From Sialis fuliginosa (Eukaryota; Arthropoda; Insecta; Megaloptera; Sialidae), in NCBI GenBank assembly GCA_961205875.1, contig OY540813.1, forward strand, positions 17,331,001 to 17,395,000: 64,000 nucleotides of DNA, written 5' to 3'. Below are positions 1 through 64,000 of this stretch, one piece after another. Every line of letters starts with the position of its first letter. Position 1 is the stretch's first letter. A program made the translations under genes and the position numbers. The notes under the pieces were generated by a model that was not told the origin of the DNA, did no database searches, and was given only the letters and a program-made list of their open reading frames with translations.

Positions 1-6
1 TGGCAC

Positions 7-276
7 TAGGGTGACCAGATTTTAGTTTTGGTAAACCCTGAGATGTAAATGAAGACCCCTTTTTTATTTTATCTTATCTATTTTTTTTTATTTTCATAAA
101 ATTTATTACCATAATCTGCACTTTTATGTCCCCTGATCTATTTTTGACGACCTTTTTTTTTTTTTTAGCCGTCATTTTTTACAAAACCCGGAGAAATTGC
201 ACCCAAACCCTGAGCCCGGAGATCCAGTATGCAAACCCTGAGACTCCGGGTCAAAACCGGAGACCTGGTCACCCTA
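7..276. mobile_element. hAT-type MITE with AGGGTGACCAG termini
   Basis: The left end reads TAGGGTGACCAGA and the right end reads CTGGTCACCCTA, an inverted pair of about 12 bp. The body is non-coding and contains several CCCGGAG/ACCCTGAG words. Termini of this kind are common in short hAT-derived elements. The right flank is TTGGCAAC and the six visible left-flank bases are TGGCAC, which resembles a diverged target duplication cut by the window edge. Class is inferred from the termini. Confidence 0.6.
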
Positions 277-344
277 ATTGGCAACCCGAAAAAATAGCAT
301 TTTTTATTTACGAGAATTCGTGAACGTAAAAAATGACACGCACA

Positions 345-373
345 TACGTACACACACACACACACACACACAG
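345..373. repeat. (CA)n microsatellite
   Basis: A run of CA dinucleotides lies between the two MITEs. No function is suggested. Confidence 0.9.
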
Positions 374-418
374 GCATCTTTTTGAAAATAGTGTAAATAT
401 ACTATAGTGACCTTAAAA

Positions 419-816
419 TAAAGTTACCAGACGTCCCGGATTGTGCGGGACAGTCCCGGATTTGAGAGGCCTGTCCCGCATCACAAATTGTCCCGGAAAA
501 TGTCCCGGATTAGACATTCATAACATTATACATGATAGTGCAGTTTACAAAATGTTATTCAGATCAGAAAAAAATGCTTATCTTAATTTGAAGACCTTTT
601 TTTTTAGTATATTGTCAAAAAAAAAAAGGTCTTTAGATTTTATTCAAACTGTAAAATGTCAATTTTATCTATCTAAAATAAAAAAACTATTGTTAAAATT
701 TTTATAAAAAATTATTTTTATTAAATTTTTTTATTTTATTTTTATTAAAAATATTTTTTTCGTATGTGTGGGGGGGAGGTGTCCCGCATCAGGGTTTTAG
801 AATTCTGGTCACTTTA
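419..816. mobile_element. hAT-type MITE with 8-bp target duplication
   Basis: The inverted ends are TAAAGTTACCAGA on the left and, reversed, TAAAGTGACCAGA on the right. They are flanked by exact 8-bp direct repeats CCTTAAAA (411-418 and 817-824), the target-duplication length of hAT elements. Several GTCCCGGA/GTCCCGCA words lie inside both ends. There is no transposase; the short open frames inside are chance. Confidence 0.8.
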
Positions 817-1346
817 CCTTAAAACATACAATTATGTTGAAATTTTTGATTTTGATTTTCGAACCGATTACAATAACTTCCAGTTCGGAATAAAAACACG
901 TTGCATCCGTTGCATGTTCTATAGTTCGGGGAGTCCCATTAATTGTCTATTAATAATCTACGTAAGCCGTTATTACACTATAAAATATATTTTCAAAAAC
1001 AATATTCTCTTATTATTTTAACTAGTGCGCTTTTTTGATATATTTTAAGCTATTGTAATATAATACATATTTTTATATACATACATATTAAATATGTTTA
1101 ATGCTTACTTATATTGCGAATTATTTATATGAGTACTTCAATGAATCATTTATAAAAATAATTCGCTAACTCAGTGTGTCTCAGTCTTCAACATGGCTGT
1201 TCGATTACATTGTTATAAAAACTTTCTCACATACTCAAATGATCACAGTTTCAAATATGCAGTTGCATCATTTCAATAACAATTTCAGTTGTTAATTTTG
1301 ATATCATATATCATAGTGGAAAGTTGAATTTTTTTTGCTATTCAAT

Positions 1347-4300
1347 ATGGAAAAGACTAAAACAACAGGTAAATGAATTTCATATTAGTTATAATATTTA
1401 TAAATTACCTATAGGTATATATTTGCGTATTTCGGCTACATTTTTGACAAATATTAATTCTACGCAGAATGAATTTTCTTCAAAATATTGTCATTTAAAT
1501 ATATCAATTCTTTATTCAAATATAATCAGCATTTTTTGTCCATATACCTAGATATTATACTGTGCTATTATAATCAGTTTTAAATTTTAGAAAATGTTAC
1601 TCAAAATAATAATGAAATGACATCATTGTTATTCAAAGTTATAAAAAAACTTTATACTCAGAATATTAAAAAAAATGGAAGTACTGAAAGTATTACCGAC
1701 AGTAAATTATATAACGAAATCAATAATTCATCAAGTGAGGGTACTTTTAAAGAAAAAATGGATCGTTATTTGAAAGATAATTTTGCAACAAATAAATTTT
1801 TACCAACTTATAGAGATGAATTTGCAAGAACATTAGAAAAGGCAAAACCTTTTTATTTGTTTTATTCAGCTTTGGAAAATTCTATTCCGACACATGAAGA
1901 TTTATATTCGATTTCATTTCAAGGTATGTATAAAATGTATAACTATGGTATATGTATAAGTATCTCATTGAATACGATAAGAACTTATCAGTGTTATCAC
2001 ATTTTCAACCGAAATTATAGTTGGAAGAGAAGGGGGTATACAAAATTTGTTTATCTAAATTAACAAAATCTAAATTTAGATTTATTTTTGTTTCTAACCG
2101 ACTTACTGGTGACAAAACACTTTAATTTACTTATTGGTACTTTTTACTGTAAATGAAATTTTATTTAGAGAAAAATAGTAGAACATATATGTAATATAAA
2201 ATGTAATTTAGCTCCCAACTAACGCTATCTACCAGGTATTAAATATAAATGACAACCACTCACAGATGTAGCGAATGAAATTAAACATATAATGACTTTG
2301 ATGCATGTGTATTAAGTAGAAATCAGTAACTTAAAATAAATTCTACCAAGTATACCTCATAAAATGCATAACATTTACATTATTATTACAGATTTAAAAT
2401 ATCGAGCAATTTCACAACAATTTGACACCTATCTGATAGCGTTAGCTGGGAGCTAATTTGCATTTGTAGCCAAGCAAATTCTTTATAATACCGGGCATTA
2501 GAGGATTTGTATTTGAAAAGTCATAACCATAATTTTTGTATGTTATTTGTTATAATACTCTTAAATTAAACCCATATAAGATAAAATAAATATGATTGTC
2601 TATTATTTATAGATTTACTAGATCCAAGTCTAGGAGAACTCTCTGAATCATTGCAAATAAATACTTGTGTTGATTTACACTGGCTATGGGCTCAATACCA
2701 TGCAGCTGGTTATAGGTAAATTTGGATCCCTTTGACAGTATAATTTGATATTCAATCTCAAATCTTTAACTGTACAAGTGAAAAGATGCATTTATCAATT
2801 AAGTACCCATTGAGAAACTTGTTTTTGTATGATGTAAAAACTATCAAAATGCTAGATATCAATTTCAGAACTATATGTATATGTTTCGAAAAATTCTTCA
2901 GGTATATTTTTCCGAAACAACTCAGAAGTATGTTTTCTCACTTGTATAGTTTATGTGTGGCTTATAGTGTATCACATTTGTGAAAGTAGAACAATTTGAA
3001 GATCTAAATGGTATTTACTATCCTTAAATTTATATACAGGCGAGAATAAAAGAAAAATTGAAATTTGTGTATTTAATTTATTTTAGTGACAAACCTATGC
3101 TGCTGTTATATGGAAAAGGTGAATTAAAAGATGAAAGCAAAGATTTTCCAAATATTGAAACTATCAAAATCGATAAAACATTTAAATATGATGCAGAACA
3201 TGCGTAAGTATTAAAACAAATATCATATTAATCTATTCAGTGTTGCAACTAGAAACAAACTGCAGTCATATAACCTGAGTTACAACTATACGACTAATGT
3301 TGCATTTTTTAAAATATTTTAGTACTCTGAATTACAAAAAAATTAATTCGTTTTGTTAGTTTCATTAATCAAGTTTTTCTGGGTTAAAAATATTACTGTT
3401 TCACACACAGAATAATAAAATAATTAACCATGTGTGTTTTTCATACACCACAATATAACAATATGTACAGCAGTTCTAGTTAAAAATTTTAAATTAATTT
3501 TCTTTTCTAGGAAAATATCTTTATTGCATTACAAAGATGGAAGTATGAGAGTTATTGTATCCACATCTGCACTAAATGAAGAATGGGACTCATGTTATCA
3601 AGGGTAAATTTATGATAATATTTTGTATGTAATTTGAAAATTAACCACAAGATATATAACTGTTGCAATATCACTAACACGTGCGCTAATAAAGATAGAT
3701 TCAAACATACCACATTGCTCCTAGTATTATCTAATCTAAACACGTTTAAGTTGTTTCCATGGTTACCACATATCGTGTGAAACCAATGTTTTTAGTACAG
3801 AGAATTATGACCAGCCAATCAGAGCTCAATAGACGTTTATTACTTTGAATTTTTGCTCTAGTTGTTATAACACCTCTATATTTTATATAATTACTTAAAT
3901 ATTTACAGAACTATTTGAAACGTTTACAATTTAAAATAATGTTTAATATTTTTTTTTTAGATTTTGGGTCAGTCCAACATGTCCACCATTGAAAAAATTT
4001 GCTGATTCTACATCAGGAAATGGACGGACTAATTTTAAGAATGATTTATTAGATTTTTTAAATGCATTTCTTAATAACTGTGGTATACAGCAGTTAAAAA
4101 AATGGATAACAATCATTAAAAATACCGATTTTTCTCATATAAAGTAAATTAATTTATCAATTATTTAAAAAAAAGTATTTTATTTCATAGAACAATTTAA
4201 AATAATCACATTTGTTTTAGTGTCTTTTTAATTACGACAGTGGCAGGTACGCATCATTGTGACAATAAATACGGCCACCTGAAACTTGCCTCATTACTTT

Positions 4301-5826
4301 CTCAACACTTATCAATTTCTGAACATGAATCTAAAGATTGAAAAGTTATAGCGCAAGCTTCTAGTATTGGTTTTCTTGGAAACAAATCTGCAGGTTCTTG
4401 GTTCAATGGAGAATTAAGACAAAGTTTCAGTAAGGACAATAATTACACACATTCAAACAATCTACCAAACATATGTATAGTTTACCCTACAAAGAGAAAT
4501 ATAGAGTCCAGTTCGGAATTATCAGAAAATGCTCATAGGTTATCATTTCGAGAAGAATTTTACAGAAAAGAACCATGGGTGAAAGGACTTTTATAGTAAG
4601 TAAAAATATTGAATCATAATAAACCAATGAATTTTTCAGATTGTTAAAATTTAGGAAAAACAGCAAACATGTTGTTGATAATACAAAATGAAATTACCAC
4701 TGTTATATGTACATACTCTAGTTGCTAGGACCAGGTGTTACTCTGGAATAAAAAAATATAAGTATTCACTGCTCAGATTTTTTGTGCGATAGCATGATAT
4801 ACGTACTACCATACATGCACGAATGTTCTCAATAATTTGTTTGCATTAAATGTGTTAAAGCAGCTTTTCCTATGTCAAGAAAAAAAGGTGCCGGAACACC
4901 ATTCCACCACGTTACAAAAATCAATTTTATGTAGTTTATGCCATTACTAAGATAATGCGAGTTGAATATAGCTTTGATAGTTGTTTGTGAGGATTATTTT
5001 AGCACGTTCATGGACACATATTTCTTATCCACTAGTATAGACATATACCATAAATTTCTTATTTTTTTTTTTTTGGAATATTTCGTTTTCGATTGAATCG
5101 TTATAGATGACATTTGAGACATTTTATTACAGACATTTTTTTTATAGGGACAATACTTACTATGTACTATCATATAATTACTTTAGTTTCAATACGGCTA
5201 TAATAGTCTTTTTATTACAAATGTCTCGTTTTAATGTACGGTTATAGCCGTCATTTCCTGAATAAGAGATTTGATTTTGGCGGATATAGGTATTTGGTAT
5301 GGTATTTTCAATAATTAAAAATCATGAACAAATCATTCATTGACTGTGGTGATGGTATTTAATTTTTAAAATCTTGTGTACTTTTTTGTTAATTTGATTA
5401 TATTCTGACCTTGTATAATTAACAATGTGTATTTTTACCCTAGTCCTAATTGAGTTCAATATAAATATTTTAATTATATATTTAACTTTTAGCCAATGGA
5501 AAGCATCACAACAACATAGAAATTTTAATATTCCTAATATCAAAACATATTGTCGAGTGTCTCCTGATAACAGTAAAATGGCATGGTTCATGTTAACCAG
5601 TGCAAATATTTCAAGATCCGGATGGGGTTTTGTAAGTCATAGAGATAATAAATTTGTCAACAAAGCTTATGAAGCAGGTGTTCTATTCTTACCTAAATTT
5701 ATAAATAAAGAAAAAACGTTTAAAATTGCTTATAATAATACAAATAATAATATTCCATTTCCATATGATCTTCCTCTAACACAATATGAAAGCAGAGATG
5801 AGCCATACTTAAAAAATGATGATTAA
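1347..5826 (+). pseudogene. Tdp1: Tdp1-like tyrosyl-DNA phosphodiesterase, degenerate active site and in-frame TGA
   Basis: Tdp1 removes topoisomerase I peptides from DNA 3' ends. Eight exons join in frame with GT-AG borders: 1347-1368, 1591-1923, 2613-2715, 3087-3203, 3511-3603, 3961-4143, 4221-4595 and 5493-5826 (1560 nt, 520 codons with the stop). Family landmarks are SALENSIPTHEDLYSISFQ (N-terminal part), NIKTYCRVSPDNSKMAWF and TSANISRSGWG near the C-terminus. Motif 1 keeps H191-x-K193, but its Asn is Ala (TSA, residue 212). In motif 2 the catalytic His is Asn (PNIKTY, residue 424); K426 and N447, 23 residues after 424 as in the human enzyme, remain. Codon 324 (4339-4341) is TGA where a Trp is expected, so translation would stop after 323 residues. 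The long N-terminal tail of vertebrate Tdp1 is absent. Either a young pseudogene, a non-catalytic paralogue with one base error, or a readthrough case. The family call is firm; pseudogene status is inferred. Confidence 0.82.
2211..2497. mobile_element. Harbinger-related MITE in Tdp1 intron 2
   Basis: It ends in TTTATAATACCGGGCA, the same terminus as the two larger elements at 19829-24393. An inner inverted pair (GCTCCCAACTAACGCTATC at 2211; GATAGCGTTAGCTGGGAGC near 2436) brackets the body. TTA flanks both sides (2208-2210, 2498-2500), which fits the 3-bp TWA target of PIF/Harbinger elements. The outermost part of the left terminus appears to be missing. Non-coding. Confidence 0.65.
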
Positions 5827-6025
5827 TTTTTTACTATATTTTCTATATACTATTAAAATTTATACCAGTGTTAATTTTTTTCTATTAATTTTTATGTGAC
5901 AAATGATATATTAAAATATATACATATACAACATTGTACGTATATATTAAAATAAGAAGCAGTTAATTTTTTGAATTCAAAATATATATGAGCTATTACT
6001 TTGAACCCTAAGCTCTTATTGTTAG

Positions 6026-6197
6026 TGTTGAGAAAGTGATTTTAGTATTGTCAGGTTAACGTGTGGCTAACTTAAGAGAAGACAAAATAATAATAAGAGT
6101 GTGTTATGGAGAAAGGTTGTTAAATATGATTTTGATAAAACAATGTAATGTTTAATAAAGGATTAAAGTATAAAGTGTTATAACTATTATTCTAACA
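6026..6197 (+). repeat. 5' LTR of copia element
   Basis: 172 bp, starting TGTTGAGAAAG and ending TCTAACA, with the usual TG...CA ends. It contains AATAAAGG, a probable polyadenylation signal. The sequence just after it, TGGTAGCAAGAG (6198-6209), is in the position of the tRNA primer-binding site. Confidence 0.95.
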
Positions 6198-6319
6198 TGG
6201 TAGCAAGAGTACGTGGTTTGTAAAATTTAATGAAAAAGATAAAGTAAAGAAGAATAAATAAAAAAACGTGGTTAACCTAAAAAAAAGAAACAAAAACGAT
6301 TATTGAACATTATGTGAAA

Positions 6320-9300
6320 ATGGCCAACAATCGAAAAGAAGAATTGATGCTGCAAATTTTCGATGGAACACATTACGAGAAATGGAAATTTAGATTAACA
6401 TTATTTCTGGAAATGAAGGAATGTAGTGAAGTGATTACATTACTAAAGAAGCCAGAAGGTATAAAAGAGGCAGAGTGGAAAAAGAAAGAAATCAAAGCAA
6501 AGAACTATATAGTTAACAGCATAACAAACACACAATTAGAATTGATAATCTCAGAAGATTCAGCAAAAAATATGATAAATAAACTAGATGAAATCTATTT
6601 AATGAAAAACAGTGCAGTCAAATTATTATGCAAAAGAAAATTACTCCAACTAAAGATGAAAGATAATGAAGAGCCAACAGAATTTTTCAATGAATTCGAA
6701 CAACAAATAAATAAACTCAAAAATGCAGGAGAAGTTGTGAACAATGAAGATAAACTAAATTATTTACTGTTAGCATTACCTGAGAACATGTCACATATAG
6801 TCGATGTAATAGACGCTTTACCAGAGAAGGATAAATCTGTGGAATACATTAAAAGTAAAATGATAGTTGAATTTCAAAAACGACAAAGTACAAATGAGAG
6901 AGCTAAGAGTAACTTTCAAGCATTCAATTCTCAAACGCGAAGAAATATAAGTAGTACATATCAACAAGCTAATAAACAGTCATCAAGTAACAATTACAAT
7001 TCGAAAAATTACTACAATGATCAATCAAGTAGATCACGAAATTACCAAATGTCAGGAGGCGCAAGATATTCAAGCAAGACAAATAATTCATGGAAACAGT
7101 GTTACAAGTGTGGTTTATTTGGTCACATAGAACGCTTTTGTCGAACAAATATGAGTTATCGTGATACATCAAGACAATTTAGTAGAAGCAATTCAACAAG
7201 AATAGCTGGAAATTCTATGGTTGAAGACAATGACAGTAAAAATTCATTTCCGGTAGAAGTTATGTCATCAAAACTTGAACAAGATAATAAAAATAAACAA
7301 TCGTTACAAGAAAACAAAGAAAATATTAAGTGGCTATTGGATAGTGGATGCTCGGATCATATTGTAAATACAGACAAATATTTTTCTGAATGTGTAAATT
7401 TAGAAAGTCCTGTTAATGTCAAAGTAGGTGATGGTTACTCACTACAATCTGAAAAGAAAGGAACAATTGTCAGTTATTTTAATGTTTCAAATGAACTGAT
7501 AGAAACTGAAATTAAAAATGTTTATTATGTACCAAAAATGGAACGAAATTTACTGAGCGTTTCAAGTATTTTAAATCAAAACAATAGCATTCTTTTTGAA
7601 AAGGACAGTGCTAACATATACAACAGAGAAGGTGAATTAATTGCGATTGGTAAACAAAACAAAAAACTATTTGAATTACATGGAATCGCTGCTAATAATA
7701 AACACAACAAAGCAAATACGTATAAATGTAATATGGATATGACAAATAAAGAAAGATGGCATAGAATTTTGGGGCATGTAAATTTCAAAGTCTTAAAACA
7801 GTTAAGTAATTGTCAACTACTTGAAGGGATGCCAAAAAGGATGGAAGATGATTTTTTGAAATGTGAAATATGTTTAGAAAATAAAATGTCAAATTTGAAG
7901 TTTGATAACAATAGAAGCAGAGCCAATGATCTCCTTGAAATAGTACATACAGATGTGAACGGACCAATAAAACAAACAGGTCACAAAGGTGAAAAATTCT
8001 TTGTAGCATTCATTGATGATTACAGTAAAATTGCAGTGGTATATTGTATAAAACAAAAAAGTGAAGTCTACGATCGATTTGTTGAATATATTAAATTGAT
8101 GCAAAATCAAACTGGTAGAAGAGTTAAGGAAGTTCGTTGTGACAATGGAAGAGAATATATAAACAAACAATTTTACGATTTAGCAAGAAATGAAGGTTTT
8201 TATTTAAGACCTGGACCGCCTTACACACATGAACTCAATGGAGTAGCTGAAAGATATAATAGAACCATAATGGATAGAGCTCGATGTCTACTTTCAGAAG
8301 CTAAGTTGGATAAGAAATACTGGCCAGAATGTGTATATACAGCTGCTTACATTGGAAATAGACTATTAACAAATACAAAATTAAAGAGAACTCCGTATGA
8401 AATATTCTTTAACAAGAAGCCTGATGTATCAAACTTACGTTTATTTGGAAGCGTAGCTTATGTGAGAGTTCCTGAAGAAATAAGATCTTCGAAATTAAAT
8501 GCAAAGGCAGTAAAAGGTATCTTAATTGGTTATACAGATACAGGGTATAGAATACTGGTTGATGATAAAATAATAACTAGTCGAAATGTGCAATTTATTG
8601 AAGAGAATACAAAATATATTAGATTTAGAGATGATTATAGTACTGATAAAGAAAATGAAGAACTTCATCTCGAAGAAGATGAAGAACCGAAGATTGATAA
8701 AATGAATAACATTGAAGATACGGAAGAAATTAAAGAAGTTAGAAAAATTGAACGTCCAAGACGAGAAACAAAGTTACCAAAGAAATATGAAGACCATGTG
8801 ATTCATATAAATTATGTAAATGCGACAATACCTGAGAATTATGAAGAAGCTACAAATTGTTCAGAATCAAAGAAATGGAAAAAAGCAATGGAAGAAGAAA
8901 TTCACAGTTTAGAAAGTAATGATACCTGGACATTAGTAAATACACCAATTGATAAACGAATTATTGAAGTAAAATGGATTTATCGAATTAAGTCAGATGG
9001 CAAATATAAAGCTCGAGTTGTTGCTAAAGGTTTTCAACAAATATACCAAGAAGATGAAGAAATATATGCACCGGTTGCAAGAATGAATACACTAAAAATA
9101 TTATTGTCAGTTGCTTGTGTAAACAGTTGGGAAATTGAACAAATGGATGTTGAAACAGCTTTTTTGAATGGTGATATTAAAACAGAAGTATACATTTATC
9201 CTCCAGATGGATACAAAACAAAGCCGAACAAGGTTTGTTTGCTAAAGAAATCGTTATATGGTTTACGAGAAAGCCCAAGAGATTGGTATGAATGTTTTCA

Positions 9301-10345
9301 TAATTTCATGGCAAGTGTTAACTTTAAACGATCCAACTATGATTATTGCTTGTATACAGGAAAAATGAATAACAATCAAATGTACATTATTTTATATGTA
9401 GATGATTTATTAATTTGTGGAGCTGATAAAAAGACTATTGATATGATGAAAACAGTATTAAATCGAAGATTTCGTATGAAAGATCTAAACCAAATTAAAA
9501 ATTATTTAGGAATTGAAATTGAATACTATCCTAGTGAAAAGAAAATGTTACTAAGCCAGCAAAAATACATAGAAAGCTTAGCTGAAAAATATCAAATTGA
9601 AGATTCAAAAACTTTTAAAACACCAATGGAAATTAACTTAAAATTAGAGCCAGCAGAAAGTGTTGATAATAAAGTAAAATATAGAAATGTAATTGGAGCT
9701 TTATTATATATAGCTAACGGAACTAGACCGGACGTATCCTTCCCAGTGAACTATTTGAGTCGTTATCAAAACTGTTACAATGGTACACATTACAAATATG
9801 CTCTACGCATTCTGAAATATTTGTATTCATCTCGACATATCAAACTTAAATATGATTCTCACTTTACTGAAGAAATTGACGCCTACGTAGATGCTGATTG
9901 GGCAGCAGATATAATCGACAGAAAATCAACAACTGGAATATTAATAAGAGTTTACGGAAATCCAGTGTTATGGAAAACGCAAAAACAAAAAACAGTTTCA
10001 AGAGCCTCTACTCACGCAGAGTATTATGCCCTAGCAGACTGTGTAGAAGAAGTGTTACCTGTTAAAGGAATTCTAAGTGATTTAGAAGTGATAATTGACT
10101 TTCCAGTGACTATTAATGAAGACAATACAGGAGCCATCGCGCTCGCTGAAAAAGGGAAATTTGTGAAAAATTCAAAACATATAGACGTTAGTTATCAATT
10201 TGTAAATGATTTAAAAAAGAAAAATGTAATAAGTATAAGAAAAATTTCAACTGACGATCAGATCGCAGACATACTAACAAAATCCTTAGGGAGATGTAAA
10301 TTCGAAAAATTTAGAGATTTGTTAAATTTAAAATATGATGAATAA
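6320..10345 (+). CDS. copia gag-pol polyprotein (gag, protease, integrase, RT, RNase H)
   Basis: One uninterrupted frame of 1341 residues from ATG at 6320; an in-frame GTG six bases upstream is not needed. In order: a copia-type gag region (about residues 5-200); a CCHC zinc knuckle CYKCGLFGHIERFC (about 261-274); aspartic protease WLLDSGCSDHI (about 341); integrase zinc-binding HHCC (WHRILGHVN ... CEIC, about 480-520); an integrase core with HTDVNG, RCDNGREY and NGVAERYNR carrying the D, D, E residues (about 545, 607, 643); reverse transcriptase with DVETAFLNGD and YVDDLL (about 1027); RNase H with DADWAAD and KHIDVSYQF. Integrase before RT is the copia order. There are no stops or frameshifts, so the element may be competent. 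Gag and pol are fused in one frame, as in Drosophila copia. Confidence 0.97.
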   Translation: MANNRKEELMLQIFDGTHYEKWKFRLTLFLEMKECSEVITLLKKPEGIKEAEWKKKEIKAKNYIVNSITNTQLELIISEDSAKNMINKLDEIYLMKNSAVKLLCKRKLLQLKMKDNEEPTEFFNEFEQQINKLKNAGEVVNNEDKLNYLLLALPENMSHIVDVIDALPEKDKSVEYIKSKMIVEFQKRQSTNERAKSNFQAFNSQTRRNISSTYQQANKQSSSNNYNSKNYYNDQSSRSRNYQMSGGARYSSKTNNSWKQCYKCGLFGHIERFCRTNMSYRDTSRQFSRSNSTRIAGNSMVEDNDSKNSFPVEVMSSKLEQDNKNKQSLQENKENIKWLLDSGCSDHIVNTDKYFSECVNLESPVNVKVGDGYSLQSEKKGTIVSYFNVSNELIETEIKNVYYVPKMERNLLSVSSILNQNNSILFEKDSANIYNREGELIAIGKQNKKLFELHGIAANNKHNKANTYKCNMDMTNKERWHRILGHVNFKVLKQLSNCQLLEGMPKRMEDDFLKCEICLENKMSNLKFDNNRSRANDLLEIVHTDVNGPIKQTGHKGEKFFVAFIDDYSKIAVVYCIKQKSEVYDRFVEYIKLMQNQTGRRVKEVRCDNGREYINKQFYDLARNEGFYLRPGPPYTHELNGVAERYNRTIMDRARCLLSEAKLDKKYWPECVYTAAYIGNRLLTNTKLKRTPYEIFFNKKPDVSNLRLFGSVAYVRVPEEIRSSKLNAKAVKGILIGYTDTGYRILVDDKIITSRNVQFIEENTKYIRFRDDYSTDKENEELHLEEDEEPKIDKMNNIEDTEEIKEVRKIERPRRETKLPKKYEDHVIHINYVNATIPENYEEATNCSESKKWKKAMEEEIHSLESNDTWTLVNTPIDKRIIEVKWIYRIKSDGKYKARVVAKGFQQIYQEDEEIYAPVARMNTLKILLSVACVNSWEIEQMDVETAFLNGDIKTEVYIYPPDGYKTKPNKVCLLKKSLYGLRESPRDWYECFHNFMASVNFKRSNYDYCLYTGKMNNNQMYIILYVDDLLICGADKKTIDMMKTVLNRRFRMKDLNQIKNYLGIEIEYYPSEKKMLLSQQKYIESLAEKYQIEDSKTFKTPMEINLKLEPAESVDNKVKYRNVIGALLYIANGTRPDVSFPVNYLSRYQNCYNGTHYKYALRILKYLYSSRHIKLKYDSHFTEEIDAYVDADWAADIIDRKSTTGILIRVYGNPVLWKTQKQKTVSRASTHAEYYALADCVEEVLPVKGILSDLEVIIDFPVTINEDNTGAIALAEKGKFVKNSKHIDVSYQFVNDLKKKNVISIRKISTDDQIADILTKSLGRCKFEKFRDLLNLKYDE

Positions 10346-10380
10346 TTTTTTTTGTATAAGTTTAAAAAAGGACAATATAA

Positions 10381-10393
10381 AATTAAGGAGGCG
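10381..10393 (+). other. Polypurine tract of copia element
   Basis: AATTAAGGAGGCG lies immediately before the 3' LTR, in the position of the plus-strand primer. Confidence 0.75.
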
Positions 10394-10565
10394 TGTTGAG
10401 AAAGTGATTTTAGTATTGTCAGGTTAACGTGTGGCTAACTTAAGAGAAGACAAAATAATAATAAGAGTGTGTTATGGAGAAAGGTTGTTAAATATGATTT
10501 TGATAAAACAATGTAATGTTTAATAAAGGATTAAAGTATAAAGTGTTATAACTATTATTCTAACA
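10394..10565 (+). repeat. 3' LTR of copia element
   Basis: 172 bp, matching the 5' LTR base for base as far as I can read, and followed by the GTTAG target duplication. Confidence 0.95.
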
Positions 10566-10570
10566 GTTAG

Positions 10571-11939
10571 ATTTACTGGTAGCGTGACTGATGCTATGAG
10601 GAAAACAATGTTATTTTGTTTTATATAACACTTTATTATAGAAACATAAATATTGTGAAAAGACAATACAATTAAAAATGTTATCACCAGAATTCAGCAG
10701 ATGCAATATACATTATTATTATCAGGTCGTTGAATTGACCAATAGTTCAAAGGGTTAAAAGTAGCATTTTGAGTTCGATTTTAAAAATTGGCTTTTTTAT
10801 AATATATCGTCGGTTTACAAGTAAAACACCAAGTATTTTTTTTTTTATTTTGGCTTAAGGACACTATCGACTGGTTGTATCAACAAAGTCATACAATATT
10901 GCCTTAATATTGAAATCTATATTTATAGGTTTTTACTAAAATTTCCTCAAAATCAAGTTTGTGTTTTTTGCTTATGAATCGATGATATAATATTTTATGT
11001 GGACTTATACCACTCAAATATGACATTCTGTTTTACTACATGTATTTAATTTTTTATATTATCTAACATATACTTATGTAATTAATTAATTTTGAGGTGT
11101 ACGACCAAATCAGTGGTGGTACACGAGCTATATTCATGAGTCCAGTAACAGTTTATGTTAAGATCAGACACATTCAACATAGTCAGTACGGCAGAAAATT
11201 GCCCTTTTGGAAGACACGACAAAATCCGAATGTGTTCAATCTGATACCAATTCGCATGGCCTCATCTGAATATAACTCGTGCATCGCTGCTGGACCAAAT
11301 CATGTATTATTGAAATACAAACATATAATATTTATAACTTTTTCTTTTTATGATTTCATTTTATATAATTTTATTTCAGATAAAATTATTTTGATTATAA
11401 CCATTATAACAATCAGAGGTTTTCTGAATTATTCATTACTAAAGGGAGTTTTTGAGCTTTATGAATTGTGTATCTCAATATATTTGTTAATATTATTCAA
11501 AAACTAAGGGTTTTCAGACAAAAACTTTAATGAAAACTGTAGCAGATGGTCTCTAAACAATTTTTTATATACAAAAGTGATATAACTCAAAAGTCAAAAT
11601 GACTAATTTCATGGCAAAAAATCGTGAATATTAAAGTTTTTATAAATAAAAAAAAAATTAGAGGCATATAAACATGTTTTTTTGTTTAATTTGTTTATAT
11701 TAAATAAAAAATATTTTTGTGAAAATCTTTCCAAAAGTTAATTTTTGTAGGTACCTAAAAATATTTTAAAAATATGTAACGTATGTAACTATTGGGATCT
11801 CTCATAGAACATAATTTAATAAAATAATAAAACCTAGTTAGTTGATTACTGAAACCAACTGAAACGACTGAAACCACTGAAACTATATTCATTACACAGA
11901 ACCAGAACATTATTCATTATTGAAACAGCTGTAGTAACT
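10571..11939. other. Non-coding AT-rich stretch with one unrecognised open frame
   Basis: This is host sequence between the copia insertion and the foldback structure. A frame at 11097-11507 starts at GTG and gives 136 residues. Its first 75 or so are of mixed, protein-like composition (for example GGTRAIFMSPVTVYVKIRHI), but I recognise no family and see no supporting splice structure. The rest is low-complexity AT. GAAAC-containing words cluster at 11850-11926. Confidence 0.4.
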
Positions 11940-12659
11940 TAGCGACGATCCAGCGACGGTAGTGGTACCAACGTAAAATAAAGAAATTGTACAAATAAAA
12001 ATTGCAAATAAAACCTAATTAAAGCATCGGGAGTGGAATTAATTAGCATAATTATAACAAACAAACGATTATCTTTCTTATTACGTTATAATTATTCATA
12101 ATACAACAATTTTAATAAACATAACCTTAACATCTGTCAGATACAAAAGTTAATGAAAAAAGTGCTCAAACAGTATTGTTTCAGAGACATAACGCGACAA
12201 CTATTAATAATATAATATTGAACATCTAATTTCATTAAAACAAGTGCTTCGGGTGCCTTAACTATTCTATACTATCGTAAAATGAAGAAAATGTGTCAAC
12301 AATAGATCCGACCGGCTGACTAAAAAAAATATTTCTGAAAGACTATCACCGTTACAGTTGTGAAATTTTTACATAATGTAGAGGGAACCCTAAAGTTTTC
12401 AAAAAAAAATTGTCCTTTATAGGAACCCCAACTGATTTTAAATAAAAAAATAATTATTAGCCCCTCTAACAATTCGACGGCTTTAATTGATTACGGTATC
12501 AAAACGAGCTAACGAAATGTCATGAAATTTTAATCCAAACATACAGAAACATAATTACACATTCTAACGCAAACAGCATTTCAAAAAAATGCTTTTATAA
12601 AAAAAAGATTACAAAAATTTTTTGGGAAAAAAACATTATGTAGAAGTGTGGAATTATAG

Positions 12660-14770
12660 TGAGTAGGTCCATAAAACTTCACTGATTCGCGTGAAATAGT
12701 TATTTTTTTAGAGACTCCAACCGATTTATTACAATTAATTATTAAATATCAAACATTAATCGTGAGTACAAATCAAATCACGTTGGTATACCGGATTCGG
12801 CCACACCCCCTTTTATAACAGCAAAACAATCGGCTAACGTAACCTAACAAGCCAGCGAAGTGACAAGTAACGTGCAAACATTTCCGAAATTCATTATTAT
12901 CGGGTGATTCATGTAGAGGTACTTTTTTCTGTATGGTATTTTTGTTCAGTATTGTTTAACATTTCATCATCGAAAGGCTTAACGCGGTACAGCGTCTACA
13001 AATTATTCAGCTGTATTATGAAAATCAGTGTTCTACAAAGAATGTGTTTCGTGCGCTTAGAACAACTTATGGTCCACATAATTGGCCTACCGAACGTACA
13101 ATTCGATATACCATCGAAAAATTTGCAACTCAATATTCATTATTGGGTAATACACGTAGTGAACAAAATGTAGCGTCTTATGGGCTGGTGGAATAATTTG
13201 AATGACGCCCGTTATCGCGCCATGATAACGGACTATTTGCTGCCTGAAATTGAAGCCCGTAATCTCGACGACATTTGGTTCCAATAAGACGGCGCTACTT
13301 GCCACACAGCCCGTGAAAGCATGGCTTTATTGCGAGAACAATTCGGTGAACAGTTAATTTCACGCTTCAGATCGATGAATTGACCGCCTAAATCTTGGGA
13401 TATCACACCTCTAGACTTTTTCCTTTGGGGCTACGTAATGTCCTAAGTCTACATGGATAAGCCGGCTACGATTGAGGAATTGGAAGCCAATATTATTCGC
13501 GTCATTTGCCAAATACCACTCAAAATGCTCTAACGCGTCATCAAAAATTGGAACTGCAGAATGGACCATGTTAGGCGTAGTTACGGCCAACATTTGAAAC
13601 AAATAGTCTTTAAAAAATAAATGTAAAGAATGGTTCTTTTATATGATAACAAAGATTACCCGATACAATTGATTTTGATATTATTTTAAAAGTGCATCTA
13701 AATGAATCACCCAGTATTTGATCATAATTGACTTTATAACGTTTTACTGTGTATTGTGTAATAATAAATAACATAATAACATATTATATCTAGTTGTTTT
13801 TTTCATCTGCTTACTATATGAACATTCATATTATTATTTTCAGGTATTTTAAATAAAATAAACACTAAGGTAAGTAAATTCTTTATTAACAGTGCATTAA
13901 TAACTAAGTACATTTGCATAACATGTTATTTTTAATATAAATAAGAATGTCACAACAAACATTCCTGTAAAACTTTCAGTTACTCGTGAAATACAATATT
14001 TGCCATATTAAAATTATTTACTTGATCATGCATATTTTTTAGAAGTATATATAATTCTTTTAATTATCCTTACATTAGTTTTCCTACAGAATTCAAAATT
14101 GACAATCAGTTTACTTAGGTTATGTCGATCGTGTTATGTTTACATATAAGAAAAAATAAATTTGGATAAAAACATTGTCGCGATCGTGATGAAAATTACA
14201 GAGAATATAGAAAAAATGCTCGGCATTCGATACACGAAGAGAAAATTTGCCAAAGTACTACAGATTTTTAAAAATTTGCTTCGTCGTCAGTTCTTAAGAA
14301 CCAGCGACGGAGCGGAAATCTCAAAATCTGTTGGAGTTCCGGACATTTTTTCTTTGTTATTCGAACACTGAATATTCATACTACATCCCCTGCAATTTTC
14401 ATCACGATCGTGTGTATATTTCCAATGAAAATTAATATTTACATATACGATACATGACAACAAGGAAATAAATAAAAAAGGCTACCAATGGCTACCATCG
14501 ACGGTATCCGTTTCGATAATAACGAACATACACACGCACGCACACACGCATACATCTCAAGGTATAATGACCGGCTAATATAAAATTTAATTCAGAAAAT
14601 AATATTGCCTCGATCGTGATGAAAATTACAGGGGAAGTAGAATGAATACTCAGTGTTCGAATAACGAAGAAAAATTTTACACAATTGCAACAGATTTTTA
14701 GATACACGCACCGTCGCTAACTTCCCACTTTTAAAAACATCACGTAGAAATATGTAAATATGGTCAATAG
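12660..14770. repeat. First tandem unit of left arm, split by mariner insertion
   Basis: This is a diverged copy of the 1263-bp unit (GTCCATAAAACTTCACTGAT at 12670 starts the recognisable match), lengthened by the 815-bp mariner insertion. It matches later units from about 14116 onward almost exactly. The left boundary is fuzzy. Confidence 0.75.
12900..13714 (+). mobile_element. Defective Tc1/mariner element, left-arm copy
   Basis: 815 bp with ends TCGGGTGATTCAT and (reversed) CTGGGTGATTCAT, bounded by TA on both sides (12898-12899, 13715-13716). Removing it restores the uninterrupted unit sequence seen in the other tandem units, so it is a true insertion. It carries a transposase remnant: a helix-turn-helix part (FRALRTTYGPHNWPTERTIR, about 13051-13110) fused by an internal deletion to the C-terminal catalytic part. 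That part includes IWFQ-stop-DGATCHTA and TPLDFFLWGYV and has several stops. The first catalytic Asp region is deleted. Non-autonomous. Confidence 0.85.
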
Positions 14771-17700
14771 GTCCATAAAACTTCACTGATTCGCGTAAAA
14801 TAGTTATTTTTTTAGAAACTCCAGCTGATTTATTACAATTAATTATTAAATATCAAACATTAATCGTGAGTACAAACCAATTAACGTTGGTATGCCGGAT
14901 TCGGCCACACCCCCTTTTGTGACAGCAATCTGTACCTAACAAGCCAGCGAAGTGACAAGAAACATGCAGACATTTCCGAATTTCATTATTATTTGATCTT
15001 AATTGACTTTATAACGTTTTACTGTGTATTGTGTAATAATAAATAACATATATCTAGTTGTTTTTTCATCTGCTTACTTTATGACCATTTATATTATTAT
15101 TTTCAGGTATTTGAAATAAAATAAACACTAAGGTAAGTAAATTCTTTATTAACAGTGCATTAATAACTAAGTACATCTGCATAATATGTTTTGTTAAATA
15201 TAAATAAGAATGTCACAACAAAAGTTCCTGTAAAACTTTCAGTTACTCGTGAAATACAATATTTGCCATATTAAAATTATTTACTTGATCATGCATCTTG
15301 TTTAGAAGCATGTATAATTCTTTTAATTATCCTTACATTAGATTTCCTACAGAATTCAAAGTTGACAATCAGTTTACTTAGGTTATGTCGATCGTGTTAT
15401 GTTTACATATAAGAAAAAATAAATTCGGATAAAAATATTGTCGCGATCGTGATGAAAATTACAGAGAATATAGAAAAAATGCTCGGCATTCGATACACGA
15501 AGAGAAAATTTGCCAAAGTACTACAGATTTTTAAAAATTTGCTTCGTCGTCAGTTCTTAAGAACCAGCGACGGAGCGGAAATCTCAAAATCTGTTGGAGT
15601 TCCGGACATTTTTTCTTTGTTATTCGAACACTGAATATTCATACTACATCCCCTGCAATTTTCATCACGATCGTGTGTATATTTCCAATGAAAATTAATA
15701 TTTACATATACGATACATGACAACAAGGAAATAAATAAAAAAGGCTACCAATGGCTACCATCGACGGTATCCGTTTCGATAATAACGAACATACACACGC
15801 ACGCACACACGCATACATCTCAAGGTATAATGACCGGCTAATATAAAATTTAATTCAGAAAATAATATTGCCTCGATCGTGATGAAAATTACAGGGGAAG
15901 TAGAATGAATACTCAGTGTTCGAATAACGAAGAAAAATTTTACACAATTGCAACAGATTTTTAGATACACGCACCGTCGCTAACTTCCCACTTTTAAAAA
16001 CATCACGTAGAAATATGTAAATATGGTCAATAGGTCCATAAAACTTCACTGATTCGCGTAAAATAGTTATTTTTTTAGAAACTCCAGCTGATTTATTACA
16101 ATTAATTATTAAATATCAAACATTAATCGTGAGTACAAACCAATTAACGTTGGTATGCCGGATTCGGCCACACCCCCTTTTGTGACAGCAATCTGTACCT
16201 AACAAGCCAGCGAAGTGACAAGAAACATGCAGACATTTCCGAATTTCATTATTATTTGATCTTAATTGACTTTATAACGTTTTACTGTGTATTGTGTAAT
16301 AATAAATAACATATATCTAGTTGTTTTTTCATCTGCTTACTTTATGACCATTTATATTATTATTTTCAGGTATTTGAAATAAAATAAACACTAAGGTAAG
16401 TAAATTCTTTATTAACAGTGCATTAATAACTAAGTACATCTGCATAATATGTTTTGTTAAATATAAATAAGAATGTCACAACAAAAGTTCCTGTAAAACT
16501 TTCAGTTACTCGTGAAATACAATATTTGCCATATTAAAATTATTTACTTGATCATGCATCTTGTTTAGAAGCATGTATAATTCTTTTAATTATCCTTACA
16601 TTAGATTTCCTACAGAATTCAAAGTTGACAATCAGTTTACTTAGGTTATGTCGATCGTGTTATGTTTACATATAAGAAAAAATAAATTCGGATAAAAATA
16701 TTGTCGCGATCGTGATGAAAATTACAGAGAATATAGAAAAAATGCTCGGCATTCGATACACGAAGAGAAAATTTGCCAAAGTACTACAGATTTTTAAAAA
16801 TTTGCTTCGTCGTCAGTTCTTAAGAACCAGCGACGGAGCGGAAATCTCAAAATCTGTTGGAGTTCCGGACATTTTTTCTTTGTTATTCGAACACTGAATA
16901 TTCATACTACATCCCCTGCAATTTTCATCACGATCGTGTGTATATTTCCAATGAAAATTAATATTTACATATACGATACATGACAACAAGGAAATAAATA
17001 AAAAAGGCTACCAATGGCTACCATCGACGGTATCCGTTTCGATAATAACGAACATACACACGCACGCACACACGCATACATCTCAAGGTATAATGACCGG
17101 CTAATATAAAATTTAATTCAGAAAATAATATTGCCTCGATCGTGATGAAAATTACAGGGGAAATAGAATGAATACTCAGTGTTCGAATAACGAAGAAAAA
17201 TTTTACACAATTGCAACAGATTTTTAGATACACGCACCGTCGCTAACTTCCCACTTTTAAAAACATCACGTAGAAATATGTAAATATGGTCAATAGGTCC
17301 ATAAAACTTCACTGATTCGCGTAAAATAGTTATTTTTTTAGAAACTCCAGCTGATTTATTACAATTAATTATTAAATATCAAACATTAATCGTGAGTACA
17401 AACCAATTAACGTTGGTATGCCGGATTCGGCCACACCCCCTTTTGTGACAGCAATCTGTACCTAACAAGCCAGCGAAGTGACAAGAAACATGCAGACATT
17501 TCCGAATTTCATTATTATTTGATCTTAATTGACTTTATAACGTTTTACTGTGTATTGTGTAATAATAAATAACATATATCTAGTTGTTTTTTCATCTGCT
17601 TACTTTATGACCATTTATATTATTATTTTCAGGTATTTGAAATAAAATAAACACTAAGGTAAGTAAATTCTTTATTAACAGTGCATTAATAACTAAGTAC

Positions 17701-19179
17701 ATCTGCATAATATGTTTTGTTAAATATAAATAAGAATGTCACAACAAAAGTTCCTGTAAAACTTTCAGTTACTCGTGAAATACAATATTTGCCATATTAA
17801 AATTATTTACTTGATCATGCATCTTGTTTAGAAGCATGTATAATTCTTTTAATTATCCTTACATTAGATTTCCTACAGAATTCAAAGTTGACAATCAGTT
17901 TACTTAGGTTATGTCGATCGTGTTATGTTTACATATAAGAAAAAATAAATTCGGATAAAAATATTGTCGCGATCGTGATGAAAATTACAGAGAATATAGA
18001 AAAAATGCTCGGCATTCGATACACGAAGAGAAAATTTGCCAAAGTACTACAGATTTTTAAAAATTTGCTTCGTCGTCAGTTCTTAAGAACCAGCGACGGA
18101 GCGGAAATCTCAAAATCTGTTGGAGTTCCGGACATTTTTTCTTTGTTATTCGAACACTGAATATTCATACTACATCCCCTGCAATTTTCATCACGATCGT
18201 GTGTATATTTCCAATGAAAATTAATATTTACATATACGATACATGACAACAAGGAAATAAATAAAAAAGGCTACCAATGGCTACCATCGACGGTATCCGT
18301 TTCGATAATAACGAACATACACACGCACGCACACACGCATACATCTCAAGGTATAATGACCGGCTAATATAAAATTTAATTCAGAAAATAATATTGCCTC
18401 GATCGTGATGAAAATTACAGGGGAAGTAGAATGAATACTCAGTGTTCGAATAACGAAGAAAAATTTTACACAATTGCAACAGATTTTTAGATACACGCAC
18501 CGTCGCTAACTTCCCACTTTTAAAAACATCACGTAGAAATATGTAAATATGGTCAATAGGTCCATAAAACTTCACTGATTCGCGTAAAATAGTTATTTTT
18601 TTTAGAAACTCCAGCTGATTTATTACAATTAATTATTAAATATCAAACATTAATCGTGAGTACAAACCAAATAACGTTGGTATGCCGGATTCGGCCACAC
18701 CCCCTTTTGTGACAGCAATCGTAACTGATCGTAACCTAACAAGCCAGCGAAGTGACAAGAAACATGCAGACATTTCCGAATTTCATTATTATCTGATCAT
18801 AATTGACTTTACAACATTTTACTGTGTATTGTGTAATAATAAATAACATATATCTAGTTGTTTTTTTCATCTGCTTACTATATGACCATTTATATTATTA
18901 TTTTCAGGTATTTGAAATAAAATAAACACTAAGGTAAGTAAATTCTTTATTAACAGTGCATTAATAACTAAGTACATTTGCATAACATGTTATTTTTAAT
19001 ATAAATAAGAATGTCACAACAAAAGTTCCTGTAAAACTTCCAGTTACTCGTGAAATACAATATTTGCCATATTAAAATTATTTACTTGATCATGCATATT
19101 TTTTAGAAGTATATATAATTCTTTTAATTATCCTTACATTAGTTTTCCTACAGAATTCAAAATTGACAATCAGTTTACT
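14771..19179. repeat. Tandem array of 1263-bp units (three full, one partial)
   Basis: Units at 14771-16033, 16034-17296 and 17297-18559 are almost identical, each exactly 1263 bp. A fourth, slightly diverged unit runs from 18560 and stops at 19179. Each unit carries three related subrepeats starting CGTGATGAAAATTRCAG in +,-,+ order, a microsatellite-like CACACGCACG tract, and an acceptor/donor-flanked 26-nt segment. Open frames of 61-71 residues occur on both strands at identical places in each unit. They overlap antisense and look like a by-product of copying, not genes. Confidence 0.93.
15107..15132 (+). other. Microexon-like cassette, repeated in every unit
   Basis: The segment is preceded by TATTATTATTTTCAG and followed by GTAAGTAAA, a good 3' and a consensus 5' splice site around a 26-nt segment. 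The same arrangement recurs at 13844-13869, 16370-16395, 17633-17658 and 18908-18933, and inverted in the right arm. Whether it is ever spliced cannot be told from sequence. Confidence 0.35.
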
Positions 19180-19429
19180 ATAAATTCAGCTCAGAGTTCA
19201 ATAAATATTTATTTATCATTGACCGTTAATTCTATATTAGTGAAGTTTCATGAAATAGTTGACTATAATTACTTTAATTATAAATTTCAGCATTGTTTTG
19301 CAGAAGCTATAAACGCTATAAACTATGTCTATGATCTTGACTTTATATCCAAGTTAAATTTTATATTTGCCGCGTCTTATCAAATCATCAACTGTATACT
19401 TGAATTTGATTGGCTGCGTGCGTCCGTGT
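19180..19429. other. Unique centre of the foldback structure
   Basis: About 250 bp lies between the end of the left-arm array and the start of the inverted right arm, with no copy elsewhere in the window. An open frame on the plus strand (19219-19524) crosses it, but I recognise no protein in it. It would form the loop if the arms paired. Confidence 0.5.
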
Positions 19430-19828
19430 GTTTCCTTGTGTCATGTATCGTATATGTAAATGTATTAATTTTCATTGAAAATATACACACGATCGTGATG
19501 AAAATTGCAGGGGATGTAGTATGAATACTCAGTGTTCGAATAACGAAGAAAAAATTTCCGCAACTCCAACAGATTTTGAGATATTCGCTCCGTCACTGGC
19601 TGATAATAACTGACGACGAAGCAAATTTTTAAAAATCTGTAGTACTTTGGCAAATTTTCTCTTCGAATATCGAATACCGAGCATTTTTTCTATATCCTCT
19701 GTAATTTTCATCACGATCGCAACAATATTTTTATCCGAATTACTTTTTTCTTATATGTATGTAAACATAACACGATCGACATAACCTAAATAAACTCAAT
19801 TTTGAATTCTGTAGAAAAACTAATGTAA
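19430..19828. repeat. Inner end of right arm (inverted unit fragment)
   Basis: This is an inverted, somewhat diverged copy of the unit segment equivalent to about 14070-14471. It contains the facing CGTGATGAAAATTGCAG and CTGTAATTTTCATCACG motifs (about 19493 and 19700). It breaks at the Harbinger insertion. Confidence 0.8.
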
Positions 19829-22098
19829 TGCCCGGTATTATAAAGAAATTGCATGGGTGCAAATTCGCGTCTGCGCACATTAGCTGTCAAATAACGCTAT
19901 CAATTGGGTATTAAATTGTTATGAATTTGCTCGATATTTTAAAGCAGTGGTAATAAATAGACACATAATAATGTAATCGATGCATGTACATTATATGGGT
20001 GTACACAAATGTGTATTTTAAGTCTGTGATGTGTTTATATTGAATTTAAATTGACACATAACCTAAGTATACGATATTTATGGACAAAAACATAACGTGT
20101 TGTGGTAAAAATTGAAAATTAAACTGCTGGTAAGTAGTAAATATACTTTTATATAACACATTCATATTATAATACATAGCTCTTTAAAGCAATTGCCTGC
20201 ATTTGGCATTTTTTTACAAAACGCTTGAAGATGAAAAACATTGTTTACTTTTAATTGTCATATAAATTTTATTTTTATATTATACTTTTATAATATATAG
20301 TATTTATCTCAACTTTTTGTATATTACAGAAACGTTTCAAAATGTCATCAATTTCATCTGGACATTTTATATCGCCTGAATATTCAGTATTATTTTCAGA
20401 TAACATTCAAATACCAAGAGAATCTTGGGTGTTCAGAGAAAGAAATGATCCAATACTAATGTATAATGAAAAAAAGATTAAAAAATGAGCATCAGAAGGT
20501 GGCTGGGAAATGATAGATGTTCGAAAAGTGGTAAGAAGCAAATTTACAAGCGTCATAAGGTGGTTTGGATACAGCAGAAGCTGATCAAAAAGCAGCATTA
20601 TGTATATAAAGGAATCGAGAGCAGTGGAGAAGATATTCAGCCGTATTCATAGTTCCTCCTTGTTACTAAATTTACGTTTCATAAAACTTCCTTGACTACG
20701 AAGGCTTCCTTATCTCAAGGTTGGTCGGAAGCTTTCTTAAGGCAGCTTTGAATACAATTTTAACTGTAATGCTGACAATGTGTATATAAACATAACATAA
20801 CATAAAAGTAGTTACACATTTCAATCTGTAGCTTTGTGCTGTCATTATCTTTTTAGACAAAGTGAATAAAGGAAAAAAAAAAGATAATGGACAATGAATT
20901 TAAAAAAAACACTTTATTTATAAACTAAACATTATTAATAACATAACACTAGTAAGTCACTAAAAAGTCCTAAAATATTCATTACTTCTAGAAGGAAACC
21001 TTGAGATCTGTCTATGAAACAAGGGCGCCTTGGATATCTGTGATAGCCCTGATCGAGGTTTTCTCCGACCTTGCGATAAGGAACGATTATGATTACGGCT
21101 GATTGGAGATGAGAGTACTTGAGATAAAACATAAGTATATTGTGATGCTCTGTTTTGTAAATCAATCTGAAAATAAATGTATAATATTGATTAAAATGTT
21201 TTTATTATTGCAATGTTATGATTGGTCTTACAAATATTATTTCGTTGTCACTGCTTTTCTCTAATTAGGCATCTGAAATAAAGAAAAATTTAATTAATTG
21301 ATATTTTAATTATATATAAATGATAAAAAATTACCAAAAAACAAACCGAAAGGTGCACAGCTACCAACAGGATTTCATAGCTACCTAGTTTTATTTCCAA
21401 TTGTATGTAAAAAAAATTTTGTCTTACAAAATCTATTTTTTTTTAAATACATCTCCCGTCTTGTATAATTCTACCTATAAAATTAATTCAATTAGTAATT
21501 TGTTTGTAAAACTTATTTTATAATAATGAATTACCTTCTCATCCGCACAATCTTTCTTGGCTTTTTTTTTTAATACTTTCGTGAAGATTTTTTAATTGAA
21601 TACCATTACGTAGTTGGCCTGTCTTTGTAATATTATTGAAATCACTAGCTATTTCGGTTGTCTTATTTTCGATAATATCTATGTATTTTAACACCAGCTC
21701 TAATAAAACCTGCTTATCATCATCACATTGTATCCTTTTTCTCTCATTTTAATTTTTTTTATATACTTAAATAAACTTTTCATCAAAATAAGTACTTATT
21801 ATAGTATTTTGATTTAGTTGTTTATCATAATAAAGAAATGTCAAATTGAATAGTTTCCTTTTAGTGATATTGACTAGAAGTCTATTTTTCTGTATATCAC
21901 AAAATCACAACAGGTTTTACGACTGCTGATTTCTACTTAATAACACGCATGCGTGAAAGTCATAATATCTACGATTTCATTGGCTACATTTTTGAGTAAT
22001 TGTAATTTACATTTAATACCCAGTAGATAGCGTTATTTGACAGCTAATGTGCGCAGGCGCGAATTTGCACCCATGCAATTTCTTTATAATACCGGGCA
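19829..22098. mobile_element. PIF/Harbinger-like element, copy 1
   Basis: 2270 bp with inverted ends TGCCCGGTATTATAAAGAAA; the similarity continues inward for about 75 bp up to GATAGCGTTA. TAA lies on both sides (19826-19828, 22099-22101). The uninterrupted arm sequence near 25640 has a single TAA there, so this is a 3-bp target duplication typical of PIF/Harbinger. No intact transposase is visible. A frame at 20341-20487 (starting MSSISSGHF) ends early. A 76-residue minus-strand frame (20935-21165) is conserved in copy 2 but unrecognised. Class is inferred from ends and target. Confidence 0.75.
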
Positions 22099-23111
22099 TA
22101 AGGATAATTAATGCCCGGTATTATAAAGAAATTGCATGGGTGCAAATTCGCGTCTGCGCACATTAGCTGTCAAATAACGCTATCAATTGGGTATTAAATT
22201 GTTATGAATTTGCTCGATATTTTAAAGCAGTGGTAATAAATAGACACATAATAATGTAATCGATGCATGTACATTATATGGGTGTACACAAATGTGTATT
22301 TTAAGTCTGTGATGTGTTTATATTGAATTTAAATTATCTCAAGGTTGGTCGGAAGCTTTCTTAAGGCAGCTTTGAATACAATTTTAACTGTAATGCTGAC
22401 AATGTGTATATAAACATAACATAACATAAAAGTAGTTACACATTTCAATCTGTAGCTTTGTGCTGTCATTACCTTTTTAGACAAAGTGAATAAAGGAAAA
22501 AAAAGATAATGGACAATGAATTTAAAAAAAACACTTTATTTATAAATTAAACACTATTAATAACATAACACTAGTAAGTCACTAAAAAGTCCTAAAATAT
22601 TCATTACTTCTAGAAGGAAACCTTGAGATCTGTCTATGAAACAAGAGCGCCTTGGATATCTGTGATAGCCTTGATCGAGATTTTCTCCGACCTTGCAATA
22701 AGGAACGATTATGATTACGGCTGATTGGAGATGAGAGTACTTGAGATAAAACATAAGTATATTGTGATGCTCTGTTTTGTAAATCAATCTGAAAATAAAT
22801 GTATAATATTGATTAAAATGTTTTTATTATTGCAATGTTATGATTGGTCTTACAAATATTATTTCGTTGTCACTGCTTTTCTCTAATAAGGCATCTGAAA
22901 TAAAGAAAAATTAAATTAATTGATATTTTAATTATATATAAATGATAAAAAATTACCAAAAAACAAACCGAAAGATGCACAGCTACCAACAGGATTTTGT
23001 AGCTCCCTAGTTTTATTTCCAATTGTATGTAAAAAAAAATTCGTCTTATAAAATCTATATATATTGTAATATTATTGAACTCGCTAGCTCTTTCATTCCA
23101 CGTTTGATTTT

Positions 23112-23901
23112 TGCTTCCTCGCAATATCGAAGATACGAGAAGCTATGTGATCGTTTCAGATTGAGACAAAAAAAAAGTTCTCCAATTTAAAAATTTTAAA
23201 TTTATTTATCCGTTTCACGTCAAGACAAACACTATTCGTTCCGTGTCTGTCTGTCTGTCCGTGTGTCCGTCCGTCCGTCCGTCCGTCTGTCCCCTGAATC
23301 CTTGTCACACGCATAACTCATGAACCACTGAACCGATATTATTGAAACTTGGTCGGATGGTTGGGTTTGGTTTGAGGACGGTCCCATTTCAAAATCATCA
23401 AAATCGTGTGTAAGGGGGAGGGGTGACACCCCAAAATATTTATTTTTTCAAGATATCTCAAGAACGACACATGTTACGAGAAAATTTTATAGAATATTTT
23501 TTGTAGAGAATTAATTTCCTATAATATGGGTCTACTACGTTTGTTGTAAAATATTCCCTTACAAAGATTTATCTAAATTAATTTTAAAAATTCGTGTTTT
23601 GTTTTTCTAAATTGATATTTGATTGGATATATTAAGTGTCATTTTGACGTTTTAAATGTCACTTTGGCGTTTTAAATGTCACTTTGACGTTTTAAATGTC
23701 ATTTTGACATTTGCATAAATTTAGATTTAGATTGAAATTGTCAAAAAATTAAAAATATATGAAAAAATATTCAGGTGCGTTTTAAGAAAAAATTCGAACT
23801 AAGATTTTTTAGTAAAATTTGTATAAAAATTAAATGGTTAACCAATGCCAGGCAATTTATCTGAACACTATCGGTTTTAGTGAATTTAGCACGAGGAAGC
23901 A
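23112..23901. mobile_element. TGCTTCCTCG-ended element inserted in Harbinger copy 2
   Basis: 790 bp between TGCTTCCTCG and CGAGGAAGCA. Internal landmarks are a GTCC/GTCT microsatellite (about 23242-23290), ACTCATGAACCACTGAACCG, and a short minisatellite. Related segments occur at 49617-50073, 51450-51944 and 52776-53305. Non-coding; superfamily uncertain. Confidence 0.7.
23636..23716. repeat. 20-bp minisatellite
   Basis: Four tandem copies of a unit of the type ATGTCATTTTGACGTTTTAA. It is internal to the TGCTTCCTCG element; the other copies of that family have only one such motif. Confidence 0.85.
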
Positions 23902-24393
23902 CTGTGCATTTACTTGGCAGATGTTTTTTTATTTGTAGTTACTAAATCGGTTGTCTTATTTTCGATAATATCTATGCATTTTAACACCAGCTCTAATAAA
24001 ACCTGCTTATCATCATCACACTGTATCCTTTTTCTCTCATTTTAATTTTTTTTTATATACTTAAATAAACTTTTCATCAAAATAAGTACTTATTATAGTA
24101 TTTTGATTTAGTTGTTTATCATAATAAAGAAATGTCAAATTGAATAGTTTCCTTTTAGTGACATTGACTAGAAGTCTATTTTTTCTGTATATCACAAAAT
24201 CACAACAGCTTTTAAGACTGCTGATTTCTACTTAATAACACGCATGCGTGAAAGTTATAATATCTACGATTTCATTGGCTACATCTTTGAGTAATTATCA
24301 TTTACATTTAATACCCAGTAGATAGCGTTATTTGACAGCTAATGTGCGCAGGCGCGAATTTGCACCCATGCAATTTCTTTATAATACCGGGCA

Positions 24394-27300
24394 TTATACA
24401 TGCTTCTAAACAAGATGCATGATCAAGTAAATAATTTTAATATGGCAAATATTGTATTTCACGAGTAACTGAAAGTTTTACAGGAACTTTTGTTGTGACA
24501 TTCTTATTTATATTTAACAAAACATATTATGCAGATGTACTTAGTTATTAATGCACTGTTAATAAAGAATTTACTTACCTTAGTGTTTATTTTATTTCAA
24601 ATACCTGAAAATAATAATATAAATGGTCATAAAGTAAGCAGATGAAAAAACAACTAGATATATGTTATTTATTATTACACAATACACAGTAAAACGTTAT
24701 AAAGTCAATTAAGATCAAATAATAATGAAATTCGGAAATGTCTGCATGTTTCTTGTCACTTCGCTGGCTTGTTAGGTACAGATTGCTGTCACAAAAGGGG
24801 GTGTGGCCGAATCCGGCATACCAACGTTAATTGGTTTGTACTCACGATTAATGTTTGATATTTAATAATTAATTGTAATAAATCAGCTGGAGTTTCTAAA
24901 AAAATAACTATTTTACGCGAATCAGTGAAGTTTTATGGACCTATTGACCATATTTACATATTTCTACGTGATGTTTTTAAAAGTGGGAAGTTAGCGACGG
25001 TGCGTGTATCTAAAAATCTGTTGCAATTGTGTAAAATTTTTCTTCGTTATTCGAACACTGAGTATTCATTCTACTTCCCCTGTAATTTTCATCACGATCG
25101 AGGCAATATTATTTTCTGAATTAAATTTTATATTAGCCGGTCATTATACCTTGAGATGTATGCGTGTGTGCGTGCGTGTGTATGTTCGTTATTATCGAAA
25201 CGGATACCGTCGATGGTAGCCATTGGTAGCCTTTTTTATTTATTTCCTTGTTGTCATGTATCGTATATGTAAATATTAATTTTCATTGGAAATATACACA
25301 CGATCGTGATGAAAATTGCAGGGGATGTAGTATGAATATTCAGTGTTCGAATAACAAAGAAAAAATGTCCGGAACTCCAACAGATTTTGAGATTTCCGCT
25401 CCGTCGCTGGTTCTTAAGAACTGACGACGAAGCAAATTTTTAAAAATCTGTAGTACTTTGGCAAATTTTCTCTTCGTGTATCGAATGCCGAGCATTTTTT
25501 CTATATTCTCTGTAATTTTCATCACGATCGCGACAATGTTTTTATCCAAATTTATTTTTTCTTATATGTAAACATAACACGATCGACATAACCTATGTAA
25601 ACTGATTGTCAATTTTGAATTCTGTAGGAAAACTAATGTAAGGATAATTAAAAGAATTATACATGCTTCTAAAAAAGATGCATGATCAAGTAAATAATTT
25701 TAATATGGCAAATATTGTATTTCACGAGTAACTGAAAGTTTTACAGGAACGTTTGTTGTGACATTCTTATTTATATTAAAAATAACATGTTATGCAAATG
25801 TACTTAGTTATTAATGCACTGTTAATAAAGAATTTACTTACCTTAGTGTTTATTTTATTTAAAATACCTGAAAATAATAATATGAATGTTCATATAGTAA
25901 GCAGATGAAAAAAACAACTAGATATAATATGTTATTATGTTATTTATTATTACACAATACACAGTAAAACGTTATAAAGTCAATTATGATCAAATACTGG
26001 GTGATTCATTTAGATGCACTTTTAAAATAATATCAAAATCAATTGTATCGGGTAATCTTTGTTATCATATAAAAGAACAATTCTTTACATTTATTTTTTA
26101 AAGATTATTTGTTTCAAATGTTGGCCGTAACTACGCCTAACATGGTCCATTCTGCAGTTCCAATTTTCGATGACGCGTTAGAGCATTTCGAGTGGTATTT
26201 GGCAAATGACGCAAATAATATTGGCTTCCAATTCCTCAATCATAGCCGGCTTATCCATGTAGACTTAGGACATTACGTAGCCCCAAAGGAAAAAGTCTAG
26301 AGGTGTGATATCCCAAGATTTAGGCGGTCAATTCATCGATCTGAAGCGTGAAATTAACTGTTCACCGAATTGTTCTCGCAATAAAGCCATGCTTTCACGG
26401 GCTGTGTGGCAAGTAGCGCCGTCTTATTGGAACCAAATGTCGTCGAGATTACGGGCTTCAATTTCAGGCAGCAAATAGTCCGTTATCATGGCGCGATAAC
26501 GGGCGTCATTCAAATTATTCCACCAGCCCATAAGACGCTACATTTTGTTCACTACGTGTATTACCCAATAATGAATATTGAGTTGCAAATTTTTCGATGG
26601 TATATCGAATTGTACGTTCGGTAGGCCAATTATGTGGACCATAAGTTGTTCTAAGCGCACGAAACACATTCTTTGTAGAACACTGATTTTCATAATACAG
26701 CTGAATAATTTGTAGACGCTGTACCGCGTTAAGCCTTTCGATGATGAAATGTTAAACAATACTGAACAAAAATACCATACAGAAAAAAGTACCTCTACAT
26801 GAATCACCCGATAATAATGAATTTCGGAAATGTTTGCACGTTACTTGTCACTTCGCTGGCTTGTTAGGTTACGTTAGCCGATTGTTTTGCTGTTATAAAA
26901 GGGGGTGTGGCCGAATCCGGTATACCAACGTGATTTGATTTGTACTCACGATTAATGTTTGATATTTAATAATTAATTGTAATAAATCGGTTGGAGTCTC
27001 TAAAAAAATAACTATTTCACGCGAATCAGTGAAGTTTTATGGACCTACTCACTATAATTCCACACTTCTACATAATGTTTTTTTCCCAAAAAATTTTTGT
27101 AATCTTTTTTTTATAAAAGCATTTTTTTGAAATGCTGTTTGCGTTAGAATGTGTAATTATGTTTCTGTATGTTTGGATTAAAATTTCATGACATTTCGTT
27201 AGCTCGTTTTGATACCGTAATCAATTAAAGCCGTCGAATTGTTAGAGGGGCTAATAAATATTTTTTTATTTAAAATCAGTTGGGGTTCCTATAAAGGACA

Positions 27301-27771
27301 ATTTTTTTTTGAAAACTTTAGGGTTCCCTCTACATTATGTAAAAATTTCACAACTGTAACGGTGATAGTCTTTCAGAAATATTTTTTTTAGTCAGCCGGT
27401 CGGATCTATTGTTGACACATTTTCTTCATTTTACGATAGTATAGAATAGTTAAGGCACCCGAAGCACTTGTTTTAATGAAATTAGATATTCAATATTATA
27501 TTATTAATAGTTGTCGCGTTATGTCTCTGAAACAATACTGTTTGAGCACTTTTTTAATTAACTTTTGTATCTGACAGATGTTAAGGTTATGTTTATTAAA
27601 ATTGTTGTATTATGAATAATTATAACGTAATAAGAAAGATAATCGTTTGTTTGTAATAATTATGCTAATTAATTCCACTCCCGATGCTTTAATTAGGTTT
27701 TATTTGCAATTTTTATTTGTACAATTTCTTTATTTTACGTTGGTACCACTACCGTCGCTGGATCGTTGCTA
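24394..27771. repeat. Right arm of the foldback structure
   Basis: A near-identical inverted copy of 11940-15317: one uninterrupted unit segment, then the mariner-split unit, then the outer end. Differences from the left arm are sparse single bases and small indels. Confidence 0.92.
25997..26811 (-). mobile_element. Defective Tc1/mariner element, right-arm copy
   Basis: 815 bp, the reverse complement of the copy at 12900-13714, at the equivalent site with TA flanks (25995-25996, 26812-26813). It has the same internal deletion and stops, so the mariner was already present when the arm was duplicated. Confidence 0.85.
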
Positions 27772-27994
27772 TCTACACACACATTATTGAAACTAGCTTT
27801 GCGAAAAGAAGGAACATTTTTATGTACAGTACTGTCACCTATTGACAAAATGTACAATATGAGAATTTTATGTTACCGACCTTACCGACTTAACCATAGA
27901 TAAAAACGCTAGTTGTTTTTTCCGTTTTTCATTTTATCATTTTGTAATTCGGAATTATGCTATGATACGCTCTACGCTATTCAAATACGTCAAT
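27772..27994 (+). promoter_or_regulatory. lin-9 upstream region
   Basis: Only 223 bp separate the foldback end from the lin-9 ATG, so the core promoter must lie here or inside the transposon-derived arm. I see no clear TATA box. CGCTCTACGCTATTCAAA lies just upstream of the ATG. Confidence 0.4.
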
Positions 27995-30044
27995 ATGGCG
28001 AATCAAATTAAAAGTAAGTTATCTAATTGTATATACACAATCTTTTTATATTTTGAATATTCTTTCCTGTTATTTTAATATTATTTTAAAATAACATATT
28101 ACATATTATTTGACGTATGTTTCTATGATAAATTCATTCTAAAATACTTTTTTAAATTCTTTAATTTTCAAATAATAATGTAATAAATTCGAAAATTGAT
28201 ACAATGATACATGTTTATAAGTTATGTTTTTTATAAATATTTTAAATGTTATAAACATTTTGTTATTAATAGGCAATAAAACTGATGAAATGGAAACTGA
28301 AGATTCTATTGAAGTAAAAAAAGAAACAGATGAAATGGAAATAGATGATATGGAAACTCTAGGCCCTGCAGCACTGGGTTTGCAAAGAGTTGGTACAAAA
28401 ACTTCTCCAAAACCTGCACCAACACCACCGATACAACCACTTAATCGTAGAGGAATGCCAGCTAGAATTCGCAAGAAAAATAGATTATTTTTTGATGATG
28501 ACATAATAAATAGTCCACCACCACGAGCTTCACCGAAAAGAGGCCCTAAACAATCACCTGTGAAGAAAACTCCCAATAAAATTTCTACACCTCAGAAAAA
28601 ATTACAATCTCTGCAGTCGGTCAAGAGACAATTAGATTCTCATGATACAAAAGATATTAAAGATACCAAGGAACGTGAATCAAAATCATCTATGAATGTA
28701 TTTTCCCCAGATCGTAAAATTGGTCAGAAAATTGGTATGCGGCTGCGTAATCTTTTGAAATTACCTAAAGCACACAAATGGGTCTGTTACGAATGGTTTT
28801 ACAGTAATATAGATCGGACGTTATTTGAAGGTGATAATGATTTCATGATATGTTTAAGAGAATCGTTTCCAGAATTAAAAACACGTATGCTTACACGGGT
28901 CCAATGGACAAAAATACGCCGTATGATGGGAAAACCGCGACGTTGTTCGCAACTTTTTTTTAAAGAAGAACGTAGAGAGTTGGAGCGTAAAAGAAATAAA
29001 ATACGTGCTTTGCAACAACGTAAATTTACAGATATAACATCTTATAATAAAGATTTACCTAATGAAATACCATTGCAGTTAGTTATCGGAACAAAGGTTA
29101 CAGCAAGATTGAGAAAACCCCAGGATGGTCTGTTTACAGGCAGTATCGATGCTGTTGACACTTCTAACAATACTTATAGAATTACATTCGAACGTCAAGG
29201 ATTGGGTACTCATTCGATCCCAGATTTTGAAGTATTGTCTAATGAACCTCCGGAAACCATTAATCTCTCGACTTTGTCACAGAAATTCAGACCAAGATCA
29301 AACATACCTGCATATATGATGACCGGATTAAATACAAGTCCTCGTACTAGTTCCAACAATTTACGTAGTAGTAATGATCCACTTCTGTCTGGTAATTTAA
29401 TATCAAGAAAAACTACATTACCAACAGAAGGAACTACACTTGGTGGCTTTCCAGTAAAACTTTTAGAATTGATTGTAAGAGTTACTAAAATCTTAAATAG
29501 TAAAAGAGAAAAAGTTAACCAGTTGAAAGAGCTTAATGGCGAAGCAGAAAAAATAAAATCTTTAGGAAATAATTTTTCTGAAGATTTCGAACGTATTTAC
29601 GCTGGCATTCTTGTAGAATTAGAAAGAATGAATCGAGATTTGCAAGAATATTTAAACGAAGTTCAAAATTTATGTCAAGAAATTGCTCCTGAACCGAGTA
29701 TGGCAGCCATGTTAGCTCCAAGTCATTTAAGAGAAAAATGTCATGAAGAAGGAGTTGAAATAGTTGAAAGAATCAATAGCACTTTATCATCTCGATCTGT
29801 TATTAATAGTAGAACTTTAGATTTAATTACTAATTTAACAGCACTGATGCTACAGATCAAAAGTCTGTCTGACTCTGATCAAAACGCCTACGAATTGAAA
29901 GTATTGAATGGATCTGTAGAACAAATTAGAAGTAAATTATTCCCAGAAAATCACAAAATATTTCAAGATAATGTGGAAGTTCATTTGCAACATATTCAAG
30001 TTGGTCTGGGGAAAAGTAGGTTGATTACCCAACAAAGCGACTAA
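27995..30044 (+). CDS. lin-9: LIN-9 / Mip130, MuvB (dREAM) complex subunit
   Basis: LIN-9 is the scaffold of the MuvB core, which controls cell-cycle and developmental genes in the nucleus. Two exons: 27995-28013 (ATG plus six codons, donor GTAAGTT) and 28273-30044, joining to 1791 nt and 596 residues, about the length of other LIN-9 proteins. The N-terminus is acidic, then proline- and basic-rich (about 20-150). The DIRP domain (about 170-275) shows IGMRLRNLLKLPKAHKW, FEGDNDF and RRMMGKPRRC. A Tudor-like segment follows (VIGTKVTARLRKPQDGLFTG, about 275-300), and a helical C-terminal region starts at LGGFPVKLLELI (about 394). Reading the large frame from its first upstream codon would enter the intron; the short first exon gives a better start. 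Polyadenylation hexamers overlap the stop codon, implying a very short 3' UTR. Confidence 0.95.
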
Positions 30045-30052
30045 TAAATAAA
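30043..30052 (+). terminator. Overlapping AATAAA polyadenylation signals of lin-9
   Basis: Two AATAAA hexamers (30043-30048 and 30047-30052) begin within the TAA stop codon. A more distal site is possible in the AT-rich sequence that follows. Confidence 0.5.
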
Positions 30053-32399
30053 GACAAAAGGTTTTAAATTTAAAAGTTATTTTTTATAATCATTTGCAAA
30101 ATATTAGTTAATTTTAAGTACAGTCATACCCACAGTTACAGCTCATCAACTAATGTTGCTTTGCATTTACATACAATTTAAATTACAAGAAAACCTCGAT
30201 TATCCGGATCGTACAAAACAAATAATATGAATTTGACAACTACCTTAAAGCAAAAAACAATAGTTGAATTTAAAAAAAAAAAAAAATTCTGCAGTTACAC
30301 ATTTCAATATAAATGATTTGTGCTAGATATATTTTTTATCTTCTCTTGATTATCTGGCATTTTTAATTCACATTTAGTTCGGATAATTGAAGTTCTACAG
30401 TACCATCAAACCTCGAAGTTGCAACGCATACTTCAGAGTTACGTCTCTTTAGCAGCATGAATCTGTTGCCTGATTGACTCAAAATATAAAATAACCGCTT
30501 AGACTAGCGGACATTTGGAACCGAAGGTGACGTAACTTTGGAGTATGACTGTAATAATTATATGATCAGTATAAACAACAAATAAACAAATCAAGTAAAG
30601 TTTCAATACTAGAAGTCAATTTGTGTTTATAGATGTAGTTCTAGGGATTATAGAATTAGAATGATTAGAGCAAGGTTGTTTTAAGTCAATAGACAAGATC
30701 TTGAGCTTTTTTTAATTGAGAGATATACTTATTCGTTGTTTATATTACTGGGCAATAGTTAAGTTAGTTTACCATAATTGTAAGTATTACTTAAACTTAA
30801 CTAATACACTGTTATTACGGATTAATAATCATAATATTTTTTTGACATTAAATAATTAATTTTTTTTCAAAGCTTATTCTAAAAAAGAAAATATATTTAG
30901 TTTTAAGATTGTTTTGTTTGTATAAAAATTAATTTATCATATTTAACGTAAGTAAGTGAATGGAAATTTGTTTTAATCATTTATTGTAGTTTGATCAACT
31001 TTCAATTTTACTATATATTTTTATTGTAATATTTATTTCCATTTAGGGTTTCATAATTTCATCAAAATTTATATATCCACAAAAATTACTATTAATGTAT
31101 ATTGTACATAATAATATAATATGTATGTTCATTTAAAATTATATAATGTAAAAAAATCAAAACATTGAAAACTTTAAATTTATATACTTTGGTGAACAAG
31201 TGTGGATCTAGATTTATAATTTGGGGGGGAGGGATCATAGACCATGAAATAGACAAAAAAAGTTTGACACAACTAGTATATTTTATAAACATCTATTAAT
31301 TGTATTTGCTTTCATTTTAGTGATTGAAGGGGTTGTCTCTGTGAATACTGTGAACCCCTGTCCTGAATCCGCACTTGTTTTTGGAGCATAGCAAAGGTCT
31401 GCTTTTTATATGCTGTGTACATAATATGCATAATGTGCAATCATTCAAAATGTGTTTTCGTAAACTAAAAACAGATTTTGTAGAATTATGTATTATTTTG
31501 TAATAAATATCTTTAAGAAATTTACTTTTTAATATATTAGCTATTAATTACTCATAACAAATTTATTGATGGAACCATTTGAACAAGAATTCATCAAATA
31601 TGGCCACGATCTATTTTTATTTCCCAGACCAAAAAAAAAGTGATTATATTATGTTTCAAATGAACATTTGTTAATTATCTCCTTAGACATGGGAGTTTCG
31701 CCCATGTGAATATTAGTTTATCGTTTATAAAATTGACGTTAATATTAAATAAATAAGATTTTATACCTCCTCTCCCACCTGCAGTATTACCGCGGATTAA
31801 ACACTGGTTACAAAAATCTCACCCCAAAGTCAACGCGTTATTATATTTAAAAAAAAAATTTACTCATCTTGTTTTATTAATTTAATAAGTACCTGAATTC
31901 AACATTTTAGAAGTTAAATTAAAATTTTTTATTTCCATTTTGGCTCTATAACTTAATTATATGCAGCCAGTTATTTACTTACATACATTTCTCACCAAAC
32001 AAGGATTACTGGTAAAAAACAGATATTCTCCAGGGCGACCTGGGCAGGCATTGCTAAAATTTATAATTAAAACATTGTCTTTAATTAGATCATAAACTAA
32101 TGTATTTTTAACAAGAATGAGGAAACAAAATTGTTATTACTTTGGAATACCCTAAAGTACAGATTGAACAGCAAATTATTTTGGAGTAGAAACTAACTAA
32201 TTAAATATTTTTTATTACTACTTAGAAAAATATCTATAAATGGGAGATCATTTAGATATTATTATAAGAAATTATTTTTTTTATAAAAATATGTAATTAC
32301 CAACAAATTAAAAAAGGAAGTACAATTAAATTGTAAATATAAATAAAACTTAGTTATAATAAAATGTATAATACACTGAAATTATCTCTACAACATATT
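30053..32399. other. AT-rich intergenic stretch between lin-9 and Nup50
   Basis: The two genes converge here. I see no coding potential. It holds a short hAT-like remnant (about 31196-31380) and a small hairpin, CATGGGAGTTTCGCCCATG (about 31687). GAGTTACGTCTCTTTAGC (about 30433) and GTGACGTAACTTTGGAG (about 30527) are similar words in opposite orientation and suggest another decayed short repeat. Confidence 0.6.
31196..31380. mobile_element. hAT-like MITE remnant
   Basis: The ends CAAGTGTGGATCTAG and (reversed) CAAGTGCGGATTCAGG form an imperfect inverted pair around a G-rich body. No clear 8-bp target duplication. Confidence 0.45.
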
Positions 32400-34026
32400 T
32401 CATTTTTTATGTTTTTCAATTAAATTTAACAGTTTATCAGCATCTTCCGAAGTTTTAACTTTTATCAGTACAGTTGTTGGCGGTGGTTTACTTTCTGGAG
32501 TAGGAATGCATACAAGAATAATGTTGTTTTTTCCTTTCTTTGATGCAGGCATCGATTTTGAAAGTAATGTATTGATCAATAAATTTCCTAGATTTGTATC
32601 AGCTCTTACTATCAGTTGTGTTTTTTCACTATTTTGAACAGGTTTTAAATATAATTGCCCAACACCTCTTTCAACAAATTCAGAATCTTTTTTTGTGAAA
32701 ACTTTACATCTTACATTATAAATACTTCCTTCTTCAACCACTTGAACAAATTCAGCTTTTGGAGGTTCCTCACTTTCATTTTCAACATCATTACTTTGTT
32801 CAGTAGTTTCTGGTTTAGAAACATTAGCAAAAGCAAATGGCTTTGATGTACCAAAAGAGAATGGAGACTGGGTTGAATTTTGCGCGCTTGAAAATGCAGC
32901 TGATGTAAATAACGGAGTAACAAAAGGTTTATTTTCATTTATGTTGTTTGATAAATTTTGATTCAAATTTGTATTTTTCCCTATTGTTAATAATGATTTT
33001 TCGATGCTTGGTTCACATAAATCAGACTTTTTTGGGATCTGAGTTATAGTGTTATCGTTTTTTTCACTGATATTATTTTTATTACTAGTAGTTGTCGAGC
33101 TTACATTTTCTAATGATACATTCTTACTTTCAAAAGTAAATTTGTCTTTATTAGTGAGAAAAGTATCTTGGCTTTCATTATTTTTTGATTCAGTTTCAAT
33201 TTCTTTTAAATATTTCTCATAATCCTTAAAAATAGGTGTTAAAATGCAGATTGGATTTTCATCAACGTGTGTTTTTATCCAATTTGATACACTTTCATTA
33301 AGACCCTTTAATTGGGCATGATATTTTGATGATTTATTGAAAATTTTAGTTTTATCATCATTTTTAATAGAAATGTCGGTAACAGTTGCATTGAAATTTG
33401 TATTTTGACTTCCTATGTTGGCTAAGAAATTTAACGGTGTATTTGAAGAACTAGTTGTAGTTGGTAATTTTGCAAATCCACTAAAGTTACTGAAGACATT
33501 TTTTGTGCTACTTGTACCCTAAAAATAAATGAGTTTAAATTAAAATATATCACAAAGACACACATTAAGAAGATAATATAAACAAATCTGCAATAACATT
33601 ATAAATAATGCTAGGTATTCACATGAACACAATCAGATCGAGATGAATGCTGAAATGAACACGTAAAAATACCAAATACAAATCTGCATTATATTAATAA
33701 AGAAATGCAGATAAAAATTTCATTATAATGAATTGTAGTATTTTAAAGGTTAATTAGTATTTTAAAAGTTAATGTGGATTTTCATAGCAGTTGATAAAAT
33801 AATGTTAATAAGCTAGTATTAAATAAGTATGACAAATAATAATGAAATTATACTGTAGCTAACTTACATCGTCATTTAAGCAACCTCTTCGTCTGGCTTT
33901 TTTAATTACTCTTTGGCCTATAATTTGTTCAGAGGCTTTCATAAATGTACCTGCTTCTTCTCTTTTTTCTTCTTGATCCCAATTATCATGGTTTATATCA
34001 GTTTCAGCACGTCGTTTTCCAGACAT
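32400..34026 (-). CDS. Nup50: Nucleoporin Nup50 (importin-alpha / Ran binding)
   Basis: Nup50 sits on the nuclear basket and speeds importin-alpha/beta cargo release. Two exons on the minus strand: 34026-33868 (53 codons) and 33518-32400, giving 425 residues. The N-terminus MSGKRRAETDINHDNWDQEE followed by GTFMKASEQ and KKARRR matches the importin-alpha-binding Nup50 N-terminus. Residues about 119-161 carry the family core with WIKTHVDENPICILTPIFKD. The middle is Ser/Asn-rich with FG-type dipeptides (SPFSFGTS). The last 110 residues form a Ran-binding domain (VRADTNLGNLLINTLL, VLIKVKTSEDADKLL). Vertebrate Nup50 is somewhat longer, mostly through more FG-rich linker. It is divergent from PHF21 across 666 bp. 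Confidence 0.96.
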
Positions 34027-34692
34027 GTCTATTTAAAAAGATAGGTTATAATTTTGATATTTTAGTAAATCTGATTTTACCTATTATGTAGTATTTACAG
34101 AATTAAAAATTAATGTTGTAAGAACTGATTTGTTAAAATTGAATATAAAACGATGAATAATTTTTCAAAAAAGTAATTAAACGTCAATATAAAAAGATTA
34201 GATACCGATTGAATGTAGTAACTTCTTTTCGTGTTCTATTCACTCTTGTAAGGACCGAAAAGACTGGTTATATTCTGTTCTTTATATTTAAATTAATTTT
34301 TCTGTTGTGTGATAAAGAGAGAAAGCATAAAGATAGATTTGTTTGATATTCTTATGGCGCTAGTGGGAAACTATTTTTTGATGGTATAGGTACATAAATA
34401 CTGTTCTGTGATTATGTTAGAAAGATTACAAGATAAGTATGTATTATGATAAATTTATATTTTACTTCTAAAAGAATCAACACTTATATGATAGTGTAAC
34501 TATGGCATTTAAATATTGTTATTTATAAAATTTACTCGTGTGGAAGTTTAAAAAAAGTATAACCCCGAGCGTAGAATATATTTCATTAATTGATAATACT
34601 ATACAAAGCAAGTGTGCGGAATTTATAAAAATAAATTAGCAGATTAATAACACTACATATTATACAATTTCATTTCTATATAAGTATTATAA
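34027..34692. promoter_or_regulatory. Divergent Nup50 / PHF21 promoter region
   Basis: Head-to-head start codons lie 666 bp apart, with no repeat recognised between them. Both genes probably take their promoters from here. No TATA box or defined factor site can be claimed. Confidence 0.5.
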
Positions 34693-37600
34693 ATGGAAAT
34701 TCCTAAAGACATTCAAATCGAAATTGCTATTCATCAGGATCAGCTGAAATGTGCTATAAAGAATCATCAGGTAAATATAAGTACACAATGTAAATACAAT
34801 ACACAACTATATATATACATATTACATACATATGTATATTTGTATAAATATTCAGAGGCGCAGTTAGGGGTTAGGGAAACCGGTCCCCGCCGTGGGCGTA
34901 AGGCTCGGTGGGGGGGGGGGGGCAGAAAAATCACCCTATAAAAGATATAGTAATACAAACTTAGTTATTTTTTATGAACTAATATAGAAGATGCTGATAC
35001 AGGTTCTTCTTCGGGGCACAAGGAACACTAACTACGCTTCTGTGTATATGTACACAAATATATTATTTATAATATTTCCATTACAAAATAATATATATGA
35101 TTAATAATATATGATTATATATGGTAAATTGAAAATAATATGTGCATTTACTTTTTTTTTTAGATATTAATCTGGAAACTTAAAAATGATCCCAATGTGA
35201 GTAAAACTTGTAAAAAATTACTTAATTTTAAAATTCTAATTTACTGTATTTCTTTGTAGAGTGAAATAATAAAATCTGAAATTGTGGAAATTGAAAGAGA
35301 AATAGTAACTATAGGAAATATACAGGTATAGTTTAAAAAGAAAAGAAATATACATATATACGTACATACATATACATTATACATGTCTGGTTTAAATTTT
35401 TGTAGAGGCAAATAGTTGAACGTCTTCGAAAACTAGTTGATGATCAAAACCAACCAGTTTTAGAAGACAGAAGAATTCATCTTACAAATGTACTTCACAA
35501 AACAAGAAAACAAACAATGTAAGTTAACAATGTGGTTCTTTCAGGGTTTTAGAGCTTAAAAACAAATATACTTTCTTTTTTTTAATATATCATGTTAAAA
35601 TTGAACCATTTTTATTTTCCTTAATTAAAATAAAAAATTCATATTCATCATCAATAAATAGATCATTTTTAGGAATGTGCGGAAAGAAGATTGATATTTT
35701 TTTTAAATTACATTTCTTTCATTTCAGGAAAATAAATAAAATCATACAACGAACAAAACTAATTTTTCATAGACATAACTAGTATTTTTTAAAATATAAT
35801 TTTTTTTAACATTATTTAAAATATAATAATAAATTTAACAAATTGGATTGATTAATAGTATTAATTAATTATTTATATTTATTCTTTCAGCGTTCCACGT
35901 TCAACATCGTTAAGTTCTTTATCTCAATCCGATGAATCTCTTGATGAGCAATCTGAACATCAATCTCCAGTTTCAGAAAGTCTTGATGATGAGCTTCCAG
36001 GAGAACTTAGCCAAGTGGAATTTATGGGAATATTTGGTCTTTGTACTCCAGAAGTATTTAAGGAATTACAAAATAAACGAGTTGAGAGAAAAAGACGTAG
36101 TACAGCCAACCCTCACTTTTTATATGGAAATACTTGGGACCATAATAAAATTGTACGTATACTTAATGTTTTGAATATTTTTTTAGTGTTCCGTACCGAA
36201 ATTGGAAAAAGGAACACTTATGGAACCAACAATGTGTGTCTGTCTGTATGTCTGTCTGTTACAGCTATCTAGCTACTGAACCATTTAACCTTGAAAGCTG
36301 AGATTTGGTATAATAATAGTAAATGGTGGACCAATAATAGACCTAAGTTATAAATATAATTTTTTTTGTTTTTGGCGATTTTTGAGGGGGGCAAATGAGT
36401 TACCAAAAAATTTGTTTTATTTATTTATCCTGGAAAGTGGGGTATCAAATGAAAGCTGACCATTCAAGGAATTTATATATGTAAAAGTTTTGTTATTAAA
36501 GTCTTCAATTAACAAATTTTCAAAAATATCGTAAAAATATTTTGTCCTCTCCTTATATCTCTAAAAGTAATAGTGAGAAAATTTAAAAAAAAATTAGAAA
36601 TATGTATAATGATGTCGATATCAAAAGAAAATTAAGAGCACTCATCACACTTATGTATTTTTTCGAAATAAGAAAAATTATACGGTACGGGACACTAGTA
36701 CGCGAGGCTCGACTCGCATTGGATAAATTTTTTTAATATAATATGCATTTTTTTCTAAATGTGTTTGGGAACAGATGTTATAAGGTAAACAAATATTATC
36801 TAAATTCTAGATCATTCTTGCGCTTTAACTAAAACTTTATGTACCTCTTATATTAAAAATGATAGCTAAAATGAATGTGGAGTAAGTAATCCCATAATTA
36901 TATAGCAGAAAGTTCATAACTTTTACAATAATTAAACTATATTCATGTACCACAGAATAATCATATAAGGTTTTGAAGCGACTTTGATGCTGACGTTATT
37001 GTTTTGAACAACGCAAAAATTGATGTTTTTTTTCATAAGTTTTTATAGATTGGCAATCGACCAAATATCATTATGTGATCAACCAGTATATTGTGACTGA
37101 CACCTTTGCCTGTAGCGTAGAAAACAATTAATGTAGGAATATTATGAATTGATATTATTGTACTTATTTGTAGAAACGAAAGAAGAACGTGTACCTTCAA
37201 TCTAATTTTTCACCACCAAATACCCGTCTTAGAAAACAAAGAGAAGAAAGAAGAGCAGCGTCTCCCACATCAAAGACTGATTCGCGATCTCAATCTCCAA
37301 TACCTCTGAAGAAGTCACAAACTGTTACATCTGGTCTCAATATTCCGAATTTGCCAAGTGGTTTAACTATTGAAAGAGTTGATAGTAATTCTAGTTCACC
37401 AGACTTGAAAATTTGTTTGATTTGCCGATTACCAGGTTTGTATTATACTTTATAAATATATTCATTTATTGTCGATTTAAAAATTATTATCAATTTTTAA
37501 TTATGTTGTAGGTGGATTGACATTGTGTGAAAGATGTGAACTATATTTTCATATTTCTTGTCATAATCGTCCTTTGAATCAACCTCCACGCCTTTGTCCA

Positions 37601-38874
37601 AAATGTGTTCCAAAACGTGATGGAGGAAATGTTCGGGTTTCAGCTAGTATGACTGTCATTAAAGGTAAATATCTTTAAGTTGTAGATATCTCGATAAAAT
37701 ATTTAATTTATTTTGCAATTCAAATAAGATTTACGAATAGTATTTTTTTATTTGTTTTTGCTTATTGAAAGTAGGAGTATTTTAACAAAACTTTTAATTT
37801 AATTCAACTCAAATTTAGAAGTTTTTATCATTGAACAAATTATAAATCCTCAATAATCTACCACATGGAGTTCCTCTTTTGGTGGTTGATATAATCAAGC
37901 TCAGATAGAGGGGAAGCTAGGAGGGCTATATGACCTGGGCTCTCCTGGGGGTTCAGGGACCCTGGTGCCTCCAAAATTATTTATATTTTACATAAATATA
38001 TATAATTTATATTATTTTACATAATAGTGTCTATTTGCAAACTTATCATTAATTCCTGTGTGATTAATGCACTTCTATTGTTTTGTTGTTTACTTACTAA
38101 ATATAAGGATAATACGGATTTGGTTTGATTTCCTTACGCTCTCCTTAAGCTCTTTGCAGGGCCTAGGCATAATATATCGTATCTTCCAGATCATCTCAAC
38201 AAAAAAATTAAATTGTGTTTTATTTTGTTATATAAACATGTAACCATCGTTTGATGAATCAGAATTAAAAAAAAAAAAACTTGAGGAAATAGTGAATATT
38301 TATATGAAAATTACGATTTTTGCTTAAAACATTAATTACTTTTTTCCAGTTAAAAAAAGCATATAACTTATCTCTATTCTGGTTGATAAAAAGACATTTG
38401 CTTGACATCTAGTCCAAATTTGAAATCAATTGGATCAATAGTTTCATATATATCATGCCAACCACCTGCAAAAAACTTTTTTTTTCTATTTTTTTATTTT
38501 GGTATGAAAATTTGTAAGCTTATTCTTAAATAACTAGAAGATTAAAAAAATTAGATTCCCTCTCAAAGTATTGAGTAGTTTTGTTTTTCTGTAATATTCT
38601 GTAAAACCACTTATAATAACAAATTGTATATGTATTTATAGAAAAAATAAATGAGAAAAAAATGTTGCAAGAAAAAAATAGTAATTTGAACAGTGAATTT
38701 AACACACTGAAAGCACGTCATGCAGAATTAACAATATCATTGAAATCTCAAGAAGATACCAAGAAAGAATTGTTAGTTTGTGAACGTTCTACAAAAGAAA
38801 ACATCCAGCGTATACTTGATTTTGTTAATGGTATCAAAGGTACAACGGCTACATGTGAAGTTGCTGATTCATAA
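34693..38874 (+). CDS. PHF21A: PHF21A/BHC80-type PHD-finger protein
   Basis: Vertebrate PHF21A binds unmodified histone H3K4 within the LSD1-CoREST complex. Eight exons join in frame: 34693-34770, 35164-35196, 35260-35325, 35406-35518, 35891-36152, 37174-37435, 37512-37664 and 38642-38874 (1200 nt, 399 residues). Order: N-terminal coiled coil with RQIVERLRKLV (about 1-95); Ser/acidic linker; the family signature FMGIFGLCTPEVFKELQNKR then VERKRRSTANP (about 141-172); basic RLRKQREERR; a PHD finger whose ligands C265, C268, C277, C280, H285, C288, C299 and C302 make a complete C4HC3 set; C-terminal coiled coil ending in the ILDFVNGIKG helix (about 324-399). It is shorter than vertebrate PHF21A, mainly in the Gln/Pro-rich middle. 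Introns hold a hAT-like MITE and a CCGTACC element. Whether it corresponds to PHF21A or PHF21B cannot be told. Confidence 0.93.
34853..35042. mobile_element. hAT-like MITE in PHF21 intron 1
   Basis: The ends CAGAGGCGCAGTTAG and (reversed) CAGAAGCGTAGTTAG match at 13 of 15 positions; 190 bp with a long G tract inside (about 34910-34922). The 8-bp flanks TAAATATT and TGTATATG are only partly alike, so the insertion is old or the ends have drifted. Confidence 0.6.
36185..36696. mobile_element. AGTGTYCCGTACCG-ended element in PHF21 intron 5
   Basis: 512 bp with inverted ends AGTGTTCCGTACCG and (reversed) AGTGTCCCGTACCG, wholly inside an intron. A solo end of the same family (ATACGGTACTGGACACTA) lies near 47351. 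Non-coding; superfamily not assigned. Confidence 0.65.
37665..38641. other. Long last intron of PHF21
   Basis: About 980 bp of AT-rich intron. GGGCTCTCCTGGGGGTTCAGGGACC near 37950 and GCAGGGCCTAGGC near 38156 are GC-rich islands that resemble the ends of a decayed hAT-type element; I could not define its borders. Confidence 0.4.
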
Positions 38875-40443
38875 TATTTCTATTATGAATTTATTTAAAT
38901 TTAAGTGTTAATAATATTTTAGTGCATGGTTCTCCAAAATTAACGAAATCAGGTGACTTTAGTGAATATTTTCTAAAAAATCAAAAATAAATTTAACTGT
39001 GACACTATTCAGGGTTAGTTTTCTTGTGGGCACTTCAAAACAAAATTAAAGATGATGAATTTTCTTATTGAGTATAATTTATATCAAAATTTTATTTTTA
39101 GTTAATGTATTTTGACATTCCTTGCGTTCAGTGCCCAGAAGCTGTGCTCTTGAACTGACTTTAAAATATGACTTTTTTTTTTTAATAATTCATTTGAATA
39201 CTTATGAGTAAGTAATATTCAAAGAGTTTCATTTCTAGTGTCATGGTTTTACAATTTTAGGAATTTTGCATATCGTTAAAATTATATTTATTGTGTATAT
39301 TTTTCAAGTGAATATATATTTTTATAAATGAAGGAATAATTACACACAAGTGGAAACTATTTTTTTTTATAATATAGTATTAATCAATTAATAGTTTTCA
39401 TAACATTTTTTAGAATTAGTATCAGGGAATAATGAAATATATATATATATTTTTAGTTAGATAAACTAAAGAATATAGAGTACTTTATGGTGACATTATG
39501 ATATTATACTAGAGTTTGTAGAGATTATCATCATATTCATTATTTTATATTAGTGTTGATAAAATATTTTCATAAGATAGAACTTCAAATAATAATACAA
39601 CCCAGTAATTGAGAAAAGAATCAAACGGAATGAAATATCATTTTGTTTTATCTGAACATAAAATATATAGCAAATTTCAATCTGAATACGGTTTATCGGA
39701 TTCAAACGGAATCAATAATGAAAATTGACAACTAAAAAAACTAAAGCAATGTGGATTGGCAGCACTGCAAACTTTTTCAGACTGCTTGGACGTAATAAAC
39801 AATAATTAAACGTAATAAAATTATTGGCAGTGAATACGGAATTTTACAGAAATCGGAATGAAACGTCAAAATTTGATTATTTATTCAATTACTGGGAGTA
39901 GAACCATGATACTGGTGTATAATAAAATTATATAAATATAATTATAAATATTTATCTGTAGAATTTTTTTATCCTTGTTACATTACAAAAGCTAAAACCA
40001 TGATGACATATTTTATGTTCTTTCAAAAATATACTTATACACATGAAATTGACAGAGCATCAGTTCTTCCTTAATCAATGCCACAGGCATTTACCTAGTT
40101 GCCTAACATATTACTGCAGCTGTGACAGCAGTTTACGATTGAATTTATCTAGGATTTTACAAAACTTCCACAAACTGTCCCATTGGACTATAAATATAGT
40201 TTCCACGTAATGTACCTCGTTCAACATATCTTAACAATTGTTTTTTTTTTTTTAGTTGCAACACTTTATTCTTTAGTTTTATCTAAAAATTTTATAAGAA
40301 TCTTAAAAAATCTCTTATTCATAACTTATACCAGAGTTTTGTGATAGATATTTTTAGTATTTATAATTTCATTATTCCTATTCTATTAAGTTTTTATTAT
40401 TGTAAAATTTATTATTATTTTTAACTGAATAAAAATGAAAAAA
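38875..40443. other. AT-rich stretch, no gene seen
   Basis: Downstream of PHF21; its first part is presumably 3' UTR. I see no coding potential and no repeat with definable ends. Confidence 0.6.
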
Positions 40444-40445
40444 TA

Positions 40446-41278
40446 CAGGTGTGATAAAAGTCCTTTCATGATTTACTTTTGATGTAACTTATGAATGAAA
40501 TATAATAAATAAAAAATAATTTATTAATTGGAATATTTTTTACATTAAATGTGGAAAATTATATCAGGTAATGTACACAGAAGTATGCTCTTTCGATGGA
40601 GTTTTCCATTACTTGCTTTTTTAGTATTTCCTGTTATACCAAGGCAGTTTTTGCTTGAATACTGTAAATTTTGTAGCTTGTTGTTTCTTTTACAAAACCT
40701 CGCAGTCCAGTGTGCTCAAATTTGGTTAACAAGGTGGCTGTATGCTGTATTATATCATCGTTTTTCGATATCAATTGATTTGAAAATTTTTGCCTCAAAT
40801 TTTGCATTGTTTTTCTTGTTGTGTCAGGTGTTATGGCACCGTATTGTAATTAGATGTTGGCACTTTCTTCCATTATTTGAACCATTGCCCTATATCTTTC
40901 CCCATTGACTGTTTGAGTCACACCATCATTATCTATTTACCAGATTTAAGCACATCAGACTTCTTACAGGGCTTACTAAAAGAAAAAGTTTACATCACAA
41001 GCCACAATTTTACAGCAGTTAAAAGTGAATATTTGAGCAGAAATTGCCTTGATATCACAGCAAACACTATTGCATGGAAGGTAATGGAAAAATTCCATGA
41101 AAATAGCGTACTTTTCTACCTACAACTTAATATAGCACATTTATTTGATATAATTTTTTGCACATAGTGTAAAAAATTCAATTCAAAAATCTTTTTCCAA
41201 TCAAAATCTTATATTTATTACATTTTGTTCATAAGTTACATCAAAAGTAAGTAATAAAAGGAGTTTTTCCAAACTCTG
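40446..41278. mobile_element. Palindromic Tc1/mariner derivative
   Basis: 833 bp, with CAG...CTG ends and TA on both sides (40444-40445, 41279-41280). The inverted ends share ACTTTTGATGTAACTTATGA and more. The plus-strand half (about 40920-41164) encodes a mariner transposase C-terminus, LPDLSTSDFLQGLLKEKVYI and on to HLFDIIF, with changes. The minus-strand half (about 40549-40870) encodes the same C-terminal region with stops. Both halves are thus 3' ends of the same transposase gene, joined tail-out as an inverted dimer. The plus-strand frame at 40549-40908 is antisense to the first half and is not a gene. Confidence 0.75.
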
Positions 41279-42168
41279 TACGTTTTCTATTTTTGTGTTG
41301 ATCGAAATTATAGGTAATATTTAGTATAGTATTTTAAATAAAAAAATGATTTGGGAGATTATTTTAATTCAAATTTCAAATCCCATTGTTACTTGCATTA
41401 CAAGGCAATGCGGGCCATATTTTATTTAAAAAAGCTACATATTGGGTACCACTGTATTAGATTATTTCATCTTACATACTATTTGTTACACCATTTATTT
41501 CTGTGTTTGTATGATGATATATTTTAAATTTATTATACTGAATGTTACTCGAAACAAATAAAAATGTTGTTTAACCTTTTCATTACAGATGCTCTTCGTA
41601 ACATAATAATAAGTTAAATATATACTTTTCTTGTCATATAACACAGTAAAACTCATATCGAAAATATACACTCTTTATTCACTGGACCCATACATTCAAA
41701 ACATATACGTACGCTCCTTGTAGTGAAAAAGTTAAAATATAAATAATTTATTGTTTTTTTTTTTTATATATTACCTTTTTTAGCAAAAGAAATGTATGTA
41801 TATTTGTACAGAAACATTTTTAATACAGAAATTGTTACAAAGTCAATTCTATGCTAAAATATAACGTTGTCTTTGCCAAACTAAATAAATAAAGAATTAA
41901 TTTTTGTGAACTAATGGTCAGTGTATATTTAATGTTTTTTTACTCGGTTTGAACTGAGCACATTGCTAATGTTTATTTTTAAGAATTTTAGAAATGGTAT
42001 TGTTTATATTAAAAATTAACATTAATGTGTCCAAATAACTAATTCATATAAAAATGGATTTCTGAAATTGTAATCACATCTTGATTGATATTATTTATAA
42101 TATATATTTTCTCAAAATAGATACTGCATACATACGTATTTTATAATATAAAAATTTATATAATTATA
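41279..42168. other. AT-rich stretch, nothing recognised
   Basis: Low-complexity AT-rich sequence without open frames of interest, clear repeats or GC islands. Confidence 0.6.
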
Positions 42169-42894
42169 CAAAGTGATTCAGAAGACGTTATTTTAAGCAA
42201 AATAGTTCTTACAGTCCTCCAAAGTTAATACCCAACAATAGCTTTTATTCATTAGTAGAAGGGGGAAAAATAGGTGAATTTTGGGAATTATATCAAAAAT
42301 TATTTGTTTGATTTCCAGGTTTATTTTATTCTAAAGTATATATATTGAGGCATAAAACATGTTCCTCGATGCTTTTTGCTACGTAGGATTTATTGAAAAA
42401 AAAATTTTTTTTTCACGAAATTGCGCCTGATTGAATATTACATTCATTTTTCAACCATAATTTCCGACTCTTCTAGTTGATAAAAAAAATAATTGAGTAA
42501 AACAAAATCCTATGTTTGAAAGGGCATCAAACATTAACTTCTAAGAATCTCTTTGAAATTTCTGTTTCAAATCAACCAACTGCTAATAATCCTGGAGACC
42601 GCATCGAGGGACATGTTTTACGCCAGCCGCAACAGCAGCGCTCCCAGTTGATATATATATTCATAAAAAAATTTGTAAAAATACCTCAATATATATACTT
42701 TAGAATAAAACAAACAAATTTCATAATTGGGTTATCAAGTTATTAAATGTTTAAAATTTTTGTGTCTGATCATTGAGGTGATGAAGTTCCCTCACAAAGA
42801 ATTTCCAGATATATGTGTATACAAACATTTTTGCTTAAAATAACTTTTTCGATTAACTGTTTAAAGTTTGGCATGCTATTCCTGAATCAGTCGG
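42169..42894. mobile_element. Mariner-type MITE with long internal inverted repeat
   Basis: 726 bp flanked by TA (42167-42168, 42895-42896), with ends sharing TGATTCAG and, further in, GTTATTTTAAGCAAAA. A second inverted pair around TTCTAAAGTATATATATTGA (about 42330 and 42690) makes most of the element self-complementary. Non-coding. Confidence 0.65.
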
Positions 42895-43342
42895 TATATT
42901 AAAAGATGTACTTCATCTGTTTTAGTTGCATTATATAATTTATAAATGAAGTTATACTATAAAATCATTGTTACAGAAATGTCCAATTTAAATATTTTAT
43001 AAAAATAATCTGTTCTTATAATTAACGGATAATGTTATTAGTATATTATTATAAAATTAATTGGTTAAATTTTATAGTTTAAAATTATATTGGTTTATAC
43101 CTATTTGAAATAGTGCATTTGTTAAAGTGATTAAACAGTGACAGCTGGTGGCCTAATTTCAGAGAAAAGATTGTGCTTAGATTACTTACTTTATATGAGC
43201 TTTTCAGTAAGTGAAAAGTACCAATTCGACATAGTAAACAAAGAAAATAAATATAATATATTTTGTAAGCTGAATGGGACATACAGTTTTTATGAAAATT
43301 TCATATGATTAAAGTGAACGATTAAATTTTGATTTAATTCAG

Positions 43343-43570
43343 ATCATTTGGCTGAAGTTAGAAAAGCAGCTGCCGCTGGTATAAAATCAAGAGTACAGAT
43401 GAGAATTATTTTATATAAAATAAGTAGGTAGCATATGTTAAAATGTATTTTTATAAATTATGTAAAATAAAGTTTTCAAATACAAATATCATATGTTTAT
43501 TTGATTTAATTTCCACTGCAGAAATAAATGCTGCACTCATTACTTTAGATCTGCTAAAAAATCCTATAAG
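43343..43570 (+). CDS. Two orphan exon-like segments of an unrecognised gene
   Basis: Two short segments, 43343-43423 and 43522-43570, are bordered by good splice signals (TTTAATTCAG and GTAGGT; TTCCACTGCAG and GTAGGTAA). They join in one frame reading HLAEVRKAAAAGIKSRVQMR, then IILYKIKINA, then ALITLDLLKNPIR. The codons are GC-richer than the surroundings (GCAGCTGCCGCT), as expected of coding sequence. The entry and exit phases require further exons on both sides, which I could not find. I recognise no protein family. It may be part of a gene with long introns, or a stranded exon pair. Confidence 0.35.
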
Positions 43571-44717
43571 GTAGGTAAACATCTTTTATCTTCTGTAGTA
43601 ATTTTTAAGGGCCTTTGAAAAACAATTCATAAATCTTATACGTTCTAAAAATCATTGTAAAAACACTAAAGGGAACCATACTTTTATCTTACAAAGTCAC
43701 AATTTAGCTATTGTGCCCCCCCTTATCCCCCCTTGATGACAGGGGGTGAGGAGTTTTTGTTATTTGAACTAAGAGCCGAGATATTTACGATTTTGTATAA
43801 TGAATAAAGAGCAAAAAATAAAAAAAATATTTCATTCTCTTTCACGAACTTATTCATATTTTTATTATTTTTACTTCCAGAAAATATAAAGATAAATGAA
43901 GTTAATTAAAAAAAAATTAATCCAAAAAATAAATCTTTCTCTGTCTTAAATGATATTACAACAATGTACCTACATTGATAAATTGTCGAAATGCAACAAG
44001 GGAAAAATTATGCGAAAAGTTTTTCTTCATTTAATTCACTAGGGCATTTGAGAATACGAAAAAATATATGCCAATTTTACATATGATTTATGAAAACATC
44101 TATCATGAGATAAATTTGTTTTTAATAATTCACATTCACATCTACTTTCAAATCATTATCGTTATATTATGTAAAATTGTTTTATTGAATTTTTTTACTT
44201 ATCCCTAATTTTTAAAAGTTTGTAATCGTTTTGGCATCAATTCCGAAAATGCATTTGTATCTTATTAAAATATTTTATAAGAATGTGAACATTTCGGTTT
44301 TGTGTTGGTTTGCGATTCACATAATTCTAGGGGTTCGCGGTATTTTTAACGATTTTAACCGGTTCAATATATAGGTACGAAAGAAATCCAAACAAGGTGC
44401 AGTGGCGCGCCGGGGATCTTTCAAGATTTCATAAAAAAAATAATAAGGAAATATCTCCGTTGTTAGGATCCCCTAATACCAGCAATGGACTAAGGGTGAG
44501 GGGGGGGGGGCAAGAGGGGGAGGTTTTGTTAGGTTAGGGTAGGTACTGTGCCATAAATGTGCACAAAAAAATTATGTGTGTGTGTTGCCGTTGACAGGTA
44601 AAATATTGTTCGAATTTTGACCATAGGTGACACTAGTTTATTTAAACCTGTCTTTTTGAGTATTAGCCAGCAAATTGTATGTTGATAAATAATATATGGC
44701 ATATAGGTGTAGGTAGT
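43571..44717. other. Repeat-rich non-coding stretch
   Basis: It holds G/C runs (about 43714-43736, 44501-44510), a CAGTGGCGCGCCGGGG word near 44400 that resembles a hAT terminus, and GTTAGGTTAGGGTAGG near 44530. No second terminus was found and no gene is visible. Confidence 0.5.
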
Positions 44718-45729
44718 CAGAGCCGCCTTAGCATGTCGCGCCCTGGCTGAGATTTATTTTTCCGCCCTCTTTCCCCCTAAAAAATCACCGGAAATGTCAA
44801 TTGAAATTGATAAATTAACAGATAAGCTTAATAGTTGATATCTCAGCTTGGCGCGATCCTACAGACTCAAACTTTTTTTTAAATATACATAGCTTACATC
44901 ATTAACTTCAAGACTATCAAATGCCCTATTAACAAATTAAAATTGATAAATTAACAAATAAGTTGAATAATTAAAATCTCAGGATATCATCTCATACATT
45001 TTTTAACGACTGATGAAAAAAAAATCATAAAACTTAATTTATACTAGACTACATTACGAATAAAATGAGCTCACAGTTTGAACTCTCTACCACTAATAGA
45101 ACCAGAGATATGTCATCGTGAAATTGGGTCTCCGTGTATCATAAGTATATATGTGAGCATTCTTTAGGTCGTTTTTTTTTATTTAAATTTATTTTATTTG
45201 TAATTTTATAGAGAACAAAAAGTATCTACAATTTTGATGGATTTCGCGATTAGGGTTACAAAACGTGAAAAATCGTACATATGTGTGCCTTTCTTAATAC
45301 ATTTTATAGCTCTGGGGATTGGTTTGTACTTTTTTTTATAAAAATTAATAATTTTTATAAGAATTTGAAGAAAATATTTAAGAAAAATAGATAGTTTGAA
45401 AATATAAACATCAACCATTAACCCTTGCCCTAAAACACCTTATTAAAGGTTTTCTGGGTTGTTGAATAAGGATTTGTTAGTTAGCAGCTAACAAATAATC
45501 GATTTTTTTTAGAATTTAAAAAAAATTAACATTGTTTATATTTAGTAATACTTTTTTGCTAAATCGGTTTTAACAGATCGACAAAAAATTTAAAGATTAA
45601 AAAAAAGTTTACTCAAAAATTACAGCCTGTACACTGATTTGAACTAAAAAAGTCACTTATGTCATGTCCCATTGTGCGCCGCCCCACCTGGCCTGGCGCC
45701 CCGGGCGATCGCCCTTAAAGCTGGCGCTG
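44718..45729 (+). mobile_element. hAT-type non-autonomous element with 8-bp target duplication
   Basis: 1012 bp; ends CAGAGCCGCCTTAGC and (reversed) CAGCGCCAGCTTTAA. Flanks TAGGTAGT (44710-44717) and TAGGTAGG (45730-45737) agree at 7 of 8 positions. An internal segment (about 44840-44990, with CAGCTTGGCGCGATC) is the single-copy ancestor of the 160-bp array at 48600-49616. The 3' end is GC-rich (GCCCCGGGCGATCGCCC). The minus-strand frame at 45206-45418 shows no recognisable domain. Confidence 0.75.
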
Positions 45730-45737
45730 TAGGTAGG

Positions 45738-46321
45738 ATAATATGAGTATGACTTAAAAACTACTTATGCAATTGTGTTATCTAATTAAATGCCCTAATT
45801 CGTAAATAAGACAAATATAATTTGTGAACAACCAAAATTATTTGTTAATTTTCCTATACACAACACTCATGATGTTGGAAACGCTTATTACCTTTTGGTA
45901 TTCCCCTCCTCAACCCTCTTTCAGTACCCTGGTATCCACCTCCTTCACCTACAGTAAAACTTTAATGAAACAAATTTAATTTAGCATAATTAAAATAGTT
46001 TCATATTCATTATTATGAGCTCCACAATATAGATGGCAGTGTAGCGCTGTAAAAGCAACAACATTCTGCAATGATTCAGTGTGCTTAGACCTTAAATAAA
46101 TGCCAGTGGCGTGTAGCATTTAATATTTTTATGCTACATGTAAATACTATTTTTCATTTATTAGTTATTAACAATGTATTGTTTTCTGAATTTAAAAAAA
46201 ATCTTTATCATCCTTCCTATCTTCACCACCAAAAACGTCATCTTCCTCTACACTTTTTAAATGGCCATACTTATCGACAACCACTATAAATTTTCAGTTC
46301 AATCGATGAATACCGCCCATC
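45738..46321 (-). other. Spacer with a possible small last exon
   Basis: Between the two hAT copies. On the minus strand, 46295-46195 reads as a short acidic tail following an AG acceptor: VVVDKYGHLKSVEEDDVF, then GGEDRKDDKDFF and a TAA. A similar D-K-Y-G-x-L-K stretch occurs at about 62780. No upstream exon found; family unknown. Confidence 0.3.
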
Positions 46322-46840
46322 CAGTACCGGCTTTAGGGGAGGGCGACCGCCCGGGGCGACAGGCCAGGTGGGGCGGCGCACAATGGAGCATAAGATACTA
46401 ACTAAACAACTTATTTGTTGATTTATCAATTTTAATTTGTTCATAATAGGAGAAGGAAGTCTCGACGGTCTTAGGGCATTTGATAGTCTTAAAGTTAATG
46501 ATGTAAGCTATATTTAAAAAAAAGTTTGAGTCTGTAGGATCGCGCCAAGTTGAGATATGAATTATTTAACTTATTTGTTAATTTATCAAATTTAATTTGT
46601 TCATAATAGAGGAAGGAGGTCTCGATGGTCTTAGGGCATTTGATAGTCTTAAAGTTAATGATGTCAGCTATATTTAAAAAAAAGTTTGAGTCTGTAGGAT
46701 CGCGCCAAGCTGAGATATGAATTATTCAACTTATTTGTTAATTTATCAATTTTAATTGACATTTTCGGTGATTTTTTAACATTTTTTTAGGAGGAGAGAG
46801 GGCGGATAAATAAATCTCGCCCAGGGAACTGCCGCCCTCT
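46322..46840 (-). mobile_element. Second copy of the hAT-type element, inverted
   Basis: It starts CAGTACCGGCTTTAGGGGAG and is followed by the GC-rich end and two tandem copies (about 175 bp period) of the internal repeat containing GGATCGCGCCAAG. The far end is diverged (CTGCCGCCCTCT) and approximate. It shares the same family organisation as 44718-45729. Confidence 0.7.
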
Positions 46841-46969
46841 ATCATCACCGCAATTGACAACATTGCTATCGTACTTATTGAATTTAAGGTCACCGTCCGA
46901 GTACCATAAAATTCAAATATAACTACATATTTATATGATTTACCAGTGCATTGGACCTTGTATTAACCG

Positions 46970-47100
46970 AGTTAATATCCACAAATTATACACCGAAACC
47001 TTCCTCGTGAAACACTCCATTCATTAGTGAAAACCGGAATAAAATCCGTTCAGTAGTTACTGAGTCTATATACAAGCCTCATACAAACGAACATTTATTT
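46970..47100 (+). mobile_element. Possible 3' tail of a non-LTR retroelement
   Basis: The words ACCTTCCTCGTGAA, GAAAACCGGAATAAAATCCG and TTCAGTAGTTACTGAG followed by CATACAAACGAAC resemble the conserved 3' tails of RTE-like insect elements, which end in CA-rich short repeats. This is from memory of such tails, so the call is tentative. No coding part is present. Confidence 0.35.
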
Positions 47101-47156
47101 TTATATAGGTATTTACATAGAGAAAAATGGAACTAGAATTTTAAGAAAAATTACAT

Positions 47157-47292
47157 TTCCTAAATAAAAATTAATTATCCGTATTGCAATAATTTACAGT
47201 CTTACTTTATTTTTAAATAAAAGATTATAATTTTTATAATAAGTATGTAAATTATTGTAATACGGATAATACATTTTTATTCAGGAAAGTGT
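47157..47292. repeat. Short foldback repeat
   Basis: Arms of about 45-50 bp (TTATCCGTATTGCAATAATT at about 47173; its inverted partner ATTATTGTAATACGGATAAT at about 47252) surround a 40-bp loop. It resembles a small MITE. Confidence 0.7.
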
Positions 47293-47344
47293 CAATGCTA
47301 GTGTTCACAAATGCAAGTTAAATTAAGATAAATTAATCTATTGA

Positions 47345-47400
47345 AAAACTATACGGTACTGGACACTAATACATGAGGCTCTACTCGCATTTGACATTTT
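47345..47400. mobile_element. Solo end of the CCGTACC element family
   Basis: ATACGGTACTGGACACTA followed by GAGGCTCTACTCGCATTTGA matches the right end and right flank of the element in PHF21 intron 5. Extending homology leftward is not obvious. Confidence 0.4.
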
Positions 47401-47904
47401 TTTTAAAAACGAAGTTTGCAGTTGTCTTCGTACTGAACGTAGAATAAAAATGTTCCTATCTAACAGTGTGCGCTACTGTTTCGATATACTGGCACAACAA
47501 TGGAATGCTGTAATTTATCATTTTAAACTGTGAATCCTAATTACTGGTAATTTAATTAATATTTTGTGTAAAACCGTTGGCGACGGTATACAGTGTTTTT
47601 GGAATGAGAGAGGGAAATAGTAGAGAAAGGTAAAGTTATATTGGTTTATCTCAGAGAAATATTCATAATAAATATTACACATATTTATATTGTGTAAAAT
47701 TCAGGATTATATTTTAAATTTATAATTTCTACTGCTATTGTTAATACAGTGTATTGCATTATTTGTATTTTACAAATGTAATTTCATAAATACAAGTTTA
47801 GTATTGCAAGAATTCTGCATAATTATATATATACTTATATCAATTATTGTGTTAATGCAAACATTAAAGTTTCTTCGATAGTATTGAAGTGTATCTTGAC
47901 TTCT

Positions 47905-48040
47905 GGGTGCATGCCGCGTCATTTTGGTCGTTATATCGGCCAATGTTTTGTTGCACACTTCAGTGGATAACGTCCTTGTGGTAATATGTAATGTAAGCTT
48001 TACGATGAATGTGGCCAAAATCATGACCAAAATGACGTGG
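47905..48040. repeat. Inverted repeat pair adjoining the long hairpin
   Basis: GCGTCATTTTGGTC (about 47916) and GACCAAAATGACGTGGC (about 48024) face each other across about 95 bp. Probably a short MITE next to, or interrupted by, the hairpin element that follows. Confidence 0.5.
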
Positions 48041-48044
48041 CTTA

Positions 48045-48234
48045 AACCTTGGCACTTTACAGAAACGGTGTCCGTCAGCGCTTCGACCTTGTAAATGTAT
48101 TATATGTGATTCAATAAAAAACGCCGCTGCGTTTCGACGCAGCTAACATGCCACTTGTATCGAATCACATATAACAGATTTGCAAGGTCGAAGCGCTGAC
48201 GGACACCGTTTGTTTCTGTAAAGTGCCAAGGCTT
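48045..48234. mobile_element. Near-perfect long hairpin MITE (TA flanks)
   Basis: 190 bp; arms of about 75 bp share CCTTGGCACTTTACAGAAAC, GTGTCCGTCAGCGCTTCGAC and ATATGTGATTC. TA lies on both sides (48043-48044, 48235-48236). The loop itself holds a short hairpin, GCTGCGTTTCGACGCAGC (48125-48142). Mariner-type MITE by target; if transcribed it would make a long double-stranded stem. Confidence 0.8.
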
Positions 48235-48599
48235 TATACTCAGAAGTCAAGATTCAATTCTGTTGTTAAAATAATAATGTATGTAATCAAGATGTATGAT
48301 TTGTATATATGTATAGATAAAATATGCATACAATGGCGCGTTATGATAGTGAAAGGGGGGGGGGGGGCTCAAGCAGAATACATTTTTGGGCTCCCAATTA
48401 TTTTTAAAAAATGTAAAAAATTTCAAAATATGTACCAATACCAATTTAACATATTTATATCGTTTAAATTTATGAATATACAGTAGGGCGTATTGTTCGA
48501 CGATACGAATATTATGAAGGAAGACATTTGGAAGTGATTTGAGCAAATATACCTATATACAAAGTGCTACAGTTTTTTTTATATCGGCACATTATAATA

Positions 48600-49616
48600 T
48601 AATATAAATAAGTTGAATAGTTAATATGTCAGCTTGCCGCGATCGAGCAGACTCCAGTTTTTTTTTTAAATATAGCTTACACCATTATCTTTAAGACTAT
48701 CTAATGCCCGAAGACCTTCGAGACAGCCTTCGGCTATTATTAAGAAATTTAAATTGAAAATTTAACAAATAAGTTGTATAGTTAATATGTCAGCTTGGCG
48801 CGATCGAGCAGACTCCAGTTTTTTTATATATAGCTTACACCATTATCTTTAAGACTATCTAATGCCCGAAGACCTTCGAGACCGCCTTCGGCTATTATTA
48901 AGAAATTTAAATTGAAAATTTAACAAATAAGTTGTATAGTTAATATGTCAGCTTGGCGTGATCGAGCAGACTCCAGTTTTTTTATATATAGCTTACACCA
49001 TTATCTTTAAGACTATCTAATGCCCGAAGACCTTCGAGATCGCCTTCAGCTATTATTAAGAAAATTAAATTGAAAATTTAACAAATAAGTTGAATATTTA
49101 ATATGTCAAGTTGGCGCGATCGAGTAGACTCCAGTTTTTTTTAAATATAGCTTACACCATTATCTTTAAGACTATCTAATGCCCGAAGACCTTCGAGACC
49201 GCCTTCAGCTATTATTAAGAAATTTAAATTGAAAATTTAACAAATAAGTTGAATAGTTAATATGTAAGCTTGCCGCGATCGAGCAGACTCCAGTTTTTTT
49301 TTAAATATAGCTTACACCATTATCTTTAAGACTATCTAATGCCCGAAGATCTTCGAGACCGCCTTCAGCTATTATTAAGAAATTTAAATTAAAAATTTAA
49401 CAAATAAGTCGAATAGTTAATATGTAAGCTTGGCGCGATCGAGCAGATTCGAGTTTTTTTTTTAATATAGCTTACACCATTATCTTTAAGACTATCTAAT
49501 GCCCGAAGACCTTCGAGACTGCCTTCGGCTATTATTAAGAAATTTAAAATGAAAATTTAACAAATAAGTTGAATAGTTAATATGTCAGCTTGGCGCGATC
49601 GAGCAGACTCCAGTTC
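48600..49616 (+). repeat. 160-bp minisatellite derived from the hAT-type element
   Basis: Seven copies of a CAGCTTGGCGCGATCGAGCA-type unit begin near 48631, 48792, 48950, 49108, 49267, 49427 and 49587. Each includes GCCCGAAGACCTTCGAG and CTTCGGCTATTATTAAG. The same segment is present once in 44718-45729 and about twice in 46322-46840, so the array is an expansion of that element's internal repeat. Confidence 0.92.
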
Positions 49617-50073
49617 CTATCTTAGTCCCATTTCAAAATCGTGTGGAAGGGAGAGGAGTGACATCCCAAAATATTTATTTTTTCATGATATCTCAAGAAC
49701 GACACATGTTACGTGAAAATTTAACAGAGTATTTTTTGTAGAGCCTTAAATTTCCTATAATATGGGTCTACAACGTTTGTTGTAAAATATTCCCTTACAA
49801 AGATTTATCTCAATTTATTTTAAAAATTCGTGTTTTGTTTTTCTAAATTATATCATTTTGACATTTGCATAAATTTAGATTTAGATTGAAATTTCCAAAT
49901 ATGAAAAAATAATCAGGTGCGTTTTAAGATAAATTTCGAACTAGTATTTTTTAGTTAAATTGTATAAAAATTAAATGGTTAACCAAATCCAGGCAATTTA
50001 TATAAACACTATTGGTTTTTATTTAAATTGTTGAATAATTAACTACCTTTGGTGAATTTAGCACGAGGAAGCA
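49617..50073. mobile_element. TGCTTCCTCG-family element, 5'-truncated
   Basis: It begins abruptly at the end of the minisatellite (CTATCTTAGTCCCATTTC) and runs to CGAGGAAGCA. Same body as 23400-23901 (ATCTCAAGAACGACACATGT, then GGCAATTTAT near the right end). Confidence 0.7.
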
Positions 50074-50284
50074 CTATGCATTTACTTGGCAGATGTTTTT
50101 TTATACTCAATGGACAGGATTATCTTTTGCACAGGAGTAGATGTTACACTGTCCAATGTGTATAAAAAAATGTTTGAAAAGTATCGCATCATTGCATATA
50201 TGTTACATACATTATGTACTACATATACCTTAGTACATAAAAGTTTGTTTTTAAAAAAAGTTTTTTTTCTAATTTTTATTTTAA

Positions 50285-50523
50285 ATAAAAAATATAAATA
50301 ATAACAGTTTAATTGCGTCAACGTCAGAAAATTTATTAAGAAAAGTAATAGCAAGCCTTCGAATCACAGATTCATCCTTAGGTTTATTGAGACTACAACA
50401 TCTATCTCAATTTAATTTCTTAAAAGCCTGAGGATGAATATGTTTCGAAAGCTTGCTATTACTTTTCCTTAATAAATTTTGTAACGTTTACGCAATTAAA
50501 CTGTTATTATTTATATTTTTAAC
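50285..50523. mobile_element. Foldback MITE of about 240 bp
   Basis: Arms of 85-100 bp share AATAATAACAGTTTAATTGC and AAAAGTAATAGCAAGC in inverted order, with an inner pair TTCATCCTTAGG / CCTGAGGATGAA. Non-coding. Confidence 0.75.
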
Positions 50524-51449
50524 GTCACTACTATTATATTATTATTTTTTAATACAGATAATGGAATGCATATGTAGAAGATATTATATTTAAAAAAATT
50601 TAAAGTAAGCTTTACTGTACTGTATTATTATCAAATATAACTTTAAACATAATTTAAAAATTAGTGTGTATAGGGGGATGCTATACACCTTCATCCTTTA
50701 GGTATGTTATTGGCGCCATTACCTTGATGGGGTGAATATGTGTATGCGTTTAGAGTTTCGAGGGATGAGACATTGTAGAAGGAAAGAGGGGATTGGGGTA
50801 ACTGTCTGGAATCTGTGCGATGTTGTTTCTGCAGGATTAATTTAATATTTTGTTTGACAAAGTTTCCGAAAATTATTTTAATTATATGCGTTCCAAAGAT
50901 GAGGTGTCTGAGATAATGAAAAGTTTATATACATATTATATACTACATTGTGTGCGTTAAACGGGGATTTAGGTTTATGTTCTATAAATATGGGGGTTGA
51001 TGGTAAATAATATAGTATATAGGTATAGCTTTGCTTGACATAAAAATCGGATAATCACAATAGTTGAAATTGAAGTTATAATCATATATTAAACATACTG
51101 TTTAATATATGTTATAATGTAGCGTCTAGCGATGTCCTAAATGAAGTTTAACATCGCTGATATACAGTGGCGCGTTAAGAGTCAGGGGCTCTAGGCAAAA
51201 TAAAATTTGGGCCCTCCATTATTTTTTTTTGTAGGATAAGACAAATTAAAATTAATTCAAATTAATTTTTCTTGCTTTAAAATTTTGATATTTTTAATTG
51301 ACTGATGATAAAAAAGGTCTTCAGACAATGTGAAGACCTTTTTTGCTCTTTAGTCTTCACATGCAATTTTTTACTTATATAGCTATCCCCTCAGCCTACG
51401 CAATATGGAATTCTGTTATTAAAAAAACATATTCCAAGTAAATGTACAG
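50524..51449. other. Non-coding stretch with a hAT-like end
   Basis: No gene seen. CAGTGGCGCGTTAAGAG (51168) followed by GGGGCTCTAGGC and GGGCCCTCC looks like the end of a hAT-type element related to the motif near 48332 (ATGGCGCGTTATGATAG). A short inverted pair AAAAGGTCTTCA / TGAAGACCTTTTTT lies at 51313-51342. Confidence 0.45.
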
Positions 51450-51944
51450 TGCTTCCTCGTGCTAAATTCAGTAGTTAATAATTAAACAATTTAAATAAAA
51501 ACCGATAAAGTGTCCAGATAAATTGCCTGGAATTTAATTTTTATACAATTTTACAAAAAAATATTAGTTCAAAATTTTTCTTAATTATTTTTTCGTCTAT
51601 TTTTAATTTTTTGGAAATTTCAATCTAAATCTAAAATGCAAACGTTAAAATGACATTCAAAACGGTAAAATTAAAAAAAAAACACGATTTTTTAAAGCAA
51701 ATTGAAATAAATCTTTGTAAGGGAATATTTTACAACAAACGTTGTAGACCTATATTATAGAAAATTGAATGCTCTGCAAAAAAGATTCTATAAAATTTTT
51801 ACGTAACATGTGTCGTTCTTGATATATCTTGAAAAAATAAATATTTTGGGATGTTACCCCTCCTTCTTACAGACGATTTTTGATTTTTGTCTCATTCTAA
51901 AACGATCACAAAGCTTCTCGTATCTACGATATTGCGAGGAAGCA
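51450..51944 (-). mobile_element. TGCTTCCTCG-family element, inverted, internally deleted
   Basis: 495 bp between TGCTTCCTCG (51450) and CGAGGAAGCA (ends 51944). Same family as 23112-23901, lacking the GTCC microsatellite segment. Confidence 0.75.
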
Positions 51945-52775
51945 ACAATAATACAAAACAATTGCGGGGCTGGGGCTTGTCATATTGCCATTTCAATAAA
52001 ATTATAGATCATTGAAATTGAAGATTTATATTTAATCTTTTATTATTATATGAGAATATATTATTGTAGTTTAGTAAACTAAATAATTGTACCTACTTCT
52101 AGCCAGCCCTGTCTATAGTAGAGAACAAAACTCGTTTATAATTTTTTTTAATAACAACCTAAAGTACATACTCAAACCTAATTAAATTATGTTGATTTTT
52201 TAAAACGTTCATCTATCGCCACGTGTCATGCAGTGACATTCAGTCACCTCCCCTGCTAGTACCAACCCCTACATACTTGCAACCCTCTACGTTCCCTTTC
52301 CTGGTCGGTATAATCTGACCGAATCAGGTCCGTTTGGTTTATTTCAGTATTTACAAACTAAGTTTTCCCACGATCTCAGCATGGGGGTAAGTGTCTAAGG
52401 GTGGAGAGAAAATTAGTTTTTTGCTACATCATTACCAGTACCACTTATGATGTTTTGTTATTATTAATTATTTACATTTTCAAAGTGGTTATTCTATTAT
52501 CTACTTTACGATTCTATCTTTTAGTGAGTCAGTCAATCGCGATAAATTGTAAATAAGAATTCTAGATATTAAAATAAATTTTCTACTACTCGTATAATAG
52601 AGTTTTTAAACCTTAAAACTTTTACAATTAATATTTTTCTCTAAATCTCGATCCCTTCGATTTAATTCGGGAGTCCGATCATTTTCTCTCATTCAGTATA
52701 AGCGGTATAAAAGAAATATCATACATAATAGTAAATAAGAATAAATAGATTAATTTTAATTTACCAGGTAGTTAT
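51945..52775. other. Non-coding stretch, nothing recognised
   Basis: AT-rich, with a moderately GC-richer part at 52220-52400 (CACGTGTCATGCAGTGACAT and a CCCTTTCCTGGTCGG word) that could be regulatory or an old repeat. No open frame of interest. Confidence 0.4.
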
Positions 52776-53305
52776 TGCTCCCTCGCAATATCGAAGATAC
52801 GAGAAGCTTTGTGATTGTTTTAAAATGAGACAAAAAAATTGTTCTTCGATTTCAAAATTTTAAATTGATCTTTCCGTTTCAGGTCCGTGTCTGTCTGTCG
52901 AGTAAATCCTTGTCAAAGGCATAACTCATGAACTACTGAACCGATATTAATTAAATTTGGTGGGATAGTTGGGTCTGACTTGAGGACGGTCCCATTTCAC
53001 AATCGTGTGTAAGGGAGAGGGATGACATCCCAAAATATTTTTTCAAGATATATCAAGAATCAAGAACGACACATGTTATGTGAAAATTTTATAGTATCTT
53101 TTTTGAAGAGCATTCAATTTCAATTGCCTATAATATACATAGGTCTATCTCTATCTCTTGTAAAGTATTCCCTTACAAAGACTTATCTCAATTTGCTTTA
53201 AAAAATCGTCATTTTGACGTTTGCATAGATTTAGATTTAGATTGAAATTGTCAAAAAATGAAAAATATACGAAAAAATAATCAGGTGCGTCTAAAAAAAA
53301 TGCAG
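52776..53305 (+). mobile_element. TGCTTCCTCG-family element, 3'-truncated
   Basis: It starts with TGCTCCCTCGCAATATCG and follows the family body to about AATCAGGTGCGT (53281); the usual right end is absent. Confidence 0.65.
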
Positions 53306-54232
53306 TTGTAGCTTTTTATGCAACTCTGAAATTGGAAAATCAAAAAAGGCCGTTAATTGCATCAAGAATTTTTTTTGGCATTCCTTTAAATAACTCCTGA
53401 CTGTAATTGCAATTAAATGTGTACAAATAGGGTTATTTAAAATAAAATTTGTACTGCGTCAGAAAATAAATATGACAAGTGGCGGATCGGTAAAACATAG
53501 ACTTCATAAAAAATATATAAAAAAATGTTTATTTTCATTTACATATTTATTTCTATTTTCTTTGATCAATATTTTCAAATATAAATATTATAATTTTGCG
53601 TATTTACACTAAAAAGAACTCTATTCAATTCTATCGTTATTTCACACGACAGTTTGTCGTTCATATTCCATTGAACACGTCGAATTAAAGACGTTTTCAT
53701 CTAAGATCTGACACCGATAGAATATTTAATCAGGTAATCAATCAGATAAACCTGGGTTCATACCCTAGTCGATCCATCGCCGTGTCACAAGCTGCATTGT
53801 CCCTTACATTGTTCGATTGTTGCCACTATTATTCTCTATTGTGCAATTGTTAAGCCATCAAGAACATGAATCACGCAGTCAGTTGAAAGAAACGTTTGAA
53901 AACTAAACCCGTAAGAATAGTCGAACAGTTTTTATGAATTGTTTCGTTCCAATGGCTAACAATTAAAATAATCGTTCAAATATCAAAAAAATTAGTGATT
54001 TTTAAATGGAAAATATTTTGTAAAATACAAAACTGTAAAATAAATTTAAAAATCGTTATTGTTCTGATAAATCCCCTTGAGTGGTGAAAATGAAATTTTT
54101 GAGGAGAGTAGGAAAATCTGAGTAAAATTATTTTTCAGGCCGTTATTTTCAAAGTAAAACTATAACTTCTAATGATAGTTTTTAATACATAAAATTTTTT
54201 TACGTTTAAATATTCAGTTTGGAGAGCTGAAC
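53306..54232. other. Non-coding stretch with a mixed-composition island
   Basis: The part at about 53640-53900 is less AT-rich than its surroundings and has repeated ATTGT words (see findings). A GGTTCATACCC word near 53754 resembles a tRNA B box, but no tRNA can be folded around it. No gene seen. Confidence 0.4.
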
Positions 54233-54240
54233 CCAGTGAG

Positions 54241-54422
54241 CAGGGGCGGAGTTCGGCCTAGATAGACTGCCTCGGATCCATAATTTATGGGGGCTCGGAT
54301 TTTCAAAAGTGGAAGCGAAAAAAGTATTCAGATATTAATGCGGAAAATTATTTTTGATTTTTTTAACGGGCTCCTCAATGTGACCCTATTCTAAGGTCCT
54401 ATTTTTCCTTAGTCCGCCCCTG
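54241..54422. mobile_element. hAT-type MITE with exact 8-bp target duplication
   Basis: 182 bp; ends CAGGGGCGGAGTTCGG and (reversed) CAGGGGCGGACTAAGG. Flanked by CCAGTGAG on both sides (54233-54240, 54423-54430). Confidence 0.88.
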
Positions 54423-54430
54423 CCAGTGAG

Positions 54431-55300
54431 AAAAATATAATAAAAAAAATAACAATAATTATAAATATTTTATGATAGTAGGTACTAAACAATATTAATA
54501 TTATTATACATTTTTATACTTGAGTAAATATTTTGTACACGGATTCTAAAGAGAATTTTTATTTAATTTTGTGAGCACAGATGTTTTGGTGTTTTAATAT
54601 TATAATTTGTGTAGAAGTAAATTATTCAGGTATTCTATTTTACATACTGATGATATTTTGATGCGAAAATAAAGTATGTAGGTACACGTACATCGGTACA
54701 TAGAACTAATGTCTAGTTAATTAACTATATTGAAATTAGGATCAGAACCAGTTAAGTTATGTACTTATACTTGTAGGAAATAATGAATGTCTAACAGATA
54801 TTTGTTTGATATTTAGCTAGCGCCGCGTCGTAGTGTCAAATTTCGGAACTATTTGTTTTAAATTACAACAATGTAAATGATTGTTGAATTTTTGAGGAAA
54901 CAGATTGGATAACTGCATAGGGGGGCAAAAACTATGTATTTACATTTATCGAAAATACTTGTTTTTTTTTCAATTTATATAATTTTGCTGTATGTACGTG
55001 ACGTGATATTGTGATGTAATATAACGTAACGCAACTTTACCGTGTTGTTTTATTTTTTTTGACATGATTTCCTCCCCCCCCCCCCCACTTCCCCCCCATA
55101 GGTCTATAAACGAAAGGAATGCAATATTTTGTTTACATTTTTTAGATTACGTCTGAATAGCCTACAATGTTATGATTAGTACAATATAATTATTTAAAAT
55201 AATAAAATAATTTTAAATGCCCACAATGCTGTTTTTACAATTTTTAACTAACTAATAGAAACTAAACAATCAACAATAAGAATAATAATTTATTGTCGTT
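54431..55300. other. AT-rich stretch with a long C tract
   Basis: No gene seen. A homopolymer C run with CCTCCCC edges lies at about 55072-55098, close to GTGACGTGATATTGTGATG words. Probably repeat-derived. Confidence 0.45.
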
Positions 55301-55304
55301 AACT

Positions 55305-55470
55305 CGATCGTCACTGATCCGCATTAGTGACGGTTGCGCACGCGCGTGCTACTTATACCGACTAGTGCTGCCATCTCCATGCGCTACTGTTATCTGTTTC
55401 AAATCTAGAGGGTTCGTTATGTGAGTGTTGGACACTGATACCGGAGTATTGTGGTCGGCCTGGCCACGTG
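55305..55470 (+). promoter_or_regulatory. CpG-rich island, possible promoter
   Basis: A local rise in GC and CpG (GGTTGCGCACGCGCGTGCTA, then GTGCTGCCATCTCCATGCGC) in an AT-rich background. No gene is attached to it in this window; the open frame at 55425-55631 has no recognisable domain. Confidence 0.3.
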
Positions 55471-56240
55471 GCATTTATATTAGCTCATTGTTGATTGTTA
55501 CAGATTTAATGTGTTGTGTCATTTTTAGATGGTGTTTCGGTTCTCCACTCCTATATTGTTCCAGGATGCGTTTTACTCATAAATCAAATGCTTTAGTTAT
55601 TATTAATTTTATTGAATCATGCAAATATTAGCATGCCAGTTTTTATTTTAATTGACGATATTTGTTGATACTATATTCCACTGAGCTTCGAACCGTTATT
55701 TTTTTTTATTTCGGTCAAGTAAAAAAATATACATCGGTTCGTTCTGAAAAAATGACGTTTTATTTTAGGTTTTTGATTATTTTAAGCGTTGACCAAAAAA
55801 AAAGATGGTATAATAGAGTAAAAAAAATATTTTCGATTGTCTCATGAGATGAGTAAAAAACTAAAATGTTTATGCCCAAGCTTGCCGCCCCTGCAAGTGC
55901 CTTTATCACCTTTACTTTACGTAAATATGTCTCAGGTTATAAATATTGAGCGCGTGAATGAGAAAAAATGGAGTGGAGCGTCAATCCATATATGATTAGC
56001 GAAAATAAAAGAAAGATTCGCAATAATGAAGCGAACTTATAGCTATGCCTCTGACTACAATTTAAAATATTACAATTAAAAAAAAAAAAAAAATTACACA
56101 ATAATTATTTATGTAAATGTGTTTTGATAAATTTATTTTATTATCGTAATGATTATTAAAATATAATAATGGCCTTTTTCCTTTTAAATGGGGGACAAAA
56201 ATACATTCACACAACGATCATGATTTTTTATGATGTGTAT
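55471..56240. other. AT-rich stretch, nothing recognised
   Basis: No gene, defined repeat or RNA seen. Short open frames start in it but show no family features. Confidence 0.5.
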
Positions 56241-56248
56241 GTTATAAT

Positions 56249-56494
56249 CAGGGCCCCCACATTTTATCACGGGTCCCCAGACTGTAATTGTTAGCGGGCC
56301 CCCTAAGAAATTGTTTTTAATGACCTTTTTTATTATATTTTGCGGTATTTCAATAGGAATCAAAATATCTTATAGGGATGTTTGAATGACATTTTTTAAT
56401 TCGTAAATACCAATCAATAAGCGTCGGATCCCCCTTAGTCCCGGTCCACAGAGCTCTCTCAGCCCCCCCCCCCCCCCCGCCTTTTGGAGCCCTG
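56249..56494. mobile_element. hAT-type MITE with near-exact target duplication
   Basis: 246 bp; ends CAGGGCCCCC and (reversed) CAGGGCTCCA. Flanks GTTATAAT (56241-56248) and GTTATATA (56495-56502) agree at 6 of 8. It contains a long C tract (56463-56478). Confidence 0.72.
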
Positions 56495-56629
56495 GTTATA
56501 TATTAGTTTTAAATAGTTTTCAAAAGATTTATTACTAAATAATTTTAAAAAACTTTTCAAATTAAATTTAAATTTAAATAAAAATTATAATTATTTATTT
56601 GTATTTTATAGATAGGTAGAAGCGTAAAA

Positions 56630-57262
56630 AACCGATTACGCACGAATAAGGTTGATGCGAGCGTGTTCCAGCGCGCGTCGCGGCGGTTTTGTGTACACAC
56701 ACACGCGCACATACAACAATCCTAGCGCGGGCTAACAGGTTCTCTCACTGACATTACGAGTCGAGCCGTGTTCAGTGTTAGACGTGTCACGACATCTCTC
56801 GGCAATCGCACCAACCACGCGTACTCAAATCAAACTGTCAATTGTTGCAGTTAGTGTTTTATTGTTTATTATTAACAATCGAACCCTAGTCTACTTGATG
56901 TGTGTGTTGTAAACTATTGTGTGCAACAAATGTAAGTAATATTCTGTAAAATAAATATTAGCAATTGCGTGTGTGTTGTAAATTGATGAAAAACAGAACA
57001 TTCACTGGAAGTTAATGAACGCTTAATCACTCTGTCAATTAAAAAACAAATCAGTATAATTACGTTTTACATACGTTTTGGACTTATTTGCTTTTTTCAA
57101 TATTCTACTCACGAATGGTAACTGATAATTTCGTTTATTAACACTGTGAATAAAATTAACTGTGTGTGATTTATTAAACTTTTTCTTTTTGAAAAGTACT
57201 TAACATCTGTCAAAATTTCACCAGCAAAGCTGTATTCGTCAATTTCAAGCATTAATTCGGTA
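56630..57262 (+). promoter_or_regulatory. Probable promoter and non-coding first exon of a gene extending rightward
   Basis: A CpG-rich block (GCGCGCGTCGCGGCGG at about 56670) is followed by TTCAGTGTTAGACGTG (56768-56783), which contains an arthropod initiator-like TCAGT and a DPE-like AGACGTG, though not at the canonical spacing. Consensus splice donors follow (AATGTAAGTAAT at 56931; TCGGTAAGTAAA at 57257), with no long open frame before them. This is the profile of a 5' untranslated exon of a gene whose coding exons lie beyond a large intron, possibly outside the window. Confidence 0.4.
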
Positions 57263-58600
57263 AGTAAAAATTAAATTCTTATGCCTGCTTACATAAACCT
57301 ATAAGAAAACAAAAATACGATGTTTAAAAAAAGTTTAGTATTCTTTTTAAAAACATTTTGTTTTTATAAGTTTAGTGTTAAATATTATTAATAAACAGAA
57401 ATTGTAATTTTTCATATAGATAATTCAACATTCAAAGTAGGTACACGGTTTTTTTTTATTATTTAGTACTACTTTTAGTTATGTTAGGGTATTTTTAAGC
57501 TGTAGGTACCTACCATTTATATTATACATACTTAATTGTTAAAGTGATGTAAGTGAAACAGTTTTCTACTAGTTATAAAATAATTTCGTGTATCATCAAA
57601 CAGGATCACCTTTTCACCCTGATAAACTTATTAGAATAGCTGGCGAATTTTCATACAAACGAGTAAAAAAATGACAATATACATGCAAGCTTCTTTGAGC
57701 CCCAACTTTTTTGAGTCCTCGGAATTAAATATTTTTTTATGAAAAAACATATGTTTGTGTACATATCTGTATATCTTTTAATAATAGGGTCTGGATTCAC
57801 CAATTTGTTTTTGTATATCTGCACCCTAGACCGGCTCTTCTAGAAGTTTTTTTAAAAGCTTTAACTCCTGTATAATATATTGATTATCGATAATTTAGAT
57901 ATCGAGAAATATCCAAATCGGGCAGATTTATGGTTCCCTAGATCCTGGATCCTTAGTTTTGAGTGGTCATTTTAATCATTCGTGTAAATAATTGTAAAAT
58001 ATTATAAATCATCAGAAATGAATTCGTGACCCTATTTCTTCGTGCGTTGCCTCTATCTTTGAATTTTAAATCTGTCACTGTTCCAAAAAAGTATAGGATA
58101 AAATTGCTATATTTTTGGAAACATCCTACAATTAAATGCATTTTGGAGTGAGATAAGATTAAACATTTTATGGGTATCTTATATATATCGCCATACATTT
58201 TTAATTAAGCTAAGTGTGTTTTAGCTTAAGGTCCCAAACAAATAATTACTTAATCACTCCCCCTCCTCCAAAAAGACCAATATGAGCTGTATTTTTGCTG
58301 GGGATAAAAATATGACGGCATATTTAAGATTGATTAAGATCCTGTGATACTTATACAATCAGATATGGCGCTGAATCAGATTATGCTAAAGATGGGCAAA
58401 TAATTATAATTGTAATTAGAGCTTACAGAAATGAAAATAAAATATTGTATTTAGAATATAAGTAATATAATATGTATTTAGGTAATATAATAATACTTTA
58501 ATAGGTATTAAAATTATACAATTAATATCCGATATAGGTACTCAGTAATATCCTATTTAATCTGTAAATTGTAAGAGTATCGCAAGAGCGAGTCCGTAGA
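57263..58600. other. AT-rich stretch, nothing recognised
   Basis: If the promoter at 56630-57262 is real, this is its intron. No exon or defined repeat seen. The minus-strand frame at 57953-58198 has no family features. Confidence 0.45.
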
Positions 58601-58659
58601 TGACAACAGACTACTACTTGGACTTAATTACATTTTTGTGCTGCTCGACTACTTTACAT

Positions 58660-58930
58660 GTAAAATTCATGTAATTACTTCGGTCGGACGCCGCGCGCGG
58701 CGCTGGTGTTTTACGGTAATTAAAATTTTGACGCATTGAAACGCTGGCTTGATTACATTACAAACGTAATTTAATAGAAACAACTCTCCCCCGGATGCAG
58801 TTCATCCCGCGCTTGATTAAAAGTTGAAGCCTTGTCGACAATTAAATGCAACCGTTGCACAGTAACGACCATTGTTGTAACGAATAATGATTTGTACTTA
58901 AAAACGATCGATATTTTACTCGAGAAGCGT
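58660..58930. promoter_or_regulatory. Candidate conserved non-coding element
   Basis: A non-coding block of balanced composition, with a CGCCGCGCGCGGCG palindrome at about 58689 and homeodomain-type cores (GGTAATTAAAATTTTG at 58715, AACGTAATTTAATAG at 58765, GACAATTAAATGC). No open frame or repeat structure explains it. Enhancer function is inference only. Confidence 0.3.
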
Positions 58931-59373
58931 TTGCTTAAGTGAAATTTTAATAATATTTATACAAGTATTAGGAATTCATTACTAACAGTTTTTAAAAGTT
59001 TATAGGTAAATATTTAAATTACATTGAAGATTATCTAATATTATATGATAGTTAAAATGTTTTAATCTTATAACAAGTTGTGTCATTAACGTTAATTAAT
59101 TCAATGAAGAATTCAGAGAAGAAAATTATTATTTAAAATCCTATTGACATATACCCAGCGTTGGTCGAGTGCATGTCGAAATATCACCAAATCGGTTTAA
59201 GTACTATTGTGATTGTATGGAAAGAGGCTACAAAATGTTGTCAATTCTTACATACATAGTTTTGATATATGGTATATCTGGTTCTTTTCTCAGTGTATCA
59301 CATTGTACACATATAGAGTCAAACCAGACTGGAGCGAGACCGGCACGATAGTGTGGATCGGCGCATATACCCC
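58931..59373. other. AT-rich stretch before MITE
   Basis: No supported gene; short overlapping open frames on both strands at 59169-59599 run into the MITE. Confidence 0.5.
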
Positions 59374-59640
59374 TATATAGGAAATTACAAAGGGGCCACG
59401 GTTGGCCCAGACTTGCGCCAATGCTAGTCAACACTGGGCCAAGATACAAATGATAACTTCGTTTAAGATTCGGCCAAGACTTGTTGTACCAAGGCTGGCC
59501 CAGAGTTAGCCCTATCTTGGGGAAAGAATAGGTGACCGAAGCTCGGTATCTGAAAGTTAACCTAGATTGGGACCAATATCGAAAAAGCAACACTAGCAAC
59601 CCAATATTGGACCCATCGTCAAGGCTGGCATTTCCTACAT
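59374..59640. mobile_element. MITE with TAGGAAAT ends
   Basis: Inverted ends TAGGAAAT; the body repeats TTGGCCCAG / TGGGCCAA words in both orientations. About 265 bp; superfamily not assigned. Confidence 0.55.
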
Positions 59641-62600
59641 GGATATATGTGATTTGAATGCAGTTTTTCTTTTTACGTTACATTTTTGTTTACTGCTTTT
59701 TCATTGAGCTCAAAAGGAATATGTTGTTGAAAGTTTCATCCAGATCGGTTCAGTAATTTTCTGTGATTAGCGTCATTATATTAGTTTAGATGGATATCCA
59801 AAGATGACTGAATTATTTCAATAATATAATAATGGTCTGATACCATCTACTACTACTAAGTGTTTCTATTTGACATTTTCCACTGCAATGATTAATAAAA
59901 CGTTGACATATTATAGATAACTCTTAAGGTAAATAGAAAACAAGATTATTTTAGTATTACACCTATAGGGATTAGGTAGTTGGTAATAAGAATATTAATA
60001 TTAGGTATATATATTTTATGTATTTAAGTATATATAAATGCACTACCTTATATTACGTTACCCTACAATTTATTATAGTCTTATAAAGATTGATTCGTAA
60101 TGAACTTCGCAATCAGACACATCGATCTGAGACAAAGACAGATAGAAAGAGAGAGCAATACACTTAAATTAAGGAATTGTATTTAGTAAATTGATTCCGT
60201 TTCCCGAACGACTGTTGTGAAAGCTTTCGTTGTGAATAAGACTATGGTTTATTTATTTAGCCCTGCAATTACAGTGGAACTTCTGCAAAGAGACCCTTAG
60301 TTGACTGTACTTAGAACTTCAGCGAACCTGTGATAAAGAGACGTGTCAAATGAAATAATCTTTATCATAAAAAAATATAAAAGATAAATATTAATCGTAA
60401 TCATAAAATATCTGTCATGATATGGGTGGGTATATATTGTGGTTACTTTCTTAAACGGAAAAATGAATAAAACATAAACTATTTATATATTTTTATAAGG
60501 GCTGCACACGAGAATAGACAAGAGTTAGGTATGTTTTTGGAACTAAAATCTCGCCTCTGTCTCGAATTTTACAAATGATAGTATCGTCTCAATCTCGTGT
60601 GTTGTGACGTAACTTTGGGGTATCACTGTACTCAGTTATTAAAATTAGAAAATTGAGTTACTCGAGGATATCATAACAAACCGTCAGAAATCGCCATGAA
60701 AGCCTGAAGGCTTGCATACAATGTTTATTTAATTGAATCATACTGCATTTACAATTAGTACAAAACTATAATACACTCATGACGAGATCTAAAGCACTGC
60801 AGTATGGCATTTATTTAATTAAAATAATTATATGTTAAAACCAGATCCTGTAGTTTTAATTTTTCATTACTTTTAATTGGATACTGTCAATTGCAGACAT
60901 GTAAATAGAATTTTTCAGAACTAGTTATTAAAAATTAACGTGTAGTGCAACGGGTAAGATTGCACATGGACCCGGATAACCCACTGTACAAAACAAACAA
61001 ACCCTCTGTTAAATCCCTCACGAACCCTTTTCTGTGCAGTGATTCTTAAATTTTTAAAACTTTTTTTATATATTTGTTCTGAATAGCATTTGTGTGTTAG
61101 AATATTTAGGTATTATTGTTTCTTTTTTATTCGTTTCTGTTTTTTATTTAAATAATCAATATATTTAGTGAAAAATGCCAATATTCAAAGCTTTGAAATT
61201 ATCATCAAAATGATCGTACAAAAACTAAATAGAAAATAATGCATTTCAAAGTTTTTTTTTTTTTTTGGTCGCGTCAATTTCAATTCCTAATTTTATTGAA
61301 TAAATAAGGTTACGAGTAGATTAGGAAAATAAAAACTGAAATGTAGAAAAATACATAAACATGCTTGGGTACCCCCTGGAGTAGAAATTATGGATTTTCG
61401 TAGATTGTACCCATTACTACTTTCGATTAGTTTACTTTGAACTATCACTTCTTCAAGTTACAAAAAAATTCAACCAAAAGGCAAAATTCATTGCATTTGT
61501 GCGGAATTCTTTCTTTTGCTCGACTGCTAAAATGACTCATTTACGGACATGGGTTTATTAACAAAACGTGATTGTGTTTAAGGGACACCCTGTATATTGT
61601 ATATTATCATATTATAGTGACAGAGCTTTGGATATTACCAAACTACTAAGCAGATTTTTTTCAATACTGCTATAATTTAATTCAAATAAATTTCAATTTA
61701 AATGATTCTATATTAACGATGTTTGAAATTTATCTAAAGTAAATAGTAGAAATGGTATTTATATGAATGGACAGCCCTGATTTAAAACATACATACTTGA
61801 AATAATAGGGAATTTCCCTTTCATACAAAACACGCATAATTATTATATTATATACACGCATAATTATTATTATTAAAAATCATACATATGTGTACTTACT
61901 ACCGAACAGACATTTTTTGATCATTAAGACATTTATGTATCTGAAAATGATTGCTTTTAGTCAAACATGCTATTATTAAATTAATTTAATTAAACGTATC
62001 ATAGCAACATACGTATATATTTAAAATAATTATAATTATCTAACATAATTTGATTAATTAACTCGGGTATATTATATGTATGTGTGTAGTACGTACAAAC
62101 ACCACCGAAAATAATTTTATTAATGAGATATATTATGATTGTGTTCATTTTAACATTATTTTTACCATTAATTATATTAATATTTGTCTAATTAATATCT
62201 GTTGTTTGTAAAATTTATTGTTGAATTTATTCTTTATGTGAATCATTGAATAGTTATAAAAATGATATGTGCAATAATCTATATAAACTATATCAGGGAT
62301 GGGAAATTTTGAGTGCGGACCTTACAATTTTTTTTTGACATTATATCAAGCTTTACGATCCTATAACTTTATCAAAAATAAATAAAACTTAAATTTTCTA
62401 AAAAAAATTGAAAAATAGATTTTGAGCTCCATTTTACTTAATGATTTAAACCGAAGTTTTAGTTGTTTGAATGTTTTGAAATTTTTATGAGGGAAAATAT
62501 TTGTCCCGTGAGACTATTGTATCTGGCCACCACTGATCTGAATAATATTAATTGTTTGTTTTTTTATTGTTAAAATTTATAGAACCTCTAAAACTTTCAT

Positions 62601-63870
62601 AGTAACCGTTATTTCATATAACAAAACTACTGTACGCATTGAACAATAAAAATAATAATAGTGTGTCTACAAAGCAAATATTAGCTTAATTCTTGAATGA
62701 ATGATTAATTACATTTGAGAAATTCACAGCATCTGATTTACCCTGTTCCGTTGTCGGTAGTTTTAACGAACCGTATTTATCCAAACACACGACCCCACAA
62801 ATAAAAAATAAATATGTGGTCTTAATAAAATTGAAATTAGATATCAAAAATGCAATATACGAAAAAAAATCAGTATACAGCATGCTGTATATGTATATAG
62901 TAAAAGAATAATAGAACGATAATTGGTTTTATTTATAGATGTTGATGTAAAGGATGGTTAAATGTGGTACTTTAGTGGAAAGAAAGAGAGATAGATTTAG
63001 TTTAGGGGGACGAAATTAGGGTGAAAAGGTAGCGGTGGGTATCAGACGAGTTTGTGGCAGTCGGTAGTTTCTTAATTCACTTTTTAATTGGATGAGGAAA
63101 GGGTGTGCCAGTGTGTTTGCTTGTGTGTATTTGTGCACGTATGTGTGTATGTTAAATTAAATGAACTATTCAGATAAAACTGAAATTGTACTTTTACAGA
63201 ACTCCTTGATTTATATTTAGTTATTTTTTTCAAAACTCATTACATTAAAAATAAATAAACAATAAACGATATTATTATTGGCTTCTAGCAGTACGTCGTG
63301 TTTTGATAGTTATTTTAATCAACGTTTTGTCATTTATAAGAGTAAACATCTCCAGGGCTCTCTATAATCAAATTATTTTAATATTAATATTTATAAATAT
63401 TATAAAATTGTATATAGGTACATAAAAAATGAAGAGATTTGTATCTTGTTTTTAAAGATAGTTTTTTTTTAACTTCATATCGAAAGATCTGAAAGGTTTA
63501 TTAATTAACTATATTTTATACTAAAGATAATGAAAAATACTTCGGAACAAGAAATTGATGTAATAAAAAATGTTTAATTAAAAATTTGATTAAAAACAGT
63601 TTTTGTATCCTCAAGCTACTTGATCGCACAATTACGTTCTTTTATACAATAGAGAAAGATTCGGTTGAATTTAGAAAGAAAACCACCCCAAATATAAATA
63701 TAATTATCCGGTAACAATACCGCTATAACAACAGGACCAGCTCGTAACCAATTTATGTTATAATACATGTTCATAATTGATTTAATTCGAAAAACCTAAT
63801 TGATTATTAAATATTTACGCAGCGCTAGTAGCTAGGATATTGTTAAAGTCATGCTAATAAAACAGTACTG
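59641..63870. other. Long AT-rich stretch without recognisable genes
   Basis: No gene supported. A retroelement-tail-like phrase (CATCCAGATCGGTTCAGTAA) lies at about 59738. A minus-strand exon-like tail is at 62832-62686. A GTGTGT-type tract lies at about 63107-63150. The remainder is low-complexity. Confidence 0.5.
62686..62832 (-). CDS. Possible last exon of an unrecognised gene
   Basis: After an acceptor-like TTTCAATTTTATTAAG on the minus strand, a frame reads TTYLFFICGVVCLDKYGSLK, then LPTTEQGKSDAVNFSNVI and a TAA stop. No upstream exon is visible. It shares D-K-Y-G-x-L-K with the segment at 46195-46295. Could be chance. Confidence 0.25.
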   Translation of the reverse strand, partial: NFIKTTYLFFICGVVCLDKYGSLKLPTTEQGKSDAVNFSNVINHSFKN

Positions 63871-63879
63871 CCCTATGAA

Positions 63880-64000
63880 TAATATTGTAGGTGGCGTTGC
63901 AGCGGCCGCACTGAATTGTCGGCTTGTCAACAGATAATATAGCAATAGTGTCGTCGGCAAAACCAATGTTTGATTGGTCCATCAGCCTACTGTTTTATTT
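63880..64000. promoter_or_regulatory. GC-richer block with CCAAT motifs at window edge
   Basis: GGTGGCGTTGCAGCGGCCGC (63891) is followed by AACCAATG (63961) and GATTGGTCC (63972), CCAAT boxes in opposite orientation. It could be a promoter cut by the window end. Confidence 0.25.

Follow-up and report, generated by a model that had tools for sequence, protein, structure and literature searches.

The arms of Drosophila FB elements are several kb long. In Tetris, from Drosophila virilis, the parts of the published account compared here describe repeats of about 220 bp and inverted repeats of up to 1,735 bp (PMC4079207). Among the Tm1 elements, a Mutator/Foldback family of root-knot nematodes, one form is described as encoding a Phantom-type transposase (PMC3169594). 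Galileo includes copies with chimeric ends, to which the family presented below can be likened in the sections of that paper compared (PMC3573991). Mutator-like elements (MULEs) have been described with target-site duplications of 8-10 bp (PMC5225508), and one survey, compared in part, gives their inverted repeats as 14-500 bp (PMC6446971).

The window, i.e. the whole 64-kb stretch of DNA analysed here (29% G+C), lies at C5:17331001-17395000 of a 392-Mb, 20-contig assembly. It contains a 15.86-kb structure with long inverted arms, which is probably a copy of a non-autonomous foldback DNA transposon family, most likely mobilised by a MULE and with arms that seem to recombine.

Structure of the window copy and its surroundings

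The element extends from 11927 to 27784 and is built, from the outside in, of a 13-nt tip, a 689-bp outer domain, tandem units and a 248-bp core. An earlier note, made from the sequence of the window, had described inverted, near-identical arms of more than 3.3 kb, 1263-bp tandem units that were more numerous on the left and a unique centre of about 250 bp, and all three descriptions are borne out. In a self-comparison of the window, 11940-15318 and 27771-24393 were inverted copies with 16 mismatches and no gaps over 3379 bp; there are about 4.5 units in the left arm and about 1.8 in the right, the exact unit number resting on the assembly; and the centre corresponds to the core at 19183-19430. 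The overall extent proposed there, 11940-27771, is correct for the inverted arms, but the true ends lie 13 nt further out on each side and are flanked by TATTGAAAC. In the left arm, unit 3 has a single base difference from units 2 and 4, which are identical to each other. The features are as follows.

11918-11926, no strand: left target-site duplication TATTGAAAC; identical 9-mer at 27785-27793, with the 13-nt offset found in 13/13 main copies
11927-11939, plus: left tip, type A (AGCTGTAGTAACT), lying beyond the inverted repeat; 13/13 main copies pair an A tip with a B tip
11940-12628, plus: left outer (flanking) domain, 689 bp, starting with TAGCGACGATCCAGCGACGG; at least 26 full-length genome matches, 13 inverted pairs
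12629-14732, plus: left unit 1 with mariner-like insert (self-comparison)
12900-13714, plus: decayed mariner-like element with TA target duplication, recognised by DUF4817 and its ends; same site in both arms, 13/13 copies
14733-18521, plus: left units 2-4, 1263 bp each; 0-1 differences among units
18522-19182, plus: left innermost partial unit, 661 bp (self-comparison)
19183-19430, plus: core, 248 bp; shared by all 13 copies (97.6-99.6% alike in the 12 besides the window copy) and oriented either way relative to the tips
19431-19828, minus: right-arm innermost partial unit; compared with left units, 24 of 393 aligned bases mismatched and 13 gap bases
19829-22098, no strand: nested element X, ends TGCCCGG/CCGGGCA, TAA duplication, Myb/SANT-like fragment (ends, Pfam)
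22112-24393, no strand: nested element Y, second X copy with partly different interior; TAA on the left, TTA on the right, 8 bp of expected sequence missing on the right
24394-24978, minus: right unit 2, outer part; 0 mismatches to left unit 2
24979-27082, minus: right unit 1 with mariner-like insert at 25997-26811 (self-comparison, insert ends)
27083-27771, minus: right outer (flanking) domain (self-comparison, genome matches)
27772-27784, minus: right tip, type B (ATGTGTGTGTAGA read inward; tip comparison across copies)
27785-27793, no strand: right target-site duplication TATTGAAAC, copy of 11918-11926

A 135-bp sequence is present three times in each unit, in diverged copies that alternate in orientation. 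Two of these copies start with AGCGACGG, and the ends of the element start nearly so. This end motif is found twice per unit, and the 48 kb of window sequence beyond the element lack it; none of 3000 simulated units contained it twice. The CpG observed/expected ratio is about 1.5 in the outer domain and unit (11940-19430), versus 0.93 in the window outside the element.

The mariner-like element encodes a DUF4817 helix-turn-helix (Pfam, E 1.1e-11). Unit 2 of the right arm is split by X and Y, two tandem copies of one element that we take to be PIF/Harbinger-like; the Myb/SANT-like fragment of X was detected with an E value of 9.4e-5 (Pfam), and Y has no matching target duplication. The window copy consists of an element of ordinary size (about 8.7 kb), to which two further units in the left arm add 2.5 kb and the two nested Harbinger-like elements 4.6 kb.

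The genes of the window encode a tyrosyl-DNA phosphodiesterase, LIN9 and a RanBP1-domain protein, presumably NUP50. From the gene and repeat content, we judge the host to be an insect. The end of the foldback element (27784) lies about 210 bp upstream of the putative first-exon ATG of LIN9 (27995), which is followed by a GTAAGT donor in an exon read by eye, and the element may lie in the LIN9 promoter. There is also a young copia retrotransposon at 6026-10565, with a 173-bp terminal match that is 100% identical, a GTTAG duplication and one 1354-aa open frame. A second, smaller inverted pair of tandem arrays occupies 46395-46757 and 48606-49615, with 2.2 and 6.3 copies, respectively, of 160-bp units; the two arrays are about 82% alike, and a related piece lies at 44741-44981. 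Rfam and tRNA scans of the 64-kb window were empty.

Copies, target-site duplications and subfamilies

The assembly was searched with an arm query that covered the outer domain, the beginning of unit 1 and the greater part of the mariner-like insert; 40 of 130 candidates were scored, and the counts are therefore lower bounds. At least 44 matches were obtained. Twenty-six were near-complete, with 98-100% identity, and formed 13 inverted pairs, six others (80-81%) formed three further pairs, and the remaining 12 were shorter, many falling within the mariner-like part of the query. A search with the outer domain (40 of 68 candidates scored) gave at least 40 matches, namely the same 26 and six plus eight partial single ends. 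The main group thus comprises at least 13 copies, including that in the window, on eight contigs (C1, C3, C4, C5, C6, C8, C11 and C13). Eleven of them measure 7.5-8.8 kb (mostly 8.6-8.8 kb), with L014/15 reaching 11.2 kb and the window copy 15.86 kb, and all 13 share the core and the mariner-like insert in both arms. The arms of L018 and L019 differ at only 4 of 3060 positions and the B arms of L012 and L014/15 at 1 of 3060; because these arms are nearly identical, we consider the family to have been recently active. On contig C1, the inverted-repeat ends of L013 and L014 are 478 bp apart, and each has its own 9-bp duplication.

The unit gave at least 192 matches (40 of 53 candidates scored). 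The possibility that it is a free satellite was rejected, as only three places outside the 13 copies were found among the matches listed. No match was obtained for 11940-15995 in phage and plasmid records, and four pattern scans of viral contigs and a scan of genome contigs for a unit motif likewise gave none. A 20-mer from the end had two bacterial matches in genome contigs, about the number estimated by chance for 257 billion bases.

In all 13 main copies, the inverted repeat is flanked on both sides, at a distance of exactly 13 nt, by a perfect 9-bp direct repeat, whose sequence differs from copy to copy. Including the second subfamily described below, such duplications were found in 15 of 16 elements, the exception being L026, and no other symmetric offset from 0 to 30 gave a perfect 9-mer in any of the 16. 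A 12-bp target duplication read from the window alone (and a looser 16/17 repeat) was discarded, because the copies give 9 bp; the three extra letters match by chance. The two 13-nt tips of a main copy, always one of type A (AGCTRTAGTAACT) and one of type B (ATGTRTGTGTAGA), are not copies of each other. Dispersed copies with duplications of fixed length, as expected of a DNA transposon with inverted repeats, were found for 13/13 main copies, and the inverted arms, which are very long and contain a variable number of tandem repeats, are those of a foldback-type element. The whole body, i.e. the two long arms and the 248-bp core, moved as a unit, making 9-bp duplications.

Of the two possibilities raised in the earlier note, a giant non-autonomous foldback family and a local inverted duplication, the 12 further copies, together with the perfect 9-bp duplications in 13/13, decide in favour of the former. 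The alternative that a single locus underwent local inverted duplication and tandem amplification but no transposition would be in keeping with the window alone, which has long near-identical arms and no transposase, but it is extremely unlikely given the 12 other copies, each with flanks and a 9-bp duplication of its own. It is also very unlikely that the assembly created false palindromes or joined arms wrongly. Left units 2-4 are nearly identical and their number could be misjudged, but the arms differ by 16 substitutions and by the nested elements, and matching duplications at 13 loci are not expected from mis-joining. The two flanks of the window element have no similarity to each other, and this dissimilarity and the 12 copies elsewhere argue strongly against an assembly palindrome at one locus.

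The three further pairs (L024, L025 and L026) constitute a second subfamily, with an outer domain about 84% alike over 666 bp to that of the main group and no match to the mariner-like insert, core or unit body. Two of the three copies have 9-bp duplications, and both ends bear the same type of tip, which in L026 has a one-base change. The arms of L025 are identical over 1853 bp and carry the same 243-aa frame on both strands (1229-1960 and 3900-4631 of L025), which corresponds to part of a reverse transcriptase (Pfam RVT_1; one of the two frames gave E 4e-14). A minus-strand frame of L024 also matched RVT_1 (E 5e-13; Pfam), and L026 has related frames in one orientation only. The mirrored frame of L025 indicates that the arms also acquire foreign sequence: they take it up, and have done so at least once symmetrically, with a reverse-transcriptase frame captured and mirrored.

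Divergence and probable exchange between the arms

The mean distance between the arms of one copy was 0.0059, versus 0.0107 for all A-B pairs, and none of 20000 shuffled pairings gave a value as low. In 10 of the 13 copies, the B arm nearest to the A arm was that of the same copy, this not being so in L012, L016 and L020; an arm's own partner was its nearest arm overall in only 12 of 26 cases. Three copies (L018, L019 and L023) had no mismatch between their arms in 3060 positions, and 64, 42 and 28 mismatches were counted in L016, L020 and L011, respectively. Homogenisation of the arms is therefore at most episodic, given the divergence in these last three copies and the small number of arms nearest to their own partner. 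Part of the likeness between arms could have been inherited through transposition, rather than arising by repeated conversion.

The core side that ends at position 646 of the unit lies on the arm with the A tip in four copies (the window copy, L012, L018 and L014/15) and on the arm with the B tip in the other nine, and the close relatives L018 and L019 differ in core orientation. This pattern implies that tips and core have been exchanged relative to each other, as predicted by crossing over between inverted arms. The number of unit pieces per arm varies from one to five across copies. In the window copy, the last 1203 bp of the arm match before Y are free of mismatches (P = 0.0009 for such a terminal run), unlike the arm directly inside X, with its 24 differences in 393 positions and 13 gap bases. 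The simplest reading would be a conversion tract that halted at the nested elements X and Y, which could nevertheless be a coincidence.

These sequence patterns point to host recombination acting on the arms between jumps. Gene conversion, copying one arm onto the other, would place a single mariner-like insertion in both arms, crossing over between the arms would flip the core, and unequal exchange would change the number of units. We consider it improbable that the rewriting of arms and flipping of the core belong to the element's own life cycle and not only to host repair, through a hairpin or single-stranded stage at each jump in which one arm serves as the template for the other; if this were true, new copies would start with identical arms and with the core in either orientation, and an insertion into one arm would pass to both. 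The 13 recent copies with intact target duplications constitute a natural experiment on the evolution of long inverted arms, since events of conversion, core inversion and unit amplification can be tallied in each copy.

Mobilisation and relationship to known systems

The absence of a visible transposase, as stated in the earlier note, was upheld: ten frames, drawn from the open frames of at least 60 aa at 11900-24400 plus one shorter piece, were tested against Pfam, and only the matches to the nested mariner-like and Myb/SANT-like sequences stood out. The mariner-like and Harbinger-like parts were rejected as mobilisers; they are nested inserts, and the mariner-like element and X have target duplications of their own. 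Ten MULE-domain matches were found in the assembly (16/16 candidates scored). The related autonomous copy whose search the earlier note had suggested was not found among these loci, in which the family ends were not detected within 4-5 kb on each side. In the same intervals, the outer domain, unit and arm of the second subfamily matched over only 23-45 bp (E 0.005-0.009), the core had no match, and tip-like octamers were present singly and unpaired in three of the ten loci. The nearest MULE match is more than 1.1 Mb from any of the at least 40 outer-domain matches.

One of these loci, L039 (C7; 748-9705), contains a 482-aa frame with FLYWCH (E 9.9e-13) and MULE (E 2.1e-11) domains (Pfam). This frame sits between 1523-bp inverted arms that are 97.3% alike and contain 15-bp and 107-bp tandem repeats. 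The 9-mer TATTTTATT adjoins both arm ends, although it is AT-rich and constitutes weak evidence by itself. Another MULE locus, L042 (C8), has inverted repeats with sequence of similar appearance to that of L039. A Phantom-type foldback element with tandem arms is thus resident in the same genome, the C7 element probably being an analogy to the family of the window copy and not its partner.

A transposase of the Mutator-like (MULE, Phantom) type acting in trans is the most likely mobiliser, and it would bind the ends of the element and the end-like AGCGACGG sites in every 1263-bp unit. Mobilisation by a MULE is favoured because the duplications are 9 bp long, within the 8-10 bp of MULEs, the tips are not inverted and lie outside the inverted repeat, as in Tm1 (PMC3169594), and a FLYWCH-MULE frame resides in another foldback element with tandem arms. 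A foldback transposon of the same anatomy might instead be mobilised by a non-MULE transposase, e.g. one of the P superfamily, as in Galileo, or of an undescribed type. We regard this as unlikely: the duplications are of 9 bp in 15/16 elements and not of 7 bp as in Galileo (PMC3573991), and tips that lie beyond the repeat and are not inverted are a feature reported for MULEs in the parts compared of a paper (PMC3169594) that also reports foldback architecture with different transposase classes, which, together with the absence of a MULE gene with family ends among the ten MULE loci, is the evidence in its favour. The family provides a setting for testing whether repeated end-like sites help a transposase and whether long palindromes stay mobile.

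The window family was not described in the open-licence literature searched, and the following comparisons refer to parts of the cited papers. The organisation of Tetris is similar, with an outer flanking domain (up to 866 bp in Tetris), tandem repeats and a middle part; its repeat number is variable, complete copies have 8-9 bp duplications, and there is likewise no coding capacity and no transposase-bearing partner found (PMC4079207). Compared by architecture only, the family studied here differs from Tetris in its 1263-bp units and arms of 3.3-8.3 kb, the upper value including nested elements (PMC4079207). Tm1 also has asymmetric terminal motifs outside the inverted repeat, generally with one type per end, mostly 9-bp duplications and unequal tandem repeats, and is mostly non-autonomous (PMC3169594). 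However, its tips are 7 bp long (CGGTTAA/CCTACCC) and its repeats about 14 bp, versus AGCTRTAGTAACT and ATGTRTGTGTAGA and a 1263-bp unit here (PMC3169594); the family has neither the terminal motifs nor the repeats of about 14 bp by which Tm1 members are recognised.

The likeness to Galileo (P superfamily) drawn in the earlier note applies to architecture, i.e. to long inverted repeats that are internally repetitive (one Galileo subfamily has tandem repeats of about 210 bp), but does not extend to the duplications; those of Galileo are 7 bp long, and its inverted repeats range from 18 bp to about 1.26 kb (PMC3573991). With 9 bp in 15 of 16 elements, the family lacks the 7-bp duplications of Galileo and the P superfamily. 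The insect Muta1 and Phantom MULEs share 8-10 bp duplications and composite inverted repeats with subterminal tandem repeats, but their inverted repeats are shorter, with 145 bp given for Muta1 and 18-613 bp listed under Phantom in the survey (PMC5225508, PMC6446971). In plant MULEs with tandem inverted repeats, the terminal repeat sequence is tandemly duplicated in mobile elements, mostly as two or three repeats and not as arrays of 1.26-kb units (PMC3310237). The window element is of a kind already known from Tetris, Tm1 and Galileo, and its family, with arms and units larger than those in the parts of the papers compared, extends the size range of foldback elements relative to them.
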